Shown piece by piece: positions 1-64,000 of a stretch of 64,000 nt of DNA; within the stretch, counting starts at the first letter, position 1; every line of letters begins with the position of its first letter. A model generated the notes under the pieces. That model had not been told where the DNA came from. It made no database searches and saw only the letters and a program-made list of their open reading frames with translations. Origin of the DNA: Eggerthellaceae bacterium (GTDB taxonomy: Bacteria; Actinomycetota; Coriobacteriia; Coriobacteriales; Eggerthellaceae); assembly GCA_017432445.1 (NCBI GenBank), contig JAFRJC010000034.1, positions 1-64,000 of the forward strand, read 5' to 3'. Made by a program: the position numbers and the translations under genes.

Positions 1-179
1 AGCGCGAATCCCCAGGCCCCTCCGCCCCAAGCGAAAGGCACTGTCGGCGGCTGTAGCCCAAGCAGTTCGCATTGACTGAAAACGGGTTCCGAGCGGCAGA
101 ACGTAGTGGCATCCTCCTGTATAATCAGCTTCAAACAAAGCATTGGTAGGGCGATAGCGCAATGTGAGGAGATTGAACT
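1..179 (+). promoter_or_regulatory. Leader upstream of hemL with a -10 box
   Basis: No coding frame is supported here. A perfect TATAAT lies at 120-125, about 55 bases before the hemL start, but no convincing -35 box sits 16-18 bases upstream of it; a TTGACT at 72-77 is too far away. A GAGGAG ribosome binding site lies at about 167-172. The segment GGCACTGTCGG near position 37 faintly recalls part of a cobalamin riboswitch, but no B12-box follows, so no riboswitch is called. Confidence 0.35.
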
Positions 180-1454
180 ATGGCAACTTCAGCAGAGTTG
201 ATGGATCGTGCGGTCAAAGTGATTCCCGGCGGGGTGAACTCGCCGGTGCGCGCGTTTGGAAGCGTGGGGTTGACACCGCGGTTCATTGCCCGTGCTGACG
301 GGCCGTATGTTTGGGATGTCGAAGGCACACGTTACCTCGACTACGTGGGCTCGTGGGGGCCGATGTTCCTGGGGCACAACAATCCGGCGGTTCGCGCGGC
401 AGTGCAGGAAGCCTGCGAGCGAGGCCTGAGCTTCGGCGCCGCGACCGAATTGGAAGTGCAGATTGCCGAGTACATCTGCGAAACCGTGCCGCACGTGGAC
501 ATGATTCGCATGGTCAACTCGGGCACCGAGGCCGTCATGAGCGCGTTGCGCCTGGCGCGCGGGTTCACGGGCCGCGACAAGATCGTGAAGTTCGCGGGCA
601 ACTACCATGGACACAGCGACTGCATGCTCGTAGCGGCTGGCTCGGGCGTTATGACGGCGGGCGTGCCCGATTCGGCAGGCGTGCCGGCAGGCTGCGCGCA
701 GGATACGCTGACGGCCACGTATAACGATCTGGACAGCGTGCGCGCGTTATTCGAGGGAAACCCCGGCCAAGTTGCGGCAGTCATCGTCGAGCCGGTCGCC
801 GCCAACATGGGCGTCGTCCTGCCTGGGGAAGGCTTTTTGGAAGGGTTGCGCGCATTGTGCGACGAGCACGGGGCGCTGCTGATTTTCGACGAGGTTATCT
901 GCGGTTTCCGCCTGGCATATGGCGGTGCGGCGGCTCGTTTCGGCATCGTTCCCGACTTGGTGACCTACGGTAAGATCATCGGCGGGGGCATGCCGGTCGG
1001 CGCGTTCGGCGGCAAGCGCGACATCATGCAGAAGATGGCGCCTGCTGGCCCGGTGTATCAGGCTGGCACGCTCTCGGGAAATCCCATCGCCATGACTGCG
1101 GGCCTTGCCCAGCTCGTGGAGCTGCATGATCATCCCGAACACTACGAACGCTTGGAGCAGGCAGGCGAGCGCTTGTTCGGCGGCATCGAGAGCCTCTTGT
1201 CTGAAGCCAATGCGCCCTGCACGCTCAATCATGTCGGATCGCTTGGCAGCGTGTTCTTCACGCCCGACGCGGTTATCGATTACACGAGCGCCAAGACTTC
1301 CGACACCGCGCGCTTCGCCGAGTATTTCCGCTTCATGTTGGAGCGTGGCTTCTATCTGGCTCCGTCGCAGTTCGAGGCCATGTTCATCTCGACGTTGCAC
1401 ACCGACGAGATGATCGACGAGACGCTCGCCGCCATCGGGGAGTTCTTGTCGTAG
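180..1454 (+). CDS. hemL: Glutamate-1-semialdehyde 2,1-aminomutase
   Basis: PLP-dependent class III aminotransferase-fold enzyme that converts glutamate-1-semialdehyde to 5-aminolevulinate, the first committed tetrapyrrole precursor, in the cytoplasm. At 424 aa it has the usual family length. The N-terminal [11 protein letters not shown] signature, the DEV motif ([10 protein letters not shown]) and the lysine-containing [15 protein letters not shown] motif are visible; the Schiff-base lysine should be K265. The ATG follows a GAGGAG ribosome binding site. Its place directly before cbiD suggests that the ALA made here feeds cobalamin synthesis. Identification is confident. Confidence 0.96.
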
Positions 1455-1468
1455 CGGGGCGGTTCCCT
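1455..1468. repeat. Short GGGG-CGGTT-CCC hairpin motif
   Basis: Immediately after the hemL stop codon lies GGGGCGGTTCCCTC, a member of a recurrent intergenic motif (consensus about AAGGGGCAGTCCCCTT) also found near 3481, 6038, 20717, 26596, 30661, 51281 and 53785. It is short and lacks a U-run, so it is not a convincing terminator. It could be a REP-like element or an RNA processing or stability signal. Confidence 0.4.
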
Positions 1469-1510
1469 CCGTTGCGAATCTAGGCACCGTCGAGGTCGGA
1501 AAGGCGTTTC

Positions 1511-2647
1511 ATGCGCAAGCTGGAAGAATACATAAACGTCGGTACCAAGCGCATGCGCTGCGGGTACACGACGGGGTCATGTGCCGCAGCGGCTTCGCGC
1601 GCGGCGGCAGAGCTTCTGTTGCGCGGCGAGCTCGTTCCGGCGATAACGCTGCTGACGCCCGCGGGGATAGAGGTGGTCATCGAAGTCGAGGAGCATGACG
1701 AGGGTGAAGGTTGGGCCGAATGTGCCGTGCAAAAGGATTCGGGCGATGATCCGGATGTGACGAATGGTGCGTTCGTGTATTCCCGTGTCGAGCGTTGCGA
1801 CGAACCCGGCGTGCACATAGACGGCGGCGTGGGAGTAGGACGCGTCACACGCGAGGGACTCGACCAGCCCGTGGGTGCGGCCGCCATCAACTCGACGCCT
1901 CGAAGGATGATAAAGGAGCAGGTCGAGGAGGTGCTCGAAGAAGCTTCCGACTACGAGGGAGGCTTGCGCGTCGTCATCTCCATACCTGCAGGGGTCGAGC
2001 TTGCAGCCAAGACGTTCAATCCGCGCCTGGGTATCGAGGGCGGTATCTCGGTGCTCGGCACAGGTGGAATCGTGCGGCCGATGAGCGAGGATGCGCTCAT
2101 CGCGTCGATCGAGTTGGAGATGCGCATGCTCTACGAACGTGGCGTGCGCGATCTTCTCGTGGTGCCGGGCAACTACGGGCGCGATTTCGCGTGCGGCCAG
2201 CTCGAGCTATCCATGGATGAGGCCGTTTCGTGTTCGAACTACTTCGGAGCCACGCTGGACGCTGCCTGTGTGCTGGGTTTCGAGCGCGTGCTCATCGTGG
2301 GTCACATCGGGAAGATGGCGAAGGTGGCCGGCGGCATCATGAACACGCATTCCCGCGTGGCTGACTGCCGGGTGGAGGTGCTGGCAGCGCATGCGGCGCT
2401 CGTCGGCGCCCCACGGGAGGTCATAGTCCAGATTATGGGCGCGGCGACGACCGATGCCGCACTTGACGCGCTGAAGGAATGCGGGCTTGCAGAGGCGACG
2501 ATGGCTTCGCTCATGGCGAACCTTGCCGATAAGCTGAACCATCGCGCGGCCGGCAAGCTGCAGGTGGAGGCGATCGTGTTCAGCAACGTTCACGGAGTTT
2601 TGGGTGAAACGCCTGGTGCCAAGGCGCTGTCGCAGGTGTGGCTGTAA
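1511..2647 (+). CDS. cbiD: Cobalt-precorrin-5B (C1)-methyltransferase CbiD
   Basis: SAM-dependent enzyme that methylates C1 of cobalt-precorrin-5B in the anaerobic cobalamin pathway. Recognised by the N-terminal RCGYTTGSCAAAASRAA signature and the internal GYGR/PGNYGRDFA-type region (VPGNYGRDFACGQL); 378 aa is the normal CbiD length. The ATG follows GGAAAGG at a suitable distance. It lies between hemL and cobM on the same strand, consistent with a cob operon. CbiD marks the oxygen-independent route, which fits an anaerobe. Confidence 0.95.
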   Translation: MRKLEEYINVGTKRMRCGYTTGSCAAAASRAAAELLLRGELVPAITLLTPAGIEVVIEVEEHDEGEGWAECAVQKDSGDDPDVTNGAFVYSRVERCDEPGVHIDGGVGVGRVTREGLDQPVGAAAINSTPRRMIKEQVEEVLEEASDYEGGLRVVISIPAGVELAAKTFNPRLGIEGGISVLGTGGIVRPMSEDALIASIELEMRMLYERGVRDLLVVPGNYGRDFACGQLELSMDEAVSCSNYFGATLDAACVLGFERVLIVGHIGKMAKVAGGIMNTHSRVADCRVEVLAAHAALVGAPREVIVQIMGAATTDAALDALKECGLAEATMASLMANLADKLNHRAAGKLQVEAIVFSNVHGVLGETPGAKALSQVWL

Positions 2648-2715
2648 AATTCTTGTAAGAAGGCGACAGCACATAATCTCATAGGAAGACGACAACAATT
2701 CGGAAAGGATGCACG

Positions 2716-3471
2716 ATGATTCATTTCGTAGGGGCGGGATCTGGCGCTGCCGATCTCATCACGGTACGCGGCGCGAAGCTGCTCGGCGAAGCCGATGTCA
2801 TCATCTATGCGGGATCGCTGGTTAACCCGGCGCTGCTCGATTACGCAAAAGAAGGCTGCGAAATCCACAACTCGGCTCATATGACGCTCGAGGAGGTCGT
2901 TGCAGTTGAGCGGGCGGCCGAAGAGGCTGGCAAGATGTGCGTGCGCCTGCACACGGGCGACCCTTGCCTCTACGGTGCGCATCGCGAGCAAATGGACTTG
3001 CTCGACGAGGCTGGAATCGAATACGAGGTCGTGCCCGGCGTGTCATCGTTTTGCGGGGCGGCGGCTGCGCTGAAGGCCGAATACACGCTTCCCAACGTAT
3101 CGCAATCGGTCATCATCACGCGCATGGAGGGTCGCACTCCGGTGCCCGAGGGCGAGAAGCTGCGCCTCATGGCAAGCCATGGTTGCACGATGGTGCTCTT
3201 CCTTTCCACGAGCTTGCTCGAAGGGGCAGTGGAGGAGCTTCTGGCGGGTGGCTATTCGCCCGACACTCCCGCCGCAATCGTGTACAAGGCTACCTGGCCC
3301 GATGAGCAGGTTTGGCATTGCACCGTGGGTACGCTCGCGGAGACCGCGAAGGAGGCCGGCGTCAAGAACACCGCGCTCATCACCATCGGCGGTTTCCTGG
3401 GTGATGCGTACGACCGCTCGCGTCTGTACGACCCCACGTTCACACATATGTTCCGCGAGGCTAGCGAGTAA
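2716..3471 (+). CDS. cobM: Cobalt-precorrin-4 C11-methyltransferase (CobM/CbiF)
   Basis: Tetrapyrrole methylase family protein that transfers a methyl group from SAM to C11 of (cobalt-)precorrin-4. The N-terminal VGAGSGAADLITVRGAK, the YAGSLV motif and the central LHTGDPCLYGA and VPGVSSFCGAAAAL motifs are diagnostic of CbiF. Length (251 aa) is normal. The ATG follows GGAAAGGATGCACG. It is separated from the next cob gene (cbiG) by a secreted serpin gene. Confidence 0.95.
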   Translation: MIHFVGAGSGAADLITVRGAKLLGEADVIIYAGSLVNPALLDYAKEGCEIHNSAHMTLEEVVAVERAAEEAGKMCVRLHTGDPCLYGAHREQMDLLDEAGIEYEVVPGVSSFCGAAAALKAEYTLPNVSQSVIITRMEGRTPVPEGEKLRLMASHGCTMVLFLSTSLLEGAVEELLAGGYSPDTPAAIVYKATWPDEQVWHCTVGTLAETAKEAGVKNTALITIGGFLGDAYDRSRLYDPTFTHMFREASE

Positions 3472-3480
3472 GGTCGTCGA

Positions 3481-3495
3481 AGGGGATGGTCCCCT
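3481..3495. repeat. Short palindrome after cobM
   Basis: AGGGGATGGTCCCCT is a perfect 6-bp stem with a 3-base loop located 10 bases after the cobM stop codon. It belongs to the recurrent short hairpin family of this window. No U-run follows, so termination is not assured. Confidence 0.45.
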
Positions 3496-3586
3496 CAAGG
3501 ATTGATCGTGAAAGCCGCCAATGCGATTTGCGGCGATGCGTCCGATTGTCGCGACCGTCTTTAGTTCGTCGGGCGAGGAGCAAGGA

Positions 3587-4912
3587 ATGAGCACGAAAAC
3601 CGGGTTGTTTTGCGCCATGGCGTTGGCTCTCGCCTTGGGAATCGGCGCCATCGGCGTTGCCGACAACGCGCCGATGGCTTTTGCGGCCGATTCTGGATTG
3701 CAGGCTGCGCAGCTTGACGAGTCGGGGCCCAGCGTGCAGACGCAGGCTGCGACCAAATCTGCCAAACCCGCGAAACCGTCCAAGAAACAGCTCAAGAGTT
3801 TCAGGAAAGCGAGCGCGGACTTTTCTCTGGAGCTGTTCAAGAAATCGGTGGAGGCGAAGGGAAAGAACGCCAACGTGACCATCTCGCCCATGTCGGTGAT
3901 GTACGCGCTGGCGATTACAGCAAACGGGGCGGGCGGCAAGACGGCAAAGCAGATGCGCAAGGTGCTGGGCGACGGTGCGAGCATGGCGCGAATCAACAAG
4001 AATCTGGCCTGGTACAACAGTTCTCTCAAGAACGTTGAGAAAGCGAAGCTGCTCAACGCCAATTCGGTTTGGTATCACAACGGCGGCAGCTTGATCATGA
4101 AGCCGAAGTTTCTCGCCAAGGCCAAGAAACACTATTCCGCCCAGGTTAACGGCGCTGATTTCAGCGCCCCCAAAACCGTCAACCTCATCAATTCCTGGGT
4201 GGCCGAGAACACCAACGGCATGATCAAGCAAGTTGTGGATCGGTTGAGCGATGATGATCGCGTGGCAATCATCAATGCGTTGTATTTCGATGCCGAATGG
4301 AAGGCGCCCTTCGAATCGGGCGATGTGAGAACTGAGCGTTTCACGAATGCGAATGGCAAGAAACGCAAGGTCAAGATGATGCACGGCACCGAGTACCGCT
4401 ACATCGAGGGCGATAACGTGACGGGTTTCATCAAGCCCTATGCGAAAGGCTACAGCTACGTGGCCCTGCTACCCCGTAAGGGCATTGATGCCCGTCAGTA
4501 TGCCATGAGCTTGGACGGCGACACCTTCCGCAAACTCGTCGCAAAAGCGAAGCGGAAGACCGTGCGCATTGCGCTGCCGAAGTATTCGCTGTCCTACACG
4601 AACGATTCCATGGAGCGCCAGCTTCAGGATATGGGAATCGAACTGGCTTTTTCAGACGCTGCCAACTTCAAGAACATGGGTACCGACAGAACGGGGAAAC
4701 TGAGCCTTGATCGGGTCATCCACAAGACGAAGATCGATCTCGACGAACAGGGAACGAGGGCGGCAGCCGTGACGGCCGTGTTTGCCAAGGCGAGCTCCGC
4801 GATGATCGATGTGAAGTATGTTACCCTGAACAGGCCGTTCGTATATGCGATTATCGATAACACCAACAAGCTGCCCGTGTTTATCGGCACGGTGAGCAAC
4901 ATCGGGAAATAA
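3587..4912 (+). CDS. Secreted serpin (serine protease inhibitor)
   Basis: Serpins trap serine or cysteine proteases by a suicide mechanism. The likely start is the ATG at 3587 (441 aa), preceded by GAGGAGCAAGG; it opens with a signal peptide (hydrophobic stretch, then a cleavage site near PMAFAA). A lysine/proline-rich linker precedes the serpin fold. Family marks are NVTISPMSVMYALAI, VRTERFTNANG and the C-terminal LNRPFVYAIIDNTNKLPVFIG. The hinge EQGTRAAAVTAV has the small residues of inhibitory serpins, although P13 is R rather than the usual E. The reactive loop (about FAKASSAMID) suggests a small or hydrophobic P1, hence elastase- or chymotrypsin-like targets; the exact P1 is uncertain. 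It is oddly placed inside the cobalamin gene run. Confidence 0.93.
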   Translation: MSTKTGLFCAMALALALGIGAIGVADNAPMAFAADSGLQAAQLDESGPSVQTQAATKSAKPAKPSKKQLKSFRKASADFSLELFKKSVEAKGKNANVTISPMSVMYALAITANGAGGKTAKQMRKVLGDGASMARINKNLAWYNSSLKNVEKAKLLNANSVWYHNGGSLIMKPKFLAKAKKHYSAQVNGADFSAPKTVNLINSWVAENTNGMIKQVVDRLSDDDRVAIINALYFDAEWKAPFESGDVRTERFTNANGKKRKVKMMHGTEYRYIEGDNVTGFIKPYAKGYSYVALLPRKGIDARQYAMSLDGDTFRKLVAKAKRKTVRIALPKYSLSYTNDSMERQLQDMGIELAFSDAANFKNMGTDRTGKLSLDRVIHKTKIDLDEQGTRAAAVTAVFAKASSAMIDVKYVTLNRPFVYAIIDNTNKLPVFIGTVSNIGK

Positions 4913-4929
4913 CTGGCGACTGGGAGCCC

Positions 4930-6030
4930 ATGGCTGATTCGAGGATGACAGATTCTAGCGACATCGCCCTCGGCGGAGAGCCTTCTTGCGCCCTCATAGC
5001 CTTCACGCGCAGGGGCTGCGTGCTTGCGAAGGATATCGCTGGGGGCTTGGTGCGGCAGGGTGCTTATACCGCCGAGCGCATAACCGTGAGCGGTCCTGCA
5101 CGATTTGCCGACGAGCTGCAGGTTAAGGCCTACGAGAGCCTGGCCTCGTGGACGGCCGAATGGTTTTCGTGCGCCGATGCGCTCGTGTACGTGGGTGCTA
5201 CAGGCATTGCGGTCCGTGCGATTGCGCCGTACGTGCGCGACAAGTTCCATGACCCGGCTGTCGTGAGCGTCGACGAGGCGGGGCGCTTTGCGGTGCCTTT
5301 GCTTTCGGGGCATGTCGGTGGGGCGAACGAGCTTGCCCGCATGGTGGCGAAGCTCTGCGGCGGCCAGGCAGTCGTCTCAACAGCAACCGATGTGAACGAG
5401 CTGTTCGCCGTCGACGAATGGGCGGCGCGACGGGGCTTTCGCATTGTGGAGCGCGTGCTTGCCAAGGAGATCTCCGCTCGGCTTCTCGAGGGCGGTTCGG
5501 TCGGCTTCGCATCCGATTTCGAGCTTGATTGGCAACCTCCTGCGGGCGTGGTTCCCGTCGACGGCGATGCCGACGCGAGCGACGGCAGGCCCGATCTCGG
5601 ATTCGCGGTATCGCTCGACGATGCGCGCTGTCCGTTCGAGCGCACACTGCACCTTGTGCCGCAGGTCGTGACCGTTGGGGTGGGTTGCCGCAAGGATACC
5701 GACCCAGCCGTTCTGGCTCAGGCAGTCGATGCAGCGCTTGCTGTCGCCCGCGTTTCTCCGCTCGCCGTGAGGTTGTTGGCTTCCATTGATGTGAAAAGCG
5801 AAGAGCCGGCTATCCTTCAGCTTGCCGAAAACCGCGGGTGGGATGTGCGGTTCTACACAGCCGAAGAACTGAACGAGGTGCCAGGCGAGTTCGAGTCGTC
5901 CGAGTTCGTGCGTCGAACCGTAGGCGTGGACAACGTCTGCGAGCGGTCTGCCCTCGCGCAGGGCGGGCGGCTTCTTTTAGGAAAGCAGGCGGGCAACGGA
6001 ACGACCGTCGCGCTGTCGGTTAGGACATGA
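4930..6030 (+). CDS. cbiG: Cobalt-precorrin-5A hydrolase CbiG
   Basis: CbiG opens the delta-lactone of cobalt-precorrin-5A and releases acetaldehyde, a step specific to anaerobic cobalamin synthesis. Visible are the N-terminal domain (YVGATGIAVRAIAPYV, DPAVVSVDEAGRFAVPLLSGHVGGAN) and the C-terminal CbiG domain (VTVGVGCRKDT, ERSALAQGG). Length 366 aa is typical. It begins 17 bases after the serpin stop codon, so the two may be co-transcribed. The ATG at 4930 is preceded by TGGGAG; a second ATG five codons later is an alternative start. Confidence 0.94.
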   Translation: MADSRMTDSSDIALGGEPSCALIAFTRRGCVLAKDIAGGLVRQGAYTAERITVSGPARFADELQVKAYESLASWTAEWFSCADALVYVGATGIAVRAIAPYVRDKFHDPAVVSVDEAGRFAVPLLSGHVGGANELARMVAKLCGGQAVVSTATDVNELFAVDEWAARRGFRIVERVLAKEISARLLEGGSVGFASDFELDWQPPAGVVPVDGDADASDGRPDLGFAVSLDDARCPFERTLHLVPQVVTVGVGCRKDTDPAVLAQAVDAALAVARVSPLAVRLLASIDVKSEEPAILQLAENRGWDVRFYTAEELNEVPGEFESSEFVRRTVGVDNVCERSALAQGGRLLLGKQAGNGTTVALSVRT

Positions 6031-6037
6031 TGCCATT

Positions 6038-6053
6038 AAAGGACCAGTCCCCT
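6038..6053. repeat. Short hairpin motif after cbiG
   Basis: AAAGGACCAGTCCCCT, an imperfect palindrome, sits eight bases after the cbiG stop codon. It is another copy of the recurrent GGGG-x-CCCC motif in this window. Confidence 0.35.
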
Positions 6054-6162
6054 CTGACGGCGTTTTAGGATGTTGGTTGTGATTCATGCCGCCGAATGCG
6101 GTGACATGTTTGAGGACGAAGAGATATTCGGGTTGTTAGCCCATTTCGGAAAGGATGTTGAG

Positions 6163-6915
6163 ATGAGCGAGGTAGTCGGAAAGCTGTACGTCGTAGGTCT
6201 GGGCCCTGGCGGGTCGAACGACATGACGTTGCGCGCCAAGGCCGCAGTCGAGGCATGCGATCTGATTGCGGGGTACACGGTCTATGTCGACCTGCTGCGT
6301 GATGAGTTTCCCGACAAAGAAATCCTGACTACGCCCATGCGCAAAGAGGTCGACCGCTGCCGCAAGGCGCTCGAGGCCGCTGCCGAGGGTCGCAACGTTG
6401 CCATGGTGTGCTCGGGGGACCCGGGCGTGTACGGCATGGCCGGGCTCATCTACGAGCTGGCGGGTGAGTTCGATCCTATCGACATCGAGGTCATACCCGG
6501 TGTTTCCGCCTCAACGGGCGGCGCTGCAGTGCTCGGCGCACCGCTCATGCACGACTGGTGCACCATCTCGCTTTCCGACCTGCTCACGCCGTGGGATAAA
6601 ATCGAGCAACGCTTAGCTGCTGCCGCTCAGGCAGATTTCGTCATCAGCTTGTACAACCCGTCCTCGCACAAGCGCCCGGATTACCTCCAGCGTGCCTGTG
6701 ACATACTGCTTGCGGCGGGCAAGGATCCTCAAACCGTGTGCGGCACCGTCCGCAACATCGGCCGCGAAGGCGAGGAAGCGAACGTAATGACCTTGGCAGA
6801 GCTGCGCGATACACAGGTCGACATGTTCACCTGCGTGTTCATAGGCAACTCCCAGACCAAGGAGATTGGCGGACATATGGTCACGCCGCGCGGCTACCTG
6901 CAACGCGAAGATTAG
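6163..6915 (+). CDS. cobJ: Precorrin-3B C17-methyltransferase (CobJ/CbiH)
   Basis: Tetrapyrrole methylase that methylates C17 and drives ring contraction in corrin synthesis. The start is placed at the ATG at 6163 (250 aa), because GGAAAGG lies eight bases upstream and the family motif LYVVGLGPGGSNDMTLRAK then falls at the N-terminus; the open frame extends upstream to 6070 without family resemblance. Also visible are CSGDPGVYGMAG, VIPGVSASTGGAAVLGAPL and GTVRNIGREGE. It ends the first cob block and is followed by a perfect 12-bp hairpin. Confidence 0.94.
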   Translation: MSEVVGKLYVVGLGPGGSNDMTLRAKAAVEACDLIAGYTVYVDLLRDEFPDKEILTTPMRKEVDRCRKALEAAAEGRNVAMVCSGDPGVYGMAGLIYELAGEFDPIDIEVIPGVSASTGGAAVLGAPLMHDWCTISLSDLLTPWDKIEQRLAAAAQADFVISLYNPSSHKRPDYLQRACDILLAAGKDPQTVCGTVRNIGREGEEANVMTLAELRDTQVDMFTCVFIGNSQTKEIGGHMVTPRGYLQRED

Positions 6916-6920
6916 ATGAG

Positions 6921-6949
6921 TTGAGCCGAAGAATGTGTCTTCGGCTCAA
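6921..6949. terminator. Bidirectional hairpin terminator
   Basis: Perfect 12-bp stem TTGAGCCGAAGA/TCTTCGGCTCAA (6921-6932 and 6938-6949) with a 5-base loop, between the convergent cobJ (+) and glutaredoxin-like (-) genes. It can serve both strands. No long U-run is present. Confidence 0.7.
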
Positions 6950-6970
6950 TCGTGCATGGTCTAAAACGAG

Positions 6971-7204
6971 TTATGCAAGCGTCTTCAGATGCTCCATCAC
7001 GGCATCATTGCCCTCGATGAGCTGTTCACCGTCGTAGAAATACGGGATTTTGTTGGCGTCGCCGCCGAGTGCGAGCAGCTCGTTGTACGGGCCTTCCTGC
7101 TCGACATCGCGCAGGTCCAGCTCGATGCCGTGCTCCGCGGCATAGTGTGTCGCTATCGAGCAGGTGGGGCAGGGTGCCCAGTAGTACAGGATAGGCGTAT
7201 TCAT
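6971..7204 (-). CDS. Glutaredoxin-like thioredoxin-fold protein
   Basis: 77-aa protein of glutaredoxin/NrdH type. The N-terminus has a beta strand followed by a CPTC redox motif (YYWAPCPTCSIA) and the cis-proline region KIPYFYDG, with GNDAVMEHL at the end. It probably reduces disulfides or mixed disulfides in the cytoplasm. GGAGACGACTT precedes the ATG. It lies 37 bases downstream of the lipase gene on the same strand, so the two may form an operon. The partner substrate cannot be told from the sequence. Confidence 0.8.
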   Translation of the reverse strand: MNTPILYYWAPCPTCSIATHYAAEHGIELDLRDVEQEGPYNELLALGGDANKIPYFYDGEQLIEGNDAVMEHLKTLA

Positions 7205-7241
7205 AAGTCGTCTCCGTTTCCGAGATTGCCTGCATGTCGGG

Positions 7242-8168
7242 CTACAGCTGCATGAGCAGCCAATCGACGATGGTCTCCTCGACGTCGAACTTGATTTCGT
7301 CGTAGTTGTGGATCTCGTGGCGGAAACCGCTGTAGAGCTTCGTCACGACATCGTGGCCGGTATCGACGAGCCAGTTGGCACAAGCGTACACGCCCTCGCC
7401 GAAGTTGCCCACGGGATCCTGGTCGCCGGCAATCAGGAGAATCGGCAGCTCGACAGGCACCTTTTCAGCCCATTCGGTTCCCTCGATGACGAGCATCATG
7501 TCGATGAAGTCGCGCATGCTGATGTTGTGCGTCGGGTGCGTGAAGGCGTCGAACGGGTCTTCGGCGTGGTCCTTCTGCACATACGGGCTGTGGCAGATCC
7601 ATTCGTTGCCAAGCTCGACGCCCTCTTCACAACGGCTGAACATCCAGCCGAACAGAGCGTTTACGATCTCGGGGTCGCTTTCATGTGCTTTGCCCGCATT
7701 GACGGCGGCGTCTGCCATCGCGCGGGTGTCGCGCGTGTTGTTGAAAACGCCCGTCGTGCCGCAGTAGATGGCGCCTGTGAGCTCATTGCCGTACTTCGCG
7801 GAGAAGTCGCGTGCGATCATCGAGCCCATGGAGTACCCGAACATGAAATACGGCAGGTCGGGATATTTCTCGCAGACGACATCTTTGAACAGCTTCTCGT
7901 CTTCCATCATGGTGTGCGGACCGCCTTCGCCCCAGTCGCCCCACGTGTCGTTGAGGATGGCCGTGGCACCGTGGCCCACATGGTCGTTCGCTGCCACGAT
8001 GAAGCCGGCGTCCATGAGGGCGACGATCATGTGGAAGTAACGCCGCGAGTGCTCGCCGAATCCGTGCACGAGCTGAACGATGCCTTCAGGCTCGCAGGCG
8101 GGTACGTAAATCCAGCCCACTACCTGGTCGCGTCCGTTGGATGAGGGAAACTTCACTTCGTGCAACAT
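7242..8168 (-). CDS. Alpha/beta hydrolase, monoacylglycerol lipase-like
   Basis: 308-aa hydrolase of the lysophospholipase/monoglyceride lipase group. The oxyanion-type VQLVHGFGEHSRRY motif, a GYSMGS nucleophile elbow (Ser near residue 113), an Asp in LLIAGDQDPVG and a late His (SGFRHEIHNY) make a full catalytic triad. No signal peptide is evident, so it is probably cytoplasmic. The start follows AAGGAGCAGGTT. It is likely co-transcribed with the downstream glutaredoxin-like gene. The substrate, an acylglycerol or other ester, is inferred from the family only. Confidence 0.88.
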   Translation of the reverse strand: MLHEVKFPSSNGRDQVVGWIYVPACEPEGIVQLVHGFGEHSRRYFHMIVALMDAGFIVAANDHVGHGATAILNDTWGDWGEGGPHTMMEDEKLFKDVVCEKYPDLPYFMFGYSMGSMIARDFSAKYGNELTGAIYCGTTGVFNNTRDTRAMADAAVNAGKAHESDPEIVNALFGWMFSRCEEGVELGNEWICHSPYVQKDHAEDPFDAFTHPTHNISMRDFIDMMLVIEGTEWAEKVPVELPILLIAGDQDPVGNFGEGVYACANWLVDTGHDVVTKLYSGFRHEIHNYDEIKFDVEETIVDWLLMQL

Positions 8169-8478
8169 AACCTGCTCCTTCTCTCGGGAAACGCATGCGT
8201 CACATCCTGCCTGAGCGCTTGGGGGAACATGTCTTCCCAGCGCATCAGCCGAGTACCATTATCGCTCAATTGAATCGATTGAGACAGGGCGCATGGCTTG
8301 TTTCGGGCATGCGGGGCATCAATCAGACAAGAAGCCCGCGATAGGGCTCTCCCTGCTGACGCGCCGAGCGCGTTTGGAAAAATAAATGCTGAGTCCCGAA
8401 CCATCTTTATAGGCAGTCGGGGTAAACTGCAACTAGCATCGGATACTCGATACGGTTTCCAAAGGGAAAGGACAAGCC

Positions 8479-8952
8479 ATGTCAGAGCAGTTCAGCGCAG
8501 AGTGGGCGAAGGGCATCATCGACGATAACGTGCAGAAAGCGCAAAGCTTCATGGACAATCCCGAGCAGATCGAAGATTTGCTCGGACAGCTGCAAGAGAA
8601 GCTCGACAGCCTTCCCAACGCAGCGACCAACGCGTTCAAGAACGTGCCGGTGATGGCGCAGATGGTCAAGAGCTATGTGACTCGAGAATACACTGCCGTG
8701 TCACCCAAGGTCGTCGCCTCTCTCGTGGCTGCGTTCGTCTACTTCGTCAAGAAGAACGACATCATTCCTGACAGCGTGCCCCTCTTCGGATACGCAGACG
8801 ACCTCGCCGTCGCGGCAGTTGCCATGGTCATCAGCGAGCCCGAGCTGAAAGCCTTTGCCGAATGGCAAGCCCAGAATGCGGCCGGCCTCAGCAAGGAAAT
8901 GACACCTGAGCCCGTTGAGGCCGTCGAGGCCGAAGCAGCTGACGTCGAGTAA
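8479..8952 (+). CDS. DUF1232 (YkvA-type) protein
   Basis: 157-aa protein with a central DUF1232 domain, recognised by the run KKNDIIPDSVPLFGYADDLA in which the Pro-Asp and Asp-Asp residues are conserved; the surrounding hydrophobic segments could insert in or lie on a membrane. The N-terminal 60 residues are amphipathic and the C-terminus is acidic (EPVEAVEAEAADVE). AAAGGACAAGCC precedes the ATG. A perfect 13-bp terminator follows at 9034. Function of the family is unknown. Confidence 0.75.
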   Translation: MSEQFSAEWAKGIIDDNVQKAQSFMDNPEQIEDLLGQLQEKLDSLPNAATNAFKNVPVMAQMVKSYVTREYTAVSPKVVASLVAAFVYFVKKNDIIPDSVPLFGYADDLAVAAVAMVISEPELKAFAEWQAQNAAGLSKEMTPEPVEAVEAEAADVE

Positions 8953-9033
8953 GCAAGGAGCCGCAAAGACGCTTCCTCGCGCGATTCCGTTGATTGAGTC
9001 CAGGACGAGGATTATTGGCATAGATGTAAACAA

Positions 9034-9064
9034 GATGGACCGGAGAGCGTATCTCCGGTCCATC
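9034..9064. terminator. Hairpin terminator between convergent genes
   Basis: Perfect 13-bp stem GATGGACCGGAGA/TCTCCGGTCCATC (9034-9046 and 9052-9064) with loop GCGTA, between the DUF1232 gene (+) and the small Zn-ribbon gene (-). Confidence 0.75.
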
Positions 9065-9082
9065 GTCGTTAGCGAGGTCAGC

Positions 9083-9373
9083 TCATTCCCATGGATGAGA
9101 CGTCAGGTGCCAACCGTTGCAATGGGGGCACTTGTACGCCTTGAGCCCGGTTGTCCCATGTGCGGCGCAAGCGGCGATGGCCTCTTTCGCCTCGGCGTAG
9201 GAGGCGTAGCGGTTCTTAGAGGTGCATGACTTCTCCCGCTGGGCAGCGTCCTTGCGCTGCGAAAGGTTCTCTCTGCGCTCGTCTTCGCGCGCGAACAAGT
9301 CATCCAAGCCGCCGAGCTGCGACTTGAACTCTTTCACGCGCTTAGCGTTTGCCGATGGTTTCCTGCTGCCCAT
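9083..9373 (-). CDS. Small basic protein with C-terminal zinc ribbon
   Basis: 96-aa protein not recognised by name. The N-terminal half is charged and probably helical. The C-terminal half has a spaced Cys/His set: SCTSKNRY, then YKCPHCNGWHLT, matching a common small family with the signature YxCxxCxxWHLT that likely binds zinc and perhaps nucleic acid. No ribosome binding site is seen; a TAGAAT box (9380-9385 read on the minus strand) six bases before the ATG suggests a leaderless mRNA. Confidence 0.65.
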   Translation of the reverse strand: MGSRKPSANAKRVKEFKSQLGGLDDLFAREDERRENLSQRKDAAQREKSCTSKNRYASYAEAKEAIAACAAHGTTGLKAYKCPHCNGWHLTSHPWE

Positions 9374-9469
9374 GCGTCGATTCTAACATGGGCAATGCCT
9401 CATGCCCAGAGTTCGTGATGGTCACGTTTCTCTCAGCTGGAAAGCTGCGACAATGCATTGGGACGCGGT

Positions 9470-10534
9470 CTATTTAACCGCCGATGCGAGGAACGAATCG
9501 ATCTCGTCGATGAGGGCGGGGTCGGCTATGTTTGCTCGTTTAAGATCCACGCTGGCAAGATAGCTCTGCACTTCGGGAGCATCCGCGTCATCGTCGTTCT
9601 CGTCGAGCATCCCTTGCAGTGCGGTAGCGCATTCGTCGAGGTACGCCTGGCTTTCGGGGGAGTAGAAGTAGCTGTTGTGGCCGTCCCGCCCGGGCTCGGA
9701 CAAGGTCGTCAGTTGGATGTTCATTTCCGAAAGGTCCTGTGAGCTCTTTTGGAGCGCATCGAGGATGCTCACGCCTTCATAGGCTACCGTGCCATCTCCA
9801 GCTCCGTGGATGACGAGCGTCGGAACGCCCGAGTTCATGATGGCATCGCTGGCCGACAAGTTGGCGTTGTCCCCGAAATCGATCACCGTGTTCAGCCAGA
9901 GGAACGGGTACTGGATTTTGCCGAGGGGACCGAACGAGCTGGTGGAGCTGTAGTCCAGAATCTTCATGGGAGTGTCGTAGCCCGACATCGTCACGCAGGC
10001 ATCCACGTCGGAGGCCTTCGCCAATGCCGCTGCCACGCCGTAGCCGCCCCAGCTATGGCCCCAGAGCGCAAGTGGCATGCCGTCGGCTAGGCCGCTATCG
10101 TGTACAAACTCCACGGCAGCTGCCACGTCGAGCGGGCTTTGCGACATTCCCAGCGTGGAGTCGCCGTCGCTCTCGCCGCATCCGATGGCGTCGTAGGCGA
10201 AGATACGCCAGCCCTTGTCGACCATGGCCGTAATCAGCGGTAGGTAGTCGGCGTGCTTGCTGAAGATCCCGTGGCGGAAGATGATGAGGCCGCGCGTGTT
10301 GTCGGCTCCGTACACGTGTCCTCGCAAAGTGTAGTCGTCAAGTTGGAATTCCACGTCAGTTCGCGGGTAGTCCTTCTCGAACAGTTCGTAATGTGGAAGC
10401 AGGCTGATTTTCTGGTCGGGTACGCGTGAATAAAGTGATGAGAGCGCGTACCGGTCCAATGTGAAGGCACATGCGCTTACCACGAACAAGGTCACCACAA
10501 GGATAACAATCATGCGCACCTTGCTTTTGGACAT
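9470..10534 (-). CDS. Membrane-anchored alpha/beta hydrolase
   Basis: The start is set at the ATG at 10534 (354 aa), since GGAGGTG lies just upstream; a longer frame reaches 10582. The N-terminus is a hydrophobic segment ending in VVSAC, which could be either a transmembrane anchor or a lipoprotein signal. The rest is an alpha/beta hydrolase: IIFRHGIFSKH, a nucleophile elbow GHSWGGYG (near residues 158-165), Asp in LVIHGAGDGTV and a late His in GRDGHNSYF. This is a complete triad, probably acting outside the cytoplasmic membrane. The substrate is unknown; peptidase- and esterase-type relatives exist. Confidence 0.82.
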   Translation of the reverse strand: MSKSKVRMIVILVVTLFVVSACAFTLDRYALSSLYSRVPDQKISLLPHYELFEKDYPRTDVEFQLDDYTLRGHVYGADNTRGLIIFRHGIFSKHADYLPLITAMVDKGWRIFAYDAIGCGESDGDSTLGMSQSPLDVAAAVEFVHDSGLADGMPLALWGHSWGGYGVAAALAKASDVDACVTMSGYDTPMKILDYSSTSSFGPLGKIQYPFLWLNTVIDFGDNANLSASDAIMNSGVPTLVIHGAGDGTVAYEGVSILDALQKSSQDLSEMNIQLTTLSEPGRDGHNSYFYSPESQAYLDECATALQGMLDENDDDADAPEVQSYLASVDLKRANIADPALIDEIDSFLASAVK

Positions 10535-10735
10535 GGACACCTCCATTTCGACAACCGAACCGGTCGAGGCATCTCCCATCAAAACGCTTGGTTACGTCCC
10601 AAGATGCTTTCCTTCGCCTATTTGGCATGCCGGTCAGCTTAACTGAGCGTTGAATGGGCTGACTGCCTTCTCGTTCCAATGATTCAAAGTATGTTGCAGT
10701 GTAGCACGAGCGCAACTGTTGGTATCATAGCGGGC

Positions 10736-13201
10736 ATGAGTTCTGCTATCGAAAACAATCCAAGCGATGCAATTGCACTGAGCGGCCTGACTTCCTCGCA
10801 GGTTACCGAGCGTATTAGCGCTGGGAAGGTGAACGTCAACACCGACGTCAAGACCAGGAGCATCGGCCGCATTTTCCGAGACAACCTGTGCACGCTGTTC
10901 AATTTCGTGAACCTGGCGCTCGCCGTCGCGATCATCTTGACGGGATCGTATCGAAACCTCCTGTTCATGGTTATCATCATCGCGAACCTCGCCATCGGCA
11001 TCTTCCAGGGAATCCGCGCGAAGATGATGGTCGACAAGCTCAGCGTCATCACTGCGGCGCGTGCGCACGTCATTCGCAATGGCGAGCGGGAGGACATTCC
11101 CGTAAGCCAGATCGTGCTCGACGACATCATCACGCTCGGGCGCGGCGACCAGGTGCCGTCGGACTGCGTGGTGCTTGAAGGCAAATGCTCTGCAAACGAG
11201 AGTCTCGTCACGGGCGAGTCGGACATCATCCCCAAGCGTCCTGGCAGCGAGCTGCTCTCGGGTTCGTTTGTCGTGGCCGGTTCGTGTACTGCGCGCGTTA
11301 CGGCGGTCGGTGCAGACAATTATGCGAGCCACATCAACGACGGCGCGAAGGCCTACAAGAAGGTGAGCAGCGACATCATGGATTCGCTCGACGCCATCGT
11401 GAAGTACGTCAGCATCTCGCTCGTGCCGCTCGGGCTTTTGCTGTTCGGTAAGGAGATGCTAATCAGCCCTCACGGTGACGCGACAAGCGCGGTCTTGCAC
11501 ACGTCGGCGGCGCTCATCGGCATGATTCCCCAAGGCTTGATCCTGCTCACCAGCGCCGTGCTCGCCGTGAGCGTGTTCCGCCTCGCGCAGCACCGCGTGC
11601 TCGTGCAGCAGATTTACTGCGTCGAGACGCTCGCTCGCGTCGACGTGGTCTGCCTCGACAAGACCGGCACCATCACCACTGGCGAAATGGAGGTCGACGA
11701 GGTCATCCCCCTCAAGGGGTCGACGTACGACGATGTGCTGCACGCGCTCAAGGCGCTCATGGCCGTTCAGTCCGAGTTGGGAAACGAGACGTCGCGTGCG
11801 CTTTCCGAATACGTTCGAAACCTCGAGGAGCCGGTGTCTGCCCAACAAGTTGTTTCCGGAGAGGTCCGCTCGATTCCTTTCTCGTCGGAGCGCAAGTATT
11901 CCGGCGTGTGCTATGGAAGCGCGGCGGGCAACTACGCCTTGGGAGCAGCGGAGTTCGTCTTGCGCGGGCACGAGCGCCTCGAGGAGGTGGGGGACCTTAT
12001 CAAGCGACTTGCGGGAGTGCGGCGCGTTCTAGTGGTGGCGCACGTTGAAGACTTCGACGAAGAAGATGCGATAATCGGGGCCGTCGAGCCGCTCGGATTG
12101 GTGTTCGTGAAGGACCAGATTCGCCCGTCGGCCCGCAAGACGCTCGAGTATTTCAGGGACCAGCGCGTGCGTGTCAACGTGATTAGCGGCGACTCGGAGG
12201 TCACGGTGAGCAAGGTCGCGAAATCGGCAGGCGTTTTGGGTGCCGACAGGTGCGTGGACATGAGCGCTATCACGACGCAGGAGGAGCTCGAACGCGCCGC
12301 CGCCGAATGCCGCGTGTTCGGCCGCGTCAGCCCCGAGCAGAAAAAGCGGCTCGTGGAGGCGCTGCAGAAGCAAGGCCATACGGTGGCCATGACCGGCGAT
12401 GGCGTGAACGACGTGTTGGCACTGCACGCATCCGATTGCTCGATTGCCATGGGCTCGGGCTCGGACGCCGCCCGCTCCATCGCGCAGGTTGTGTTGCTCG
12501 ACGATGATTTCTCTACGATGCCGAACATCGTGGCCGAGGGAAGGCGCTCTATCAGCAACCTCCAACGGTCCGCTGTGCTCTTCCTGACGAAAACGCTGTA
12601 CTCGATAGCTATGGCCGTGCTGTTCGTGGTAGTCGTGGGGTACGACTATCCCTTCACGCCCGTGCAGCTGACCGTGCTCAGCTTCTTCACGATCGGGTTG
12701 CCATCGTTCGTGTTGGCGCTCGAGCCAAATGCCGATCGGAACAGGGGGCAGTTCCTGCGCAACGTCGTGACGCGTGCCATACCCGGCGCCGTGGCGGTGA
12801 TGCTGGTCGTCATCGCGTCAATTGCCGTCGGGCTAGCGCTTGGCGCTACCCAAGCCGAATTCCAGACGATGTGCGTGTTCACGTCTGCTGCAATTGGCAT
12901 GAACGTCGTGTTACGGCAATCCCAGCCGTTCAACGCAGTTCGCGTGGTCCTGTTCATCGTATGTGCAGCTGGGCTTTTGTTCAGCATTTTCGGCATGGAC
13001 TCGTTTCTCATGCTCGCTGACCTGTCCTTCAATCTTCAAGTCGCATGCCTGATCATCATGCTCGTCGTCATGGTCGCATTCAACGTTGCGTACAGCCGGG
13101 TTATCAAAATCCAAAAAGCGTATCTCGACGAACTCGAAGCCGAACAGATCCGCGAACGGGAAGAGGAGTTCGCCCGCGATATCCAGCCCGTTGCCGCATA
13201 A
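10736..13201 (+). CDS. Cation-translocating P-type ATPase
   Basis: ATP-driven cation pump of the inner membrane, about 821 aa from the ATG at 10736. Motifs in order: actuator TGES (near residue 159), phosphorylation site DKTGT (Asp near 308), nucleotide-domain TGDGVND (near 554), and a C-terminal bundle of hydrophobic segments. The M4 ion-binding segment reads MIPQGLILLTS, with PQGL instead of the PEGL of calcium pumps and without the CPC of heavy-metal pumps. It resembles the actinobacterial CtpE group, but ion specificity cannot be assigned. An in-frame upstream ATG at 10679 exists without family resemblance. Confidence 0.9.
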   Translation: MSSAIENNPSDAIALSGLTSSQVTERISAGKVNVNTDVKTRSIGRIFRDNLCTLFNFVNLALAVAIILTGSYRNLLFMVIIIANLAIGIFQGIRAKMMVDKLSVITAARAHVIRNGEREDIPVSQIVLDDIITLGRGDQVPSDCVVLEGKCSANESLVTGESDIIPKRPGSELLSGSFVVAGSCTARVTAVGADNYASHINDGAKAYKKVSSDIMDSLDAIVKYVSISLVPLGLLLFGKEMLISPHGDATSAVLHTSAALIGMIPQGLILLTSAVLAVSVFRLAQHRVLVQQIYCVETLARVDVVCLDKTGTITTGEMEVDEVIPLKGSTYDDVLHALKALMAVQSELGNETSRALSEYVRNLEEPVSAQQVVSGEVRSIPFSSERKYSGVCYGSAAGNYALGAAEFVLRGHERLEEVGDLIKRLAGVRRVLVVAHVEDFDEEDAIIGAVEPLGLVFVKDQIRPSARKTLEYFRDQRVRVNVISGDSEVTVSKVAKSAGVLGADRCVDMSAITTQEELERAAAECRVFGRVSPEQKKRLVEALQKQGHTVAMTGDGVNDVLALHASDCSIAMGSGSDAARSIAQVVLLDDDFSTMPNIVAEGRRSISNLQRSAVLFLTKTLYSIAMAVLFVVVVGYDYPFTPVQLTVLSFFTIGLPSFVLALEPNADRNRGQFLRNVVTRAIPGAVAVMLVVIASIAVGLALGATQAEFQTMCVFTSAAIGMNVVLRQSQPFNAVRVVLFIVCAAGLLFSIFGMDSFLMLADLSFNLQVACLIIMLVVMVAFNVAYSRVIKIQKAYLDELEAEQIREREEEFARDIQPVAA

Positions 13202-13255
13202 AAAGGCGTCAGTCGGGTCTTTTTTCGAATATGAACCTCAGCCAGGCTTTGGCCC

Positions 13256-13380
13256 GATGTCGTTTGGGCGAGGAGCGGCGATGGGGTATTCGCTTGGCTT
13301 CGGCTAAACCTATGAAGCAAAGAAGTATGTGCCTGCAGAATCGCTCATACCCCATCGCCGTTCCTTGCCCAAACGATGTC
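13256..13380. repeat. Long-stem hairpin element with conserved core (copy 1)
   Basis: Two 34-base arms (about 13256-13289 and 13347-13380) pair with only four non-Watson-Crick positions, and all four would be G-U wobbles in a plus-strand RNA. The loop holds GCTTGGCTTCGGCTAAACCT and TGTGCCTGCAGAATCG, both shared with the element at 43848-43965 whose arms are unrelated in sequence. The element fills most of the 344-base gap between the P-type ATPase and rarA. I do not recognise it as a known RNA or mobile element. Confidence 0.75.
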
Positions 13381-13545
13381 AACTATGACATGCAACCGTC
13401 TCTCCCATGAAGCACGAGCACGCGAAGTGCGTTTTCGCCAGTTGCTGCGCAGCTCGTTGTATCATTAGCGATGAATCATATCGATTGCGTCAGGAATGGG
13501 GCGGGTTAATCTGCTTTGCCCTCGACGCCGACGAGATGGGAAACC

Positions 13546-14910
13546 ATGCAGCTTTCGTTCGACGAACAAGATACGCTCTTCGACGAGCAGGTCGATGCAG
13601 CTCGCCCGTTGGCAGCGCGCATGCGCCCGACTACGCTCGATGAGGTGGCGGGGCAGCAGCATCTCATCGGGCCGGACAAGGTGCTGCGCCGCATTATCGA
13701 AGCCGACCAGGTGCAGTCCATGATCTTTTGGGGGCCTCCGGGCGTTGGCAAGACGACGCTTGCGCGCGTCATCGCGCACCAAACCCGTGCGACGTTCATC
13801 GACTTCTCGGCCGTGACGAGCGGTATCAAGGAAATCCGCGAAGTCATGAAGCGCGCTGACTCCATGAGCCGCACAGGCGGGCGCACCATCGTGTTCATCG
13901 ACGAGATTCACCGTTTCAACAAGGCCCAGCAGGACGCGTTCCTCCCCTTCGTCGAGAAGGGCGCCATCACGCTCATCGGCGCCACGACGGAAAACCCCTC
14001 GTTCGAAGTCAATGGCGCGTTGCTTTCGCGTTGCAAGGTGTTTGTGCTTAAAGCGCTCACCGAAGACGAGATTGCGGGTTTGCTGCGCCGTGCGCTCGAC
14101 GATCCGCGCGGGTTCGGCGATCAGGAAGTGCGCATCGACGACGATCTTCTTCTCGCTATCGCGCGGTTCAGCAACGGCGATGCCCGGACGGCGCTTTCGA
14201 CGCTCGAGATGGTCGTGCTCAACGGCGAGGAAACCGATGGCGTCACTACTGTTACGTCCGAGACCGTCGAGCAGTGCACGTCCCAGAAAAGCCTGTTGTA
14301 TGACAAGCTGGGCGAGGAGCACTACAACATCATCAGCGCGCTGCACAAATCCATGCGCAACTCGGATCCTGATGCGGCTATTTACTGGCTCGCGCGCATG
14401 CTCGAAGCCGGCGAGGACCCGCTCTACATCGCGCGGCGCATTACGCGCTTCGCTGCAGAGGACATCGGGCTTGCCGATACCAATGCCCTCAACGTTGCCG
14501 TGAACGCTTACCATGCCTGCCACTTCATCGGCATGCCGGAATGCTCCGTGCACTTGACCGAAGCGGTGACATATCTTTCGCTTGCCCCTAAGTCCAATAG
14601 CATGGAAGTCGCCTACCTGCGCGCGAAGAAGGATGCGCTGACGACCATGGCCGAGCCCGTGCCGCTCGTCATCCGCAATGCGCCCACGCGCCTGATGAAG
14701 GATTTGGGCTACGGCGATGGCTACCAATACGCCCACGACGTGGAGGGAAAGGTTGCCGCCGACATGCAGTGCCTGCCCGATGCGCTTGAGGGCACCGAGT
14801 ACTATACCCCCACCGAGGAGGGTCGAGAGGGTCTGTTCAAGGAGCGCCTCGAGCAGCTGAAAGCCCTGCGTCGGGCTGCCCGAACCGACGGCGATCAATC
14901 CCAGCATTAG
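13546..14910 (+). CDS. rarA: Replication-associated recombination protein A (RarA/MgsA)
   Basis: AAA+ ATPase of the clamp-loader-like RarA family, which acts at stalled replication forks. The start is set at 13546 (454 aa), so that the protein opens with the usual [12 protein letters not shown] and [16 protein letters not shown]. Walker [13 protein letters not shown] (near 62-73), Walker [17 protein letters not shown], sensor [12 protein letters not shown] and the C-terminal tetramerisation domain ([14 protein letters not shown]) are all present. Family length is about 440-460 aa. Identification is confident. Confidence 0.95.
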
Positions 14911-14930
14911 CCTTTGGATAACATGAAGAG

Positions 14931-14995
14931 CGGGGAGGGCGTCCCGTCTGATCAGTCACCTTTGAGGCAAGCAATCAGGCAGGACGCCCTCCCCG
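14931..14995. repeat. Intergenic inverted repeat with 22-bp arms
   Basis: Arms 14931-14952 and 14974-14995 pair over 22 positions, 14 of them (CGGGGAGGGCGTCC) perfect and two further in mismatch or wobble; loop 21 bases. It lies between the convergent rarA (+) and aldo/keto reductase (-) genes, where it may act as a bidirectional terminator, but it is longer than usual and has no U-run. The loop shares a weak likeness (ACCTTTGAGGCAAG) with the core of the long-stem elements. Confidence 0.6.
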
Positions 14996-15018
14996 TCCAA
15001 TGGTCGCACGCGCTTGGA

Positions 15019-16125
15019 TCACCCGATGAGGGGCACGGCGCGTTTCAGCTCCTCGACGATCGAGATGCCCTGTGGGCAGGCCTCTTCGCAGGCATGGCAT
15101 TCGATGCAGGCGCTCGGCGGGTTCTTGCCGCCGCCCCAGTTGATCCATTCCTGTACATGGCGACCGAACATGATATCAGCGTTCATGGCTATGAAAGACC
15201 CGCGGATGCCGACGTTCTCCGGGCAAACCTTCCCGCAGTAATCGCAACCAGTGCACGGGACGAGGTCGAACTTGTCGAACTCGGCAAGCGCTGCGTCGAT
15301 GACTTCGGCCTGACCGGGTGCAAAGCCCGTAAAGCCGGTCAGCGCGGCGATGTTCTCTTCCAGCTGCTCCATTGCGTTCATGCCAGAGAGCACCGTGATG
15401 ATGTTCGGCTGGTTGGCCACGAACTGAAGGCCCCAGGCGGCAGGTGACTGCTTGGGCTCGGCTTCGGCGAACACCTTGGCTACGCTTGCGGGCGGATCGG
15501 CCAGGAGGCCACCGCGCAAGGGCTCCATCACCACTACGGGCACGTTGTGTTTGGCGGCTACTTCCAGGCAGGCACGGCTCTGGTTGAAGGGGTCTTCCCA
15601 ATCGAGGTAGTTCACCTGCAGCTGCACGAACTCCGCCTCCGGGTGGGCGCTCAGGATTCCATCGAGGTCTTCTGCGGTTCCGTGGTGCGAGAAGCCCACA
15701 TGGCGGATGAGGCCCTCTTCCTTCTTCTGCGCGACGAAATCCCACATGCCGAACTGCTCGAAGACCTGCGTGCGCGGGCCTCCAGTCATATGGAGCAGGT
15801 AGAAATCGAAGTAGCCCGCGCCCGTGCGCTCGAGCGACTGGTGGAAATGCGCCTGGGCATCCTCGGGTGTCTTGCACCCAATCCACGAGATGCCCTTCGT
15901 GGCCAGCTGGTAGCTCTCGCGCGGATGGCGCTGCACGAGCGCCTTCGCGATCTCTTCCTCGCTGCCGCTGTAAATCCAAGCTGTGTCGAAGTACGTGTAC
16001 CCCGCATCCAGGAAGCGGTCGACCATTTGGCAGATCAGCTCGTGGTTGAAACTGCCGTCTTCCAGTCGCGGCAATCTCATGAGGCCGAATCCCAGTTTCC
16101 CGATCTCCTTGCCCAGATATCCCAT
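15019..16125 (-). CDS. Aldo/keto reductase with two [4Fe-4S] clusters
   Basis: 368-aa fusion of an aldo/keto reductase barrel and a ferredoxin domain. The N-terminus GFGLMRLPRLEDG, DAGYTYFDTAWIY (catalytic Asp/Tyr) and the Lys in LATKG are typical. The C-terminus has two cluster motifs, CTGCDYCGKVCP and CIECHACEEACP. Such proteins are frequent in anaerobes and probably exchange electrons between ferredoxin and a carbonyl substrate; the true substrate is unknown. GGGGGATCC precedes the ATG. A paralog lies at 20769-21869, the pair flanking sulP and feoAB. Confidence 0.9.
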   Translation of the reverse strand: MGYLGKEIGKLGFGLMRLPRLEDGSFNHELICQMVDRFLDAGYTYFDTAWIYSGSEEEIAKALVQRHPRESYQLATKGISWIGCKTPEDAQAHFHQSLERTGAGYFDFYLLHMTGGPRTQVFEQFGMWDFVAQKKEEGLIRHVGFSHHGTAEDLDGILSAHPEAEFVQLQVNYLDWEDPFNQSRACLEVAAKHNVPVVVMEPLRGGLLADPPASVAKVFAEAEPKQSPAAWGLQFVANQPNIITVLSGMNAMEQLEENIAALTGFTGFAPGQAEVIDAALAEFDKFDLVPCTGCDYCGKVCPENVGIRGSFIAMNADIMFGRHVQEWINWGGGKNPPSACIECHACEEACPQGISIVEELKRAVPLIG

Positions 16126-16343
16126 GGATCCCCCGATCTCTCGATGTTGAATTTGGTCACATTATAGCGAAGTGTCGCACCGCTAAGCGCTGCTCGCCGC
16201 AGTACTGCGCATGCTTCGACTCAATTGTAGTGCTTTCGGCCGCATAGGCATCGCGAGCTAGCGTTGGGCGGTTGCAAACGCTGCTTACTCCCGGCCTTCT
16301 TGTAGAATGGAGTCAAATTGGTTTGGCTAGGCGGGTAAAAGCA

Positions 16344-18137
16344 ATGACGGTTCTCGAACATATGCGCAGCGTGTTTGATTTCCGCGCGCGGGCGCGAAAG
16401 GTCGTAGATCTCCCGCCGCTTGCAAGCTTGCAAGACTACGAGCTGGGCGACATCCCGCATGACTTCATGGCAGGCTTGCTCATCGCCGCGCTGTCCATCC
16501 CGATAGCCATGGGTTATGCCCAGATTGCGGGGCTATCTCCCGTCTACGGCCTGTACGCTTCCATTCTGCCCGCCATCGTGTTCGCCCTCGTGACCAACAC
16601 GCGTTCGATCGTCTTCGGCTTGGACAGCGCGGTTGTAGCCGTCACAGGAGGCGTGATAATGAGCGGGGGCGTTGCGCTCGGCAGCGAGCGGGCCTTCGTG
16701 CTCATGCCTTTGCTCACCTTGCTTGTGGCGTTGTTCCTGTTGCTCTTCGCGTTTACGCGCGCCGGCAGCCTTGTGCATTATGTGCCCGAGCCCGTCATGA
16801 ACGGCTTCATCTTGGGCATTTCCATCACGATCATCTATCGGCAGATTCCCGTGCTCGCCGGCACGTCCGGGCTCGATTTACTCGACCTGTCCGCGTTCAT
16901 CGCGCAGGTCAACGTGCCATCGATGGTGCTTTCGCTTTTTGCCTTGTGCACGCTGTTCTTCATCGGGTCGAAGGCACCCAAAGTGCCTGGGCCCCTCGTG
17001 GTGCTCGTGTTCGGCATGGCGTTTTCGGTGGGATTCGGACTTGAAGCCCAAGGAGTGGCCGTTTTGGGTGACATGCCCACGGGTTTTCCGGGATTCGTGC
17101 TTCCCAGGATCACGGGTCTGGGGTTCGTTTTCATGGTAGGTGGTGCGTTTTCCATTGCGCTCACCGCGGCCATCGAGTCGCTCTTGACGCTCAACACGTT
17201 CTCGATGCGAGAAGGGGTGCGTCCGCACGGCAACCGCGAACTCGTCTCGTTCGCCTTGGGCAATGCGGCGTCATCGCTGATCGGTTGTCCGCCCTGTAGC
17301 GCAAGCCTTTCACGTACGGCTGCTGCCGCGAGCTCGGGTGGTAGAAGCCAGCTGGCGAGCGTGTTCGGCGCGTTGACGATAGCCGTGTTCACGTTCGCGC
17401 TCGCACCCTATCTGCGTTTCCTTCCCGAACCCGTGCTCGCCTCCATCGTCGTGTACGTCATGGTTCAGGTCGTCGATTTCGGTGCCGTCCAGCGTTATGC
17501 GAAAAACGTTCGCATCGAGCTGGCGGTACTCTCATTCGTCGCGATAGCAGTCATTTTATTTGGCGCGCTCGTCGGTGTCATAGCGGGCGTTGTCGTGTCA
17601 TTGCTGACCCAGTATTACCGCTCCCGCGCGACAGGAAACGAGAAGCTCGTCGGATTCGAAGGCGATGCTTCCGATAGCTTCCCGCATGTCCCCGACAACA
17701 TGATCGTGGTCTACCTGCACGGCTTCCTCTCGTTTACCAACATCGACCAGCGACTGGAGGACGTGCACAAGCGCGTGGTTGGTGAAATCGACACGGTCAT
17801 CTTCGAGATATCCGACGTGACGAGCATCGACGCCACGGCTGCAGAGACCCTGAGGCGGTTCATGAGCATGTTGTCGGATCAAGGCGTATGCGTCCGCATC
17901 GTGCGCAGCCTCGCTTTGGCCAACGATCAGTATACGCGCTACGAGTTGCGGCGCATCATGAAGCGCATCAGCGTGTATCCGACCGTCCAGTCCGCAATCG
18001 ACGATGTGAATCGCAGGAAGCGAAAACAGCTCCTCGACATCCCCCTCTATCAAGACGACGATGAGCTAGACGACGGGGAATCCGAAGTCGAAGACGCTGC
18101 GGATGCGCAAGACTGCGATTCGGGGAAACCTGCCTGA
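16344..18137 (+). CDS. SulP family anion transporter with STAS domain
   Basis: Membrane transporter of the SulP/SLC26 family, about 597 aa from the ATG at 16344. The N-terminal signature AGLLIAALSIPIAMGYAQIAGLSPVYGLYAS opens a domain of 10-14 membrane segments; a STAS domain follows (about residues 450-560: YLHGFLSF, VIFEISDVTSIDATA), then an unusual strongly acidic tail (DDDELDDGESEVED). The family moves sulfate, bicarbonate or dicarboxylates; the substrate here is not evident. The frame is open upstream to 16272, but the ATG with GGCGGG upstream and the usual cytoplasmic N-terminus is preferred. Confidence 0.9.
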   Translation: MTVLEHMRSVFDFRARARKVVDLPPLASLQDYELGDIPHDFMAGLLIAALSIPIAMGYAQIAGLSPVYGLYASILPAIVFALVTNTRSIVFGLDSAVVAVTGGVIMSGGVALGSERAFVLMPLLTLLVALFLLLFAFTRAGSLVHYVPEPVMNGFILGISITIIYRQIPVLAGTSGLDLLDLSAFIAQVNVPSMVLSLFALCTLFFIGSKAPKVPGPLVVLVFGMAFSVGFGLEAQGVAVLGDMPTGFPGFVLPRITGLGFVFMVGGAFSIALTAAIESLLTLNTFSMREGVRPHGNRELVSFALGNAASSLIGCPPCSASLSRTAAAASSGGRSQLASVFGALTIAVFTFALAPYLRFLPEPVLASIVVYVMVQVVDFGAVQRYAKNVRIELAVLSFVAIAVILFGALVGVIAGVVVSLLTQYYRSRATGNEKLVGFEGDASDSFPHVPDNMIVVYLHGFLSFTNIDQRLEDVHKRVVGEIDTVIFEISDVTSIDATAAETLRRFMSMLSDQGVCVRIVRSLALANDQYTRYELRRIMKRISVYPTVQSAIDDVNRRKRKQLLDIPLYQDDDELDDGESEVEDAADAQDCDSGKPA

Positions 18138-18234
18138 AAAACCGACTCTTGATGCCCAGAGCTATTCAAAAGTGCAGCCTTGGCAGTCGGGTAAAGATGC
18201 GATTCTACAGAAAAGCCCCTTGCATAAATTGCAA

Positions 18235-18274
18235 ACCTAGGTAAACTTTTTTGTTAATATCGGTTAACTATACT
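18235..18274 (+). promoter_or_regulatory. Candidate iron-responsive operator/promoter of feoAB
   Basis: Upstream of feoAB lie the palindrome ACCTAGGT (18235-18242), the inverted pair GTTAA-N6-TTAAC (18253-18268) and a -10-like TATACT (18269-18274). Overlap of palindromes with a promoter before an iron transporter suggests a DtxR- or Fur-family operator. The exact consensus of either regulator is not matched, so this is an inference. Confidence 0.35.
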
Positions 18275-18305
18275 TTTCGCTGAGGTTCATCTCGCAGGAG
18301 GTACG

Positions 18306-20699
18306 ATGCCCGAACTGTCCACAGATGTCGCTACGACTTTTACGCTCGACCGACTTAGTGCGGGCGAACGCGCCGTCATCTGCGAAGTCGGTGGCGAGGG
18401 GCCGCTTCGCCAGCACTTCCTGGACATGGGCGTCATTCCCGGCGCCTACGTGAAGTTCGTGAAACAAGCGCCGATGGGCGATCCCCTGGAGTTTCGCATC
18501 CACGGCTACGAGCTTACGCTTCGCAAGGACGATGCGGCGAAGATCGTCGCGGAGTTGGTTTCGGAAGACGCCGACCACGTTTCGGCATTTACTCCAAAGG
18601 AACTCGAAGCAAGGACCGAACATCCTGGATTGGGTGAGGGGGGCAGGTACCATTCGCGCGCAGACGAGAATCCGCTCCCCGATGGCACCGTGCTCACCTT
18701 TGCGTTGGCGGGCAACCAGAACTGCGGCAAAACGACGCTCTTCAACCAGCTGACGGGCTCCAATCAGCATGTCGGCAATTTCCCCGGTGTCACGGTCGAT
18801 CGCAAGGAGGGCCCGATAAGAGGCCGTGCGAATACGAACGTGGTGGACTTGCCAGGCATCTACTCGATGTCGCCTTACAGCAGCGAGGAGATGGTCTCTC
18901 GCCACTACATCCTAGACGAGAAGCCGACCGGCATCATCAACATCGTCGATGCGACCAACATCGAGCGCAACCTGTATCTGACGATGCAGCTGATGGAGCT
19001 CGATGTGCCCATGGTGCTGGCGCTTAACATGATGGACGAGGTCCAGGGCAATGGCGGTTCCATCCGTATCAACGAGATGGAAGAGATGCTTGGCATTCCG
19101 GTCGTCCCCATCTCTGCGATACGCAACGAGGGTGTTGACGAGCTTGTCTCCCATGCCTTGCACGTGGCGCATTACCAAGAGCGGCCTGGGCGCCAGGACT
19201 TCTGCGATGCGACGGACAACGGCGGCGCGGTGCATAGGTGCCTGCACGGCATCATGCATCTGATCGAGGATCATGCGTTGCGCGCGGGCATACCGCTGCG
19301 CTTTGCTGCCACAAAGTTGGCAGAGGGCGATTCGCAGGTGGTCGAGGCGCTTGACCTATCTCAGAACGAGCTCGAGATGGTAGAGCACATCGTGGAGCAA
19401 ATGGAGGAAGAGCGCGGGTTGGACCGCGCGGCCGCCATCGCCGACATGCGCTTCTCCTTCATAGGCAAGGTGGTGTCCCATACGGTTGTGAAGCCGCGCG
19501 AAACGAAGGAGCACATGCGCAGCTCGGCCGTCGATTGGCTCTTGACGGGCCGCTGGACGGCCATCCCGATGTTCGTGGCCATCATGGCCGCAATCCTCCT
19601 GCTCACTTTCAACGTCTTCGGCCCGTTTTTCCAGAGTATCATCCAGCTCGGCGTCGACGAGGTGACGGCCGCCACCGAAAGCGCGCTCGAATCGTGGGGC
19701 GCGGCGCCCGTGCTGCAGTCGTTCATCATCAAGGGCGTCTACAACGGCGTGGGCACAGTGCTCCTGTTCTTCCCGATCATCGTCGTGATGTTCTTCTTCC
19801 TGTCGTTACTGCAGGATACGGGTTACATGGCACGCGTGGCGTTTGTCATGGACCGCGCCTTGCGCAAGATCGGGCTTTCTGGACGTTCCATCGTGCCCAT
19901 GATCATGGGATTCGGCTGCACGGTGCCCGCCGTCATGGCGACGCGCACGCTGCCATCGGAGCGGGATCGCAAGTTGACCGTGTTGCTGACCCCGTTCATG
20001 AGCTGCGCCACGAAGCTGACGATTTACGGCTTCGTGGCCGATGCCTTCTTCCCTGGTCGAGCTGGATGGATCATGGTCGGTCTGTACCTGCTCGGCATCG
20101 TCGTCGCCGTGGTCATGGGGCTTATTTCTCACAAGTCGGCATTCAAGGGCGAGGCGGTGCCGTTCGTCATGGAGCTGCCGAACTACCGTATGCCATCGGC
20201 TAAGAGCGTGGGACGTTTGGTCTGGGACAAGTCCAAGGATTTCATCACGCGCGCGTTCACGGTCATCTTCGTGGCCACGATCATCGTGTGGTTCTTGCAA
20301 TCGTTCAACCTGCAGCTCGAGCTGGTCGACGACCCCGAGCAGAGCATCCTTGCATTGCTGGCAGGTTGGATGGCGCCCGCATTCGCGCCGCTCGGCTTTG
20401 GCGACTGGCGTTTCATCACCGCGCTCATCGGCGGCTTCATGGCCAAGGAAACCGTCGTCTCGACGCTTTCGGTCCTGTTTGATGGAACAGCCGCGCTTAC
20501 CGCGGCGCTTTCCCCTGCAGCCGCCCTCAGCTTCTTGGTGTTCTGTCTGCTGTACACGCCCTGCGTTGCGGCGATTGCGGCGATAAAGCGAGAGCTCGGC
20601 GGCAAATGGGCGTTCGGCATTGCCGTGTTGCAGTGCGCAATCGCCTGGATTGTCGCCTTCGTGGCGTACCTGATAGCCTGCGCCGCCGGGTTGGGGTAG
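18306..20699 (+). CDS. feoB: Fused ferrous iron transporter FeoA-FeoB
   Basis: 797-aa fusion. An N-terminal FeoA (SH3-like) domain (residues ~10-85; LRQHFLDMGVIPG, GDPLEFRIHGYELTLRK) precedes the FeoB G domain (G1 GNQNCGKTT near 136, VGNFPGVTVDRKEG, DLPGIYSMSPYS) and the membrane domain with the two gate regions (FGCTVPAVMATRTL and LYTPCVAAIAAIKRE). It imports Fe2+ across the cytoplasmic membrane, powered or gated by GTP. A strong AGGAGGT site precedes the ATG. Ferrous uptake fits an anaerobe. Fusion of FeoA to FeoB is known but not the commonest form. Confidence 0.95.
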   Translation: MPELSTDVATTFTLDRLSAGERAVICEVGGEGPLRQHFLDMGVIPGAYVKFVKQAPMGDPLEFRIHGYELTLRKDDAAKIVAELVSEDADHVSAFTPKELEARTEHPGLGEGGRYHSRADENPLPDGTVLTFALAGNQNCGKTTLFNQLTGSNQHVGNFPGVTVDRKEGPIRGRANTNVVDLPGIYSMSPYSSEEMVSRHYILDEKPTGIINIVDATNIERNLYLTMQLMELDVPMVLALNMMDEVQGNGGSIRINEMEEMLGIPVVPISAIRNEGVDELVSHALHVAHYQERPGRQDFCDATDNGGAVHRCLHGIMHLIEDHALRAGIPLRFAATKLAEGDSQVVEALDLSQNELEMVEHIVEQMEEERGLDRAAAIADMRFSFIGKVVSHTVVKPRETKEHMRSSAVDWLLTGRWTAIPMFVAIMAAILLLTFNVFGPFFQSIIQLGVDEVTAATESALESWGAAPVLQSFIIKGVYNGVGTVLLFFPIIVVMFFFLSLLQDTGYMARVAFVMDRALRKIGLSGRSIVPMIMGFGCTVPAVMATRTLPSERDRKLTVLLTPFMSCATKLTIYGFVADAFFPGRAGWIMVGLYLLGIVVAVVMGLISHKSAFKGEAVPFVMELPNYRMPSAKSVGRLVWDKSKDFITRAFTVIFVATIIVWFLQSFNLQLELVDDPEQSILALLAGWMAPAFAPLGFGDWRFITALIGGFMAKETVVSTLSVLFDGTAALTAALSPAAALSFLVFCLLYTPCVAAIAAIKRELGGKWAFGIAVLQCAIAWIVAFVAYLIACAAGLG

Positions 20700-20715
20700 G
20701 CCACCAAGACAGAGG

Positions 20716-20734
20716 CAAAGGGGCGGTTCCTTTG
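20716..20734. repeat. Short hairpin motif after feoAB
   Basis: CAAAGGGGCGGTTCCTTTG forms a short stem 17 bases after the feoAB stop codon and belongs to the recurrent GGGG-x-CCCC family. It may double as a weak terminator between convergent feoAB and the next minus-strand gene. Confidence 0.5.
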
Positions 20735-20768
20735 TCTCATTTTCCTAGAGACGAGACGGATTGGAAGC

Positions 20769-21869
20769 CTATTCGAGCGCGTCGGCGCATTCGCGTAAGA
20801 GGGCAGTGATCTGGAGGTTCTGCGGGCAGACGTCTTCGCATTTCCTGCATCTGATACAGGCGCTCGCGAAGTTCCCCGCATCGACGGCGGCTCGGTAATC
20901 GGCGCGCGCTTCTTCTAGATGTCCCTCTACGAGCTGTTTGTTCATGGCGGCGAACACGTCTGGTATGTGGATATGCCGCGGACAGCCTTCGACGCAGTAG
21001 CGGCAAGCCGTGCAAGGAATATCTCGTGCATTTCCAAGGATCTCGCGCGCTTGCCGGATCACGGCCATTTCCGAGTCGCTGAGCTGTTCGAAAGAGCTCA
21101 TGAAGGTGACGTTGTCCCTTACCTGCTCGATGTTGGACATACCCGAAAGCACCGTGAGGATTCCGTCGAGTCCCGCGGCGAAGCGGATTGCCCAAGATGC
21201 GTATGATGCGCCAGGTGCGGCCTCGTCCATGAGCGCGCGGATCTCGGGAGCGGGTTTTGCGAGCGCGCCTCCCTTGACGGGCTCCATGATGACGATGGGT
21301 TTTCCATGGGCGCGTGCAACCTCGTAGTTTGCGCGCGAGGTGATGCGGGGGTTTTCCCAGTCGGCGTAGTTGATCTGCAGCTGCACGAAGTCGACGTCGG
21401 GATGCGCCTGCAGAATCTCATCGAGCAATTGCGGTCCGGCGTGGAACGAGAACCCGACGAAGCGCACCTTGCCCTGTTTTTTCAGATCGTGCACGTAGTC
21501 CCAAAGCCCCAGCCTCTCGTAGTTTTTATACGTGCCGTTCGTCAGGTTGTGCAGCAGGTAGTGATCGACGTAGTTCACATCCAGGTTGCGCAGCGAGGTG
21601 TCGAACTGCTTGCGTGCCATCCGCGCCGTCGGCGCAACCATGGTGTTGAGCTTCGTCGCTATGGTGAACGAGTCGCGCGGATGCCGTTTGACGAGCGCCT
21701 TGCGCGTCGCAGCCTCGGAGCCTGGATAGACGCGCGCGGTGTCAAAGTACGTGAAGCCTGAGGCGAGGAAGAGGTCGACCATCTGGGATACCTGGTCGAT
21801 GTCGATTTTGACCCCACGTCTGGGAAGGCGCATGAGGCCGAATCCCAATTTGCCTGCAGTCAGTTCCAT
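20769..21869 (-). CDS. Aldo/keto reductase with two [4Fe-4S] clusters (paralog)
   Basis: 366 aa from the ATG at 21869, chosen because GAGGGGG lies just upstream and the protein then starts at MELTAGKLGFGLMRLPRRG like its paralog at 15019-16125; the frame runs open to 21950. Catalytic features: ASGFTYFDTARVY and IATKLN. The ferredoxin motifs CTACRYCVEGCP and CIRCRKCEDVCP are at the C-terminus. Role as for the paralog: ferredoxin-linked reduction or oxidation of an unknown carbonyl compound. Confidence 0.9.
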   Translation of the reverse strand: MELTAGKLGFGLMRLPRRGVKIDIDQVSQMVDLFLASGFTYFDTARVYPGSEAATRKALVKRHPRDSFTIATKLNTMVAPTARMARKQFDTSLRNLDVNYVDHYLLHNLTNGTYKNYERLGLWDYVHDLKKQGKVRFVGFSFHAGPQLLDEILQAHPDVDFVQLQINYADWENPRITSRANYEVARAHGKPIVIMEPVKGGALAKPAPEIRALMDEAAPGASYASWAIRFAAGLDGILTVLSGMSNIEQVRDNVTFMSSFEQLSDSEMAVIRQAREILGNARDIPCTACRYCVEGCPRHIHIPDVFAAMNKQLVEGHLEEARADYRAAVDAGNFASACIRCRKCEDVCPQNLQITALLRECADALE

Positions 21870-22082
21870 CAGATCCCCCTCTAGTTTAAATCCGAGCAAA
21901 AGTATACCGTTTAAAGGCATGCGTGGAGAAGCGAGAGGCAGGGCGGGCAAGCTGGGTGTTCATATCGCCCAGCACGCACTATGTCAGTAGTGGTTTATCA
22001 GAGAGTTGCACTACAATAGACCCAGTTGACCATAGGCGATTTGCAGTGCGAAAGCTGTTCGCAAAAGGGAAAGGCAAAGCGC

Positions 22083-23588
22083 GTGGAAGTGCTAGTGTTT
22101 GGCGGGACGGCCGAAGGGCGGGAATTGGTCGAGTGGCTCAGCTCCCTTGGCGTGTGTGACGTCGTGAGCTGCACGGCGACCGAGTATGGCGGCGAGCTGG
22201 TAGACGGGCTCGAGCGGGTGACATCGCTCGTGGGACCGCTTGATGCCCAGGCGAAGGAACGGCTGGTGGCAGATCATGACTTCGCCTGCATCGTAGACGC
22301 GACGCATCCGTATGCCACCCACGTGACCGAGAGCATCGCGGCACTTGCCGCCGCGCACGGCCTGCCGCGGTTGCGCCTGTTGCGCGACGGCTTCGCTGAC
22401 GGCCCCTTCACGCTGGTCGCAGATGTTGCCGAAGCGGCGCAAGCTGTCGCGGCGCGTCCCGGCAACGTGATGCTCACGACCGGCGCCAAGGACCTGGCCA
22501 CATTCGTCGAGGCCGTTCCCGATTTCGCCGAGCGCTTGTACGCGCGCATCCTGCCTGTGGAATCATCAATTGCCAAGGCGCACGACCTGGGCATACCAGC
22601 GAGCCATATCATCGCCATGCAAGGGCCGTTCACGGTTGAGATGAACATCGCGCTCATGCGCCAATTCGACATCGGCACGATGGTGACGAAAGCCTCGGGC
22701 GCCACGGGCGGTTTCCAGGAAAAGATCGACTCTGCCGTTGCTTGCGGCGCCGAGCTCATAGTCATAAAGCGCCCCGACGAGGAAGAGGGCCTGTCGTTTG
22801 CCGAAGCGCAGGCCGAGCTTGCGAAAATGCTCGGCGTCGACGTGGACGACGCCTCCATCGCTTCCGACGAGGGAAATGCGGTTCTCGAAAAGCCGGCCGA
22901 CGAAGCTTCCGCATCCGACGCTGTTGCGAAACGTACCGTCTACCTGGTCGGCATCGGCTTGGGCGATCCCGATACGCTCACGATCGAGGCGGTCAAGGCA
23001 ATCGAGCGCAGCGACCTGCTCATAGGCGCGGCGCGTATGCTCGAGCCATACGCCGACCGCTCCTGCGAAAAGCTCGCGCTCATCAAAAGCGCCGAAATCG
23101 CCGAGGCCCTGCGCGCGTCTGATGCGCTTTATGCGAGCGTGCTCTTTTCGGGTGACGTGGGCTTCTACAGCGGCGCGACTGCGCTCTCGCAGAAACTGCG
23201 CGACATCGAGGGCCTTACGGTTCGCGCCGTGCCCGGCATCTCTTCGGTCGTGTGCCTGTGCGCGCGGCTTTTGACCCCTTGGCAGGATGTGCATCTGGTT
23301 TCGGCGCACGGACGCGAATGCGACCCGGTGGCCGAGGTGCGCGAGCATGCCAAGACGTTCATGCTCACCGGTGGAAAGACGAAGGCGCGCGACGTGTGCG
23401 AAATGCTCGTCCAAGCTGGTTTGGGCGAGGTGATTGTGCACGTGGGCGAACGTCTCTCCTACGAAGACGAGCGCATCGTGCATGGAAGCGCTACCGAACT
23501 TGCGCAGCAGGACTTCCTTGATCTTGCCGTCATGCTCGTCGAGAATCCCGCCGCGCCCAAGCACGAACCAGGCAAATTGGAGGCGTAA
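22083..23588 (+). CDS. cbiE: Fusion of precorrin-6A reductase (CobK/CbiJ) and CbiE methyltransferase
   Basis: About 501 aa. The N-terminal half is CobK/CbiJ (LVFGGTAEGRELVEWL; VDATHPYATHVTESI; PRLRLLRDGF; MVTKASGATGGFQEKIDSA), which reduces the corrin ring; the C-terminal half is CbiE (VYLVGIGLGDPDTLT; FSGDVGFYSG; VPGISSVVCLCARL), which methylates C5. The partner CbiT domain, needed for C15 methylation and decarboxylation, is absent here and not nearby. The GTG at 22083 is preferred: GGGAAAGG lies eight bases upstream and it leaves the Rossmann motif at the N-terminus; a TTG at 22026 is an alternative. It opens the second cob block. Confidence 0.9.
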   Translation: MEVLVFGGTAEGRELVEWLSSLGVCDVVSCTATEYGGELVDGLERVTSLVGPLDAQAKERLVADHDFACIVDATHPYATHVTESIAALAAAHGLPRLRLLRDGFADGPFTLVADVAEAAQAVAARPGNVMLTTGAKDLATFVEAVPDFAERLYARILPVESSIAKAHDLGIPASHIIAMQGPFTVEMNIALMRQFDIGTMVTKASGATGGFQEKIDSAVACGAELIVIKRPDEEEGLSFAEAQAELAKMLGVDVDDASIASDEGNAVLEKPADEASASDAVAKRTVYLVGIGLGDPDTLTIEAVKAIERSDLLIGAARMLEPYADRSCEKLALIKSAEIAEALRASDALYASVLFSGDVGFYSGATALSQKLRDIEGLTVRAVPGISSVVCLCARLLTPWQDVHLVSAHGRECDPVAEVREHAKTFMLTGGKTKARDVCEMLVQAGLGEVIVHVGERLSYEDERIVHGSATELAQQDFLDLAVMLVENPAAPKHEPGKLEA

Positions 23589-23630
23589 CGTCATTGGGGC
23601 AATCCCAATTGCCCATCGGAAGGAACGACC

Positions 23631-25001
23631 ATGCAAGTTCAAGCACCGCGCCTGCTTATCGGCGCTCCAGCAAGCGGGGGAGGCAAGACGACGTTCACCT
23701 GCGGGCTGTTGCAAGCGTTCGCAAACCGCGGACTATCCCTGCAGGCATGCAAGTGCGGTCCTGACTACATCGACCCGATGTTCCATCGCGAGGTCATCGG
23801 AGCCGATTCGCGCAACCTCGACCTATTCTTCATGAGCGAGAATCAGGTGCGCCAGCTCGTCGCCGAGGGTGCGCGCGAAGCCGACATGACCGTCGTCGAA
23901 GGCGTCATGGGATATTACGATGGCATCGCCGTCAGTGACAAGGCGTCTGCCTGGGACGTCGCCCGGGCTCTGGATGCGCCTGCTCTCTTGATAGTCGACG
24001 GACGGGGACGTGCCCGCTCGATTGCCGCAGAGGTGTTGGGCTTCCTGCGCTTCCGCGAGCCGAGCCGTATTGCCGGCGTGGTGATCAACCGCTGCTCCGC
24101 CATGCTCTACCCGCGTCTGAAGGAGCTCATCGAGCAGGAATGCGGCGTGAGAGCTTACGGTTATGTGCCCGTGCTCGATGCTGACTGCAGCCTGGAAAGC
24201 CGGCATCTGGGATTGGTGACGGCATCAGAAGTTGCCGATTTACAGGCGAAACTCAACAAGATAGCCGCCGTGCTCGAGGAGTCCATCGATATCGACGGCT
24301 TGCTCGAGCTGGCAAGTTCTGCTCCTGCGCTTCCCTGCGAAGACGCATCCGAGGAGGCGGTCCTCTTCGATGCCAGAATCGCGGTGGCGCATGACGATGC
24401 GTTCTGCTTCTACTATTCCGATGCGCTGCGCTTGCTGGAACGTCTGGGAGCGCAGCTCGTGAGCTTCTCCCCGCTCGTCGACGAGCATCTGCCCGAAGGC
24501 GTGAACGGCCTGTACCTGGGTGGCGGCTATCCCGAGCTGCACTGCGAAGAGCTCTCGGCAAACACGGCGCTGCTCGCCGAGATTCGCGAAGCGATAGCCG
24601 ACGGCATGCCCACGGTGGCGGAGTGCGGCGGCTTCATGTTCCTGCACGAGCAGCTGGAGGATGACAAGGGGAGCTTCTGGCCCATGGTCGGCGCCATTCC
24701 AGGGCGTTCGTTCCGCACGCCCAAGCTGGGACGTTTCGGATACATCGACATAACGGCGAAAGAAGACGGCCTGCTTGCCGCTGCGGGGGATTCCCTGCCA
24801 GCCCATGAATTCCATTACTGGGACAGCGATGCGCCCGGCGAGGCGTTTCACGCCCAGAAGCCTCAGAGCACGCGCGGATGGGATTGCGCTCATGCAACCT
24901 CGACGCTTTACGCCGGCTATCCGCATCTGTGCCTGCACGCGCGTCCCGAGTCGGCGAAGCGTTTCGTGAAGGCCTGCGCTGCCTATGGGCAGCGGAGTTA
25001 G
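23631..25001 (+). CDS. cbiA: Cobyrinate a,c-diamide synthase (CbiA)
   Basis: 456-aa glutamine amidotransferase that amidates the a and c side chains of cobyrinic acid with ATP. Visible: P-loop-like APASGGGKTTFTCGLL, KCGPDYIDPMFH, VVEGVMGYYDG in the synthetase part, and in the C-terminal class-I glutaminase part the catalytic Cys in VAECGGFMFL with LYLGGGYPELH before it. Length matches CbiA. AAGGAACGACC precedes the ATG, 43 bases after cobK-cbiE. Confidence 0.95.
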   Translation: MQVQAPRLLIGAPASGGGKTTFTCGLLQAFANRGLSLQACKCGPDYIDPMFHREVIGADSRNLDLFFMSENQVRQLVAEGAREADMTVVEGVMGYYDGIAVSDKASAWDVARALDAPALLIVDGRGRARSIAAEVLGFLRFREPSRIAGVVINRCSAMLYPRLKELIEQECGVRAYGYVPVLDADCSLESRHLGLVTASEVADLQAKLNKIAAVLEESIDIDGLLELASSAPALPCEDASEEAVLFDARIAVAHDDAFCFYYSDALRLLERLGAQLVSFSPLVDEHLPEGVNGLYLGGGYPELHCEELSANTALLAEIREAIADGMPTVAECGGFMFLHEQLEDDKGSFWPMVGAIPGRSFRTPKLGRFGYIDITAKEDGLLAAAGDSLPAHEFHYWDSDAPGEAFHAQKPQSTRGWDCAHATSTLYAGYPHLCLHARPESAKRFVKACAAYGQRS

Positions 25002-25075
25002 CGGCATGCCTCAATCGGGCTTTCGGCTTTCTCGTTTGCAGGTACAATACACCCAAGGCGATAGAGAGGATTTCT

Positions 25076-26584
25076 ATGACTGCTAAACCCATCATGGTGC
25101 AAGGGACGATGTCGGGTGTGGGCAAAAGCCTGCTCGTGGCCGGCCTTTGCCGTGTTTTCGCACAGGACGGCTACAAGGTGGCGCCTTTCAAGTCGCAGAA
25201 CATGGCGCTGAACTCTTCCATCACCGCAAAGGGCGACGAGATGGGTCGTGCACAGGTGGTGCAGGCCGAAGCGGCGGGCATCGAGCCCGAGGCGGCCATG
25301 AACCCGATTCTGCTCAAGCCAACAAACGATGTCGGCTCGCAGGTCATTGTCAACGGGCAGGTACTGGGTAACATGACGGCGCGCGAGTACTTCGCGTTCA
25401 AGAAGCAGCTCGTGCCGCAGATTATGGAAGCCTACAACGATTTGGCCGAGCGCTTCGACATCATCGTGATCGAGGGTGCGGGCAGCCCCGCCGAAATCAA
25501 CCTTAAAGACGATGACATTGTCAACATGGGCATGGCCAAGCTTGTGGACGCGCCGGTGCTGCTTGCGGGCGATATCGACCGCGGCGGCGTGTTCGCGCAG
25601 CTCATCGGAACGATTTTGCTCTTGGAAGATGATGAGCGCGCACTTGTGAAAGCTACGATCGTCAACAAGTTCCGCGGCGATCCGACCATCCTCGACCCCG
25701 GCCTCGACATCCTGCGCGACCGCACGGGCGTGCCGGTGGCGGGTGTGGTGCCCTATACGATACTGGACATCGACGACGAGGACAGCCTCTCGGACCGCTT
25801 CACGGCTGAGGCGGTGCCATCGCTTGTGGACATCGCGGTCGTTAGGCTGCCGAAGGTGTCGAACTTCACCGACTTCATCGCGCTGTCAGCCATGGCTGGC
25901 GTAAACGTGCGCTATGTTTCCCGTGCCCACGAGTTAGGTGCGCCCGATATGATCGTGCTGCCGGGCACGAAGAGCACGCTGGCCGACCTCAAGTGGCTGC
26001 GCGAGAGCGGCTTGGAGGCTGCCATCTTGAAGCGCGCGGCTGAAGGCACGGTCATCTTCGGTATTTGCGGCGGCTTCCAGATGCTCGGTCAGCAGGTGAG
26101 CGACCCTTACGGCGCCGAGGGCGGCGGCGAGCTGCGCGGCATGGGACTTCTGCCCACGCGCACCATCTTCAGTCCGGAAAAGCACCAGGTGCGTGTCGTG
26201 AAGACAGTCGGTGCGCTGGAGGGTCCGCTTGCGGCACTTTCGGGCGTTCAGGTAGAAGGCTACGAGATCCACATGGGCCGCACGGAGCTTGCCGAGGGCG
26301 CCGATGCGAGCGAGCTTTCCGTTCCCGCCGACCGCATCCTGGAAGAGCCCGTCATCCAATCCGGCAACGTGTACGGCTCCTACATCCACGGCATCTTTGA
26401 CTCGCAGGCTTGCGGCCAGGCTGTCGTGTCGTCTCTTTTGGCTGCGAAGGGCATGGACGAATCGGCCATCGAGGCGGTGGACATGCATGCCTACAAGGAA
26501 GCCCAGTACGACAAGCTCGCCGACGCCGTTCGCACGAGCCTCGACATGGATCTGATTTACCGCATCCTTAACCGCGAAGTGTAG
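25076..26584 (+). CDS. cobQ: Cobyric acid synthase (CobQ/CbiP)
   Basis: 502 aa from the ATG at 25076, placed by GAGAGGATTTCT upstream and by the family start MTAKPIMVQGTMSGVGKSLLVAGLCR; the frame extends upstream across the end of cbiA without family likeness. It amidates side chains b, d, e and g of adenosylcobyrinate diamide. Further marks: FKSQNMALNS, EGAGSPAEINL, DIDRGGVFAQ, glutaminase Cys in IFGICGGFQMLG and late His in YGSYIHGIFDS. A TACAAT at 25043-25048 may be a -10 box of its own promoter. Confidence 0.95.
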   Translation: MTAKPIMVQGTMSGVGKSLLVAGLCRVFAQDGYKVAPFKSQNMALNSSITAKGDEMGRAQVVQAEAAGIEPEAAMNPILLKPTNDVGSQVIVNGQVLGNMTAREYFAFKKQLVPQIMEAYNDLAERFDIIVIEGAGSPAEINLKDDDIVNMGMAKLVDAPVLLAGDIDRGGVFAQLIGTILLLEDDERALVKATIVNKFRGDPTILDPGLDILRDRTGVPVAGVVPYTILDIDDEDSLSDRFTAEAVPSLVDIAVVRLPKVSNFTDFIALSAMAGVNVRYVSRAHELGAPDMIVLPGTKSTLADLKWLRESGLEAAILKRAAEGTVIFGICGGFQMLGQQVSDPYGAEGGGELRGMGLLPTRTIFSPEKHQVRVVKTVGALEGPLAALSGVQVEGYEIHMGRTELAEGADASELSVPADRILEEPVIQSGNVYGSYIHGIFDSQACGQAVVSSLLAAKGMDESAIEAVDMHAYKEAQYDKLADAVRTSLDMDLIYRILNREV

Positions 26585-26585
26585 C

Positions 26586-26619
26586 TTGCCATCAAAGGGG
26601 CAGTTTCCTTGGATGGCAA
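26586..26619. terminator. Hairpin at end of the second cob block
   Basis: TTGCCATCAAAGG (26586-26598) pairs with CCTTGGATGGCAA (26607-26619) with one wobble; the loop region GGGCAGTT makes it part of the recurrent GGGGCAGTCCCC family. It directly follows the cobQ stop codon, so termination or mRNA 3'-end protection is plausible; no U-run is present. Confidence 0.55.
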
Positions 26620-26636
26620 CATGAGGAGGACCCTAA

Positions 26637-27164
26637 ATGAGCCTATCGTTCATCCCCGTGAAATCGGCAAGTGACCAGGAGCTGCTCGCGCGCATTGCCG
26701 GCGAGATTTGGCGTGGCTACTGGCCGGCCATCATCGGACCTGACCAGACCGAATACATGGTGGAAAAGTTCCAGAGCCTCGAGGCCATCCAGCGCGACAT
26801 GGCTGAGCACGATTACGAATACTGGCTGCTCGTGGCCACGGAGCAGGACGAGGACGGTTTGGAGAAAGCCGTCGTCGGATTTACGGGAGGGCACAACGAG
26901 CCGGAGACGAACCGCTTCTTCATCTCGAAGATTTACCTGTTCCCCGAAGCGCGTGGCCACGGATACGCGCGTCGGGCAATCGAGTTCTACGAAGACCTCT
27001 GCTTTGCGCGTGGCTTCGAGGCGATGTATCTGACTGTGAACAAGTACAACGAATTGGGCATACGCGCTTACGAGGGCACGGGTTTCGTAACGATTGATGC
27101 GGTCGAGACCGACATCGGCGAAGGCTACATCATGGACGACTATATCATGGAGCTGCGCTTCTAG
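26637..27164 (+). CDS. GNAT family N-acetyltransferase
   Basis: 175-aa acetyltransferase. The acetyl-CoA-binding motif is FPEARGHGYARRAIEF (R/Q-x-x-G-x-G/A), preceded by the strand ISKIYLF and followed by MYLTVNKYNELGIRAYEGTGF, typical of GNAT motif B. AGGAGGACCCTAA precedes the ATG. It may act on a small molecule or protein N-terminus; the substrate is not evident. It sits just before the signalling island but shows no domain link to it. Confidence 0.88.
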   Translation: MSLSFIPVKSASDQELLARIAGEIWRGYWPAIIGPDQTEYMVEKFQSLEAIQRDMAEHDYEYWLLVATEQDEDGLEKAVVGFTGGHNEPETNRFFISKIYLFPEARGHGYARRAIEFYEDLCFARGFEAMYLTVNKYNELGIRAYEGTGFVTIDAVETDIGEGYIMDDYIMELRF

Positions 27165-27214
27165 CGGAGACGGCGGATGCGCCCTGCGCGGCTGAGCCGC
27201 GCGGCTGGAACGAG

Positions 27215-29215
27215 ATGGGGTTTGTGATGGGTTACAACGCGCTTTCGAAGATGCAAGAAAAGAACCGCGCCGATTACGGGATTGAAGGGTCGCCGAAGAT
27301 TCCAGAACTTCCCACTGCACCGAGGAATTTCGGACGCGAAGCGCTGGCATTTCTGCGCGAGTCATGCGAAGACCTCAAGTTCGACACTTCCGATACGCGG
27401 CGAGCGGCGCTCGAGGACCTGGACGGACGCAGTTCGGGGCAGGGAACGGTTCCTTACAACATGGAGCGTGACCTTGACCGCCTCAGCTTCGAGGCGGCTG
27501 TGGGACGTTTCCTCGAGAGCGGGTCGCGCGAGGATGCCTTCGACATCTACTACTGCTATTGCGAGATTTTCGAGCCGTTCGGCGGGGGCTACGAATCGAC
27601 GGGGCTTCTGCTCGAAATGCTCTCAGAGCACGAGACGAACGCCAGCTCGCTTCTGATGAAGCATCGCGACCATTATTCGCACAGCGTCTACGTCTTTCTC
27701 ATCGGATTGGCTATTTACCGCAACCATGCTGCCGTGCGCGCGGCGTACAACCGCAAGTACGGCCTGGAAGAAGGTCCGCAAGCCGCCTGCCATTTCCTCG
27801 AGTACTGGGGCCTCACGTCGTTGTTCCACGATATCGGCTACCCGTTCGAAATCGCGCACCAGCAGATGAAGGCCTACGTCTGCAAGCTGTTCAAGAACAA
27901 CAACGATGACTTTGGGTTTGCGCCCTACGTCTCTTATCGCAACATGGACGAGTTCGCGCTCTCGCGGCTCGGCGACCTGAACGAGCTGTACGCCTATGCA
28001 ATCACCGAGCGCCTTGCCGAGTCTTACCTCGGGCGTGTCGGGCATGAACCTTACTACCTGAATCACAAGCTTCTCGGCACGTTGCAGGACCGCGCCGTGC
28101 ACGAGAATCCCGCCGAGATGAATTACCTGTTCATGGACCACGCCTATTTCAGTGGCCTCATCGTGATGAAGACGTACCTTGACCAGCACCCCGAGATTAC
28201 GGACTTCGAGCAGCTCCCCGAAGTGCTGCTCGATAGCTTCTGTGCCATCATCTTGCATAACAGCCTGTTCAAGTTCACGATACGCATGCTCATGCGCACG
28301 CGCGAACCGCTGCGCATAGACGACGGGCAGCCGTTGTCGTATCTCCTCATGCTCTGCGACGAGCTTCAGTGTTGGGATCGTGCGTCGTACGGCAAGAGCA
28401 GCCGCGGCGGGACATATCCCTTCGATTTCGACTTGGCTTTTGAAGATGGCAACATGGCCTGGACTTATTTCTTCGATAAGACCTACGAATCCGATGTCCT
28501 GTCGGCTAAGGCATACCACGACGTGCTCACGGAGGGCTATAAGAAGAGGTCGGGAGCCGTGCGCGAAGGGCGCAGCAAGTTCGTTGACGACATCGACGAG
28601 ATCATCAGCCTCTCCGATGTGCTCCCAACGTTCGAGCCCGATGTCTCGAAGCCGGATCCGAGCGGCGCCATCCGCGCCGTCATCGAGGAGAAGCAGAAGA
28701 AGACGGGTTTGTACCTTTCCGATAGCAACTACCTGAGCCTCTATGATTTCGCGCTGGCGCTCAACGGCCGGTACTGCGGCGTTACGAATGTCGACGAGAT
28801 GACGCGCATCTTCGAGGAGAACCTGTCGCTGGAATACAAGCTTTCCAACATCGCGCAGGCGAAGGGGTTCGGGCCGCTGCTGGAGAAGATCGGCTGCTTC
28901 TACACCGATCGTCCGGTGGAATACGAACCGGTCGTCTGCTTCGAAGACGATGAGCTTGCAGCGATTGCTGAGGCTGAGCACGATCGGTGGTGCGTCGAGA
29001 AGCTGAGCTTGGGTTGGCGTTATGGTAAAGCGCACGTCGGTGCGGGGCAAGGCGGCGCCGACGACAAAGTCATGCGCGAGCGCACGCGCCTCCACCACGA
29101 CCTGGTTCCCTTTGCAGAGCTTTCGCATGCCGAGACCCTGAAAGACTCGCGGCCCATGGAAAAGATGCTCGAGCTCATACGTGTCTTCGAAGGTCTCACA
29201 ATCTACCGGATGTAG
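27215..29215 (+). CDS. HD-like domain protein with C-terminal RyR domain
   Basis: 666-aa protein (start at 27215 or the ATG at 27227). The middle has an HD-phosphohydrolase-like pattern: KHRDHYSHSVYVFL (His near 153/156) and SLFHDIGYPFEIAHQQ (His205-Asp206), so it may hydrolyse a nucleotide, though the full metal-ligand set could not be verified. The C-terminus (about residues 580-666) matches a RyR repeat: AEAEHDRWCVEKLSLGWRYG and a late GLTIYRM. Prokaryotic RyR domains are associated with nucleotide-centred conflict and signalling systems. It lies 12 bases upstream of the SLOG-like gene, probably in one operon. A GC-rich hairpin (27186-27202) sits just before the start. Confidence 0.7.
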   Translation: MGFVMGYNALSKMQEKNRADYGIEGSPKIPELPTAPRNFGREALAFLRESCEDLKFDTSDTRRAALEDLDGRSSGQGTVPYNMERDLDRLSFEAAVGRFLESGSREDAFDIYYCYCEIFEPFGGGYESTGLLLEMLSEHETNASSLLMKHRDHYSHSVYVFLIGLAIYRNHAAVRAAYNRKYGLEEGPQAACHFLEYWGLTSLFHDIGYPFEIAHQQMKAYVCKLFKNNNDDFGFAPYVSYRNMDEFALSRLGDLNELYAYAITERLAESYLGRVGHEPYYLNHKLLGTLQDRAVHENPAEMNYLFMDHAYFSGLIVMKTYLDQHPEITDFEQLPEVLLDSFCAIILHNSLFKFTIRMLMRTREPLRIDDGQPLSYLLMLCDELQCWDRASYGKSSRGGTYPFDFDLAFEDGNMAWTYFFDKTYESDVLSAKAYHDVLTEGYKKRSGAVREGRSKFVDDIDEIISLSDVLPTFEPDVSKPDPSGAIRAVIEEKQKKTGLYLSDSNYLSLYDFALALNGRYCGVTNVDEMTRIFEENLSLEYKLSNIAQAKGFGPLLEKIGCFYTDRPVEYEPVVCFEDDELAAIAEAEHDRWCVEKLSLGWRYGKAHVGAGQGGADDKVMRERTRLHHDLVPFAELSHAETLKDSRPMEKMLELIRVFEGLTIYRM

Positions 29216-29227
29216 GCAAGGCAAATC

Positions 29228-29887
29228 GTGGGCGTGCCCATCGTCATAGGCGTGACCGGCCATCGGGACCTGCGTGCGCAGGATCTGGGGCAGATACGCG
29301 CGCTTGTGCGTGCCGAGCTTCAGAAGTTGAGCGCCGCTTGCCCGCATTCGGAGCTCGTCATGTTGAACTCCATTGCCTCGGGTGCAGATTCGCTGTGCGC
29401 GCAAGAAGCCTTGGATTTGGGAATAGGGCTCGTGTGCCCCCTTCCTCTCGAACTCGACGATTACCGTAGGGATTTTTCCGGCGAGGAACTCGAGGCCTTC
29501 GAGAGCTTGCTCGAGCGAGCCGACGAGGTGTTCGTGGCGCCGAGCACCGAGCCCGAGAAGCCGGGACGCGATTATCGGTATCGGCAGGCTGGGATTTACG
29601 TGGCGACGCACTGCCATGTGCTGCTCGCGCTATGGGATGGCACGCCGTGGAAACCGGACGGCTGCGGTGCGGCAGAAGCGGTGGGTTTCATGCTCGATGG
29701 CGGCTCTTTCGGCGCGCCTCCCTCCGATGCGGCGCGTGACGGTGCCGTCATCCAAATCAGCGTGCCGCGGGCTTCGAAAAACCAGGAGATTCCTATAGCC
29801 GTGCACCTGTTGGAAGAGCATCCGGGATGCCTCAAGGACCTGCTGGAACAGACGGATTCCCTAAACGCGGATTTCGAGCTACCTTAA
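29228..29887 (+). CDS. SLOG-like Rossmann nucleotide-sensor protein
   Basis: 219 aa from a GTG start. The N-terminus VIGVTGHRDL, the segment SIASGADSLCAQEALDLG, ADEVFVAPSTEP and ATHCHVLLALWDG follow the pattern of SLOG/LOG-type Rossmann folds, which bind or process nucleotide-derived ligands in prokaryotic conflict systems (family knowledge from comparative genomics). The gene begins 12 bases after the HD-RyR gene, so the two products probably act together. It has no effector domain of its own, suggesting a sensor or ligand-handling role. No terminator was found after it; 190 non-coding bases precede the next gene. Confidence 0.65.
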   Translation: MGVPIVIGVTGHRDLRAQDLGQIRALVRAELQKLSAACPHSELVMLNSIASGADSLCAQEALDLGIGLVCPLPLELDDYRRDFSGEELEAFESLLERADEVFVAPSTEPEKPGRDYRYRQAGIYVATHCHVLLALWDGTPWKPDGCGAAEAVGFMLDGGSFGAPPSDAARDGAVIQISVPRASKNQEIPIAVHLLEEHPGCLKDLLEQTDSLNADFELP

Positions 29888-30078
29888 GATGGTGGGGGAG
29901 CCGTTCAATGTTCAGCCCCTAGGGAAGTATTGATGCTTTCCAGAACGAGTTGATGCATTCTTACCGGCGATACGCCCCTGTTTTCGCCAGTGTACTCCCC
30001 GAGATGCCGAGTTTTTTGATACAGTTTAAAAAGTACCGTTGAAGGCGGTTCCTACCGAATTCGAGAAAGGAGACTTGC

Positions 30079-30558
30079 ATGGCAACAGCAGAGTCGTTGC
30101 GTCAAGAGTTCATGGACTACATGGATTCCAAGGACATCAAGTATACGGTTTTCGATGAGGAGGACAACATCGTTTACCTCGCCTTCGGCGGTGATAAGGA
30201 GACGTTCGTTCTGGTCGACTTCGACGAGGACGGCAACAACGCCGATAGCGTGCACTTCTTGTCGAGCAATTTTGCAAAAGCGGAGAAGTCCAAGATTCCC
30301 CTGGCGCTCGTCAGGCTCAACGAGATCAACCGCCAGTATCGCTGGGTCAAGTTCTACATGTCTGACGATGGAGAGATCTCGGCCGATTGCGACGCCGTTA
30401 TCTCACCGGGAACCGTGGGGGCCGAGTGCGTGCAGATCTCGATGCGCATGTCCAACATCATCGAAGATGCGCTCGACAAGTTGGCCGGTGCGGCTGAGAT
30501 CAACGAGGAAGCCAAGAGGATGTTCGACGTCATCGCTTTGATGAAGCGCTTGGGTTAA
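30079..30558 (+). CDS. YbjN-like protein
   Basis: 159-aa protein resembling the YbjN / type III secretion chaperone-like fold: DYMDSKDIKYTVFDEEDNIVY is a typical N-terminal beta pattern, followed by FVLVDFDEDGNN and a helical C-terminus (MRMSNIIEDALDKLAG). Such proteins usually act as small binding partners or regulators. AAAGGAGACTTGC precedes the ATG. It ends just before a strong terminator at 30586. Whether it belongs functionally to the neighbouring SLOG/RyR pair is unknown. Confidence 0.65.
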   Translation: MATAESLRQEFMDYMDSKDIKYTVFDEEDNIVYLAFGGDKETFVLVDFDEDGNNADSVHFLSSNFAKAEKSKIPLALVRLNEINRQYRWVKFYMSDDGEISADCDAVISPGTVGAECVQISMRMSNIIEDALDKLAGAAEINEEAKRMFDVIALMKRLG

Positions 30559-30585
30559 GGGCTATTCGAAATAAATGCATCATCT

Positions 30586-30612
30586 GGCGCGCCGGCTTTC
30601 AGCCGGCGCGCC
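30586..30612 (+). terminator. Rho-independent terminator of the YbjN-like gene
   Basis: Perfect 12-bp stem GGCGCGCCGGCT/AGCCGGCGCGCC with loop TTC, followed by TTGTTAT on the plus strand. Confidence 0.85.
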
Positions 30613-30652
30613 TTGTTATAGTGGTAGGTATCTGGGGAGGTTGTATTGAGAT

Positions 30653-30680
30653 GCACGCTTGGGGCTGTCCCCAAGCGTGC
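30653..30680 (-). terminator. Hairpin at the end of the minus-strand AAA operon
   Basis: Perfect 12-bp stem GCACGCTTGGGG/CCCCAAGCGTGC (30653-30664 and 30669-30680) with a 4-base loop, 24 bases beyond the stop of the 57-aa gene on the minus strand. The GGGGCTGTCCCC centre matches the recurrent short hairpin family. Confidence 0.65.
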
Positions 30681-30703
30681 GCCAACCGCATGGAGATGGG
30701 GTA

Positions 30704-30877
30704 TCAGCTGTTGACGGTGCGCTCGCAGGCGGCAAGGCGCGCGAGGAAATCCTCGGTCGGAGGCGCGGCGGGCACGTCGGGCGTTTCGGCGGACGCGTCC
30801 GCCGAGGCCGGGGAATCCTGTCCTTGGTACATGAGGTCGGCAAGGGCCTTCAGCAAATCATCACTCGGCTCGCTCAT
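30704..30877 (-). CDS. 57-aa acidic protein with a DDLL-helix motif
   Basis: Small gene overlapping the last 17 bases of the AAA-peptidase gene in another frame. AAGGAG lies six bases before its ATG, an excellent ribosome binding site. The product starts MSEPSDDLLKALADLMYQGQ and ends TEDFLARLAACERTVNS. The segment DDLLKALADLMYQGQDSP closely resembles the repeat of the acidic protein at 34402-36132 (for example EDLLASIAALMGQDSPDPEP). Translational coupling to the AAA-peptidase and a shared short helix suggest a docking or adaptor peptide for this operon. Function is inferred only. Confidence 0.6.
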   Translation of the reverse strand: MSEPSDDLLKALADLMYQGQDSPASADASAETPDVPAAPPTEDFLARLAACERTVNS

Positions 30878-33800
30878 CGGCGTCTCCTTCCCGAAGCGTC
30901 TTCCACAGCTCCATGATTCTCTCGCCTGACATGGTCGACTCGTCGAGCAACGCCTCGACGAGTTTGTCGTAGATTGGCTTCTGCTCCATGATCACTTCCT
31001 TCGCGCGTTCGAAGGAGCGGGCCATCACGCCATCGATCTGCTCGAGCACGGCAGGGGGCAAGTCATGGAGGGCCACCGTCTGCTTGGCCCTGCGCCCGTC
31101 GTCGAGGTACTGGACGAAGCCTGCAGGCGACATGCCGTAGGTGGCGACGTAGCGGCTCGCGATGCGCGTGGCCTGCTGCAGGTCAGAGGAATTGCCGCAC
31201 GAGAAAGCCCCGAAGTGTATTTGCTCTGCGGCCATGCCCCCCATGAGTTCGATGACCTGATTCTCGAGATCGTCGGCAGTGGGAAGAGCGGCAACCTGCG
31301 CCTTGTGCTGCACGTAGCCCAAAGCGCCCGTCCCTTCCTGTTCGATGGTCACGACCACGATGTCGGTGCCGCCCGTCAAGGCGAGCCGGCAGATTGCATG
31401 CCCCATCTCGTGGAGCGCAACGCGCCTGCGCGCCTCTTCACCCGATACGTCGGAAGGCTCGTAGACGGGCATCGAGACGAGCTTGCAGATATCCGCAATC
31501 GAGGGCACGTCTTCAGGTTCCAGAACCGAGAATTCAAGCGCGTCGTCGCGGTTGGCATGCTTGGCAATGACTTCTTGCAGCAGCTTGTCGACAAAGCGGC
31601 CGTTGCCGTAATTCTCGGTTCCGTGGAAGTAGCGCAGCACGTCGCGGGCTGCTTCCGCAGTCCCTTCGGCAAGGCTCAACCCGGCTTTTCTCACCTTCAG
31701 CTCGAAGATGTCGAGCAGCTCGTCGACCTTGTAGTCCTCGAAGTGGAAGTTGTATCCCACGCGGCTTGCCAGACCTGGGTTGCGGTCCAAGAACTCGCGC
31801 ATCTCCTGCTTGTAGCCGGCGAACATGACGACAAGCTCTCCCTTGTGGTCTTCCATGGCCTTCACGATGTTGGATATGATCTCGTTGCCATCGCGCGTGT
31901 AGAGCAACGCATAAGCCTCGTCGATGAACAAGACGCCACCCATGGCTGCCTTGAGGTGCTTCTGGACGGCGGTCTCGCTCGAGCGGAACTGGAAGGCCGA
32001 AAGGTCGTTGGCTTCCACCTCGATGAACTTGTTCGTGGGAACGGCGCCGACGTTGTACAGGATGCGCGCGATGATGCGTGCGACCGTGGTCTTGCCGGTG
32101 CCTGGGTTCCCGGTGAACACCATGTGCAGGTTCGAGCTGGGGAGCTTGAGCCCGGCCTTGAGGGCGCGCTCCCTGAACTCGACGACGCGCTCGAACTCGC
32201 ATACCTTCGCCTTCAGGTCCTCCATGCCGATAAGGTCGGCAAGCAGGTCGTCGGCACTGCGGGGCGACCAGTCGGTGATGTCGAAGAGCTCCTGTTTGGT
32301 GGGGATGTCCTCGGATGCCAGCGTGAAATCTTCTTCCGCATCCTCGTCGAGCGCGCTGTGGGCAGCGTGCTTGACGATAGCCTTCTGGAGCACTTCCATG
32401 ACGAAGCGCCCATTGCCGAAGTTCTTGAAGCGCCGGTAGTAGTCGAACAACCCCTTGAGTTTCGGCATGATCTCGGTTTCGTCATAGGTGAAGCCGGCCT
32501 TTTTGGCGTTAATAGAGAAGATCTGCAACAGCTCGGGCGTCGAATAGTCTTCGAAGCGGAATGTGTAGCCGATGCGGGAAGCCATGCCCGAGTTGGCCTC
32601 CATGAACTCGTTCATCTCCTTCTCGTAACCTGCGAAGATCACGATAAGGTCGTCTTTGTGGTCTTCCATGGCCTTGACGAGCTCGGCGATGCTCTCACGC
32701 CCGAAATCGCCGGCGGCTCCCTCGCCGCTGGCCGTGAGCGCATATGCTTCGTCGATGAACAGGATGCCGCCGAGGGCGCTGCGAATCACTTCCGACGTCT
32801 TCTTGTCGGTCTGGCCGACGTAGCCGGCCACGAGGTCCTTGCTCGTCACCTCGATGCACTTGTTCTGTCGGATGATTCCGATTTTATAGAGCATGGTCGA
32901 GATGATGCGGGCGATCATCGTCTTGCCGGTACCCGGACTTCCCAGAAACAGCATGTGGTTGTTGGCCGAGGGCATTTCGCGATGGGCTGCGATTGCCTCC
33001 TGGCGGAAGACCGAGTACTTCTCGAGTTGTTTGATCGTATTCTTGACCTGGGTCATACCGACGACGCCGTCGAGCATCTCGTCGAGCGAGGAGCTCTGGT
33101 AGCGGCTTTTTGGCAGGCGCAGTTCGCCGAGCGCGTTGGCATGCTTGGCGAGGAAGTCGGCGAGTTCGGCGCCTTGGAAGGGCATGCAGTCACGGTTGAA
33201 CCCGACGAACTGGACGAACTTCCGCTCGAATTCCGGATCGGCCAACGCGGCCTTGCGCAAAGGCGCATTGAGGTTCTCCAGATAGATGCGGTACAGCTCG
33301 CGAAGCGGCATGCTATCGAGGTTCATCCGATGCTGGTCGAAGGTTAAAAGCAGCTTGCTGTCGAGGTCGATGAAGCCCCGCAAATCGGCCTCGTTCCCGA
33401 CGAGGATGACGTAGCGGTCGTCGACGATGTGGCTTAAGCGCTCCGCCACGTAGTTCTTCTGGGCGTCGCCGAACATCGACGAGCTGTCCACGAAATCCTT
33501 CACGCGGTCGAGCACGTAGAGCGTGCGTGGCTCTAGGTTCTCGTCACCAGTGGTCCTGAAACGGTTGTGGCTCGGGTCAGCCTTGTCGACGAGCTCCATC
33601 AGGTGCATCTTCTTGACAGACCCCTCGTCGATCTTGTCCATTTTCACGAGCGTTGTGGTCAAGTCGTCGAGGAACATCGTCCGGTAGGAGTCGTCTTCCA
33701 CCACGAGCATGCCCGCGAAGTCGTTTTCGTGAAGGTCGAGCAGGAGGTTGAGCGCAATTTCCGACGAGCCAAGATGAGATTCCCATTTTTCCCTGAACGT

Positions 33801-34250
33801 GCGGGTGTCGGCTTCGATGGAGGCGATGTGTGCCTTGCAGTCGTCGTAGACGGGGATAGGCGCGCTTTCGCTGCCGTCGATCTGCGCTGTCCACGATGCT
33901 TGGGTCAGCTTCGCAAAGCATGCCGCCATGGCTGCCGGGCAGGCGTCGTATCCGCAAGTCCTGTGGGAGCAACGCAAGTCGTCATGGCCTTCCCGCATGA
34001 TGACGCCGCTTGCGCGCGGCATGAGCTCGGCGTTGAGCAGGGCGCAGCGGGAATTTCGCAGATCTCGGCTTATGACGCGCTCCTTGACGTCGCGCAGCCG
34101 GTATGCGAGGAAACAGTCAGATAGCGCTGCGTCGTCGGTTTCGATTAGCTCCACAGCTTGGTTATCGTGAAGTTCGCAGGCGACCCTCACGGCCCGTGCA
34201 TCTTTCTTGGAAGCTCTTATGAGCAGTTCTTCGAGCTTTGATTGTGCCAT
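30861..34250 (-). CDS. Tandem CbxX-type AAA+ ATPase fused to an FtsH-like M41 peptidase
   Basis: 1129 aa. The N-terminal ~390 residues are not recognised (Cys/His-containing RCSHRTCGYDACP near 95). Then come two CbbX/SpoVK-like AAA+ modules: Walker A GSPGTGKTMIARII (near 435) with Walker B GGILFIDEAYAL, and GNPGTGKTTVARII (near 713) with GGVLFIDEAYALL. The C-terminus is an M41 metallopeptidase: HEMGH at 947-951 and the third-ligand motif NSSDLQQATRIASRYVATYGMS, as in FtsH. Unlike FtsH it has no membrane segments and the AAA type is different, so it is probably a soluble unfoldase-protease. It lies downstream of the acidic repeat protein and is coupled to the 57-aa gene. Confidence 0.88.
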   Translation of the reverse strand: MAQSKLEELLIRASKKDARAVRVACELHDNQAVELIETDDAALSDCFLAYRLRDVKERVISRDLRNSRCALLNAELMPRASGVIMREGHDDLRCSHRTCGYDACPAAMAACFAKLTQASWTAQIDGSESAPIPVYDDCKAHIASIEADTRTFREKWESHLGSSEIALNLLLDLHENDFAGMLVVEDDSYRTMFLDDLTTTLVKMDKIDEGSVKKMHLMELVDKADPSHNRFRTTGDENLEPRTLYVLDRVKDFVDSSSMFGDAQKNYVAERLSHIVDDRYVILVGNEADLRGFIDLDSKLLLTFDQHRMNLDSMPLRELYRIYLENLNAPLRKAALADPEFERKFVQFVGFNRDCMPFQGAELADFLAKHANALGELRLPKSRYQSSSLDEMLDGVVGMTQVKNTIKQLEKYSVFRQEAIAAHREMPSANNHMLFLGSPGTGKTMIARIISTMLYKIGIIRQNKCIEVTSKDLVAGYVGQTDKKTSEVIRSALGGILFIDEAYALTASGEGAAGDFGRESIAELVKAMEDHKDDLIVIFAGYEKEMNEFMEANSGMASRIGYTFRFEDYSTPELLQIFSINAKKAGFTYDETEIMPKLKGLFDYYRRFKNFGNGRFVMEVLQKAIVKHAAHSALDEDAEEDFTLASEDIPTKQELFDITDWSPRSADDLLADLIGMEDLKAKVCEFERVVEFRERALKAGLKLPSSNLHMVFTGNPGTGKTTVARIIARILYNVGAVPTNKFIEVEANDLSAFQFRSSETAVQKHLKAAMGGVLFIDEAYALLYTRDGNEIISNIVKAMEDHKGELVVMFAGYKQEMREFLDRNPGLASRVGYNFHFEDYKVDELLDIFELKVRKAGLSLAEGTAEAARDVLRYFHGTENYGNGRFVDKLLQEVIAKHANRDDALEFSVLEPEDVPSIADICKLVSMPVYEPSDVSGEEARRRVALHEMGHAICRLALTGGTDIVVVTIEQEGTGALGYVQHKAQVAALPTADDLENQVIELMGGMAAEQIHFGAFSCGNSSDLQQATRIASRYVATYGMSPAGFVQYLDDGRRAKQTVALHDLPPAVLEQIDGVMARSFERAKEVIMEQKPIYDKLVEALLDESTMSGERIMELWKTLREGDADERAE

Positions 34251-34401
34251 GCACTGCCTCGCCTTCTTACGAGATGAAAGGGGTATAGCTCCCCTGTTTG
34301 CGTGCGAATTCCCTGACCGTCGTCAACATGTAAATGCTCCTTCGGTACGGCCTAGCAAGTGCGGGGGCGGGGGAATCACGCTTCCGTCCCTGCAGGAGAT
34401 C

Positions 34402-36132
34402 CTATCGGAACGGTTCGAACGTGATGCGCTCGGCGACGCCGGGTAGCATCTTCATGCCCTGGATGATGCGGTCGAACTTCTGCTTGTCGGCTGGTTGGCA
34501 ATTCGACATGTAGTCTGCGAGTCGGAAGAGGGCGCCATCTGCGATGAACGAAAGTTGCTCGGCGAAATCGTCTTGGGAAAGTCCCGATGAGCGGGCTTTT
34601 CCGAGAACGTGCATGATCGTGATGGTACCGTAGTCGTCCATGATCTGGGCTTGCTCCTCGTAGGACAGGCCATAGGCGTCTTCGTTTGCGTTGCGCAAGA
34701 TGACGTCCATCAAGGCCATGGCGGGTGCGTAGTCGCCCTTGTCTGCTTCGGCTGAAACGCGGCTGTAGTACTTGAGGGACTCGCTGCGCTGGAAATCGGC
34801 GTAGCGCGGATGCTCGGCGCGGTATTCGCGTAGGTCATCCGCCATGCTGCCGAACGCCTCGCCATACAGCTCGACGCCCTTGTCGGCATACTCGAGCGCC
34901 TCGTCGTAGGAGGTTGCGGTCATGGCCGCTATCTGCAGTGATTCCATGTAGGCGTTCGGCTGCCCCTCAACCATGTGCTCTTGCGCGTATGCGCGGAACG
35001 GCTCGCCGCATTCCAGGCTCTCGAGCGCGTAGTTGGCGGCATCGTAGCCGCTGCCAATTTGATGCAGCACGAAGGAAGCCGCATGATGGTAGGCCATGCC
35101 CTTCAACGCAGCGCTTTCAGCGCAGAAGGAACAAGCCTGCTGGTACGCGGCATAGGCATCAGCCAGGGCGCCCCGGTCGAAGTACCGTTCGCTTTCGGCG
35201 CACAGAGAATTGAACTTCTCCTCGAGGCCGGGGTCTATTTCGGGCGTTGCGGGCACTTCGTCCTCGTTCTGGTCGCTTGCGTACATGCTCCCGCCCATGA
35301 GGGCGGCGATGCTGGAAAGCAGATCGTCGCCGTCGCCACCGTTATCGGCGGGCGCGGGTTCGTCTGTCGGCTCCGGGTCAGAGGAGTCTTGCCCCATGAG
35401 CGCGGCGATGGCGCTGAACGGGTTGTCATCAGATGCGGGTTCCGGCTCTGGTTCCGGCTCGGGCTCGGGCTCTGCTGGGCCTGGTCCAATGAGGCTGGAA
35501 ATGCTTGAGAGCAAGTCGTCGGTGTTGTCGTCTTCGGCGGGCGTGGGCTCATCAGCCGGCTCCGGGTCAGGGGAGTCTTGTCCCATGAGTGCGGCGATGC
35601 TGGCGAGCAGGTCCTCGTCTGGCCCGCTTTCGGATGTCGCTTTGGGCTCTGGCTCTGGTTCCGGCTCGGTATCTTGTCCCTGCGTCTCTTCGGCATACTG
35701 TCTGATTCTATCCTTCAAATCTGGATTGAGCGCGCCCATGAGGCTCACGACGCCGTCGATGGCGTCGTTGACGTCCTGCTCGTAGGTGGACTCGGACTCG
35801 TCATCTTTCTCTTCCGGCTCGGGTTTCTCGCCCATGAGCAAGGAAAGGGCTTTGGCCAAGTCGGCCTCCCCATCAGAGGAGGAATCGGCGCTTGTTCCTC
35901 TGTCGGCTGTCGTTGTTTTCGCCGGAGAATCCAAACCGGATTCCTTGCCGTCCCATATAGCCGCAATCGCGTCGAGGAGTTCCTGGTCGGGTTGAGATCC
36001 TCCGCCGGAAGAACCTCGCGTCAACTTGTCCGCGCCAAGCGGGCTTCGCCCCGATCCGCTGCCTCTCGGCGCCGGCTTCTCGGGCTCGGGCTCAGGTTTC
36101 GAAGATCTTCTGAATCGGTCGAAGAATCCCAT
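34402..36132 (-). CDS. Acidic protein with repeated DDLLxSIAALMG helices and helical C-terminal domain
   Basis: 576 aa, no known family recognised. The N-terminus MGFFDRFRR is short and amphipathic and may touch the membrane. Residues ~50-300 are disordered and rich in Glu/Pro/Asp, with seven copies of a short hydrophobic helix: QELLDAIAAIWDG, ADLAKALSLLMGE, NDAIDGVVSLMGA, EDLLASIAALMGQDS, DDLLSSISSLIGP, NPFSAIAALMGQDS and DDLLSSIAALMGGS. Residues ~300-576 look helical and TPR-like (ADAYAAYQQACSFCAES; SYDEALEYADKGVELYG). First gene of the minus-strand operon with the AAA-M41 protease, so it may be a scaffold, adaptor or substrate. The DNA repeats are coding, not a CRISPR array. Confidence 0.75.
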   Translation of the reverse strand: MGFFDRFRRSSKPEPEPEKPAPRGSGSGRSPLGADKLTRGSSGGGSQPDQELLDAIAAIWDGKESGLDSPAKTTTADRGTSADSSSDGEADLAKALSLLMGEKPEPEEKDDESESTYEQDVNDAIDGVVSLMGALNPDLKDRIRQYAEETQGQDTEPEPEPEPKATSESGPDEDLLASIAALMGQDSPDPEPADEPTPAEDDNTDDLLSSISSLIGPGPAEPEPEPEPEPEPASDDNPFSAIAALMGQDSSDPEPTDEPAPADNGGDGDDLLSSIAALMGGSMYASDQNEDEVPATPEIDPGLEEKFNSLCAESERYFDRGALADAYAAYQQACSFCAESAALKGMAYHHAASFVLHQIGSGYDAANYALESLECGEPFRAYAQEHMVEGQPNAYMESLQIAAMTATSYDEALEYADKGVELYGEAFGSMADDLREYRAEHPRYADFQRSESLKYYSRVSAEADKGDYAPAMALMDVILRNANEDAYGLSYEEQAQIMDDYGTITIMHVLGKARSSGLSQDDFAEQLSFIADGALFRLADYMSNCQPADKQKFDRIIQGMKMLPGVAERITFEPFR

Positions 36133-36245
36133 AATGCTCCTCCTTCATGCGTCGCAGCACGGTTTTCGTGCAACGTTCGTACGGTCGAAGTTCACATCGT
36201 CTAGTCTATACCATCAGGGGGAGAGCCGCGCTTTTGCCGCGTGAT

Positions 36246-36273
36246 TTGCCTGGTATATTGTTATTGATAGTAT
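36246..36273 (+). promoter_or_regulatory. Candidate promoter of the kinase gene
   Basis: TTGCCT (36246-36251) and TAGTAT (36268-36273) are spaced by 16 bases in an AT-richer patch of the 200-base region between the divergent acidic-protein and kinase genes. This would give a leader of about 55 bases before the GTG at 36333. Confidence 0.35.
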
Positions 36274-36332
36274 TTAAGGTTGAGGATCGGCTTGGAACTG
36301 TTCTCTCTGCGTCTTTTCAAGAGGAGGATGTC

Positions 36333-39300
36333 GTGGACGACTTGACGGGCAGCATTGATTTCTCGGTTCTGAAAGAAGACGTTTTCGAGGGCATGACCAT
36401 GGTGGGCGCCGCGTTCGCGGGGCTGGACGGCGGCATGCAGGAAGCCATTACCGATGAGCGCATCGAGTTTGGCGACAAAGTCCTGGAAACCTACGAGGTC
36501 GTTTCGGATGCCATCTCGGGCGGCATGGGCAGCGTTTGGCGCGTTCACCATGGGAACTGGGGCATTGACCTGGCCATGAAGCGTCCCCATCCGCGTTTCT
36601 TCGCCGAGGCCAGCGCGCATCGCAAGGCGGCGTTTCTCGATGAGTGCGAGCATTGGATCGAGATGGGCCTCCATCCCAACATCGTATCGTGCTACTACGT
36701 GCGCGCAGTGGGTGGTGTGCCCACCGTCTTCTCGGAATGGATGGATCGGGGCAGCCTCAAGGACGTGATTGCAAACGGCGCCCTCTACGATGGAGAAGAA
36801 GGCGACGTGCAGGAGCGCATCCTCGACATCGCCATCCAAGCTGCCCGCGGGCTTGCGTTTTCCCAGGAGAGGGACTTGCTCCACCAGGATGTGAAGCCGG
36901 GTAACCTTCTGGTTACGGGTGATTGGGAGGTTAAGGTTGCCGATTTCGGCTTGGCGAAGGCAGTGAGCAAGCTGGGGGATGAGGACGCCGAAGGGGGCGC
37001 AGACGCGGACCCGTGGGCGGACGCCTTTTCCAGCGCGCTGTCCAGCCTTGGCATGTACGCCGAGGCGCGTGCGGCGTTCCCAACGGGCTATACCCTAGCG
37101 TATTGTCCTCAGGAGCAGGCAGATGGCGCGCCTGCGCAGGCTTGGATGGACGTGTACGCCTGGGCGCTCGTAGTGCTGGAGATGTATGCTGGCGAGCGCC
37201 TGTGGGACGTCGGCTCCGAAGCGGCCGAGTGCTTCGACGACATCGCCGCGAAGCTGAACTGGAAGGCCCCCGAACAGGTTATCTCGTTACTGCAAGACTG
37301 CCTGGTGGAGCGCGGTGCGATAACGTTCGACGAAGTGACGAGGCGCTGTGAGGAAGCGTACCGACAGATGACGGGAAAGCGTTATCCGCGCCCCGATGCC
37401 CGTGGTGTCTTGAGCTCGGCCTTGAGCCTGAGCAACTACGCTTTGAGCTTCCTCGATTTAGGCAAGGAGGAGCGGGCCTTGGAGCTGTGGGATGAAGCTG
37501 TCAAGGTTGACAGCGCATGTGTGCCCGCTCTTTACAACCGCACGCTCTTCGGGTATCGCACGGGTCTTTTGGACGACGTTGCCGCCGTCGCGGCTCTGAG
37601 GACGCTTGCGTATTCCGGGGACAACGACCCCGAAGCCTTCTGGGCTCTGGCCAGGATCCAGCTCGAGTGCCGCGATGCCGACCTGCCGAAAACCCTTGAC
37701 AAGATCGAGGAGCTCTTCCCCGATGCGGACGCAGGCGAACTTGATTCTATGCGGGAGGCGGCTGAGCGCAACTTCCCGAAGCAGGTATACCATTTCAACA
37801 ATCCAAATTCCGGGCCGGTGGACGTGTCGCCAGATGGCACCCACCTGCTCATCCACGACAGCGACTGCGGCAGAGAGACCGAGAGCGTCATCTTTTGCGA
37901 TATCGAGGAGCGCGAGGAGATTTCGCGGATGATTCGAGAGCCTGATGTAGAGCCGCATGCTGAGGTCAGGGCAATGCTCTCGAAGGATAACCAGTTTGCG
38001 TTCGGCATATATGCCCAAGACCCGTTCGTGTACAAATGGCGCACCTCCGATGGCGAGCAAATCGTCGCCATGGTCATGCGGAAGATTCCCGGCGAGCAGA
38101 TCTGCGCCTATGACGTGGACGCTGCTGGCGAGTGGGCCATTTTGGGTTCGACAAGCGGGCGCGTGGGATTCTTGCGCACGGAAAAGCAGGAGACAGCGTC
38201 CTTTACTACCGTTCAAGGGCATTTCGGAGTGTGCATAACGGACGACGGGCGGAAAGGGCTCGTCTCCTGTCGGGAAGAGGATCGGATTGAGATTTGCAAC
38301 CGCGAGGACGGAAGCCTGGTCAAGATTTCCGTGCCCAGCCCCGTCTTCGCGCATTTCGCCCTTGATGACACCTGTGTGTTATCGATTTCCGGGGACGCAT
38401 CGCCGATGATTCGCCTGCATGACGTGGTGAGCGGCGAGTGCCGCTACGAGGTGCCTTTCCCGCGTTTGGATGAATTCATGGGGCGTCAAGGGCAGTTCTC
38501 GATGAGCATGGACGGACGCCGGGTGCTGCTCAGGGGGAACAAAGGCTACCTGCTCTTCGACGTCGCAGCCCATCGGTGGCTCATCACGCTGACCGAAAAC
38601 CAGATTGGCGAGCAGACGAACCTGACGTTCAAGGCGTTTTTACCGGGTGCAGGCGATCGCGTGTACCTGACGTCGTTCCTCTCGAGCCTTCGGGGTATCG
38701 AGCTGCCTTCGTTCACCGAGGACAGCCCGTGGAACCTGAGCGTCATCCGCACGGCGAAGGAGAGCTTCGAGGAAGAGGAGGCGTTCGCGGGCTTCGTCGT
38801 CTGGGCGGAGGACGCGCTGGATTCGGGCGACGTGCCGACTGCGCTTGAATGCGCCGCGAAGGCGGCAACCGTCGGGGAGGGGCGGTTCCGTTCCGACGAG
38901 GCCTACACGTCGCTGGTCAGGAGCCTGATGTCCCGATGTGCGATTGCGGCGGTGGGAACTCCGCTGCTTCTCGACCGCACGCCGGTGTTCACGGCGCCTA
39001 TCGCGGTTTTGTCACCCAGTCCCGACGGCGCGCTGATCGCGGCCATTTCGCAGGATGGCGAGCTTGCCGTCGTCGATGCATCGAGCGGTTCGGCGGTCTA
39101 TCGGGATGTCGCAAGGCGGCATGCGCACCTGAAGAAGCCCCTCTGGTTGGGGACAACGCTGTACTCGCTGGTCGTAGCGGGCCTCGGCGATATGCCCGAC
39201 GGCTACGTGAACAGGCCGTTCCGAATTAGCGATAGCTCGGGTCAAACTGGCCGCATGGGCATCTCGTATCGCGGCGTCGACTTGGGGGGTTCAGCATGCG

Positions 39301-40013
39301 GGCAAATTTTCGCATTCGATTTGGGCGACTTGGCAGGTGGAGAGGAAGCCCTTGCCGAAGACCCCGCCAAGCCCGCGCTCGGCGCTCAGGATGTGACGGA
39401 TTACCAGGTGATGCGAGGCGGCGCGGAGTTCCTCTGCCGTAAGCTCGACGGCTCGGTGAGCCGTATTGCTGTGGAAGGTGCCGAAAAGGTTTTGATGGGA
39501 CCCGACGAGGAATATCAGATCACCGGGTCGGCGCTTTCGCGCAACGAACGCGTCGCCGTTTTGAGCGTTGGCGATATCATGAACTTCCAGAAGGCCGAGA
39601 CCTGTTCCTCCAAGGCGGTGTTCTTCGACGCGACCAGCGGGAAGATCCTGTTCAAGACAGTTGATGCGAGCATCACTTCGGCTTGCGCCTTCACCGATGA
39701 CGGGCGTTACGCCATCGTTGGAAATGACGTCTTCGACTTCCACGGCGGTGCGCAAGGCAGCATTCCGATTGACGGCGACGTCCATGTCGCGTTCTTGGAA
39801 AACCGCTACGCTGTCGGATTGGAGGCTAACGGCGCGCTTTCAGTGTGCGAACTGTCATCGAGGCAGCAGGTCCTTTCCGCAGAAGTGGGCGACGGCCCTA
39901 CGGCGATAGCGTGCAGTCCCGACGGGGCCATGCTGTATGTGGGCAATTCTCAAGGACAGCTTGCCACTTGGCTTTGGGACCACGAGCTCGAGGTCGCTCA
40001 GGTATTCGATTAG
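36333..40013 (+). CDS. Ser/Thr protein kinase with TPR-like and beta-propeller (WD40-like) regions
   Basis: The start is set at the GTG at 36333 (1226 aa) because AGGAGG lies just upstream; the frame is open to 36147. The kinase domain (about residues 45-340) has GGMGSVWRV (glycine loop), LAMKRP (ATP lysine), LLHQDVKPGNLLV (catalytic loop, HQD in place of HRD) and VADFGLAKA (DFG). A TPR-like stretch follows (LDLGKEERALELWDEAVKV). The remaining ~750 residues have repeated propeller-type blades (VSPDGTHLLIHD; SPSPDGALIAAISQDGELAVVD; CSPDGAMLYVGNSQGQLATW). No transmembrane segment is evident. It is divergent from the acidic-protein/AAA operon and could phosphorylate its members. Confidence 0.88.
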   Translation: MDDLTGSIDFSVLKEDVFEGMTMVGAAFAGLDGGMQEAITDERIEFGDKVLETYEVVSDAISGGMGSVWRVHHGNWGIDLAMKRPHPRFFAEASAHRKAAFLDECEHWIEMGLHPNIVSCYYVRAVGGVPTVFSEWMDRGSLKDVIANGALYDGEEGDVQERILDIAIQAARGLAFSQERDLLHQDVKPGNLLVTGDWEVKVADFGLAKAVSKLGDEDAEGGADADPWADAFSSALSSLGMYAEARAAFPTGYTLAYCPQEQADGAPAQAWMDVYAWALVVLEMYAGERLWDVGSEAAECFDDIAAKLNWKAPEQVISLLQDCLVERGAITFDEVTRRCEEAYRQMTGKRYPRPDARGVLSSALSLSNYALSFLDLGKEERALELWDEAVKVDSACVPALYNRTLFGYRTGLLDDVAAVAALRTLAYSGDNDPEAFWALARIQLECRDADLPKTLDKIEELFPDADAGELDSMREAAERNFPKQVYHFNNPNSGPVDVSPDGTHLLIHDSDCGRETESVIFCDIEEREEISRMIREPDVEPHAEVRAMLSKDNQFAFGIYAQDPFVYKWRTSDGEQIVAMVMRKIPGEQICAYDVDAAGEWAILGSTSGRVGFLRTEKQETASFTTVQGHFGVCITDDGRKGLVSCREEDRIEICNREDGSLVKISVPSPVFAHFALDDTCVLSISGDASPMIRLHDVVSGECRYEVPFPRLDEFMGRQGQFSMSMDGRRVLLRGNKGYLLFDVAAHRWLITLTENQIGEQTNLTFKAFLPGAGDRVYLTSFLSSLRGIELPSFTEDSPWNLSVIRTAKESFEEEEAFAGFVVWAEDALDSGDVPTALECAAKAATVGEGRFRSDEAYTSLVRSLMSRCAIAAVGTPLLLDRTPVFTAPIAVLSPSPDGALIAAISQDGELAVVDASSGSAVYRDVARRHAHLKKPLWLGTTLYSLVVAGLGDMPDGYVNRPFRISDSSGQTGRMGISYRGVDLGGSACGQIFAFDLGDLAGGEEALAEDPAKPALGAQDVTDYQVMRGGAEFLCRKLDGSVSRIAVEGAEKVLMGPDEEYQITGSALSRNERVAVLSVGDIMNFQKAETCSSKAVFFDATSGKILFKTVDASITSACAFTDDGRYAIVGNDVFDFHGGAQGSIPIDGDVHVAFLENRYAVGLEANGALSVCELSSRQQVLSAEVGDGPTAIACSPDGAMLYVGNSQGQLATWLWDHELEVAQVFD

Positions 40014-40024
40014 CGTAGTTTTTT

Positions 40025-40092
40025 CGCGCAAATTGCTCATAAAAGCATTCCTTCAACTGGGGAAATGCCGTTTTCAGCTGATAATTTGCGCG
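40025..40092. terminator. Hairpin between convergent kinase and TIR-like genes
   Basis: CGCGCAAATT (40025-40034) and AATTTGCGCG (40083-40092) are perfect inverted repeats enclosing a smaller GCATTCC/GGAAATGC pairing. A T6 run precedes the left arm. It separates the kinase (+) from the TIR-like gene (-). Confidence 0.5.
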
Positions 40093-40118
40093 GAAATGAG
40101 GCGGAGCACCACCGATCT

Positions 40119-41408
40119 CTATTCCAGGAGTGCATCGTAGGCGCTTTTCACCATGTCAAGCAAGGCTTGCTGGCGCTCGAAATCCTCTCGCCAGGAGACC
40201 ATGAGCTTCTCGACGGTCGTCATGATGCGCCTTTTCTCGATAGGGTTGCCTTCGAAGCGAGCGCGCTCCAGAAGCGAGAGGTAGTACTCTTGTGCGAGTT
40301 TGCTGCACAGAACGGCGTCGTCAGGAAACGAGCTCTTGTAGCCGAAATAGAAACGCTCGCGTTCCTTCACGGATAGCCCCAGGTATTCGACGGCCTTGGC
40401 CTCGTCGCCGAGTTCACGATGGGCTTTTGCCTGATTGCGATACTGGTAGCTGCGCATCAAACTCGCGAACAAGTCGTTTTCCGGATGATCTGCCACGTCT
40501 TCCTCAATGGCTGCAAGCGTCTTCTCGCCCCAGGAAAGCGATTCCTTCCAGTAGTAGTCGCGCTCAGATTGATCGAGTCCCTCGGGGGCGATGACGTTGC
40601 ACAGGCTTATGGCGTCGAAGCGCAGTATCTTTGCCCAATTGGCCAAACTTGGATCGTCGAACTCCTTTTCGAACTCCTTCGACAAAAACGTGGTGATCTC
40701 GAAATAGTCTTCAATCTGGAGGCGGTTTTTCAAATCGTCGGTCTTGACGAAGATGGACGCGATGACGCAGGCCTCCTCGATGGCTGCCCCAAGCATTCCG
40801 GCGATGGTTCCGGTGTAGGAAAGCCCTTGGAACATGAGCGGCATTTCGTTGTGATAATAGGCGGACTTCAGGCTGAAGAGCACCATTTGAGCCATCTCGA
40901 AATCAGAGAACTTTTTTCGGATGGCGTGCTGCTTGGCGAGAGTCTTGATTTCCTTCCACTGTGACATGATCGCCGTCTTGTCCAGCGAGCGCGATTCCAC
41001 TTCGAAGCGCTCGACGATTTTCGCAGCAGTTTCGCTTTCGGAGAGGCCGTCACTTTGAATTGGGATGACCCATGAACCCATGAGGTCGCTCGGCAGCTCT
41101 CGCTCGCCAGTGTCGAGCAGGAAGGCGTACACATTCTTCGAGGCCAAGCGGGCTATCATGTAGCCCCATTCGAACATGAGGTTCTCGCTGAACTTTGCCG
41201 GCTCGCCAGTGGACGTATCGTTTTTCTTCTGCGCGAGGATGATTGCGTGGGCGCAGGTGTCCATCTGAGAGAGAACTTGCGTGCCGATGAACATGTCGTG
41301 CGGCGTGCCGCCTCCGACGACCGCACGAAACCCCTTTTCCTCGAGCAGGCTCGCCACGCCCTTGGCAACCCCGAGATTCCCGCTCCATGCGATAAAGACG
41401 CTCTCCAC
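40119..41408 (-). CDS. TIR-like nucleotide-binding domain protein
   Basis: 429 aa from the GTG at 41408 (GGGGCGAGCGACT upstream); an ATG at 41450 would add 14 residues. The N-terminal ~140 residues fit the predicted TIR-like nucleotide-binding family: VFIAWSGNLGVAKGVASLL, VLSQMDTCAHAIILAQKK and ENLMFEWGYMIARL, where the Glu of FEWGY would be the catalytic residue for NAD cleavage. The remaining ~290 residues are helical and unrecognised (with a TPR-like AKAHRELGDEAKAVEYLG), possibly a sensor. It ends convergently with the kinase gene and may be an effector of the same system. Confidence 0.72.
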   Translation of the reverse strand: MESVFIAWSGNLGVAKGVASLLEEKGFRAVVGGGTPHDMFIGTQVLSQMDTCAHAIILAQKKNDTSTGEPAKFSENLMFEWGYMIARLASKNVYAFLLDTGERELPSDLMGSWVIPIQSDGLSESETAAKIVERFEVESRSLDKTAIMSQWKEIKTLAKQHAIRKKFSDFEMAQMVLFSLKSAYYHNEMPLMFQGLSYTGTIAGMLGAAIEEACVIASIFVKTDDLKNRLQIEDYFEITTFLSKEFEKEFDDPSLANWAKILRFDAISLCNVIAPEGLDQSERDYYWKESLSWGEKTLAAIEEDVADHPENDLFASLMRSYQYRNQAKAHRELGDEAKAVEYLGLSVKERERFYFGYKSSFPDDAVLCSKLAQEYYLSLLERARFEGNPIEKRRIMTTVEKLMVSWREDFERQQALLDMVKSAYDALLE

Positions 41409-41466
41409 AGTCGCTCGCCCCTTTCTGGTAGACGGCTGCGATTCTATCATGACTCAATGTCGTGCT

Positions 41467-41491
41467 GTTAAGGGGCTGGCCGACCCTTAAC
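41467..41491 (-). terminator. Hairpin downstream of the LRR pseudogene
   Basis: GTTAAGGG/CCCTTAAC (41467-41474 and 41484-41491) forms an 8-bp stem in the 127-99 bases beyond the minus-strand gene ending at 41579. It also lies upstream of the TIR-like gene start, so it may be regulatory instead. Confidence 0.35.
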
Positions 41492-41578
41492 TGCTTAAGC
41501 GAACGCCAATGCCCTTGCCCCAGAGTTGAGATCTTCTCAAAGGCAATCGATTGACTGCGAGCAAGGCGATTCCGCGCG

Positions 41579-43740
41579 TCAGTACTTGACCCTTACCTTC
41601 TTGCCGCAGTTTTTCTTCGTGAAGATCTTCTTGTATTTGGCGGCGAGCTTCTTGTTCTTCGCCTTCACGATGCTCACCTTCGAACCCTTGAGCGAATTCT
41701 TCACCGATTTAGCCGTGAGTCTAGAGCTCTTCACTACGAGCGTCCTCAGCTGAGGGCACTTGGCGAACGCCTTCGCGCCAATGAACTTCACCTTCTTGCC
41801 GAGCGTGATTTGCTTTACGGTCTTCCGGTCCATCTTTGATATGTCCGAAGCAACGACCTTTTTCTTGTTGATGGTCAGCTTGGCCTTTCCCTTGGCAACG
41901 GAAAGTTTGGCGCTCTTGAACTTATAGGGGTTGTACCCGTTTTGAGCCATGACGAACCAGGCTGTCGGCGCGACGGCAGCGTCTTTTCCGTATACCCAGG
42001 GCGAGCCGTCCGATAGGTAGATCCCCGTCGAGAGGCTTGCGCCCGTTGCAGCGGGGAACAGGCCGCTTGTAAGCTGCACGGACTCAAGGGCGGCCAAAGC
42101 CTTGCTCGCCGCCGTTTTCTCTCCGCGGAGCTTGTGCAAGAGCATCGTGAACGCAGTGCCCTCGCACCAGAATGCCTTCTCGTTGCACACGTGGAAGCGA
42201 TAACCGCCTGCGCTCGTGCGCATCTTGGCGAGCTGGCCGAGGCAGCTTTCGTAGGGCTTGAATGCGTCGCCGAGCGCGAGCGCTGCCCACACCTGTGCAT
42301 CGAGCACGATGTTGCTCGTATTCGTGCTCCCGTCGGCGTTGGTGCCGCTGTAGAACACGCCCTTCTTCCCATCATACATCGACTTGACGAAAGCGAGGGA
42401 GCTATCGGCTGCCTTCTTGTACTTGTCGACCCCTGTCATCCTATACAACTGCGAAAATGCGGCGTAGGCGTCGATGTTGTGCTCGGTCGATTTGTAGGTG
42501 AACTTGATCTCGTTACCGTTTTCGGGCCATCCGTCGTAGCCCGCCGTGAAGCCATCCGACGAGTCGCTGCATTCCTTGATCACCCAATCCATGATCGAGC
42601 GAGCCGCCTCGAGATAGCGGTTTGAACGATGGCTCGACTTGTCTATCTCTGCGTAATGCAAGAGGGCGAGTGCCGCATACGATGTGTTGCCGACGTTGCT
42701 GCCGACTTGGTAGCGTCCTCGTACCATTGCTGTGCCCCGACATCCCACCATCCGGGAAGCCTCGCGCCTGCTTGGCTGCCGGGGGTGGGGGAGATGTCGC
42801 CTGCCGCGTACGCGTTGCGGATCCGCCCTGCGGCGTACCGATCGTGTTCGATTGCGTACACGAACGCGTCGAGGATCTCGGCCGCCTTGCCGTTGCGCCC
42901 TGCCGACATGAACGCCATCGCCGTGAGAGCGTTATCGTAGGTGAACGCCGCGTTGCGCGTCTGCAACGTGGAAGTGTCGTACGAGCGCAGCATCATCGGC
43001 GCTTCCTGGAGCGCCTCGATGTTTCCGACGAACATGATGTCGTCGAGGTAGAAGGTTGTCTTTGCGCGTCGGTTCTTCGCATAGTTGATTGCGTAGCCGA
43101 ATCCGCGGTGAATGTTGCCGAGGTTTGCGCCCTTGAGCGAGATTGTGTACTGCTTCCATTTCTTCGTGAGCTTGACACTGTATTTGGTAATCGTTTTCGC
43201 CTTGTCGCCCGAACCGCCAGCTACGAAGAAGTCGATGACCTCCCCGCCGGAATTACCCCGCGCCCAGAAACGCAACTCGGTCGCGCCCGTGAGGTCGAGG
43301 CCCTTGCCTCCACCGTTGTAGAATTCCCAGCCGCCCCAATCGGTCGCGCTCGTATCATGCGCAAACTTGATGCAGCTCGTGCCCGAATGCGGTTTCGTCT
43401 TGCAGTTCTCGTCGGGGGTTTTCACGCAGTTACGGTATTTCCCCCACATCATTGATTTCTGGGTGAAGTGATTCAACGAGTCGCTGAAGTCCTTGTAGAC
43501 GTACAGCTGGCTGCGCATGGCGTCCAAGCGTTTCTCAAGCGCATTGAGCGCCGTAGACCTGGTGGTTGCACTCGTGTCCACCAGGGTTTCGTCGTCTTCG
43601 CTCGAAGCCATTTGGGTGTTTCCTGCCTCCAGGGCCGCGTAGGCAGCCGAGGGGACGCACACGAAAAGCGCGATCGCAATCGAAAAGACGAGCGAGAATG
43701 CGATCGGGAGGATGTAGTTGTCTCTACGATTCGTCATCAT
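41579..43740 (-). pseudogene. Secreted glycan-active-like protein with LRR region, frameshifted
   Basis: Two overlapping frames (43740-42643 and 42751-41579) read as one protein: the first ends its homologous part at WWDVGAQQWYEDA and the second resumes at YQVGSNVGNTSYAALALLHYAEI, so one base is missing near 42711. The joined ~700-aa protein has a signal peptide (AFSLVFSIAIALFVCVPSAAYA), a beta-sandwich-like region (ATELRFWARGNSGGEVIDFF), a barrel of helices like (alpha/alpha)6 glycosidases (AFTYDNALTAMAFM; NIDAYAAFSQLYRMTG; FWCEGTAFTMLLHKL) and a lysine-rich BspA-like leucine-rich end (VKFIGAKAFAKCPQLRTLVV). It may be a true frameshift, programmed or a sequencing error. Confidence 0.75.
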
Positions 43741-43847
43741 GTTCTGGCTCCCTTCTTCCTCGCGTGTACCTGGTTACACTGTAGCAAATTGCAGGCCCGT
43801 CCTGATAGAAGCATAGGCTCCAAATCAGCTTATGCCCACTACTGCGC

Positions 43848-43965
43848 GGCCAGCCGGGACCCTGCCTGGAGAGGTTCGGGCTTGGCTTCGGCTAACCTTT
43901 GTACGATTTTGAAGCTTGTGCCTGCAGAATCGCCCGAACCCCTCCCGGCAGGGCCCCGGTTGGCC
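43848..43965. repeat. Long-stem hairpin element with conserved core (copy 2)
   Basis: Arms 43848-43880 and 43933-43965 pair over 33 positions with four non-Watson-Crick positions. The loop shares GCTTGGCTTCGGCTAACCT and TGTGCCTGCAGAATCG with copy 1 at 13256-13380, while the arms have unrelated sequence. It fills the 313-base gap between the divergent LRR pseudogene and the TIR-TPR gene and lies about 90 bases before the latter. Confidence 0.75.
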
Positions 43966-44053
43966 AACCCATGAATAGTTCCTACTGCACCAATGGGGTG
44001 CAATCGTGGTTTACTATGGAAGTCGAAGGCGTGTCAACAGATGGGGGCAAGAG

Positions 44054-46375
44054 ATGCGGTTCGAGTACAAGACCAGGGAGATGGATGATCCGCGGGGAAG
44101 GCCGAAGGTGTTCTTCTCATGCCACCCGTCCGATTTTTCGGAAGCGTTCGACCTGGTGGTGGAAGACGTGCTCGAGCAGGCCAACTGCGTCATCTGGTAC
44201 GATGCGGACTTGGCTCTCGGGAGCGAAGGCGCTGGTGGTGACGGCAAAGCATCCCATGACACTGGCGTTTTGGACGCGGCGCGCGAAGACGGCGTCCCCG
44301 ATTTCGATGTTGACGGCGATGCCGCCGAAGATCTTCTCAGCGTGCTCAACGACATGCAGCTGCTCGTGTTCGCCGTGACGTCGCGTTTTCTGGAGGAGCC
44401 TAACCGCGCGCGCGATGTGGAGTTACCATATGCCCTCGAGAGGCACATTCCCGTGCTGCCCATCATGCTCGAAAACGGTTTGGAATTCGAGTTCAACGAG
44501 AAGTGCGCTCCCATACAGGTGGTAAACCGCTACGTGAGCGATTCGACGGCCACGCCCTACACGGAGGTGCTGCGTGCGTTCCTGTCGTCAGTGCTCGTGG
44601 GTGACGAGCTTGCGGCTCTGGTGCGGGATGCCTTCGACGCGTACGTGTTCTTGAGTTACCGAAAGAAGAACCGCTGTCACGCGCAGCGCCTCATGCACAT
44701 CATTCACGAGAACAAGCGATTCCGCGATATTGCAATCTGGTATGACGAGTACCTCGTGCCCGGCGAAGGTTTCAACGAGGCGATCGAGGCTGCTTTCGCG
44801 AAGAGCTCGCTGTTTGCGCTCGCGGTGACGCCGCAGCTTCTCGAAAAGGGCAACTACGTCCAAGAAATCGAATATCCGATGGCGCACAAGCGCAGCGATG
44901 AAGATCGGGACCTGGAAATAGTGCCGGTTGAGATGTACGAACCGGGAAACGAGGCCTCGCGCACGAACCTCGATGAATTGGCAAGCGATTACAAGGACAT
45001 ACCCAAGGTCCAAGACGAGTACAAACGCGACGAACTCCATGCGGAGCTCGACGCAGCGCTCGATCGCCTTGGCGTTACGGCAAGCGAAGGTTCCACGAGG
45101 CACCTCTTCTTCATCGGTCTGGCGTATCTGTGCGGCATAGACGTTGAGCCGGACTACGAGCGCGCGCTCGACCTCTTGACGCAGGCAGCCACTGATGAGA
45201 AAGATCCATGCATCGATGCAACGGAGAAGCTCGCAGATATGTATCAGCGAGGCGAAGGCGTGGGGCGCGACATGGACGAGGCCATCCGCTGGCAGTGGTT
45301 GGTGGTAAAGCAGTACACCGAAGCGTACTGGAAGCACCGCGATCCCGACGAGCACAAGGGTTACGGCACGAAGCGCTTCAAAGCGCTCGTGCGCGTGGCG
45401 GACATGCTGTGCGAGGTTGGCGATACCGGTTCAGCGATGTCGGCCCTCGGAGAGGCTTTCGAGTTCTTGCGCGAGCTAGCCATCGAGGTGGGCTTGCGTG
45501 AGATGGAGCGCGATAAGGCCGTCGTGCTGAACCGGCTCGGCGATTTGAACCGGGCGCACGGGGATTTCGACCGAGCCCTCACGTGCTATGGGGAAGCAAG
45601 GCATATATACGGGAAGCTCGCGAGCCAATTGGAAACGGTGCGCGCACGGCGTGACTTGTCGATTAGCTTCGAGAGGCTTGGGGATGTGAAGCGCAGCCTG
45701 GATGACCCCACAGGAGCTGAGAATTGCTATCGGGAGGCGGGCAGAATACGCGAGGATTTGACCGGCTCCGATTTGGAGCCGCGCAACTATCGCGATCTTT
45801 CGGTGATCTACACCAAACTCGGGAGCGTCCGCAAGGATGGGGGCGATTTCCGCGGTGCGTCGCGCTTCTATAACCAGGCGCTCGAAATGGACCGAAAGCT
45901 GATGGAGGAGCTGCGTACGCCGCAGGCGAAAGACGACTACGGCGTCAGCCTAATCAAGGTGGGCGATGTGGCAAGGAAGCTCGGCAACTACGCCGAGGCG
46001 GTTGAGAAATACACCGAAGCCGAGCTTCTCTACGCTGGCCTGGTGAAAAAAGTGGGCTCCCTACGCTATCGCAAGAACCATGCCAGGTGTCTTAGCAAGC
46101 TTGCGAGCGCCTGCAAGCATTCGGGGGATGTGGATAAGGCGGCGCGCTATTACGAAAAGGCTGATGAGGAGTTTTTCGAGCTGCTCTCCTCAGCGACTGG
46201 CAACGCGACCGATATGGCCCACGACCTTGCGGTGGCATATTTTAACCATGCGCAGTTTGGCCGAAATCGGGAACTGGCCCAGAAAGCGCATGCAATCTGG
46301 GAGGATTTGAGCAGCAGCGACAAGCGTTACGAACACTATCTGGACAAAGCCGACAGATTGCTGAAAAAGCTGTAG
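44054..46375 (+). CDS. Tandem TIR-domain protein with Sel1/TPR repeats
   Basis: 773 aa from the ATG at 44054 (GGGGGCAAGAG upstream). The first TIR-like domain (~10-190) has PKVFFSCHPSDFSEAFDLV, VIWYDADLA and ARDVELPYALERHIPVLPIML. The second (~200-350) has DAYVFLSYRKKNRCHAQRLM, IAIWYDEYLVPGEGFNEAIE and YVQEIEYPMAH, where the Glu residues are candidates for NADase catalysis. A Sel1-like part (GLAYLCGIDVEPDYERALDLL) and six or more TPR helices follow (NRLGDLNRAHGDFDRALTCYGEA; YTKLGSVRKDGGDFRGASRFY). TIR-TPR proteins act in prokaryotic immunity or signalling; the first TIR seems more divergent and may be regulatory. Confidence 0.85.
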   Translation: MRFEYKTREMDDPRGRPKVFFSCHPSDFSEAFDLVVEDVLEQANCVIWYDADLALGSEGAGGDGKASHDTGVLDAAREDGVPDFDVDGDAAEDLLSVLNDMQLLVFAVTSRFLEEPNRARDVELPYALERHIPVLPIMLENGLEFEFNEKCAPIQVVNRYVSDSTATPYTEVLRAFLSSVLVGDELAALVRDAFDAYVFLSYRKKNRCHAQRLMHIIHENKRFRDIAIWYDEYLVPGEGFNEAIEAAFAKSSLFALAVTPQLLEKGNYVQEIEYPMAHKRSDEDRDLEIVPVEMYEPGNEASRTNLDELASDYKDIPKVQDEYKRDELHAELDAALDRLGVTASEGSTRHLFFIGLAYLCGIDVEPDYERALDLLTQAATDEKDPCIDATEKLADMYQRGEGVGRDMDEAIRWQWLVVKQYTEAYWKHRDPDEHKGYGTKRFKALVRVADMLCEVGDTGSAMSALGEAFEFLRELAIEVGLREMERDKAVVLNRLGDLNRAHGDFDRALTCYGEARHIYGKLASQLETVRARRDLSISFERLGDVKRSLDDPTGAENCYREAGRIREDLTGSDLEPRNYRDLSVIYTKLGSVRKDGGDFRGASRFYNQALEMDRKLMEELRTPQAKDDYGVSLIKVGDVARKLGNYAEAVEKYTEAELLYAGLVKKVGSLRYRKNHARCLSKLASACKHSGDVDKAARYYEKADEEFFELLSSATGNATDMAHDLAVAYFNHAQFGRNRELAQKAHAIWEDLSSSDKRYEHYLDKADRLLKKL

Positions 46376-46501
46376 ATAGGACGGGGCTGGTATTCAGGGT
46401 TAGATTCCGCTGCTTTCGCAACCTGTGCTACAAGCGTTACCGTGATAGGGCTAGACGCTGCGCATCCAAGCTCCGATTACGCGCGCCCCAAGAATCGAGA
46501 G

Positions 46502-47284
46502 CTATTCTCTCGTGGTCACGAGCGTTGCGTATCTCCATCCGAAGATCTCGATGCACGAAGGGTCGAGGATTTTCGTGCCGTCGTGACCATAGTAAAAATT
46601 GGAGAGCTCTTCGGCGGTCAGGTAATCTATGGATGAAGCGGAGTCGATGATCCAGAATCCGATGACGCTTCCATCTGCGGCCCGGTCGGCATGGTATATG
46701 ACAATCCAATGGGTGCCAGTGATGTCGCCTTCGCCGGTATGTCCGCCCTCGCGCATCATCTCGCCATAGACGCTTACGTTTAACATGATGCCTTCGTCGA
46801 GCATGTCGGCCATCATGACGATCGTAGGCGCATCATCCCAGGCGTCCACGTGTGCAGCCATGGAATTGCGAGGCAGGAGCTGATCGTAAACGGCCAACAT
46901 ATCGTCAATCGTCATGCCGCCGGAAGTCGGGTCGCACAGCTTCCGTTGCGTTACGTAGTTTACGATGTCGGCTTCTGTGTATACCGAACCGGTGACGAGG
47001 TTGAGCGTGTTCGCGACCACGCATTGCCCGCAGGTGCCCCACAGCCCCGCATTGCCCTGCGTGCTCACGATGTAGGATGAGCTCACGTCCCAGGAAAGCG
47101 GTACGAGCACCTTGTAGCGTCCGATGAAGGTCTTATCTTCCAAACTCGCCGATTGAGACGAGCTCGCCTCTTCTGCTGTTGGCGGTGTGGTCGTCGAACA
47201 TCCCGGCAGTGCCAGAACGAGGCACAGGAGGACCACGACGGCTTTCCCCGCCATAAGCAGCGCGCTTGAAAGGTCCCTGTGCAT
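46502..47284 (-). CDS. Lipoprotein with C39/papain-like cysteine peptidase domain
   Basis: 260 aa from the ATG at 47284; an upstream in-frame start at 47383 would bury the signal. The N-terminus is a lipoprotein signal with lipobox LPGC (VVVLLCLVLALPGCSTT). The mature domain has GLWGTCGQCVVANTLNLVTG (candidate catalytic Cys), GTHWIVIYHADR (His) and FWIIDSAS (Asp), the pattern of papain-fold C39-type peptidases. It would act on the outer face of the cytoplasmic membrane. It is convergent with the TIR-TPR gene. Substrate unknown. Confidence 0.72.
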   Translation of the reverse strand: MHRDLSSALLMAGKAVVVLLCLVLALPGCSTTTPPTAEEASSSQSASLEDKTFIGRYKVLVPLSWDVSSSYIVSTQGNAGLWGTCGQCVVANTLNLVTGSVYTEADIVNYVTQRKLCDPTSGGMTIDDMLAVYDQLLPRNSMAAHVDAWDDAPTIVMMADMLDEGIMLNVSVYGEMMREGGHTGEGDITGTHWIVIYHADRAADGSVIGFWIIDSASSIDYLTAEELSNFYYGHDGTKILDPSCIEIFGWRYATLVTTRE

Positions 47285-47386
47285 AATCTCGTCGCTTTCG
47301 TGGCTTGGCGTGCTCGCGAATGCAATCATCTTACACGAGTTCGAGGATGAGTTACCGCCAAGACCAGCCTGGCAATCCCTCACTAG

Positions 47387-47500
47387 CTAATGAGCAAAAA
47401 AGCCTCCCATTTTGAATCCGTTGTATTCGGCTGTCTTTCTGATCGCCTCCTCGGAGCCGAACGTCCGCCAATCATCGTGGGTGTATCTGCGGCTTCTCAT
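47387..47500 (-). other. Possible 37-codon ORF or gene remnant
   Basis: A short frame reads MRSRRYTHDDWRTFGS, then a hydrophilic helix, and ends GGFFAH. There is no good ribosome binding site and no recognised family. It lies in the 359-base space between the lipoprotein and the Fur-type gene. It could be chance, a small protein or the end of a lost gene. Confidence 0.2.
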
Positions 47501-47581
47501 TGCAACACACACTCTCTCGCGGCGCAATGACTGCTTGAATCTGCCCAGGAGACAAATACTGTTCTTGTGTTTCTGTCAAAT

Positions 47582-47610
47582 CGCTTATTGATATTCTTTA
47601 TCAATAAGCG
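47582..47610 (+). promoter_or_regulatory. Perfect palindromic operator upstream of the Fur/PerR gene
   Basis: CGCTTATTGATA (47582-47593) and TATCAATAAGCG (47599-47610) are perfect inverted repeats around TTCTT. The AT-rich TTGATA-N5-TATCAA core resembles PerR/Fur boxes. It lies 33 bases before the regulator's start, followed by TATAAAG, so autoregulation of the regulator and the downstream rubrerythrin fusion is likely. Confidence 0.7.
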
Positions 47611-47643
47611 TATAAAGAATATGCGAGCAAAAAGGAGAGGGCC

Positions 47644-48033
47644 ATGGCGTCGCGCAACACGGTACAGCAGAGGATTATCGCTGAGCAGCTAAGGCAGCTG
47701 CACAGCCATCCGACTGCCGACGAGGTGTATCAGGCGGTGGCACAACAGCGGCCGTCCATCAGCAAGGCAACCGTGTATCGGACGCTCAACAAGATGGTCG
47801 AGGCCGGCGAAGCCGTGCGTGTGGTTGTGGGCACGGGTGCCGAACGGTTCGACCACCGAGCCGATCCCCATTGCCATGTTTCGTGCGTCAGGTGCGGAAA
47901 GGTCGAGGACGTGTGTGCGGGCTCGTTTGCCGACGGGGTCGACCGCGCTGCCGCCGCTGCCGCCTCGGGTTACGAGATCCTGAGCCACGATTTGGTCTTC
48001 GAGGGAGTTTGCCCTGCGTGCCAGCAGGCCTAA
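47644..48033 (+). CDS. Fur family transcriptional regulator, PerR-like
   Basis: 129-aa metal-dependent repressor. The N-terminal winged helix has HPTADEVYQAVAQQRPSISKATVYRTLNKMVEAGE; the C-terminal half has FDHRADPHCHVSCVRCGKVEDV and the second zinc pair VCPACQQA, giving a structural Cys4 zinc site. The DP-HCH segment is typical of PerR/Fur. Its adjacency to a peroxide-reducing rubrerythrin fusion 15 bases downstream argues for a PerR-type peroxide response. AAGGAGAGGGCC precedes the ATG and a perfect palindrome lies upstream. Confidence 0.9.
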   Translation: MASRNTVQQRIIAEQLRQLHSHPTADEVYQAVAQQRPSISKATVYRTLNKMVEAGEAVRVVVGTGAERFDHRADPHCHVSCVRCGKVEDVCAGSFADGVDRAAAAAASGYEILSHDLVFEGVCPACQQA

Positions 48034-48048
48034 CTGGAAAGGAGCTCT

Positions 48049-49395
48049 ATGGGCGATACTATCGACAACAAGGCGTTTCACCAGTTCAGTTACGGGTTGT
48101 TTCTCCTGACGTCCCAAGCGGGCGGTCGCGATAACGGCTGCATCGTCAATACGGCGGTACAGTCGGCTTCGGAGCCGCGCCAGGTCAGCTTGTCGTGCGT
48201 GAAGGGCTCGTGCACCCAGGAGATGATCGACGAGGCAGGAGCGTTCTGCATCTCGGTCCTCACCGAAAGCACGCCCAACGCGTTCTTCAAGCACTTCGGC
48301 ATGCAGAGCGGTCATGACGTGGACAAGTTCGAGGAAAGCGCAAAGGCCCAGATCCTCGGGGGCGAGATTGCCAGGTGTGCGGCCGGGCTCGTGTACGAGA
48401 AGACGGCCAACGCGTTTTTCAGCTGCAAGGTGACTGTGCGCGAGGACTTGGGAAGCCATGTGATGTACAACGCGGAGGTCATCGAGGCGAGGCGTTTGAG
48501 CGACGAGCCTTCGATAACCTACGATTACTACCGTCGCGTGACGAAGAAGCAGGACGCACCTGCCGAAAGCAAGCCCCAAGGCACGATAGTCGCGTGGAAG
48601 TGCTCCGTTTGCGGCTACATCTACGAAGGGGCCGAGTTGCCGGCCGATTTCATCTGCCCGCTGTGCAAGCATGGCGCAGAAGATTTCGAGCCCGTGTACG
48701 AACAAGTCGAAACCATTGCTGCGGCAGCCGCTGCGGCTGAGGTTGCAAGCAAGGTAACAAGCGCCGGCGAGGAAAAGGACGGCGCTGAGATTCAAGGAGG
48801 TACTGGTATGGACAAGTGGGTATGCACGGTTTGCGGTTACATCTACGAGGGCGAGCAGCCTCCTGAGGCGTGCCCGGTCTGCAAGGCACCGGCGAGCGCC
48901 TTCAAGAAGGTCGAGGGCGAGCTCAAGCTGGCCGCCGAGCACGAGTTTGGCATCTACGCAAAGACCGTGAAAGACAATCCCGACATTTCCGACGAGGACA
49001 AGGCCTACATCTTCGAGCAACTGAAGGCTAACTTCAACGGCGAGTGCTCCGAGGTGGGCATGTACCTGTGCATGGCTCGCATCGCGCATCGCGAGGGCTA
49101 TCCCGAGGTCGGTCTGTACTGGGAGAAGGCCGCTTACGAAGAGGCTGAGCATGCGGCGAAGTTCGCAGAGCTCTTGGGCGAGGACCTGGAGCCCAACATG
49201 AAGGCCGACACGAAGGCCAACCTGGCTTGGCGTGTCGACTGCGAATTCGGTGCTACGCAGGGCAAGTTCGACCTGGCCGCTTGCGCCAAGAAGAACAACC
49301 TCGACGCCATCCATGACACCGTTCACGAGATGGCTCGCGACGAGGCCCGTCACGGCAAGGCGCTGCAGGGTCTGCTGGAGCGTTACTTCAAGTAA
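48049..49395 (+). CDS. Flavin reductase-rubredoxin-rubredoxin-rubrerythrin fusion
   Basis: 448 aa in four parts: flavin reductase-like domain (1-165; [32 protein letters not shown]), rubredoxin (~182-230; [24 protein letters not shown]), a second rubredoxin-like knuckle (~255-285; [18 protein letters not shown]), and a rubrerythrin diiron domain (~290-448; [27 protein letters not shown]). It would pass electrons from NAD(P)H via FMN and rubredoxin to a diiron site that reduces peroxide. An alanine-rich linker joins the halves, and a strong internal start (AAGGAGGT, ATG 48808) may yield a free rubrerythrin. It is probably controlled by the upstream PerR-like gene. Confidence 0.9.
48794..48810 (+). 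promoter_or_regulatory. Internal ribosome binding site and start within the rubrerythrin fusion
   Basis: AAGGAGGT (48794-48801), six bases before ATG 48808, in frame with the fusion at residue 254 ([15 protein letters not shown]). Translation from here would give a 195-aa stand-alone rubrerythrin. The site reads as the preserved start of a formerly separate gene. Confidence 0.7.
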
Positions 49396-49417
49396 GCGTT
49401 GCCTCTGACGCCGATTG

Positions 49418-49445
49418 GGCCCCGCCGCGTTCGCGCGGTGGGGCC
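49418..49445 (+). terminator. Rho-independent terminator
   Basis: 12-bp stem GGCCCCGCCGCG/CGCGGTGGGGCC with one wobble and loop TTCG, followed by GTTTT, 22 bases after the rubrerythrin fusion stop codon. Confidence 0.85.
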
Positions 49446-49460
49446 GTTTTCGGTTTGCCC

Positions 49461-49533
49461 GAATGCGACAGAGGGTGTGACAGGGTCATGTGATTTATCA
49501 CATTGAATGCGACAAATCACACGACGCTGTCAC
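49461..49533. promoter_or_regulatory. Nested palindromes and direct repeats before the DUF3783 gene
   Basis: ATGTGATTTATCACAT (49488-49503) is a perfect palindrome. GTGACAG and CTGTCAC form an outer inverted pair, and GAATGCGACA occurs twice (49461-49470 and 49505-49514). This layered symmetry in a promoter-sized region suggests one or two dimeric repressor or activator sites. The regulator is unknown. Confidence 0.45.
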
Positions 49534-49558
49534 ATGATTAGGTACAGAGGGGATGAAC

Positions 49559-49999
49559 GTGGCGAAAAAACCGACGAAAAAGGGCAAGGGCGGCAGCAAG
49601 CAAGCGCAGCCTTCGGGTCCGATGGCGGCATTGTACAACCTCGACGCCGGTACGCCGCGTGGCGACGCCGTGCGCGCCGTCCTCGCACAGCGAGGCATCA
49701 GAGTGAAGACGGTTACCGCCGATCATCTGAACGACCCCGTGGGGGCTGTGGCCGGCCTGCCGGGATTCAAGCCGACGAGCCGTCCATTAGAGGGCGAAAT
49801 CCCCACATGCGAGTTCATGCTGCTCAACAACGTGACGTCTGCCAAGCTGAACGAGCTCCTGGCCTCCATGCGCGAAGCTGACTGTTCAGTTGGCTGCAAG
49901 GCGCAGGTCACGCAGCACAATCGGCTTTGGCCGTTCGCAATGCTCGTGCGCGAGGTTTCGCGCGAGCACGAACTCATGATGGCTCGGGAGCAAGAGTAG
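49559..49999 (+). CDS. DUF3783 protein
   Basis: 146 aa from the GTG at 49559, favoured because AGAGGGG lies seven bases upstream; an ATG two codons earlier is possible but too close. After a basic N-terminus (KKPTKKGKGG), the protein has LYNLDAGTPRGDAVRAVLAQRGIRV and the DUF3783 region CEFMLLNNVTSAKLNELLASM with VTQHNRLWPFAMLVREV. Function of the family is unknown. It is preceded by nested palindromes and followed by a 12-bp hairpin. Confidence 0.75.
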   Translation: MAKKPTKKGKGGSKQAQPSGPMAALYNLDAGTPRGDAVRAVLAQRGIRVKTVTADHLNDPVGAVAGLPGFKPTSRPLEGEIPTCEFMLLNNVTSAKLNELLASMREADCSVGCKAQVTQHNRLWPFAMLVREVSREHELMMAREQE

Positions 50000-50011
50000 C
50001 TAAAAGAACCG

Positions 50012-50035
50012 GCGGGATGGGGTACCCCGTCCCGC
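50012..50035. terminator. Palindrome after the DUF3783 gene
   Basis: GCGGGATGGGGTACCCCGTCCCGC pairs over 12 bp with one wobble, 13 bases after the stop codon. The GGGGTACCCCGTCCC half recurs in the long palindrome at 61941-62029. Terminator or repeat element. Confidence 0.5.
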
Positions 50036-50168
50036 TTCCAGGCATCTGCCCCACCTAGCTGGGTTGTCTTGCGCTTTTGGCATCATGTTGGTCATTATCA
50101 CGTTCAACAGGCGCGATTCTTCGATGATATAATTCATAATTGCAAGCGCGCCTAGGAGGTGGTGGTCA

Positions 50169-50429
50169 ATGCCGGTGGTTTCCCGTTTCCAAGACATACG
50201 CATTGCCATGTATTACGACGATCTCGGCCCTTCGCAGCTTCATGCCGAGTATGCAGGATGCAAGGCGATCGTGGATATCGCGAATTGCTGCGTGATAAAG
50301 GGGGCCCTTCCCAGCAGGGAGCTGAAGCTTGTTCTCGCTTGGGTCGAACTTCATAAAGACGAACTCATGCATAACTGGGAGCTGGCACTAGACGGCGAAG
50401 AGCTGCAGCAGGTCAAACCGCTCGCGTAA
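50169..50429 (+). CDS. DUF4160 protein
   Basis: 86-aa protein of the DUF4160 type: FQDIRIAMYYDDLGPSQLHAEYAG followed by the conserved GALPSRELKLVLAWVELHKDELMHNWELA. AGGAGGTGGTGGTCA precedes the ATG and a TATAAT lies at 50128-50133. It is encoded ten bases upstream of a DUF2442 protein, a pairing seen in many bacteria and suspected to be a toxin-antitoxin-like or regulatory module; the biochemical role is not established. Confidence 0.8.
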   Translation: MPVVSRFQDIRIAMYYDDLGPSQLHAEYAGCKAIVDIANCCVIKGALPSRELKLVLAWVELHKDELMHNWELALDGEELQQVKPLA

Positions 50430-50439
50430 GGGAGATGAC

Positions 50440-51216
50440 ATGGACTATTATCCGGAAGTCGTGCAAGCTGTCGCGGGCGATGGTTACAGCGTCTATGCGT
50501 ACTTTTCCGATGGATCCATTCGCAAAGTCGAAATGAAGCCGCTCATCGACAAGGGCGGTGTTTTCGCCCAGCTGTCCGATGCCGCCCTCTTTGACAATTG
50601 CCTCACGGTAATGGGCGGCACCGTCGCATGGGATGTGGCGGGCAATCGCGATGAGACGAGATGCATCGACCTGAATCCGTTTAACGTTTACGAGAACTGC
50701 GAGCCCGTATCCGATCCGCTTGGCGAAACGGACGAGGAAAGATTCCCCGTTTCAGCTGAGGTGCCGGAGGAGCCGGTTGTGAGGAAAGTCGTGTATGACG
50801 GCTATATCGATGGCAGCTTCTACGGATTCGACGATCAGGCTGTGTTCAAGACCCAGGACGGCTCGTATTGGCGGCAGGTCAACTATCGCTACTGGGAGTA
50901 CATCACGCACAATCCCAAGGTGCTCATCGAGGATGTGGGCGGCAAGCTCATGATGACGGTGGCCGGCGAAACCACAGAGGTTGAACGCCTCGACGGAGTC
51001 GAGGAAGTCACGATCGATGGCGAGTTCAACGGCTGGAACGGCAAGAGGAGCTACAAGCTATCCGATGGCCAGCAATGGGAGGAGATCGGCTACCGGTACA
51101 AGTACCGCCGCGCCGACAACCCGGATGCGTTTATCGTCAGGCATGGCGAGGCGACCCTCATGTACGTCGACGGCATCCACGCCCGCGTCGAGCGCGTGAA
51201 AGAAGATGCGGTTTAG
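50440..51216 (+). CDS. DUF2442 protein with duplicated C-terminal repeat
   Basis: 258 aa. The N-terminal ~90 residues are DUF2442 (VVQAVAGDGYSVYAYFSDGSIRKVEMKPLI; GGTVAWDVAGNRDETRCIDL). Unlike the usual 80-110-aa family member, it has a C-terminal extension with two similar ~65-residue units: YIDGSFYGFDDQAVFKTQDG-YWRQVNYRY and TIDGEFNGWNGKRSYKLSDG-QWEEIGYRYKY, each followed by a beta-rich tail ending in a V-E-R segment. GGGAGATGAC precedes the ATG; it is coupled to the DUF4160 gene. The extra units may bind a ligand or partner. Confidence 0.75.
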   Translation: MDYYPEVVQAVAGDGYSVYAYFSDGSIRKVEMKPLIDKGGVFAQLSDAALFDNCLTVMGGTVAWDVAGNRDETRCIDLNPFNVYENCEPVSDPLGETDEERFPVSAEVPEEPVVRKVVYDGYIDGSFYGFDDQAVFKTQDGSYWRQVNYRYWEYITHNPKVLIEDVGGKLMMTVAGETTEVERLDGVEEVTIDGEFNGWNGKRSYKLSDGQQWEEIGYRYKYRRADNPDAFIVRHGEATLMYVDGIHARVERVKEDAV

Positions 51217-51274
51217 GACGGCCTCGTTTCGTCTGAATAGCAGGTCTTTTTGCCAGTTTGTAATCGATGTCGCT

Positions 51275-51300
51275 GACCGGAGGGGCAGTCTCCTTCGGTC
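51275..51300. repeat. Short hairpin of the GGGGCAGTCTCC family
   Basis: GACCGGAGG (51275-51283) pairs with CCTTCGGTC (51292-51300) with one wobble; the centre GGGGCAGTCTCC matches the recurrent motif. It lies between the DUF2442 gene and the EamA transporter and could end the former transcript. Confidence 0.5.
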
Positions 51301-51323
51301 GCGTTTTTCTTGAAGGAATGCGC

Positions 51324-52211
51324 GTGGACGAGCGTAAAACCCAAATCATCGGCTATGCATTTGCCGTGCTCCAGGCGGTCCTGTACTCGACCATGGGCAT
51401 TTTCGGCAAGCTCCTCTACGCTACTGGAATGGACTCGCAGCAGGCCGTGATCCTGCGCTTCATCTGCTCGACGGTGTTGCTCGGAGCCTTCATGCTCGTG
51501 TGGCGCAAGGAAAGGCTCGTCAGTCGTGACAAGGCCGTGTATCTGCAGGCTGTGTTCTACTTTATGTCGGCGTTTCTGTACTTCTTCGCCGTCGAGCGCA
51601 TGAATGCGGGCATCACGACCGTGTTCTTCTACCTGTATCCCGCCATGGTTGCAGCTATAAACTTGGGCGTATTCCATGAGAAACTCACCGTTTCGGTTGC
51701 CGTTGCGCTCATCCTGTCGATACTGGGCCTCGTGCTGATTTCGGGAATCGTCGGCGGCGAGCTGGTGCTAGATCCGCTCGGACTCGTGTTCGCGCTTGCA
51801 TCTGCCTTGTCTTTCGCCATCTACACCGTGCTTATCCAGGTGACGGGGCGCACCGAGGGATCCTTCACCGTCACATTCACGTTGAGCTGGACGAGCCTGC
51901 TCGCCTCATGCATCGTCTTCGCCCCGTCGGTGCCCGCCATGCTCTCGCTCACGACGTATCAGATCGCAGTCGGCTGCACAATGGCGCTTGCGAACACGAT
52001 TTTGCCGGTCGTACTCTACATCCAGGCTGTCAAGTACATCGGGGGAACGAAGACTTCGCTCATCGGTATCAGCGAGACCCCGTTTTCACTGCTGTTTGCC
52101 TTCCTCATCCTCGGCGAGACCATCGCATTCATGGAAGGCGTGGGCATCGTTCTCATCATCGGGGGCATCGTCGCCATAACCGTTGGACCTTTGCTGGGAA
52201 AGCAGGACTAG
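51324..52211 (+). CDS. DMT/EamA family transporter
   Basis: 295 aa from the GTG at 51324, which has GAAGGA six bases upstream; the ATG at 51318 directly abuts that site. Ten hydrophobic segments form two EamA repeats (YAFAVLQAVLYSTMGIFGKLLYA ... YPAMVAAINLGVF; second repeat LGLVFALASALSFAIYTVLIQ ... FLILGETIAFMEGVGIVLIIGGI). It exports or exchanges a small metabolite; substrate unknown. A fragment of a closely similar gene lies at 55971-56074. Confidence 0.88.
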   Translation: MDERKTQIIGYAFAVLQAVLYSTMGIFGKLLYATGMDSQQAVILRFICSTVLLGAFMLVWRKERLVSRDKAVYLQAVFYFMSAFLYFFAVERMNAGITTVFFYLYPAMVAAINLGVFHEKLTVSVAVALILSILGLVLISGIVGGELVLDPLGLVFALASALSFAIYTVLIQVTGRTEGSFTVTFTLSWTSLLASCIVFAPSVPAMLSLTTYQIAVGCTMALANTILPVVLYIQAVKYIGGTKTSLIGISETPFSLLFAFLILGETIAFMEGVGIVLIIGGIVAITVGPLLGKQD

Positions 52212-52390
52212 AAAGCATCGTGGCTAACAGGTGATATGGCGTCCTGCACGCTCCCATTGACGCTGCCTTTGGGTCATCATCGAGATTATCGTCATTCCCA
52301 ATGGGCCGTCCGTGCTTTATCTTGTACTTGACGTCTTAAAGACAATGGCGGCGACGATGCTGATTCGCCGTGCAAGATGATAGGAGCGGT

Positions 52391-53836
52391 ATGAAACCTG
52401 AAGAACGCGTGGTCAGGTATGCGCAGCAGAACTTCAACGAGGTGTACCACTGCACCTTGAATCCCGAGGGGCCCGGCGTCGTGCGCATACACCTGGTTCC
52501 TCCCGTGGTAAAAGACATCGAAGCCGGCGGCTATGACGAGATCGGCGCGAGCGTCGCCATCATCAACGGGCAGGACGTCATTCCCGTCAACGTGTCGTGG
52601 AGCATCCTGCTGATCGAGTTCATCCGCGCGGTCAACCGTTACGATGGGAAGGCTGTCACCGATCAGGATGTTGAGGATATCCAGGTGGCGACTTGCAAGG
52701 CCGTGCGTAAGGTGTACCCCTTCATTCGCAAGGACCGCCTGCGCAACGACATCTACGTCATCATGAAGACGTTCACCCAGGTGGCTCGCGGTGAGGCCGT
52801 GGACGAGCCGATCGGGTACGTGCCTCTTGGCGAATACGCCCCGTACATGCGCGCACCGCACAGGATGGATCTGCTGGTGAGCGCCATGACGACAGGTGGG
52901 CGCTGGAATTGCAACCAGAAATGCGTGCACTGCTATGCGGCAGGGCAGGAACAGTCGTCGGAGGATGAGCTTCCGACGGCGGAGTGGAAGAAGATCGTCG
53001 ACAAATGCCGCGAGGCCGGCGTCACGCAGCTCACGTTCACGGGCGGCGAGCCCACGATGCGCGAGGACCTTTTCGAGCTCGTCGAGTATGCGCGCTGGTT
53101 CGTGACGCGGTTGAACACGAACGGCATCCGCCTGACGCCAGAGTACTGCAAGGGCCTGCGCGACGCGTCCATTGACAGCGTGCAGATCACGTTCTACTCG
53201 TCCGACGAGGCCGTGCACAACGAGCTCGTCGGCGCGCATCGCTATGCCGAAACCGTCGCGGGAATTGAGAACGCGCTGGCGGCGGGGCTGAATCTGAGTG
53301 TCAACACCCCCCTGTGCACGGCGAACCGGGATTACGTCAAGACCCTGGAATACCTGCATGGCAAAGGCGTCATGTACGTGACATGTTCAGGCCTCATCAC
53401 AACTGGGAACGCAGCTTTGCCTAAGTCCGAGGAGTTGCAGCTCAGCACCGAAGAGTTAAAGCAGGTGCTGCGCGAGGCCACGAGTTACTGCTATGCGAAC
53501 GACATGGAGATAAGCTTCACGTCGCCCGGCTGGCTCGAGCCGGGATTCTGCAACGAGCTGGGCATGAACGAGCCGTCGTGTGGCGCATGCCTCAGCAACA
53601 TGGCCGTGACACCCGGCGGGCATGTCGTGCCTTGCCAAAGCTGGCTGAGCGGCGAAGCGCTCGGCGACATGCGCGCTGACGATTGGGAGAGCATCTGGGA
53701 TGGCGAGCGCTGTGCGACGATACGCTCGTTTTCGGCGATTATGGATGGAAGCTGCCCGCTGCGCAAGCAGGCAACGGGCGAAACAGGGCAGTCCCCTTCG
53801 GACCCGCTCTCTGACGACGAGAGGAGCGAGGCATGA
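52391..53836 (+). CDS. Radical SAM protein with SPASM-like C-terminus
   Basis: 481 aa from the ATG at 52391 (AGGAG at 52382-52386). Residues ~1-150 are an extra N-terminal domain. The radical SAM core has CNQKCVHCYAAG (Cys 174/178/181 bind the [4Fe-4S] cluster), FTGGEPTMRED and LNTNGIRLT. The C-terminus has Cys residues of a SPASM-type site: PSCGACLSNMAVTPGGHVVPCQSWL with a later CPLRKQ. SPASM enzymes mature peptides or proteins; the target is unknown, but a Cys-rich product is encoded ~0.9 kb downstream. The last ~20 residues are encoded by a copy of the GGGCAGTCCCC motif. It overlaps the next gene by 4 bases. Confidence 0.88.
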   Translation: MKPEERVVRYAQQNFNEVYHCTLNPEGPGVVRIHLVPPVVKDIEAGGYDEIGASVAIINGQDVIPVNVSWSILLIEFIRAVNRYDGKAVTDQDVEDIQVATCKAVRKVYPFIRKDRLRNDIYVIMKTFTQVARGEAVDEPIGYVPLGEYAPYMRAPHRMDLLVSAMTTGGRWNCNQKCVHCYAAGQEQSSEDELPTAEWKKIVDKCREAGVTQLTFTGGEPTMREDLFELVEYARWFVTRLNTNGIRLTPEYCKGLRDASIDSVQITFYSSDEAVHNELVGAHRYAETVAGIENALAAGLNLSVNTPLCTANRDYVKTLEYLHGKGVMYVTCSGLITTGNAALPKSEELQLSTEELKQVLREATSYCYANDMEISFTSPGWLEPGFCNELGMNEPSCGACLSNMAVTPGGHVVPCQSWLSGEALGDMRADDWESIWDGERCATIRSFSAIMDGSCPLRKQATGETGQSPSDPLSDDERSEA

Positions 53837-54624
53837 GGACGAAGCTGATTCCCGTACTGCTGGCGCTTGCGCTTGCGCTGGCCATGCCTGTTTCCAGCGC
53901 ATGGGCGAAGGGCGATTTGGACGAAATAGTCAACTACACAATCACGGTGGACGTGAACGACGACGCGACGCTGAACATGGTGTACCACATCGAGTGGAAG
54001 GTGCTCGACTCCACATCGGACGGCCCGCTCACCTGGGTGAAGATCGGCATTCCCAACGACCATTACCTTTCGATGGAAGCCCTCAGCGGAACCATCAAGA
54101 GCATCTCGTACAGCCCGGCTGGTGGTAGCTATGCGCGCATTGACCTGGACAGGGCGTACTATGCGGACGAGGTCGTGACCTTCGATTTCGAACTCGTACA
54201 GGACTACATGTACCAGGTCGGACGTGACAACCAGGGCGAGGCCGTCTACGAGTTCACTCCTGGCTGGTTCAACGACATCGTGGTCGACAAGCTGGAAGTG
54301 CGATGGAACGCAGACAAGGTGCAGCGCATCGCTCCCGCTGGGCAGCAGGACGAAGGCTACTACACTTGGACCACACCGCTGAGCAAGGGCCAGCGCTACA
54401 CGGTCACGGTGGGCTATCCCGACGATGCATTCGCGTTCGACATCGATAAGACCATCACGAAAGGCGTGACCACCGAGCAAAGCGATGACGATGACGACCT
54501 CGATTGGCTTTTCGGCCTGATTTCGGTTTTCGTAATCATTCTGATGGGCTGGGGCTTCTTCGCGTTCGTGGCGGGCATCATCCGCGCGATTGCGAACATC
54601 TTCACCCGGTGCTCTGGTTTCTAG
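53833..54624 (+). CDS. Exported membrane protein (DUF2207-like N-terminus)
   Basis: 263 aa. A signal peptide (LIPVLLALALALAMPVSSAWA) is followed by an extracellular beta-rich domain (VNYTITVDVNDDATLNMVYHIEWKV) resembling the outside part of DUF2207-type membrane proteins, then a C-terminal transmembrane helix (LFGLISVFVIILMGWGFFAFVAG). The ATG overlaps the radical SAM stop codon (ATGA-type overlap), so the two are co-translated. It ends at TAG 54622-54624, after which the same frame stays open for 148 more codons with a zinc ribbon and Cys-rich tail; the real protein may be one ~412-aa chain. Confidence 0.75.
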   Translation: MRTKLIPVLLALALALAMPVSSAWAKGDLDEIVNYTITVDVNDDATLNMVYHIEWKVLDSTSDGPLTWVKIGIPNDHYLSMEALSGTIKSISYSPAGGSYARIDLDRAYYADEVVTFDFELVQDYMYQVGRDNQGEAVYEFTPGWFNDIVVDKLEVRWNADKVQRIAPAGQQDEGYYTWTTPLSKGQRYTVTVGYPDDAFAFDIDKTITKGVTTEQSDDDDDLDWLFGLISVFVIILMGWGFFAFVAGIIRAIANIFTRCSGF

Positions 54625-55071
54625 ACGACCAAGAGGATCACGCGCACGAAAGTCGTTTACTACCCTGTTTGCGAGGGTTGCGGCGCCGCACGTCCAGAAG
54701 GGAAGGAGACGTGCGAATATTGCGGCCGAAGCTTCATCAAGAGCGAGGAAACCGTTACCTTGAACGATATTCCCGCATCGGAGAAGGCGATAAAGAAAAA
54801 GAACACGGACGGCGAGTACGCCTACAGCTCGGAGCCGAATACGTTCCTGCGCGTGCATGTGGTGCCAGTTGCTGTATCGACGAGCAGCAGCAGAGGCAGC
54901 AGCTCGAGATCGAGCAGCTCGTGCGCGTGCGCGAGCTCATGCGCCTGTGCATGCGGATGCGCCTGCGCCTGCGCCTGCGCTGGCGGCGGCAGGGCAGGGT
55001 GCTCGACGAAAGACTTCTACAGCACCGACCTGAAGCTCAGCCAGCTTGAGTACAAGGGAACAAAGGAGTAG
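54625..55071 (+). CDS. In-frame continuation: zinc ribbon plus Cys-Ala-rich tail
   Basis: Continues in the same frame after the TAG at 54622. It has a zinc-ribbon (CEGCGAARPEGKETCEYCG), a helical spacer, a Ser-rich linker and a striking alternating Cys-Ala run (CACACGCACACACAGGG) before RAGCSTKDFY. No ATG, GTG or TTG start precedes the zinc ribbon; the first is a TTG at 54760, which would drop it. So either the TAG is a nonsense mutation or read through, or an unusual start (ACG after AAGAGGATC near 54649) is used. The Cys run could bind metal. It follows a radical SAM protein in the same operon. Confidence 0.55.
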   Translation, partial: TTKRITRTKVVYYPVCEGCGAARPEGKETCEYCGRSFIKSEETVTLNDIPASEKAIKKKNTDGEYAYSSEPNTFLRVHVVPVAVSTSSSRGSSSRSSSSCACASSCACACGCACACACAGGGRAGCSTKDFYSTDLKLSQLEYKGTKE

Positions 55072-55418
55072 CTCGACGGATTGGGGATTCCTCCCAAGTC
55101 ATAGGCGATTTCTACCCGCGTTTTATTCGGCAAAGGCCTGGCTTCGGATACCAGCCTTCCCGGATCCGATGGCTTGACGAAGCTCTTGCTGCTGCCCGGC
55201 GTGCTTTGCGTTGCCTTCGATCAGACGATTCTGCAGCTTGAGACGGTCTTGCAAGCTGGGCGTATGGGCTTTTAAGACGAGAAAGCGTTGCGTGCACCTA
55301 TCGACCGGTGTTAACAGGGCTCTGCCGATGAGAGCCGTTTAAACTGAGCTACAATCGCTCAAAGATGCTATAGGCGCCCCGTAAGCTGCGGAAGCATGGC
55401 GTGTTGAGAGGAGTCGTA
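55072..55418. other. Intergenic region, no supported gene
   Basis: No frame here has a family match or a good ribosome binding site; a 61-codon minus-strand frame (55297-55112) looks like chance. A CTGGCTTCGG segment near 55138 and a CGATTCTGCAG near 55240 recall pieces of the long-stem hairpin core, the second in opposite orientation, so a decayed copy is conceivable but unproven. GAGAGGA before 55419 serves the next gene. Confidence 0.3.
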
Positions 55419-55865
55419 ATGGAGGAGAAGAACGGAAAGCCCTTCCTGAATTTCAAGGTAGTAGGTCTAGTGATCAGGGCTTCAGGGCTCGGCCCGTGGT
55501 CGGTCGTGTTCGCTGTGCTGTTCTTCGCGGCTTCGATTATCGTGTCTGTATTCGAGCCGGGGGTCGGTGGGCTCGGAAACGCAACGTGGTTGATGTTCCA
55601 GGTGGTGACCACCATTGGGCTTGGCGATTTCACGGCCGTGTCGCTCGTAGGAAGGATTGCAATCATCGCGTTGTCGATATATTCGGTGTTCTACCTTGCG
55701 TTGATTACGGGCGCGGTCGTGAGCTTCTGCACCGAGACCATGCACGCCCGCCGCGACGAGAGCATCGCGCATTTCCTCTACCAGCTTGAGCATCTGCCCG
55801 AGCTGAGCCCGGAAGAACTCGTTGCCCTGTCGGAGAAAGTGAAGAAGTTCAAGAAAGCCGTATGA
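55419..55865 (+). CDS. Two-TM potassium-channel-like protein
   Basis: 148 aa from the ATG at 55419 (GAGAGGAGTCGTA upstream). Two hydrophobic helices (VVFAVLFFAASIIVSVF and IAIIALSIYSVFYLALITGAVVSF) flank a pore loop with the filter TTIGLGDFTAVS, a variant of the K+ channel TVGYGD. A short cytoplasmic C-terminal helix ends in lysines. It probably forms a small ion channel in the cytoplasmic membrane; the Leu in place of Tyr may alter selectivity or conductance. Confidence 0.82.
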   Translation: MEEKNGKPFLNFKVVGLVIRASGLGPWSVVFAVLFFAASIIVSVFEPGVGGLGNATWLMFQVVTTIGLGDFTAVSLVGRIAIIALSIYSVFYLALITGAVVSFCTETMHARRDESIAHFLYQLEHLPELSPEELVALSEKVKKFKKAV

Positions 55866-55970
55866 CGCACATGTCTCCAAGGCTCTGCTGCTGAAAAGCG
55901 CGAAAGCCGGCCGAAGGGTCAAGGAGTCTCGCCGAGTATTCGCGATGGCTCCTTTGCGGATAAAAAGGCG

Positions 55971-56074
55971 ATAGACGAGCGGGAGGCCCGTATTCTCGGC
56001 TATGCATCTGCCGTCTTGCGAACGGTGCTGTATTCGGCAATGGGTATTTCCGGAAAGCTGCTTTACGCCTCGGG
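55971..56074 (+). pseudogene. Remnant of an EamA transporter gene (5' end)
   Basis: The frame IDERxxRILGYASAVLRTVL continuing with YSAMGISGKLLYASG matches the start of the transporter at 51324 (VDERxxQIIGYAFAVLQAVL, YSTMGIFGKLLYATG), about two thirds identical over 36 codons. It has lost its start codon (GTG replaced by ATA) and everything after this point. Its 3' end overlaps the last codons of the minus-strand gene ending at 56063, marking a recombination or deletion junction. Confidence 0.8.
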
Positions 56075-57091
56075 GTCGAGGAAGTTGCCGCGCAGGTCCG
56101 TCTCGGTAGTTGTTCCCGCGTCGGGCGGCACGATCTGGAATGCCAGGGTGCCCTCGTTGACGAGCGGTGTGCGGGCGGTGTAGAACACGACGCCTCCGCA
56201 CGGGGCTGCGAGCTCGGCTTTGATGGAGCCGCGGAGCGGATCGACGATCTCGGCGAGCACCTGCCCTTCGGAGACGATGTTTCCAATCCGCGCTTTCGGG
56301 CAGAAGACGCCTCCTGTCGGCGCCGGGATTCCGACGAGCGCCCGCTCTCCGAGCTCGGCTGCCAGGAAACCGAACTGGCTCGGCCAGTTCACGATGCCGC
56401 GAGCGTCGGCGAAGCGCAGCACGGCGCGCACGGCCTCTTTCGCCGAACCTTCGTCCACCAACTCCGTTTCCTTCGTGTAGAGGGTATAGGCTTCCACGTC
56501 CCAAAGGCGCCAGTTGTAGTGGAGCGTCGTCGTGTCGAACGAGCCCGGTACGTGGTGCAGCACGTATGGCAGCCCGAAGTCGGCTCCATGGTTGTCCGCC
56601 GATCCCGGTCCGTGCATCACGCGCACGTGGGGCAGGAAATCGCCTGGCAGGTAGAAGCTGCTGAAATGTACCCCGTAGCGATATCCCTTGACCTCTTCGA
56701 ACAGCGCAGCCGCGATGCGTTGCGTCGTTTCGCCCTGTTCGTAGCCGGGGAACATGCGATTGACATCGGTCTTGTCGCCGGGCCAGAAGCGCCATCCGAT
56801 TGACATGGACGCGGGATTGGCACAAGGGATGACGGTTATCAGGTTTCCCGGCACGAGCGTGCCGCTATCTTCCATCTGGCGCAGATGGTCGACGAGGCGC
56901 GCGCAGATAAACGTCTGCTGGATCTCGTCGCCGCGCAATCCGGCAACGAGGCACAGGGCAGGTTCGAGGCTCTCTAGGGAAGCGCCGTTTCCCAAGGTGC
57001 GGCCCTCGGAGTCGATGCCGAATGAGAACGCGCGTATTGCGAGGTCTTCGCGATACGGCATGTCGAATGTCGCGACGGTCTTCTCGATCAT
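56063..57091 (-). CDS. AspA/AstE-like deacylase family protein, degenerate zinc site
   Basis: 342 aa of the succinylglutamate desuccinylase/aspartoacylase (M14-like) family: CLVAGLRGDEIQQTFICARLVD, VIPCANPASMSIGWRFWPGD, DVNRMFPGYE, YGVHFSSFYLPGDF. The family zinc motif GxHGDE here reads GLRGDE, the zinc-binding His being Arg, whereas the adjacent paralog keeps GIHGDE. This protein may therefore be inactive as a hydrolase or use another chemistry, perhaps as a partner of the paralog. AAGGAGGCGACGC precedes the ATG, which overlaps the paralog's stop by four bases. Confidence 0.82.
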   Translation of the reverse strand: MIEKTVATFDMPYREDLAIRAFSFGIDSEGRTLGNGASLESLEPALCLVAGLRGDEIQQTFICARLVDHLRQMEDSGTLVPGNLITVIPCANPASMSIGWRFWPGDKTDVNRMFPGYEQGETTQRIAAALFEEVKGYRYGVHFSSFYLPGDFLPHVRVMHGPGSADNHGADFGLPYVLHHVPGSFDTTTLHYNWRLWDVEAYTLYTKETELVDEGSAKEAVRAVLRFADARGIVNWPSQFGFLAAELGERALVGIPAPTGGVFCPKARIGNIVSEGQVLAEIVDPLRGSIKAELAAPCGGVVFYTARTPLVNEGTLAFQIVPPDAGTTTETDLRGNFLDPEA

Positions 57092-58056
57092 GCGTCGCCT
57101 CCTTGCCCGGTCACGTTGCCTCCCAGCACGCGGGCGATAAGGCCGCCCGGATAGACGACGGGATACTCGCGCAGCGTGAACAGCAGACCGCTCGTCGGCG
57201 CGACGAGCTCCTGGAGCACTGTTCCCTCGCCGCAGTCAAGGATGTTTCCGATGGACTGGCCTTCCTCCACGTGCAGGCTGTGCTCGACGCTGGGGACGAA
57301 GACGCCGGCAACGTCGGCGTTCACGAACGCCACTTCGCCGTCAGTGCTGACCGTGGGCGTTCGCACTTCGGGGACAGGGCCTGTCCAGATGCCGACATCC
57401 GCGAGCACGGCCAGCATGCCGTCTGCGAGCTGGTGGCCCACCTCGGGAGTGATGCGCATGCCGACGCCCGCTTCCACCACGAGCGTGGGCACGTCCAGGG
57501 CGTTCATGCTGTAGGCGAACGTGCCCTTGAGCACCGTCGCGTTGGCGTGGATCCAGATGAAGTCGACGTTGGCGCGTTTCGCGAGGGGCATGAGGCGGTC
57601 TGCCGAGATTTCGTTGATGCGGATCTGCGGGATTTCGCGCAGGAAGATGTTGCTGGCGTGGATGTCGAAGGCGACTTGCGCCCCTGCGACGTCGGCAACC
57701 AGCTCCGCTGCCATCGACTCGAAGGGGGATGCGCTGTTGTTGCCAGGGAAGATGCGGTTCATGTCGAGGTCGAACTGGGGGATGCCGCGCTCGATTGCGC
57801 CGATGCCGGTCGGGTTTGCCGCGGGATAGATGTCTACGATGCCGTTCAGGTGCTGAGGGTTTTCGCGTAGGCGATGGGCAAGCTCGAACACCGCGAACTG
57901 CCCCTCGAGCTCGTCGCCGTGGATGCCCGTTACGATGCAGGCGCGCGGCATGTCGGCGAGCTGCTCTTCGCTTGCCCCTTCGGGAGCGAATCGGTTTTTC
58001 GCTATGACGAGCCGCTCTCCTGTAGCGAGCTCGCGGGATGATACCTCTATTCGCAT
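57088..58056 (-). CDS. AspA/AstE-like zinc deacylase
   Basis: 322 aa, succinylglutamate desuccinylase/aspartoacylase family. The zinc ligands appear intact: IVTGIHGDELEGQF (His, Glu) and VAFDIHASNIFLRE (His); DLDMNRIFPGN is the substrate-binding Asn-Arg pair. It likely removes an acyl or aminoacyl group from an amide substrate. AAAGGACATC precedes the ATG. First of two overlapping genes; both lie next to a transglutaminase/alpha-E/ATP-grasp group, which suggests a shared role in making or trimming peptide-like conjugates. Confidence 0.85.
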   Translation of the reverse strand: MRIEVSSRELATGERLVIAKNRFAPEGASEEQLADMPRACIVTGIHGDELEGQFAVFELAHRLRENPQHLNGIVDIYPAANPTGIGAIERGIPQFDLDMNRIFPGNNSASPFESMAAELVADVAGAQVAFDIHASNIFLREIPQIRINEISADRLMPLAKRANVDFIWIHANATVLKGTFAYSMNALDVPTLVVEAGVGMRITPEVGHQLADGMLAVLADVGIWTGPVPEVRTPTVSTDGEVAFVNADVAGVFVPSVEHSLHVEEGQSIGNILDCGEGTVLQELVAPTSGLLFTLREYPVVYPGGLIARVLGGNVTGQGGDA

Positions 58057-58122
58057 GATGTCCTTTTCAGTGCTGTATGAACGCGCATTTGGGAAGCAAG
58101 CCCAAACGCATGGTTTTTCAAT

Positions 58123-58923
58123 CTATGCGTCGACTTCCTTCATGGTCATGAACACGGTTTGGGTCTGGTCGACAAGGCCCCAGAAGCTGCCGCGTTCGAC
58201 GGGGCAGTCTGACCAATCGCGTCCGATGGCTAGCGGGAGATACGTCTCGTCGACGCGGGTGTTGCGCGTGGGGTCGTAACCGTGCCAGCGGCCGTCGACG
58301 TATGCTTGCGCCCAGGCATGGGTCGTGCCCTCGCCGACCACGAGGCCGCTGACGTAGCGCGCCGGCACGCCTGCTTCGCGCAGAACCGCCACCATGATGT
58401 GGGCGAAGTCCTGGCAGACGCCGCGCCGCGCCGCAAACGCCTCTGCCGCTGTCGTCGCGATGCTCGTCGTGCCGGGTTCGTAGGCCATCATCTCGTGAAT
58501 CATCTTGCCCAAGCGCTCGAACGCCTCGAACCGCGCCACGGTGCTTGCCGTGAACGCCTCCTTGTTGAAGCCTGCTTCCGCCATCCATGCGCGCATGTCG
58601 TCGTCGATGATGGTAAGAGGGCTGGGATACTTGAACAGCGGATGGATCAGCATCGCGCGGTTCGATGACAGGTCGACGCGCACGACGCCGCGGCTGTGGT
58701 AGCCGATCCGATCGTGCGGCTCGCGCGCGCATCCCACGGCGAGCTCGTTTCCGAAGCTGTCGTGTTGCCAGCTCAAACGCAGCTCAGGCTCCATTTCGAG
58801 GGAGCTTTTCAGCACGGTCACGCCTTCGCCAGCCCGTGGCAGGCAGCGCAGGACGAACGCGTGCTCGCGGACGTTTCCGCTGAATTCGATCGTCGTGTCG
58901 AATGTGTACTCGAGCGTTTTCAT
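58123..58923 (-). CDS. Transglutaminase-like cysteine protease-fold protein
   Basis: 266 aa from the ATG at 58923, which has GGAAGGGA upstream; the frame is open to 58974. The N-terminal beta domain (LEYTFDTTIEFSGNVREHAF) is typical of bacterial transglutaminase-like proteins. The catalytic core has AARRGVCQDFAHIMVAVL (Cys), GTTHAWAQAYVDG (His) and WHGYDPTRN (Asp). It forms with the alpha-E and ATP-grasp genes a known conserved trio predicted to make and process peptide bonds. Cytoplasmic, as no signal peptide is seen. Confidence 0.88.
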   Translation of the reverse strand: MKTLEYTFDTTIEFSGNVREHAFVLRCLPRAGEGVTVLKSSLEMEPELRLSWQHDSFGNELAVGCAREPHDRIGYHSRGVVRVDLSSNRAMLIHPLFKYPSPLTIIDDDMRAWMAEAGFNKEAFTASTVARFEAFERLGKMIHEMMAYEPGTTSIATTAAEAFAARRGVCQDFAHIMVAVLREAGVPARYVSGLVVGEGTTHAWAQAYVDGRWHGYDPTRNTRVDETYLPLAIGRDWSDCPVERGSFWGLVDQTQTVFMTMKEVDA

Positions 58924-59043
58924 GCGGCTATCCCTTCCAGTGTGTTTCGGTTGCTGCGGCTTGAGCCACTGCAATCGCTTTGTCAGCCGCTCCGCGCAAG
59001 CGGAGCGGCGAGTATGCGAGGACGCGTGTTGCGGTTCCGTCCC

Positions 59044-59721
59044 CTATGCATCCAAGAACAGCCCTTCGACGCAATCGAGCAGAAGCTCCCGGTTGCTCGC
59101 CGGATCGGGATTTGGCGCCAAGCCGAGGAGCGCCATCAGGCGTTTCCCATCGCGTCGCATCGGCGTGTTCTGCAGGCGGGTTTGCAATCTCGCGAGCTCG
59201 ACATCGAGCGTGTGAACATGGTAGTTGAGCCGAATGCACATATCGATGTACTCGACGCTGTACCCGCACTTGATTGTGTAACGATTCGCCGTGTCGAGGA
59301 CGCGGTCATCGCAGCAGCCGCGGAACGCATATAACATGTCGACGACGCTCTGCAGTTCGAGCATGGGTGCCACGCCGCTCGCGGCGCTCTGCATGATGTT
59401 CACGGCCATCTGGATGTACGACAGCGAAGCGCTGGAGATGACTTCGCGTAGCACGATCGCGTTGTCGTAGGCGTACCCGAGCGTGCTGATGACGCTGCAC
59501 GGGTAGTCCTCGTCGAAGAGAAAGCTCAGGATGAACTCATCCGATGTCTCGTAAGGGCATTCGATTTCCAGCTGCTCGCAGAACGTGCGGAAATCAAACG
59601 GCTCGCGATCGATGGCGCGGTCGTATGCGTCCATCATGATGTCGATTTCGACTATCGTGCGCTCGACGTAGCGCCCCAGCCAGAACAGGCGGTTGGTCTT
59701 GCTCAGGATTTCAGAATCCAT
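59044..59721 (-). CDS. Alpha-E domain protein
   Basis: 225-aa all-helical protein of the alpha-E family, recognised by LSKTNRLFWLGRYVERTIVEIDIMMDAYD and the following helices (STLGYAYDNAIVLREVISS). The family occurs next to circularly permuted ATP-grasp enzymes and transglutaminases and is predicted to assist peptide synthesis. Its start overlaps the ATP-grasp gene by 19 bases, showing tight coupling; the ribosome binding site AAGGAGGAGG lies rather far (about 13 bases) upstream. Confidence 0.88.
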   Translation of the reverse strand: MDSEILSKTNRLFWLGRYVERTIVEIDIMMDAYDRAIDREPFDFRTFCEQLEIECPYETSDEFILSFLFDEDYPCSVISTLGYAYDNAIVLREVISSASLSYIQMAVNIMQSAASGVAPMLELQSVVDMLYAFRGCCDDRVLDTANRYTIKCGYSVEYIDMCIRLNYHVHTLDVELARLQTRLQNTPMRRDGKRLMALLGLAPNPDPASNRELLLDCVEGLFLDA

Positions 59722-61013
59722 GTGTCTTTAAAACCTCCTCCTTGGCTCGAATTTACGATGGCGTTGCCCTCCTCGCGCGAATAGCGCGTCAGCCCGCTCG
59801 GCCACACGCGAGTCTCGCGGCCGGTCAGCACGAACGCGCGCAAGTCGGCCTTGCGCGGCACGTCGCCTTCGGCCAGGTGGACGGGAAGCTCGCAGAAGTC
59901 GATGATTTCCTGGGCGATCCAGCGGCGCGGGTTCGTGCGCACCTTGTCGCGCAGGTCCTCGCGCGCTTCTGACGGCAGTGTGCCGGCGAAGACGACGCCG
60001 TAGCCGCCTGCTTCGGCGGTGTCCTTAATCACGAGGTCTTCGAAGTGATCCATTACGTATGCCAAGTCGTCGTCGAACATCGGCAGGTACGTGGGCGCGT
60101 TGTGCAGCAGCGGCTTCTCGTCGAGGTAGTATTCGACCATGCGCGGCACGAAGTAGTAGATGCCCTTGTCATCGGCGGCCCCGTTGCCGGGCGCGTTCAG
60201 CAGGGCCACGTTGCCGGCGCGGTAAGCGCTCATCAGGTTGGGAATGCCGATGACGCTTTCGGGCAGGAAGCAGGTCGGGTCCATGTACTCGTCGCTCACG
60301 CGGCGGTAGATGGCGCCGACGCGCTGGTCGCCCTCGAAGCTCTTGTAGTACACCCGCTCGTCCTCGACGTACAGATCGCCTGCCTCGGCGAGTATGGCGC
60401 CAGCTTGCTCAGCTAGGTAGCTGTGCTCGAAGTAGGCGGCGTTGTAGCGGCCTGGCGTGAAGATCACGTTGATGCCGCCGCGGTTCACGTTGTCCATGAC
60501 CTCGCGCAGCATGGCACCGTAGTTGCGGTTGTCGACGATGTCGTTGTTGCGGAAGGTCTCAGGGCTGCATCGACGGCAGATGTCGCGGCTGATCAGCGGA
60601 TAGCTTGCACCGCTCGGAATGCGCAGGTTGTCTTCGAGGACGTACCACGAGCCATCGCGCGCCTGCACGAGGTCGATGCCCGAGATGTGGCTGTAGATGC
60701 CCTTCGGAGGCATGATGCCCACGCAGGGTGCCAGATAGCCAGGCGAGCTGATGGCGAAGTCTTCGGGCACGATACCGTCCTGGATGATCTCGCGCGGCCC
60801 GTAGATATCGGCGAGGAACGCGTTGAGTGCCCGCACGCGCTGTGCGAGGCCTTGTTCGAGCAGCGCCCAGTCCTTCGCGTCGATGACGCGCGCTATGGCG
60901 TCGAACGGGAACAGACGCTCGTTGAACGTTCCGTCCTTGTAAATGCCGAATTTCACACCGTAGCGCGCAAGTTGGTCGTTGATGCGCGCGGTATGGGCGA
61001 CAAGGTCCTGCAT
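59703..61013 (-). CDS. Circularly permuted ATP-grasp type 2 ligase
   Basis: 436 aa from the ATG at 61013 (AGGAGGCGTG upstream). Marks of the family: DGTFNERLFPFDAIARVI, GIDLVQARDGSWYVLEDNLRIPSG, NAPGNGAADDKGIYYFVP, VIKDTAEAGGYGVVFAG and ADLRAFVLTGRE. These enzymes are predicted to form amide or peptide bonds with ATP. With the overlapping alpha-E gene and the transglutaminase it forms a three-gene unit; the arylamine N-acetyltransferase upstream and the two deacylases downstream may share the pathway. The product is unknown. Confidence 0.9.
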   Translation of the reverse strand: MQDLVAHTARINDQLARYGVKFGIYKDGTFNERLFPFDAIARVIDAKDWALLEQGLAQRVRALNAFLADIYGPREIIQDGIVPEDFAISSPGYLAPCVGIMPPKGIYSHISGIDLVQARDGSWYVLEDNLRIPSGASYPLISRDICRRCSPETFRNNDIVDNRNYGAMLREVMDNVNRGGINVIFTPGRYNAAYFEHSYLAEQAGAILAEAGDLYVEDERVYYKSFEGDQRVGAIYRRVSDEYMDPTCFLPESVIGIPNLMSAYRAGNVALLNAPGNGAADDKGIYYFVPRMVEYYLDEKPLLHNAPTYLPMFDDDLAYVMDHFEDLVIKDTAEAGGYGVVFAGTLPSEAREDLRDKVRTNPRRWIAQEIIDFCELPVHLAEGDVPRKADLRAFVLTGRETRVWPSGLTRYSREEGNAIVNSSQGGGFKDTWILKS

Positions 61014-61065
61014 CACGCCTCCTATCCTAATTGCGGTCTTTTTGCTAATAATATCCCTTTGCCGG

Positions 61066-61854
61066 CTAGCGCCAGTTGGCGATGCCGTACTTCTCTTCGA
61101 GCAGGGCGTCGATCTCGTCTTCGGAAACCTCGCGTTCGCTCCTCTCGCCGTTCGAGAATGAGGTGAGCGTGCTGTTGCGAAGGTTGAGTGCGCCGTCCGC
61201 TGTCTTGATGTTGACCATGCGGGTGGTCCTGAACACCGACTCGGGGTTGGCGGCTTGGAAGAACGAGAGCGGCACGAAATCCTCTTCGCCAACTCTCGCC
61301 ATGCACATGCGCTGGACCATCTGCTCTTCGCCTGTGCTCCCGGTATAGCCGAGATCCCACCAGTCCTCGTCGAGTTTATGCGTGGCGAACGTCTGCCCGT
61401 TCTTCGTGGTCGTCAGGCCGTCCTCCACGGGGACTGCGAAAGTGGGCTGGGGTCCGCCGAAGCCAACGTCTGCGATGTAGTCGCGTCCGTCGACGGTCAC
61501 GAAATTGGCGCGGTGGCTGATGATCGGGTGGGGAATGGGGCGCAAGAGCACGCGTGCCATGTAGGGGCGCACCGTGTAGCCAAGCGCCTTGAGCAACGCC
61601 CCAAACAGGGCGTTGAGTTCGAAGCAGTAACCGCCGCGCTTGCGAACGACGATCTTGTCGAACAGATCGGCTATGCCGAGCGAAGGTATCAGGGCTTTTT
61701 CGCAGACATCCAGGTTGTCGAAGGGAACCGTGCACTGGTGTGCGTAGATGAGCTCGTCGAGGAATTCAACCGTAGGAGGCTTTGCTTTCGCGATGCCGAT
61801 GCGGTCGAGGTGCGCATCGAGGTCGGGAATGGGTTCGTACAGCTCTTCGCTCAT
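61066..61854 (-). CDS. Arylamine N-acetyltransferase
   Basis: 262 aa, normal for the NAT family. The catalytic triad is present: Cys in KRGGYCFELNALFGALL, His in ISHRANFVTV and Asp in YIADVGFGGPQ. It transfers acetyl (or another acyl) from CoA to arylamines, hydrazines or a biosynthetic amine. GAGGAGCGGCT precedes the ATG. It is 52 bases upstream of the ATP-grasp gene on the same strand, so an operon is likely. Confidence 0.93.
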   Translation of the reverse strand: MSEELYEPIPDLDAHLDRIGIAKAKPPTVEFLDELIYAHQCTVPFDNLDVCEKALIPSLGIADLFDKIVVRKRGGYCFELNALFGALLKALGYTVRPYMARVLLRPIPHPIISHRANFVTVDGRDYIADVGFGGPQPTFAVPVEDGLTTTKNGQTFATHKLDEDWWDLGYTGSTGEEQMVQRMCMARVGEEDFVPLSFFQAANPESVFRTTRMVNIKTADGALNLRNSTLTSFSNGERSEREVSEDEIDALLEEKYGIANWR

Positions 61855-61940
61855 AGCCGCTCCTCATGTTGGGTTTTGTGCTGAGATGATGATACCGCAT
61901 ATGAGCTTCTTGGCCTGTTAAAGGTCGTTTAACGATGTGT

Positions 61941-62029
61941 GGGTGGAACGGGGTACCTGGAGGAAAATCCCGCTCGACGCGACCCCGTCGCGCGTAGCGG
62001 GATTTTCCTCCAGGTACCCCGTCCCACCC
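61941..62029. repeat. Long palindrome with 34-bp arms
   Basis: Arms 61941-61974 and 61996-62029 pair over 34 positions with one mismatch. The 21-base loop holds a second small stem (CGCGAC/GTCGCG). It lies in the 288-base space between the divergent N-acetyltransferase and ArsC-like genes, so it is not an ordinary terminator of either. The GGGTACCTGG/CCAGGTACCC part resembles the hairpin at 50012-50035. Confidence 0.7.
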
Positions 62030-62142
62030 GTTGCCGGATGGCCTATTTCGACGCAAGAGGCTGTGGTAGCATGGCGGGAGGCATATAACGCCGAGAAGTA
62101 GCAGATGCTGCGCCAAGCGGTTCCCCGACGAAAGGATCGCCC

Positions 62143-62496
62143 ATGTTATTCGTTTGCTATCCCAAATGCTCGACCTGCAGGAAAGCCATGAACTGGCTCG
62201 ACGAGCGCAACATCGAGTTCGACCAGCGCCATATCGCAGAAGACAATCCCACCGTTGAGGAGCTTCGGCTCTGGCACAAGATGAGCGATCTGCCGCTGAG
62301 GAAGTTCTTCAACACGTCGGGCATGCTCTACCGCGAGCTGGGCTTGAAGGACAAGCTGCCCAACATGTCCGAGGACGAGATGTACGAGCTGCTTGCCAGC
62401 GATGGAATGCTGGTCAAGCGTCCCCTCCTCGTGCTCGATGACACCGTGCTCGTTGGGTTCAAGGAAGCAGAATGGCAAGCCGAGATAGGCAAGTAG
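62143..62496 (+). CDS. ArsC/Spx family protein (arsenate reductase-like)
   Basis: 117-aa thioredoxin-fold protein: YPKCSTCRKAMNWLDERNIEFD carries a CSTC motif, with KFFNTSGMLYRELGLKD and MLVKRPLLVLDD later. These mark the ArsC/Spx/YffB group. The CxxC favours a redox sensor or general oxidoreductase over a dedicated arsenate reductase, and there are no ars genes nearby. AAAGGATCGCCC precedes the ATG. Confidence 0.88.
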   Translation: MLFVCYPKCSTCRKAMNWLDERNIEFDQRHIAEDNPTVEELRLWHKMSDLPLRKFFNTSGMLYRELGLKDKLPNMSEDEMYELLASDGMLVKRPLLVLDDTVLVGFKEAEWQAEIGK

Positions 62497-62504
62497 GGTT
62501 TCGG

Positions 62505-63302
62505 ATGCAGTCGAATTCCATTCCCCAGCAGCGCATCGTCGAGAAGCTCGACGAGTACATGAGCCACCGCGATTACGCGGGGGCCGAACGGCATCTGCTG
62601 TACTGGCTTGACGAGGCACTTGCCCTGGGCGACCGGCGCGGCGAGCTGATGGTGCGCAACGAGCTTGTGGGGCATTTCCGCAAAACGGCCAATCAAGAGC
62701 AGGCGTTTTCGCATGCCAAAGAAGCGCTTGCGCTTGTCGGGGAGCTTGGCTTCGAAAACACGATCAGTGCCGGCACGACATATACCAACACGGCGACGGC
62801 TTTCAACGCCTTCGGCGAGAACGAACGCGCAATCGGGCTGTTCGAGAAGGCAATTGAAGTTTACGAGGCAAGCCCGCAAACGGCGCCGCACCTCCTCGGG
62901 GGGCTCTACAACAATATGGCGCTGGCTTGCGTGGCACTTGGGAGGTTCGACGAGGCCGATGTGCTCTACCAGCGCGCGCTGGAGGTCATGGGCACATCCG
63001 AGCACGGCGAGCTCGAGCAAGCGATTACGTACCTGAACATGGCCGATGCCGTCGTCTCGAGGGCGAAGGAACAGTTCGGTGGCGATGCTGATGCGGCGAT
63101 GCAAGACCCATCGTGCGAGGAAACGGTCGGGTCGCTGCTCGACACGGCGTATCAGCTCCTGGACACGCCATCGATTCCGCGCGACGGCTATTACGCCTTC
63201 GTCTGCGAGAAATGTGCGCCCACCTTCGCCTTTTACGGGTATTTCCTCGCCGACGAGAACCTGCGGACCAGGGCGAAGGAAATCTACGAGCGCACGTCAT
63301 GA
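62505..63302 (+). CDS. Tetratricopeptide repeat protein
   Basis: 265 aa from the ATG at 62505. Helical TPR units are clear: HLLYWLDEALALGDRRGELMVRNEL, AFSHAKEALALVGELG, ATAFNAFGENERAIGLFEKAIEVYE, NNMALACVALGRFDEADVLYQRALEV and AITYLNMADAVVSRAKEQFGG. It lies eight bases after the ArsC-like gene and 22 bases before the DUF4037 gene, so it may be a protein-protein adaptor for the latter. No signal peptide. Confidence 0.85.
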   Translation: MQSNSIPQQRIVEKLDEYMSHRDYAGAERHLLYWLDEALALGDRRGELMVRNELVGHFRKTANQEQAFSHAKEALALVGELGFENTISAGTTYTNTATAFNAFGENERAIGLFEKAIEVYEASPQTAPHLLGGLYNNMALACVALGRFDEADVLYQRALEVMGTSEHGELEQAITYLNMADAVVSRAKEQFGGDADAAMQDPSCEETVGSLLDTAYQLLDTPSIPRDGYYAFVCEKCAPTFAFYGYFLADENLRTRAKEIYERTS

Positions 63303-63324
63303 GGAAACTGAAGAGGACGGATTT

Positions 63325-64000
63325 GTGAACGGGCTCGAGATATCAGAGGCGTACTTCCAGGAGTACGGGATGCCGATGCTGCGGGAGAAGTTTCCCGAGC
63401 TTATGCCGCACGTGGCGGCGGGGCTGTTCGGCAGCGGGTCCGAGTGCTTCGGGTTTGACGACGAGGTATCGCGCGATCATGACTTCGATCCGGGATTCAT
63501 GTTGCTGCTTCCCGGCGAGGATGAGGTGGACCGCAAGCAGGAATTCGCCCTGGAGCGGGCCTATGCGGGGCTGCCCAAGGAGTTTAAGGGAGTCGAGCGG
63601 CCGAAGATGGCGCCTGTCGGCGGCCTTCGGCGCGGCGTGATGCGTGCGGCAGGTTTCTTCACGGACAAGACGGGCAACCCGACTGGCGAGCTGACGGTAG
63701 GGCAGTGGCTTTCCGTGCCGTCGCATGCGCTTGCGGAGGCGGTGAACGGCAAGGTCTTCTTTGACGGTTCGGGTGACCTGACGCGCATCCGCGCGGGTTT
63801 GGCGCGCTATCCCGAGGACGTCCGGCGCAAGAAGCTGGCGGGGCATTTGCTGCTGGCAGCGCAGGCAGGCCAGTACAACTACACGCGCTGCCTGAAGCAC
63901 GGGGAGGCCGGTGCAGCCCAGCTGGCGGTTATCGCTTTCGTCCAGAGCGCAATGGAGGCCATCTTCCTGTTGAATCGGGTGTATCAGCCCTTCTACAAGT
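63325..64000 (+). CDS. DUF4037 protein, N-terminal part (runs off the window)
   Basis: The frame is open from a GTG at 63325 (AAGAGGA upstream) to the window end: 225 codons seen. LFGSGSECFGFDDEVSRDHDFDPGF resembles a nucleotidyltransferase-type GS...DxD site, as in DUF4037 proteins, and LARYPEDVRRKKLAGHLLLAAQAGQYNYTRC is typical of that family's helical part. It may transfer a nucleotide to an unknown target. It is probably co-transcribed with the TPR gene. Confidence 0.75.
   Translation, partial: MNGLEISEAYFQEYGMPMLREKFPELMPHVAAGLFGSGSECFGFDDEVSRDHDFDPGFMLLLPGEDEVDRKQEFALERAYAGLPKEFKGVERPKMAPVGGLRRGVMRAAGFFTDKTGNPTGELTVGQWLSVPSHALAEAVNGKVFFDGSGDLTRIRAGLARYPEDVRRKKLAGHLLLAAQAGQYNYTRCLKHGEAGAAQLAVIAFVQSAMEAIFLLNRVYQPFYK

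Follow-up and report, generated by a model that had tools for sequence, protein, structure and literature searches.

The ATPases of the CbbX/SpoVK/EccA clade were reported in a 2023 preprint as being without peptidase associations (PMC10659427), and the locus described here raises the question of whether such motors can be built into a protease. The window (the whole stretch of 64,000 nucleotides that was analysed, from an Eggerthellaceae bacterium) carries on its reverse strand a gene that the first-pass annotation had read as two CbxX-type AAA+ modules in tandem followed by an M41 peptidase, all in one soluble protein. We asked what this protein is, how widely it occurs and what it might do.

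One chain joins CbbX-type motors to an M41 peptidase

The open reading frame runs from an ATG start through to a stop without interruption and divides as follows.

30861..34250 (−), fusion protease gene, 1129 aa: N1, pseudo-AAA, AAA, AAA and M41
33810..34250 (−), N1, aa 1-147: Cys-rich module with the pattern CSxxxCxxxxCP in alignments
33075..33809 (−), N2, aa 148-392: predicted degenerate CbbX-type AAA module, with neither Walker A nor Walker B
32271..33074 (−), AAA module 1, aa 393-660: active-type CbbX/SpoVK, with a pore-loop-like YVGQT at 477
31476..32255 (−), AAA module 2, aa 666-925: active-type CbbX/SpoVK, with a pore-loop-1 position lacking YVG
30903..31445 (−), Peptidase M41 domain, aa 936-1116: HEMGH at 947-951 and third ligand D1023

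The tandem modules and the peptidase were borne out by profile searches. Pfam reported two copies each of AAA (best stretch 433-553) and AAA_lid_6 and a single Peptidase_M41, and the motifs GSPGTGKT (437), GILFIDEAY (495), GNPGTGKT (714), GVLFIDEAY (772), HEMGH (947-951) and NSSDLQQAT (1020) lie where the first-pass annotation had put them. Among the NCBIfam models, SpoVK, EccA and CbbX matched both AAA modules with 400, 336 and 321 bits, none reaching its own equivalog cut-off (for SpoVK, TIGR02881, 399.6 bits versus 422.95). The features that define the CbbX/SpoVK/EccA clade, taken from PMC10659427, are all present: a CbxX-type AAA with AAA_lid_6, a GY sensor-1 (FAGY at 539 and 810), an Asn upstream of the arginine finger (NxGxxSR at 553 and 824) and a second arginine in the sensor-2 position (GNGRF at 612 and 882).

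The C-terminal domain belongs to peptidase family M41, as had been proposed from its HEMGH site and NSSDLQQAT third-ligand motif: it combines an HExxH zinc site with a third-ligand Asp and scores well above the Pfam cut-off (residues 938-1115, E 8.6e-31, 107.7 bits versus 29.9). Its closest solved structure is FtsH (PDB search, 8.3e-20). The FtsH family model TIGR01241, however, reported the M41 part only (residues 933-1111, 118.6 bits versus an equivalog cut-off of 600 bits); the AAA modules are of the CbbX/SpoVK type, unlike the FtsH motor. Nor did hydropathy reveal an FtsH-type N-terminal membrane anchor: the highest Kyte-Doolittle 19-residue mean is 1.35, versus 2.27 in an FtsH control (L022), and by the same simple measure none of 13 fusion members has a hydrophobic membrane segment, so that the claim of a soluble protein held as well. 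The source genome also encodes a separate normal FtsH on another contig. The protein is thus a member of peptidase family M41 with CbbX/SpoVK/EccA-type motors, but it is no FtsH. A full-length single-chain model (pLDDT 80, pTM 0.50) matched FtsH protease chains best in the PDB, with CbbX next.

An artefact, whether from chance, assembly or a frameshift, was considered and rejected, because 12 other aligned loci share the full-length architecture, at 35-61% identity.

The N-terminal region contains a predicted third CbbX-type module

The roughly 390 N-terminal residues had been regarded as one unknown domain that may select substrates. Structure prediction and profile searches divide them instead into two parts, of which residues 148-392 resolve as CbbX-type and residues 1-147 only as Cys-rich. 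Aligned with AAA module 1 by hhalign, N2 gave 225 collinear columns from end to end (E 1.3e-5, with a modest probability of 59%). An AF2 model of residues 1-400 (mean pLDDT 82, pTM 0.75) returned CbbX crystal structures as its top four Foldseek matches (E 1.5e-6 to 3.3e-6), and VIA likewise ranked CbbX first (3syk, Z 13.4, rmsd 5.0, 241 aligned, residues 134-386), the best non-CbbX match reaching Z 10.3. At the corresponding position of the alignment, two Clostridia copies still carry GSKDTGK, the remnant of a P-loop. Because the profile alignment, the P-loop remnant and the structural matches coincide, N2 is, as judged from sequence and model, a third, degenerate CbbX-type AAA module.

The CSxxxCxxxxCP pattern is conserved wherever N1 is present, yet N1 itself is absent from some homologues and duplicated in one Clostridia copy (L109), and model confidence is low at residues 41-100 (AF2); that it binds zinc is a guess. 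Selection of substrates, at first assigned to this region as a single domain, may fall instead to a neighbouring gene of the YbjN family, described below, that the first-pass annotation had not mentioned.

The fusion forms a family in Coriobacteriia and Clostridia

An M41-domain search of 396 Coriobacteriia genomes found the fusion in about 11, mostly in ORFs of more than 1000 aa and amid ordinary FtsH matches, and when 84,980 species genomes were scanned using an M41 alignment, at least 16 loci were named in Atopobiaceae, Olsenella, Enterorhabdus, Adlercreutzia faecimuris, other Coriobacteriia and four Clostridia MAGs, Ruminococcus and Mageeibacillus among them. The counts of the latter scan, which was pattern-based, are lower bounds, because it missed the divergent Coriobacteriia member L045 as well as most members in a sample of 391 Clostridia genomes. 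That sample yielded seven matches including the query's own genome. Some of the carriers are gut bacteria.

In Coriobacteriia the architecture consists of the pseudo-module, two active modules and M41. The six Clostridia matches examined combine the pseudo-module with one active module (four copies), two (one copy) or three (one copy), and all six end with an M41 domain carrying HExxH. Such a variation from one to three active motors while N2 and M41 are kept is expected of a modular unfoldase-protease.

Catalytic residues, whose loss in homologues would have spoken against the protease reading, are kept in essentially every copy. Across the 13-row full-length alignment, from which a frameshifted copy (G357, L042/L054) was excluded, H947, E948, H951 and D1023 are invariant, as is Walker A, and Walker B is intact except for an Asp-to-Asn change in module 1 of L058. 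With hardly an exception, the members also retain in both modules the GY of sensor-1, FGNGRF and the arginine-finger region N...SR. An unrooted tree of M41 domains separates those of the fusion from those of FtsH by one branch (support 100/99); since the position of the root is not fixed, the tree is compatible with, and goes no further than, a single origin of the fusion's M41 domains.

Outside the class, 296 sampled Actinomycetota genomes gave no clear fusion, their scores and frame lengths being at the level of FtsH except for one frame of 1380 aa (G649). A phage origin was rejected: a scan of viral contigs found no relatives of the fusion, and PHROG matches were to generic AAA or FtsH-like proteins. 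The architecture is not already catalogued as a common protease family, as none of the profile libraries searched holds a model covering the whole protein, and a literature search for a CbxX-M41 fusion returned nothing relevant, although the architecture may have been annotated automatically before. We conclude that the CbbX-M41 architecture is a real and apparently undescribed family, and a counterexample to a peptidase-free SpoVK/CbbX/EccA clade.

A YbjN-family gene accompanies the fusion in Coriobacteriia

Two genes close to the fusion bear on how it might be supplied with substrate.

30079..30558 (+), YbjN / TY-chaperone-like gene, 159 aa: convergent with the fusion gene at 306 bp; candidate adaptor
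34402..36132 (−), upstream co-directional gene, 576 aa: acidic/Pro-rich, with six DLLxSIxALMG-like motifs

The first belongs to the YbjN family (PF10722, E 8.7e-9, 36.1 bits versus a cut-off of 22) and weakly matches TY-Chap1 (PF22551). YbjN proteins share their fold with the chaperones of type III secretion (PMC3575483, PMC5398634) and have been classed among the peptide-binding chaperones (PMC9503650). At 12 of the 13 testable Coriobacteriia loci a YbjN gene lies 60-480 bp from the fusion, in four different arrangements (downstream on the same or the opposite strand, upstream on the same or the opposite strand); L045 is the member without an adjoining YbjN, and L056 was left out of the count as its contig ends there. 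In 10 of 11 carrier genomes the gene adjoining the fusion is the genome's only or best YbjN match, and across the class only 29 of the 396 genomes reach E<=1e-8 for YbjN. In one genome without the fusion (L088), YbjN adjoins a plain single CbxX ATPase. The Clostridia members gave no detectable YbjN match, so a YbjN adaptor is not universal in the family.

The 576-residue upstream protein, whose C-terminal region has no family match, is an uncertain part of the system. When 339 proteins were ranked by a profile of its repeats, a YbjN tail came first and a small gene that lies, in L050/L053, between YbjN and the fusion came second, a ranking expected by chance at about 0.002 but post hoc and helix-biased. 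We treat the DLLxSIxALMG motif, apparently common to the upstream gene, the YbjN tails and the L050/L053 gene, as a lead only.

A predicted self-contained protease

Taken together, the observations lead us to favour, as somewhat more probable than an even bet, that the gene product is an ATP-dependent protease, self-contained and cytosolic, that is fed in Coriobacteriia by a YbjN adaptor. Sequence and structure comparison establish which domains the protein has, that its catalytic residues are intact, that it lacks a membrane segment and that its gene is linked to YbjN. Protease activity is suggested by the anatomy of the protein and the adaptor role by gene linkage. By analogy with other AAA+ proteases the fusion would form a hexamer, in which modules 1 and 2 would stack as two active CbbX/SpoVK-type rings and pull the substrate through their pore to the M41 zinc-peptidase domains, themselves arranged as a ring at the C-terminal end. 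Entry would be by way of a platform made up of the Cys-rich N-terminus and the inactive first CbbX-like module, to which, in Coriobacteriia, the YbjN/TY-chaperone would bring its putative substrates, unfolded or tagged peptides. The characterised members of the motor clade, CbbX, SpoVK and EccA, are however remodelling chaperones, so the motor may hand substrates over for limited cleavage instead of degrading them processively.

Genomic surroundings and alternative roles

The wider neighbourhood of the fusion in Coriobacteriia is defence-like. A close relative (G364) has a single gene of 865 aa between CobQ and a Fur-like gene, where the window has about 21 kb containing the fusion, YbjN, a CAP12-type TIR protein, a TIR-TPR protein, a Ser/Thr kinase/beta-propeller protein with similarity to mad6 and PD-T4-6, and a RyR-domain protein:

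27215..29215 (+), RyR-domain protein, 666 aa: possible accessory; PF02026 at 2.3e-5 and 25 bits, slightly below the cut-off

A further protein of this region is SLOG-like by our own reading and has no Pfam match. Because TIR, kinase and RyR genes accompany the window copy in this variable region, it may have a defence role. As a defence or conflict component it would be a restrained protease that, upon phage infection or a nucleotide signal, degrades a specific host or phage protein and triggers immunity with its TIR, kinase, RyR and SLOG-like neighbours. This is consistent with the patchy occurrence of the fusion (about 11 of 396 genomes), with RyR-like proteins near five loci (EHxRW proteins also in L049, L051, L052 and L054), with a WYL-domain regulator immediately upstream of the fusion gene, abutting or overlapping it, in L050 and in L055, with NUDIX and a weak DUF4062 in L049, and with mutually related genes of weak nucleoside-deoxyribosyltransferase similarity in L052 and L057. 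However, YbjN is the only constant neighbour and the others vary by locus; Pfam-level RyR matches occur in only three carrier genomes; in Clostridia, several copies have housekeeping surroundings in which the neighbours are conserved; and PADLOC has no model for the whole protein, its best matches being generic AAA such as IetA. We therefore rate a defence function as rather doubtful, with perhaps one chance in a few.

A dedicated maturation protease is less likely still. Here the CbbX-type motors would remodel one client, YbjN would be its secretion-type chaperone, and limited cleavage by M41 would activate it. The characterised SpoVK, CbbX and EccA members act narrowly, on a single client each (PMC10659427), and YbjN proteins resemble client-specific secretion chaperones. 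No single conserved client candidate, though, is linked to the fusion in all loci; only YbjN is. That the fusion is decayed or non-proteolytic, with M41 aiding assembly and its peptidase unused, is highly improbable: AAA+ proteins often contain pseudo-modules, of which N2 appears to be one, but every member scanned has HExxH, and alignments across Coriobacteriia and Clostridia show an invariant third-ligand Asp.

Returning to the self-contained protease, we tentatively extend it, at rather less than even confidence, to an undescribed cytosolic AAA+ protease family of Coriobacteriia and Clostridia that stands outside Clp, Lon, HslUV, membrane FtsH and the proteasome, mounts CbbX-type motors, one of them dead and one to three live, on M41, receives its substrates in Coriobacteriia from a YbjN-type peptide chaperone via short amphipathic motifs, and has been recruited in some lineages to nucleotide-signalled immunity.

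In the predicted machine an FtsH-type zinc protease would be joined with unfolding motors of a kind so far described only as chaperones. CbbX/SpoVK/EccA motors on a protease suggest that the clade can drive protein degradation, and the family offers a system in which unfolding by a CbbX-type motor could be assayed by proteolysis. The poorly understood YbjN family would gain a concrete partner and a testable role, and family M41, so far mainly membrane-bound, a soluble multi-ring protease.

Comparison with known systems

SspB is an adaptor for ClpX, and the logic proposed here resembles ClpXP with SspB in that a small substrate-binding adaptor with a tethering tail would feed a AAA+ protease; there is no homology, and the likeness is one of analogy only. 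The anti-phage system IetAS likewise pairs an AAA protein with a protease, and the fusion weakly matches IetA at the AAA level, but its protease is of family M41 and fused into the same chain.

FtsH-containing vWA-MoxR ternary conflict systems have two FtsH-type AAA domains, the N-terminal one dead (Kaur et al. 2020, PMC7159879), and thus share with the fusion a dead-plus-live arrangement and a proposed conflict context; their AAA domains are FtsH-type whereas those of the fusion are CbbX-type, and the Pfam scan of neighbours in the window named no vWA or MoxR gene. With the TY-chaperone/YbjN peptide-binding chaperones (PMC9503650) the link is the adjoining gene, through its PF10722 and weak PF22551 matches, although the papers connect these proteins with ADP-ribose and secretion contexts and with no AAA+ protease.

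The CbbX/SpoVK/EccA chaperones resemble both active modules and the predicted degenerate one, by profile and by fold, and differ in that the modules of the window are fused to M41. Like the fusion, FtsH, m-AAA and i-AAA proteases carry M41 at the C-terminus, with its HExxH and third-ligand Asp, straight after a AAA motor, and FtsH is the best PDB match of the fusion by both sequence and fold; in contrast to them, the fusion has no membrane segment, and its motors come from the CbbX/SpoVK clade, in one to three active copies together with one apparently dead copy.

Genes around the fusion protease

The fusion gene, which joins CbbX/SpoVK-type AAA modules to an M41 peptidase, shares its variable region with two TIR genes and a kinase gene:

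36147-40013 (+), Ser/Thr kinase with TPR and beta-propeller similarity
40119-41450 (-), CAP12/Pycsar-type TIR protein
44006-46375 (+), TIR-Sel1-TPR protein

Two further window genes lie only 12 bp apart on the same strand, the second 3' of the first, and look like an operon for nucleotide-ligand sensing:

27215-29215 (+), RyR-domain protein
29228-29887 (+), SLOG-like protein without a Pfam match

At each of the three Clostridia loci L058, L060 and L109, the fusion gene is adjoined by a divergent gene with a zinc-ribbon-like N-terminal sequence.

A recurrent amphipathic motif

In one window protein, an amphipathic DLLxSIxALMG-like motif occurs six times, with acidic, Pro-rich linkers between the copies:

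34402-36132 (-), 576-aa protein

Similar motifs are found in the C-terminal tails of YbjN, the candidate adaptor (locus L048, for example, has EELLSMLKQLMDQ). In L050 and L053, a small gene that lies between the fusion gene and YbjN also begins with such a motif. The motif is possibly a docking or degron signal.

Variant loci

The fusion gene reaches 1805 aa in one locus (L114, 4848-10265), where three live CbxX modules accompany the pseudo-module and M41. The copy in genome G357 (L042/L054) carries at least one frameshift, which could reflect assembly error or decay; its M41 part and YbjN are still open. At L051, two YbjN genes (1944-2480 and 10808-11353) flank the fusion gene and a RyR-type gene, one on each side. 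In genome G382, YbjN adjoins a single CbxX/SpoVK-type ATPase that lacks M41 (L088, 6509-8739), and the YbjN-CbxX link thus occurs without the protease.

Follow-up and report, generated by a model that had tools for sequence, protein, structure and literature searches.

In the 64,000-nt stretch of an Eggerthellaceae genome that we analysed (hereafter the window), three genes follow one another on the minus strand, encoding an acidic protein, a protease with AAA and M41 domains (AAA-M41) and, overlapping the protease stop, a small protein (Table 1). The small ORF begins with ATG, lies in the +1 frame relative to the protease gene, which it overlaps by 17 nt, and is preceded by an AAGGAG Shine-Dalgarno sequence with a 6-nt spacer, an arrangement that an earlier sequence-only reading had described accurately. 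Its translation, MSEPSDDLLKALADLMYQGQDSPASADASAETPDVPAAPPTEDFLARLAACERTVNS, consists of an N-terminal helix motif, an acidic and Pro-rich linker, and a C-terminal helix. The protein matches no Pfam family, and no folded substrate-binding domain was found within its 57 residues, which include a low-complexity, variable linker; it is probably mostly disordered. The perfect 12-bp hairpin just 3′ of the ORF, which has no U-tract, is a possible 3′ end of the operon.

Table 1. Features of the window, and YbjN genes of six other loci with motif-like C-terminal tails.
Feature	Position	Strand	Length	Basis
Small gene	30704..30877	-	57 aa	ORF; conservation at orthologous position in 8 other genomes
Shine-Dalgarno AAGGAG of small ORF	30884..30889	-		sequence
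N-terminal helix motif, DDLLKALADLMY	30827..30862	-		family alignment, matrix scores, dN/dS
C-terminal helix, EDFLARLAACERTVN	30710..30754	-		conserved as FLxxLRACExxVN; dN/dS
12-bp hairpin	30653..30680	-		RNA fold z = -4.5
AAA-M41 protease	30861..34250	-	1129 aa	Pfam AAA, AAA_lid_6, Peptidase_M41; solved relatives
Acidic protein	34402..36132	-	576 aa	sequence, motif matrix, Pfam, model
Six motif copies in acidic protein	35938-35991, 35818-35871, 35569-35622, 35473-35526, 35380-35433, 35281-35334	-		HMM and matrix matches
Span of the six copies	35281..35991	-		HMM and matrix matches
YbjN/TY-chaperone-like gene	30079..30558	+	159 aa	PF10722, 36.1 bits (gathering cut-off 22)
YbjN with motif-like C-tail, L066	11541-12053			
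YbjN with motif-like C-tail, L070	11543-12049			
YbjN with motif-like C-tail, L108	9021-9566			
YbjN with motif-like C-tail, L109	9068-9583			
YbjN with motif-like C-tail, L112	4903-5526			
YbjN with motif-like C-tail, L110	5025-5546			

The protease opens with a Cys module (residues ~1-130), followed by two AAA domains of the CbxX type and then the zinc-protease domain of family M41. The M41 domain scores 107.7 bits against PF01434 (cut-off 29.9) and contains HEMGH as well as SSDLQQAT with its conserved Asp; both Walker motifs are likewise intact. Among proteins of solved structure, its best relatives are EccA1, CbbX and FtsH. Like FtsH, it has an M41 domain with HExxH that is sequence-related to solved FtsH proteases; unlike FtsH, it has two AAA domains of the CbxX type, with AAA_lid_6 and with EccA1 and CbbX as their nearest solved relatives, and no N-terminal membrane segment is evident by eye or in the secondary structure of the model. 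Both AAA domains and AAA_lid_6 are shared with the CbxX/CfxQ proteins (CbbX, EccA1), from which the protease differs in that a protease domain is fused to its AAA domains, as is either the Cys module or, in relatives described below, a motif tail. Because structure prediction of the N-terminal 399 residues reached a pLDDT of just 65 and, with a limit of E = 0.001, CbbX was the sole fold match (E = 5e-4, TM 0.25-0.33), a degenerate AAA-like domain in this region is only suggested.

Genome searches at the level of family, order and phylum, at the thresholds used, returned the CbxX-CbxX-M41 arrangement only from this order. A plasmid search for the protease yielded AAA-only partial matches, 0 of which covered 80% of it, and we found no description of the arrangement in the literature searched. 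Judged by its domains, this is an unusual protease: it combines two CbxX-type AAA domains with an FtsH-type M41 domain, and has neither an FtsH AAA domain nor a membrane anchor that is evident.

The acidic protein carries six clear copies of the helix motif and one degenerate copy, as scored by matrix, embedded in acidic linkers between a basic, aromatic N terminus and an all-helical C-terminal half. The C-terminal half has a weak TPR match and was modelled as all-helical with a pLDDT of 58. The N-terminal stretch, MGFFDRFRRSSK, could sit on a membrane. Elsewhere in the family we found no orthologue of the acidic protein, so its role would be an addition in this lineage.

Many signalling- and conflict-type domains surround the operon (27215-29887 and 36147-46375), among them RyR-like and weakly SLOG/YAcAr-like domains, a protein kinase with a beta-propeller, a CAP12/Pycsar-type TIR domain, and TIR combined with TPR.

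Conservation of the small frame at orthologous loci

AAA-M41 orthologues were gathered by whole-genome search (family, order, phylum) together with a scan of genome contigs. The protease is carried by 14 genomes of the order, from three families, and in nine of these, the window included and again across three families, the protease stop marks the start of a small frame. Its product is 57 aa long in the window and in Olsenella An270, 48 aa in Olsenella An188, 49 aa in G634, 52 aa in Coriobacteriales RGIG2431, 130 aa in Adlercreutzia faecimuris, 137 aa in Enterorhabdus P55 and 160 aa in G060; in G061 the frame starts on one contig and ends on another. Throughout this range of 48-160 codons, in which linker length is very variable, all nine share an N-terminal helix, a linker and a C-terminal helix, the two ends following the consensus [D]LLxALAxLLG and FLxxLRACExxVN.

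GGAG-like ribosome sites precede all of the orthologous small ORFs examined, and the junction with the protease ranges from an overlap of 17 nt to -1 (a 1-nt gap). Relative to the protease, the small frame lies in +1 in six of the eight loci measured and in +2 in the other two. Since the relative frame varies between loci, the small ORF is a separate, coupled gene; this variation between species, together with its own start and Shine-Dalgarno sequence, rules out a programmed frameshift that would extend the protease.

Over the N-terminal 25 codons, dN/dS between paired orthologues was 0.05-0.35; the C-terminal part gave 0.18-0.58 and the linker 0.46-1.03. These are rough ratios from short sequences, yet their pattern is consistent. 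Both helices are thus under purifying selection, with a freer linker between them. The sequence-only reading had named loss of the frame from orthologous loci as one outcome that would speak against the gene. That eight other genomes keep the frame at the orthologous position is the chief reason for which we judge it to be real.

The helix motif in the acidic protein and in related proteases

Within the acidic protein, EDLLASIAALMGQDSPDP is the counterpart of the small protein's N-terminal helix, and the match between the two, first noted by eye in the sequence, was borne out. When the small protein is aligned locally with the acidic protein the score is 65, compared with 36.9 ± 5.0 for composition-preserving shuffles (0/300 reach it). 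With a matrix built from the acidic repeats alone, the small protein scores 19.5 and the next-best protein in the window 11.1 (19,311 residues of predicted proteins). Over the whole 3.17-Mb genome, an HMM of the acidic repeats only returns the small ORF as its top match outside the acidic protein, with E = 0.37. The resemblance is therefore clear locally and not significant by itself genome-wide, and it should not carry the case alone.

A motif HMM that was built with the acidic repeats and the small proteins among its members matched nothing else in this genome at E below 0.8, a result that is therefore partly circular, and it found no second motif-bearing protein in other AAA-M41 genomes. 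A recent duplication of the motif from the acidic gene at the nucleotide level received no support (nucleotide alignment score 11, versus 10.1 for codon shuffles). The earlier proposal that the two proteins have a binding site in common is plausible: because the N-terminal helix of the small protein resembles the acidic repeats, a shared binding partner is reasonable.

A matching helix also occurs in some of the orthologous proteases. Every protease accompanied by a small gene has the Cys module, some 130 residues long, at its N terminus (that of G060 being judged from its N-terminal contig), and conversely every AAA-M41 orthologue found with the module has a small frame at its stop. Four proteases, those of G646, G635, G594 and G567, have neither the module nor the small gene, and open with a helix and linker: MAEVDPNLVEQIRAILAGGG in G646, MANLDQDLIAQIRTVLAKE in G635, MADIDPKLLAGIKSVMEGKG in G594 and MSLEDEIAALLAGS in G567. 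The G594 segment was read by eye only, in frame upstream of the listed ORF, in a gene that is frameshift-interrupted in the draft assembly. The first three follow the pattern MA[DEN][ILV]D[PQ]xLxxxIxxxL plus linker and resemble the N termini of the small proteins of RGIG2431 (MANIDPDMAARIAALLGGQ) and G634 ((V)PDIDPDLAAAIASFLEHG). By mean score against these two small proteins, the G646 and G635 N termini exceed all 581 background N termini and the weaker G567 N terminus falls at 0.2%, i.e. above 99.8% of the background, in a comparison that followed post hoc recognition of this cis form from alignments already seen. With matrices trained on the motif, the score of G635 is low. The fourteenth protease, that of G579, has a different N terminus with no motif.

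The presence of the Cys module and the small ORF follows one phylogenetic division, so the nine and four genomes do not amount to many independent cases. Where one lineage encodes a segment as its own protein and another carries it in fused form, this is classically taken as evidence of shared function; because a matching helix is fused to the protease in sister lineages, the small protein looks like a detached protease tail. Scoring rejected the idea that the C-terminal helix copies the FxxKW helix with which the protease core begins.

A YbjN-type neighbour as candidate receptor

The gene beyond the hairpin belongs to the YbjN family. In the window it is convergent with the operon and outside it; in orthologous loci it is usually co-directional and directly downstream. 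It adjoins the protease in 13 of the 14 AAA-M41 loci of the order (in G061 judged across a contig break); the exception is G579, whose sole YbjN gene is on another contig. YbjN is rare in the Eggerthellaceae (16/138 genomes), and occurs in all five AAA-M41 genomes of this family compared with 11 of the 133 others (Fisher p = 1.1e-5). YbjN proteins have a type III secretion chaperone fold with predicted peptide binding (PMC9503650, PMC5398634), and a YbjN-like protein of Deinococcus binds DdrB directly (PMC3575483). The neighbour shares PF10722 with these YbjN/TY-Chap chaperones (PMC9503650, PMC3575483, PMC5398634); what sets it apart is its association with a CbxX-M41 protease and with a protein carrying the helix motif, and it is a predicted peptide binder. 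From its adjacency and the predicted peptide binding of its family, we infer that YbjN is the leading candidate receptor of the helix motif.

Three further observations concern this gene. In six loci, YbjN ends in a linker and a motif-like helix, SxxELLxMLxxL; as extra copies of the motif these tails are suggestive and weak, and they are absent in the window. Two YbjN genes of G646 (L108 157-9566) enclose the protease as well as two large genes lacking a Pfam match (E ≤ 0.001). Finally, in all three genomes of genus g45, YbjN is found 2-7 kb from a single-CbxX AAA gene (L010, G127:C103, G129:C236), an arrangement that may point to a wider link between CbxX and YbjN.

Proposed role of the small protein

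Because it is conserved at the same spot and its first helix is built into the protease in some relatives, the small protein probably works as part of the protease machine. The specific form of this that we favour, and to which we give roughly an even chance, is a co-translated accessory subunit that represents, in detached form, the N-terminal docking tail of the CbxX-CbxX-M41 protease. Translational coupling would cause the protease and the small protein to be made in step and in fixed proportion. The C-terminal helix, we would guess, attaches the small protein to the protease complex, replacing the covalent link of the sister lineages, and the N-terminal helix would be a docking motif held out on the flexible acidic/Pro linker in front of the protease. 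The receptor of this helix would most likely be the neighbouring YbjN-type peptide-binding chaperone, or else a client. With six to seven motif copies ahead of its helical half, the acidic protein could bind the same receptor multivalently as a scaffold, client or sink, and in this genome could cluster it, recruit it or compete for it. The partner of each helix, the direction of regulation and the activity of the protease are what we infer in this subunit model. Counting against it are the genome-wide E-value of the acidic-only profile, the post hoc recognition of the cis form with the low matrix score of G635, the single phylogenetic division behind the module and the small ORF, and the convergent orientation of YbjN in the window. 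Extended further, and then only tentatively, the locus may encode a recruitment system in which the helix motif is offered in cis, in trans (on a 50-160-aa subunit) or multivalently (on the acidic scaffold), and a YbjN/TY protein reads it and loads or unloads a soluble protease.

The sequence-only reading had instead raised the possibility of a competitive regulator, in which the small and acidic proteins would vie for one site on the protease and thereby tune access to it. A motif common to two proteins of one operon, multivalent in one and monovalent in the other, is consistent with such competition. However, the small protein is kept in eight other genomes in which we found neither an acidic protein nor another motif protein, so competition cannot be its primary role, and the matching helix inside four orthologous proteases favours a stoichiometric accessory tail or adaptor over a competitor. 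We therefore regard competition as unlikely, and as less likely than a subunit or adaptor role. The sequence-only reading, which is thus supported in part, had overlooked the conserved C-terminal helix, the YbjN-type neighbour and the presence of six to seven motif copies in the acidic protein.

We also considered whether the helices of the small protein imitate those of the protease, and so control ring assembly or keep the protease inactive. The C-terminal helix resembles the first helix of AAA2 (residue 677) and the N-terminal motif the M41 helix before GGMAAE (992). These two helices are the top-scoring ones in the AAA-M41 alignment, with a wide gap to the next (116 versus 52; 117 versus 72), and column shuffles match the scores in 1/500 each, although the resemblance was found post hoc and ordinary YbjN helices score comparably in a few of 58 windows. 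Amphipathic-helix similarity may therefore suffice to explain it, and we keep mimicry as a lead of low probability.

A strict adaptor, with one helix on the protease and the other binding clients and delivering them for degradation, would suit two conserved ends around a freer linker, as well as the display of the helix by the acidic protein, a possible client. The lack of a separate substrate-binding domain argues against this role, as does the failure to find a second motif protein in other AAA-M41 genomes, and we think it improbable. Finally, a chance, non-functional overlapping frame whose motif is a generic amphipathic helix would fit the shortness of the ORF and the genome-wide E-value of the acidic-only HMM, but is very hard to reconcile with a start, Shine-Dalgarno sequence, two ends and position conserved in nine genomes and with dN/dS well below 1 at those ends.

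SspB and the N-terminal extension of ClpS exemplify AAA+ protease adaptors with tether motifs, in which a short docking helix or motif is carried on a flexible linker. The small protein is similar in pairing a short helix and flexible linker with an AAA+ protease. It differs in having no folded substrate-binding domain, in being coupled to the protease gene, in that sister lineages have its motif within the protease, and in the machine itself, CbxX AAA with M41 rather than ClpXP or ClpAP. Small linkers working with AAA+ proteases are already known, and the small protein described here is a new variant.

In the Coriobacteriia, these results identify an unnamed small-protein family as a conserved and probable part of a so far uncharacterised protease. 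The switch of its helix between cis and trans provides a direct, testable hypothesis as to which part of the machine the small protein belongs to. Furthermore, this locus may offer an assignable partner for YbjN-type chaperones, few of whose partners are known.
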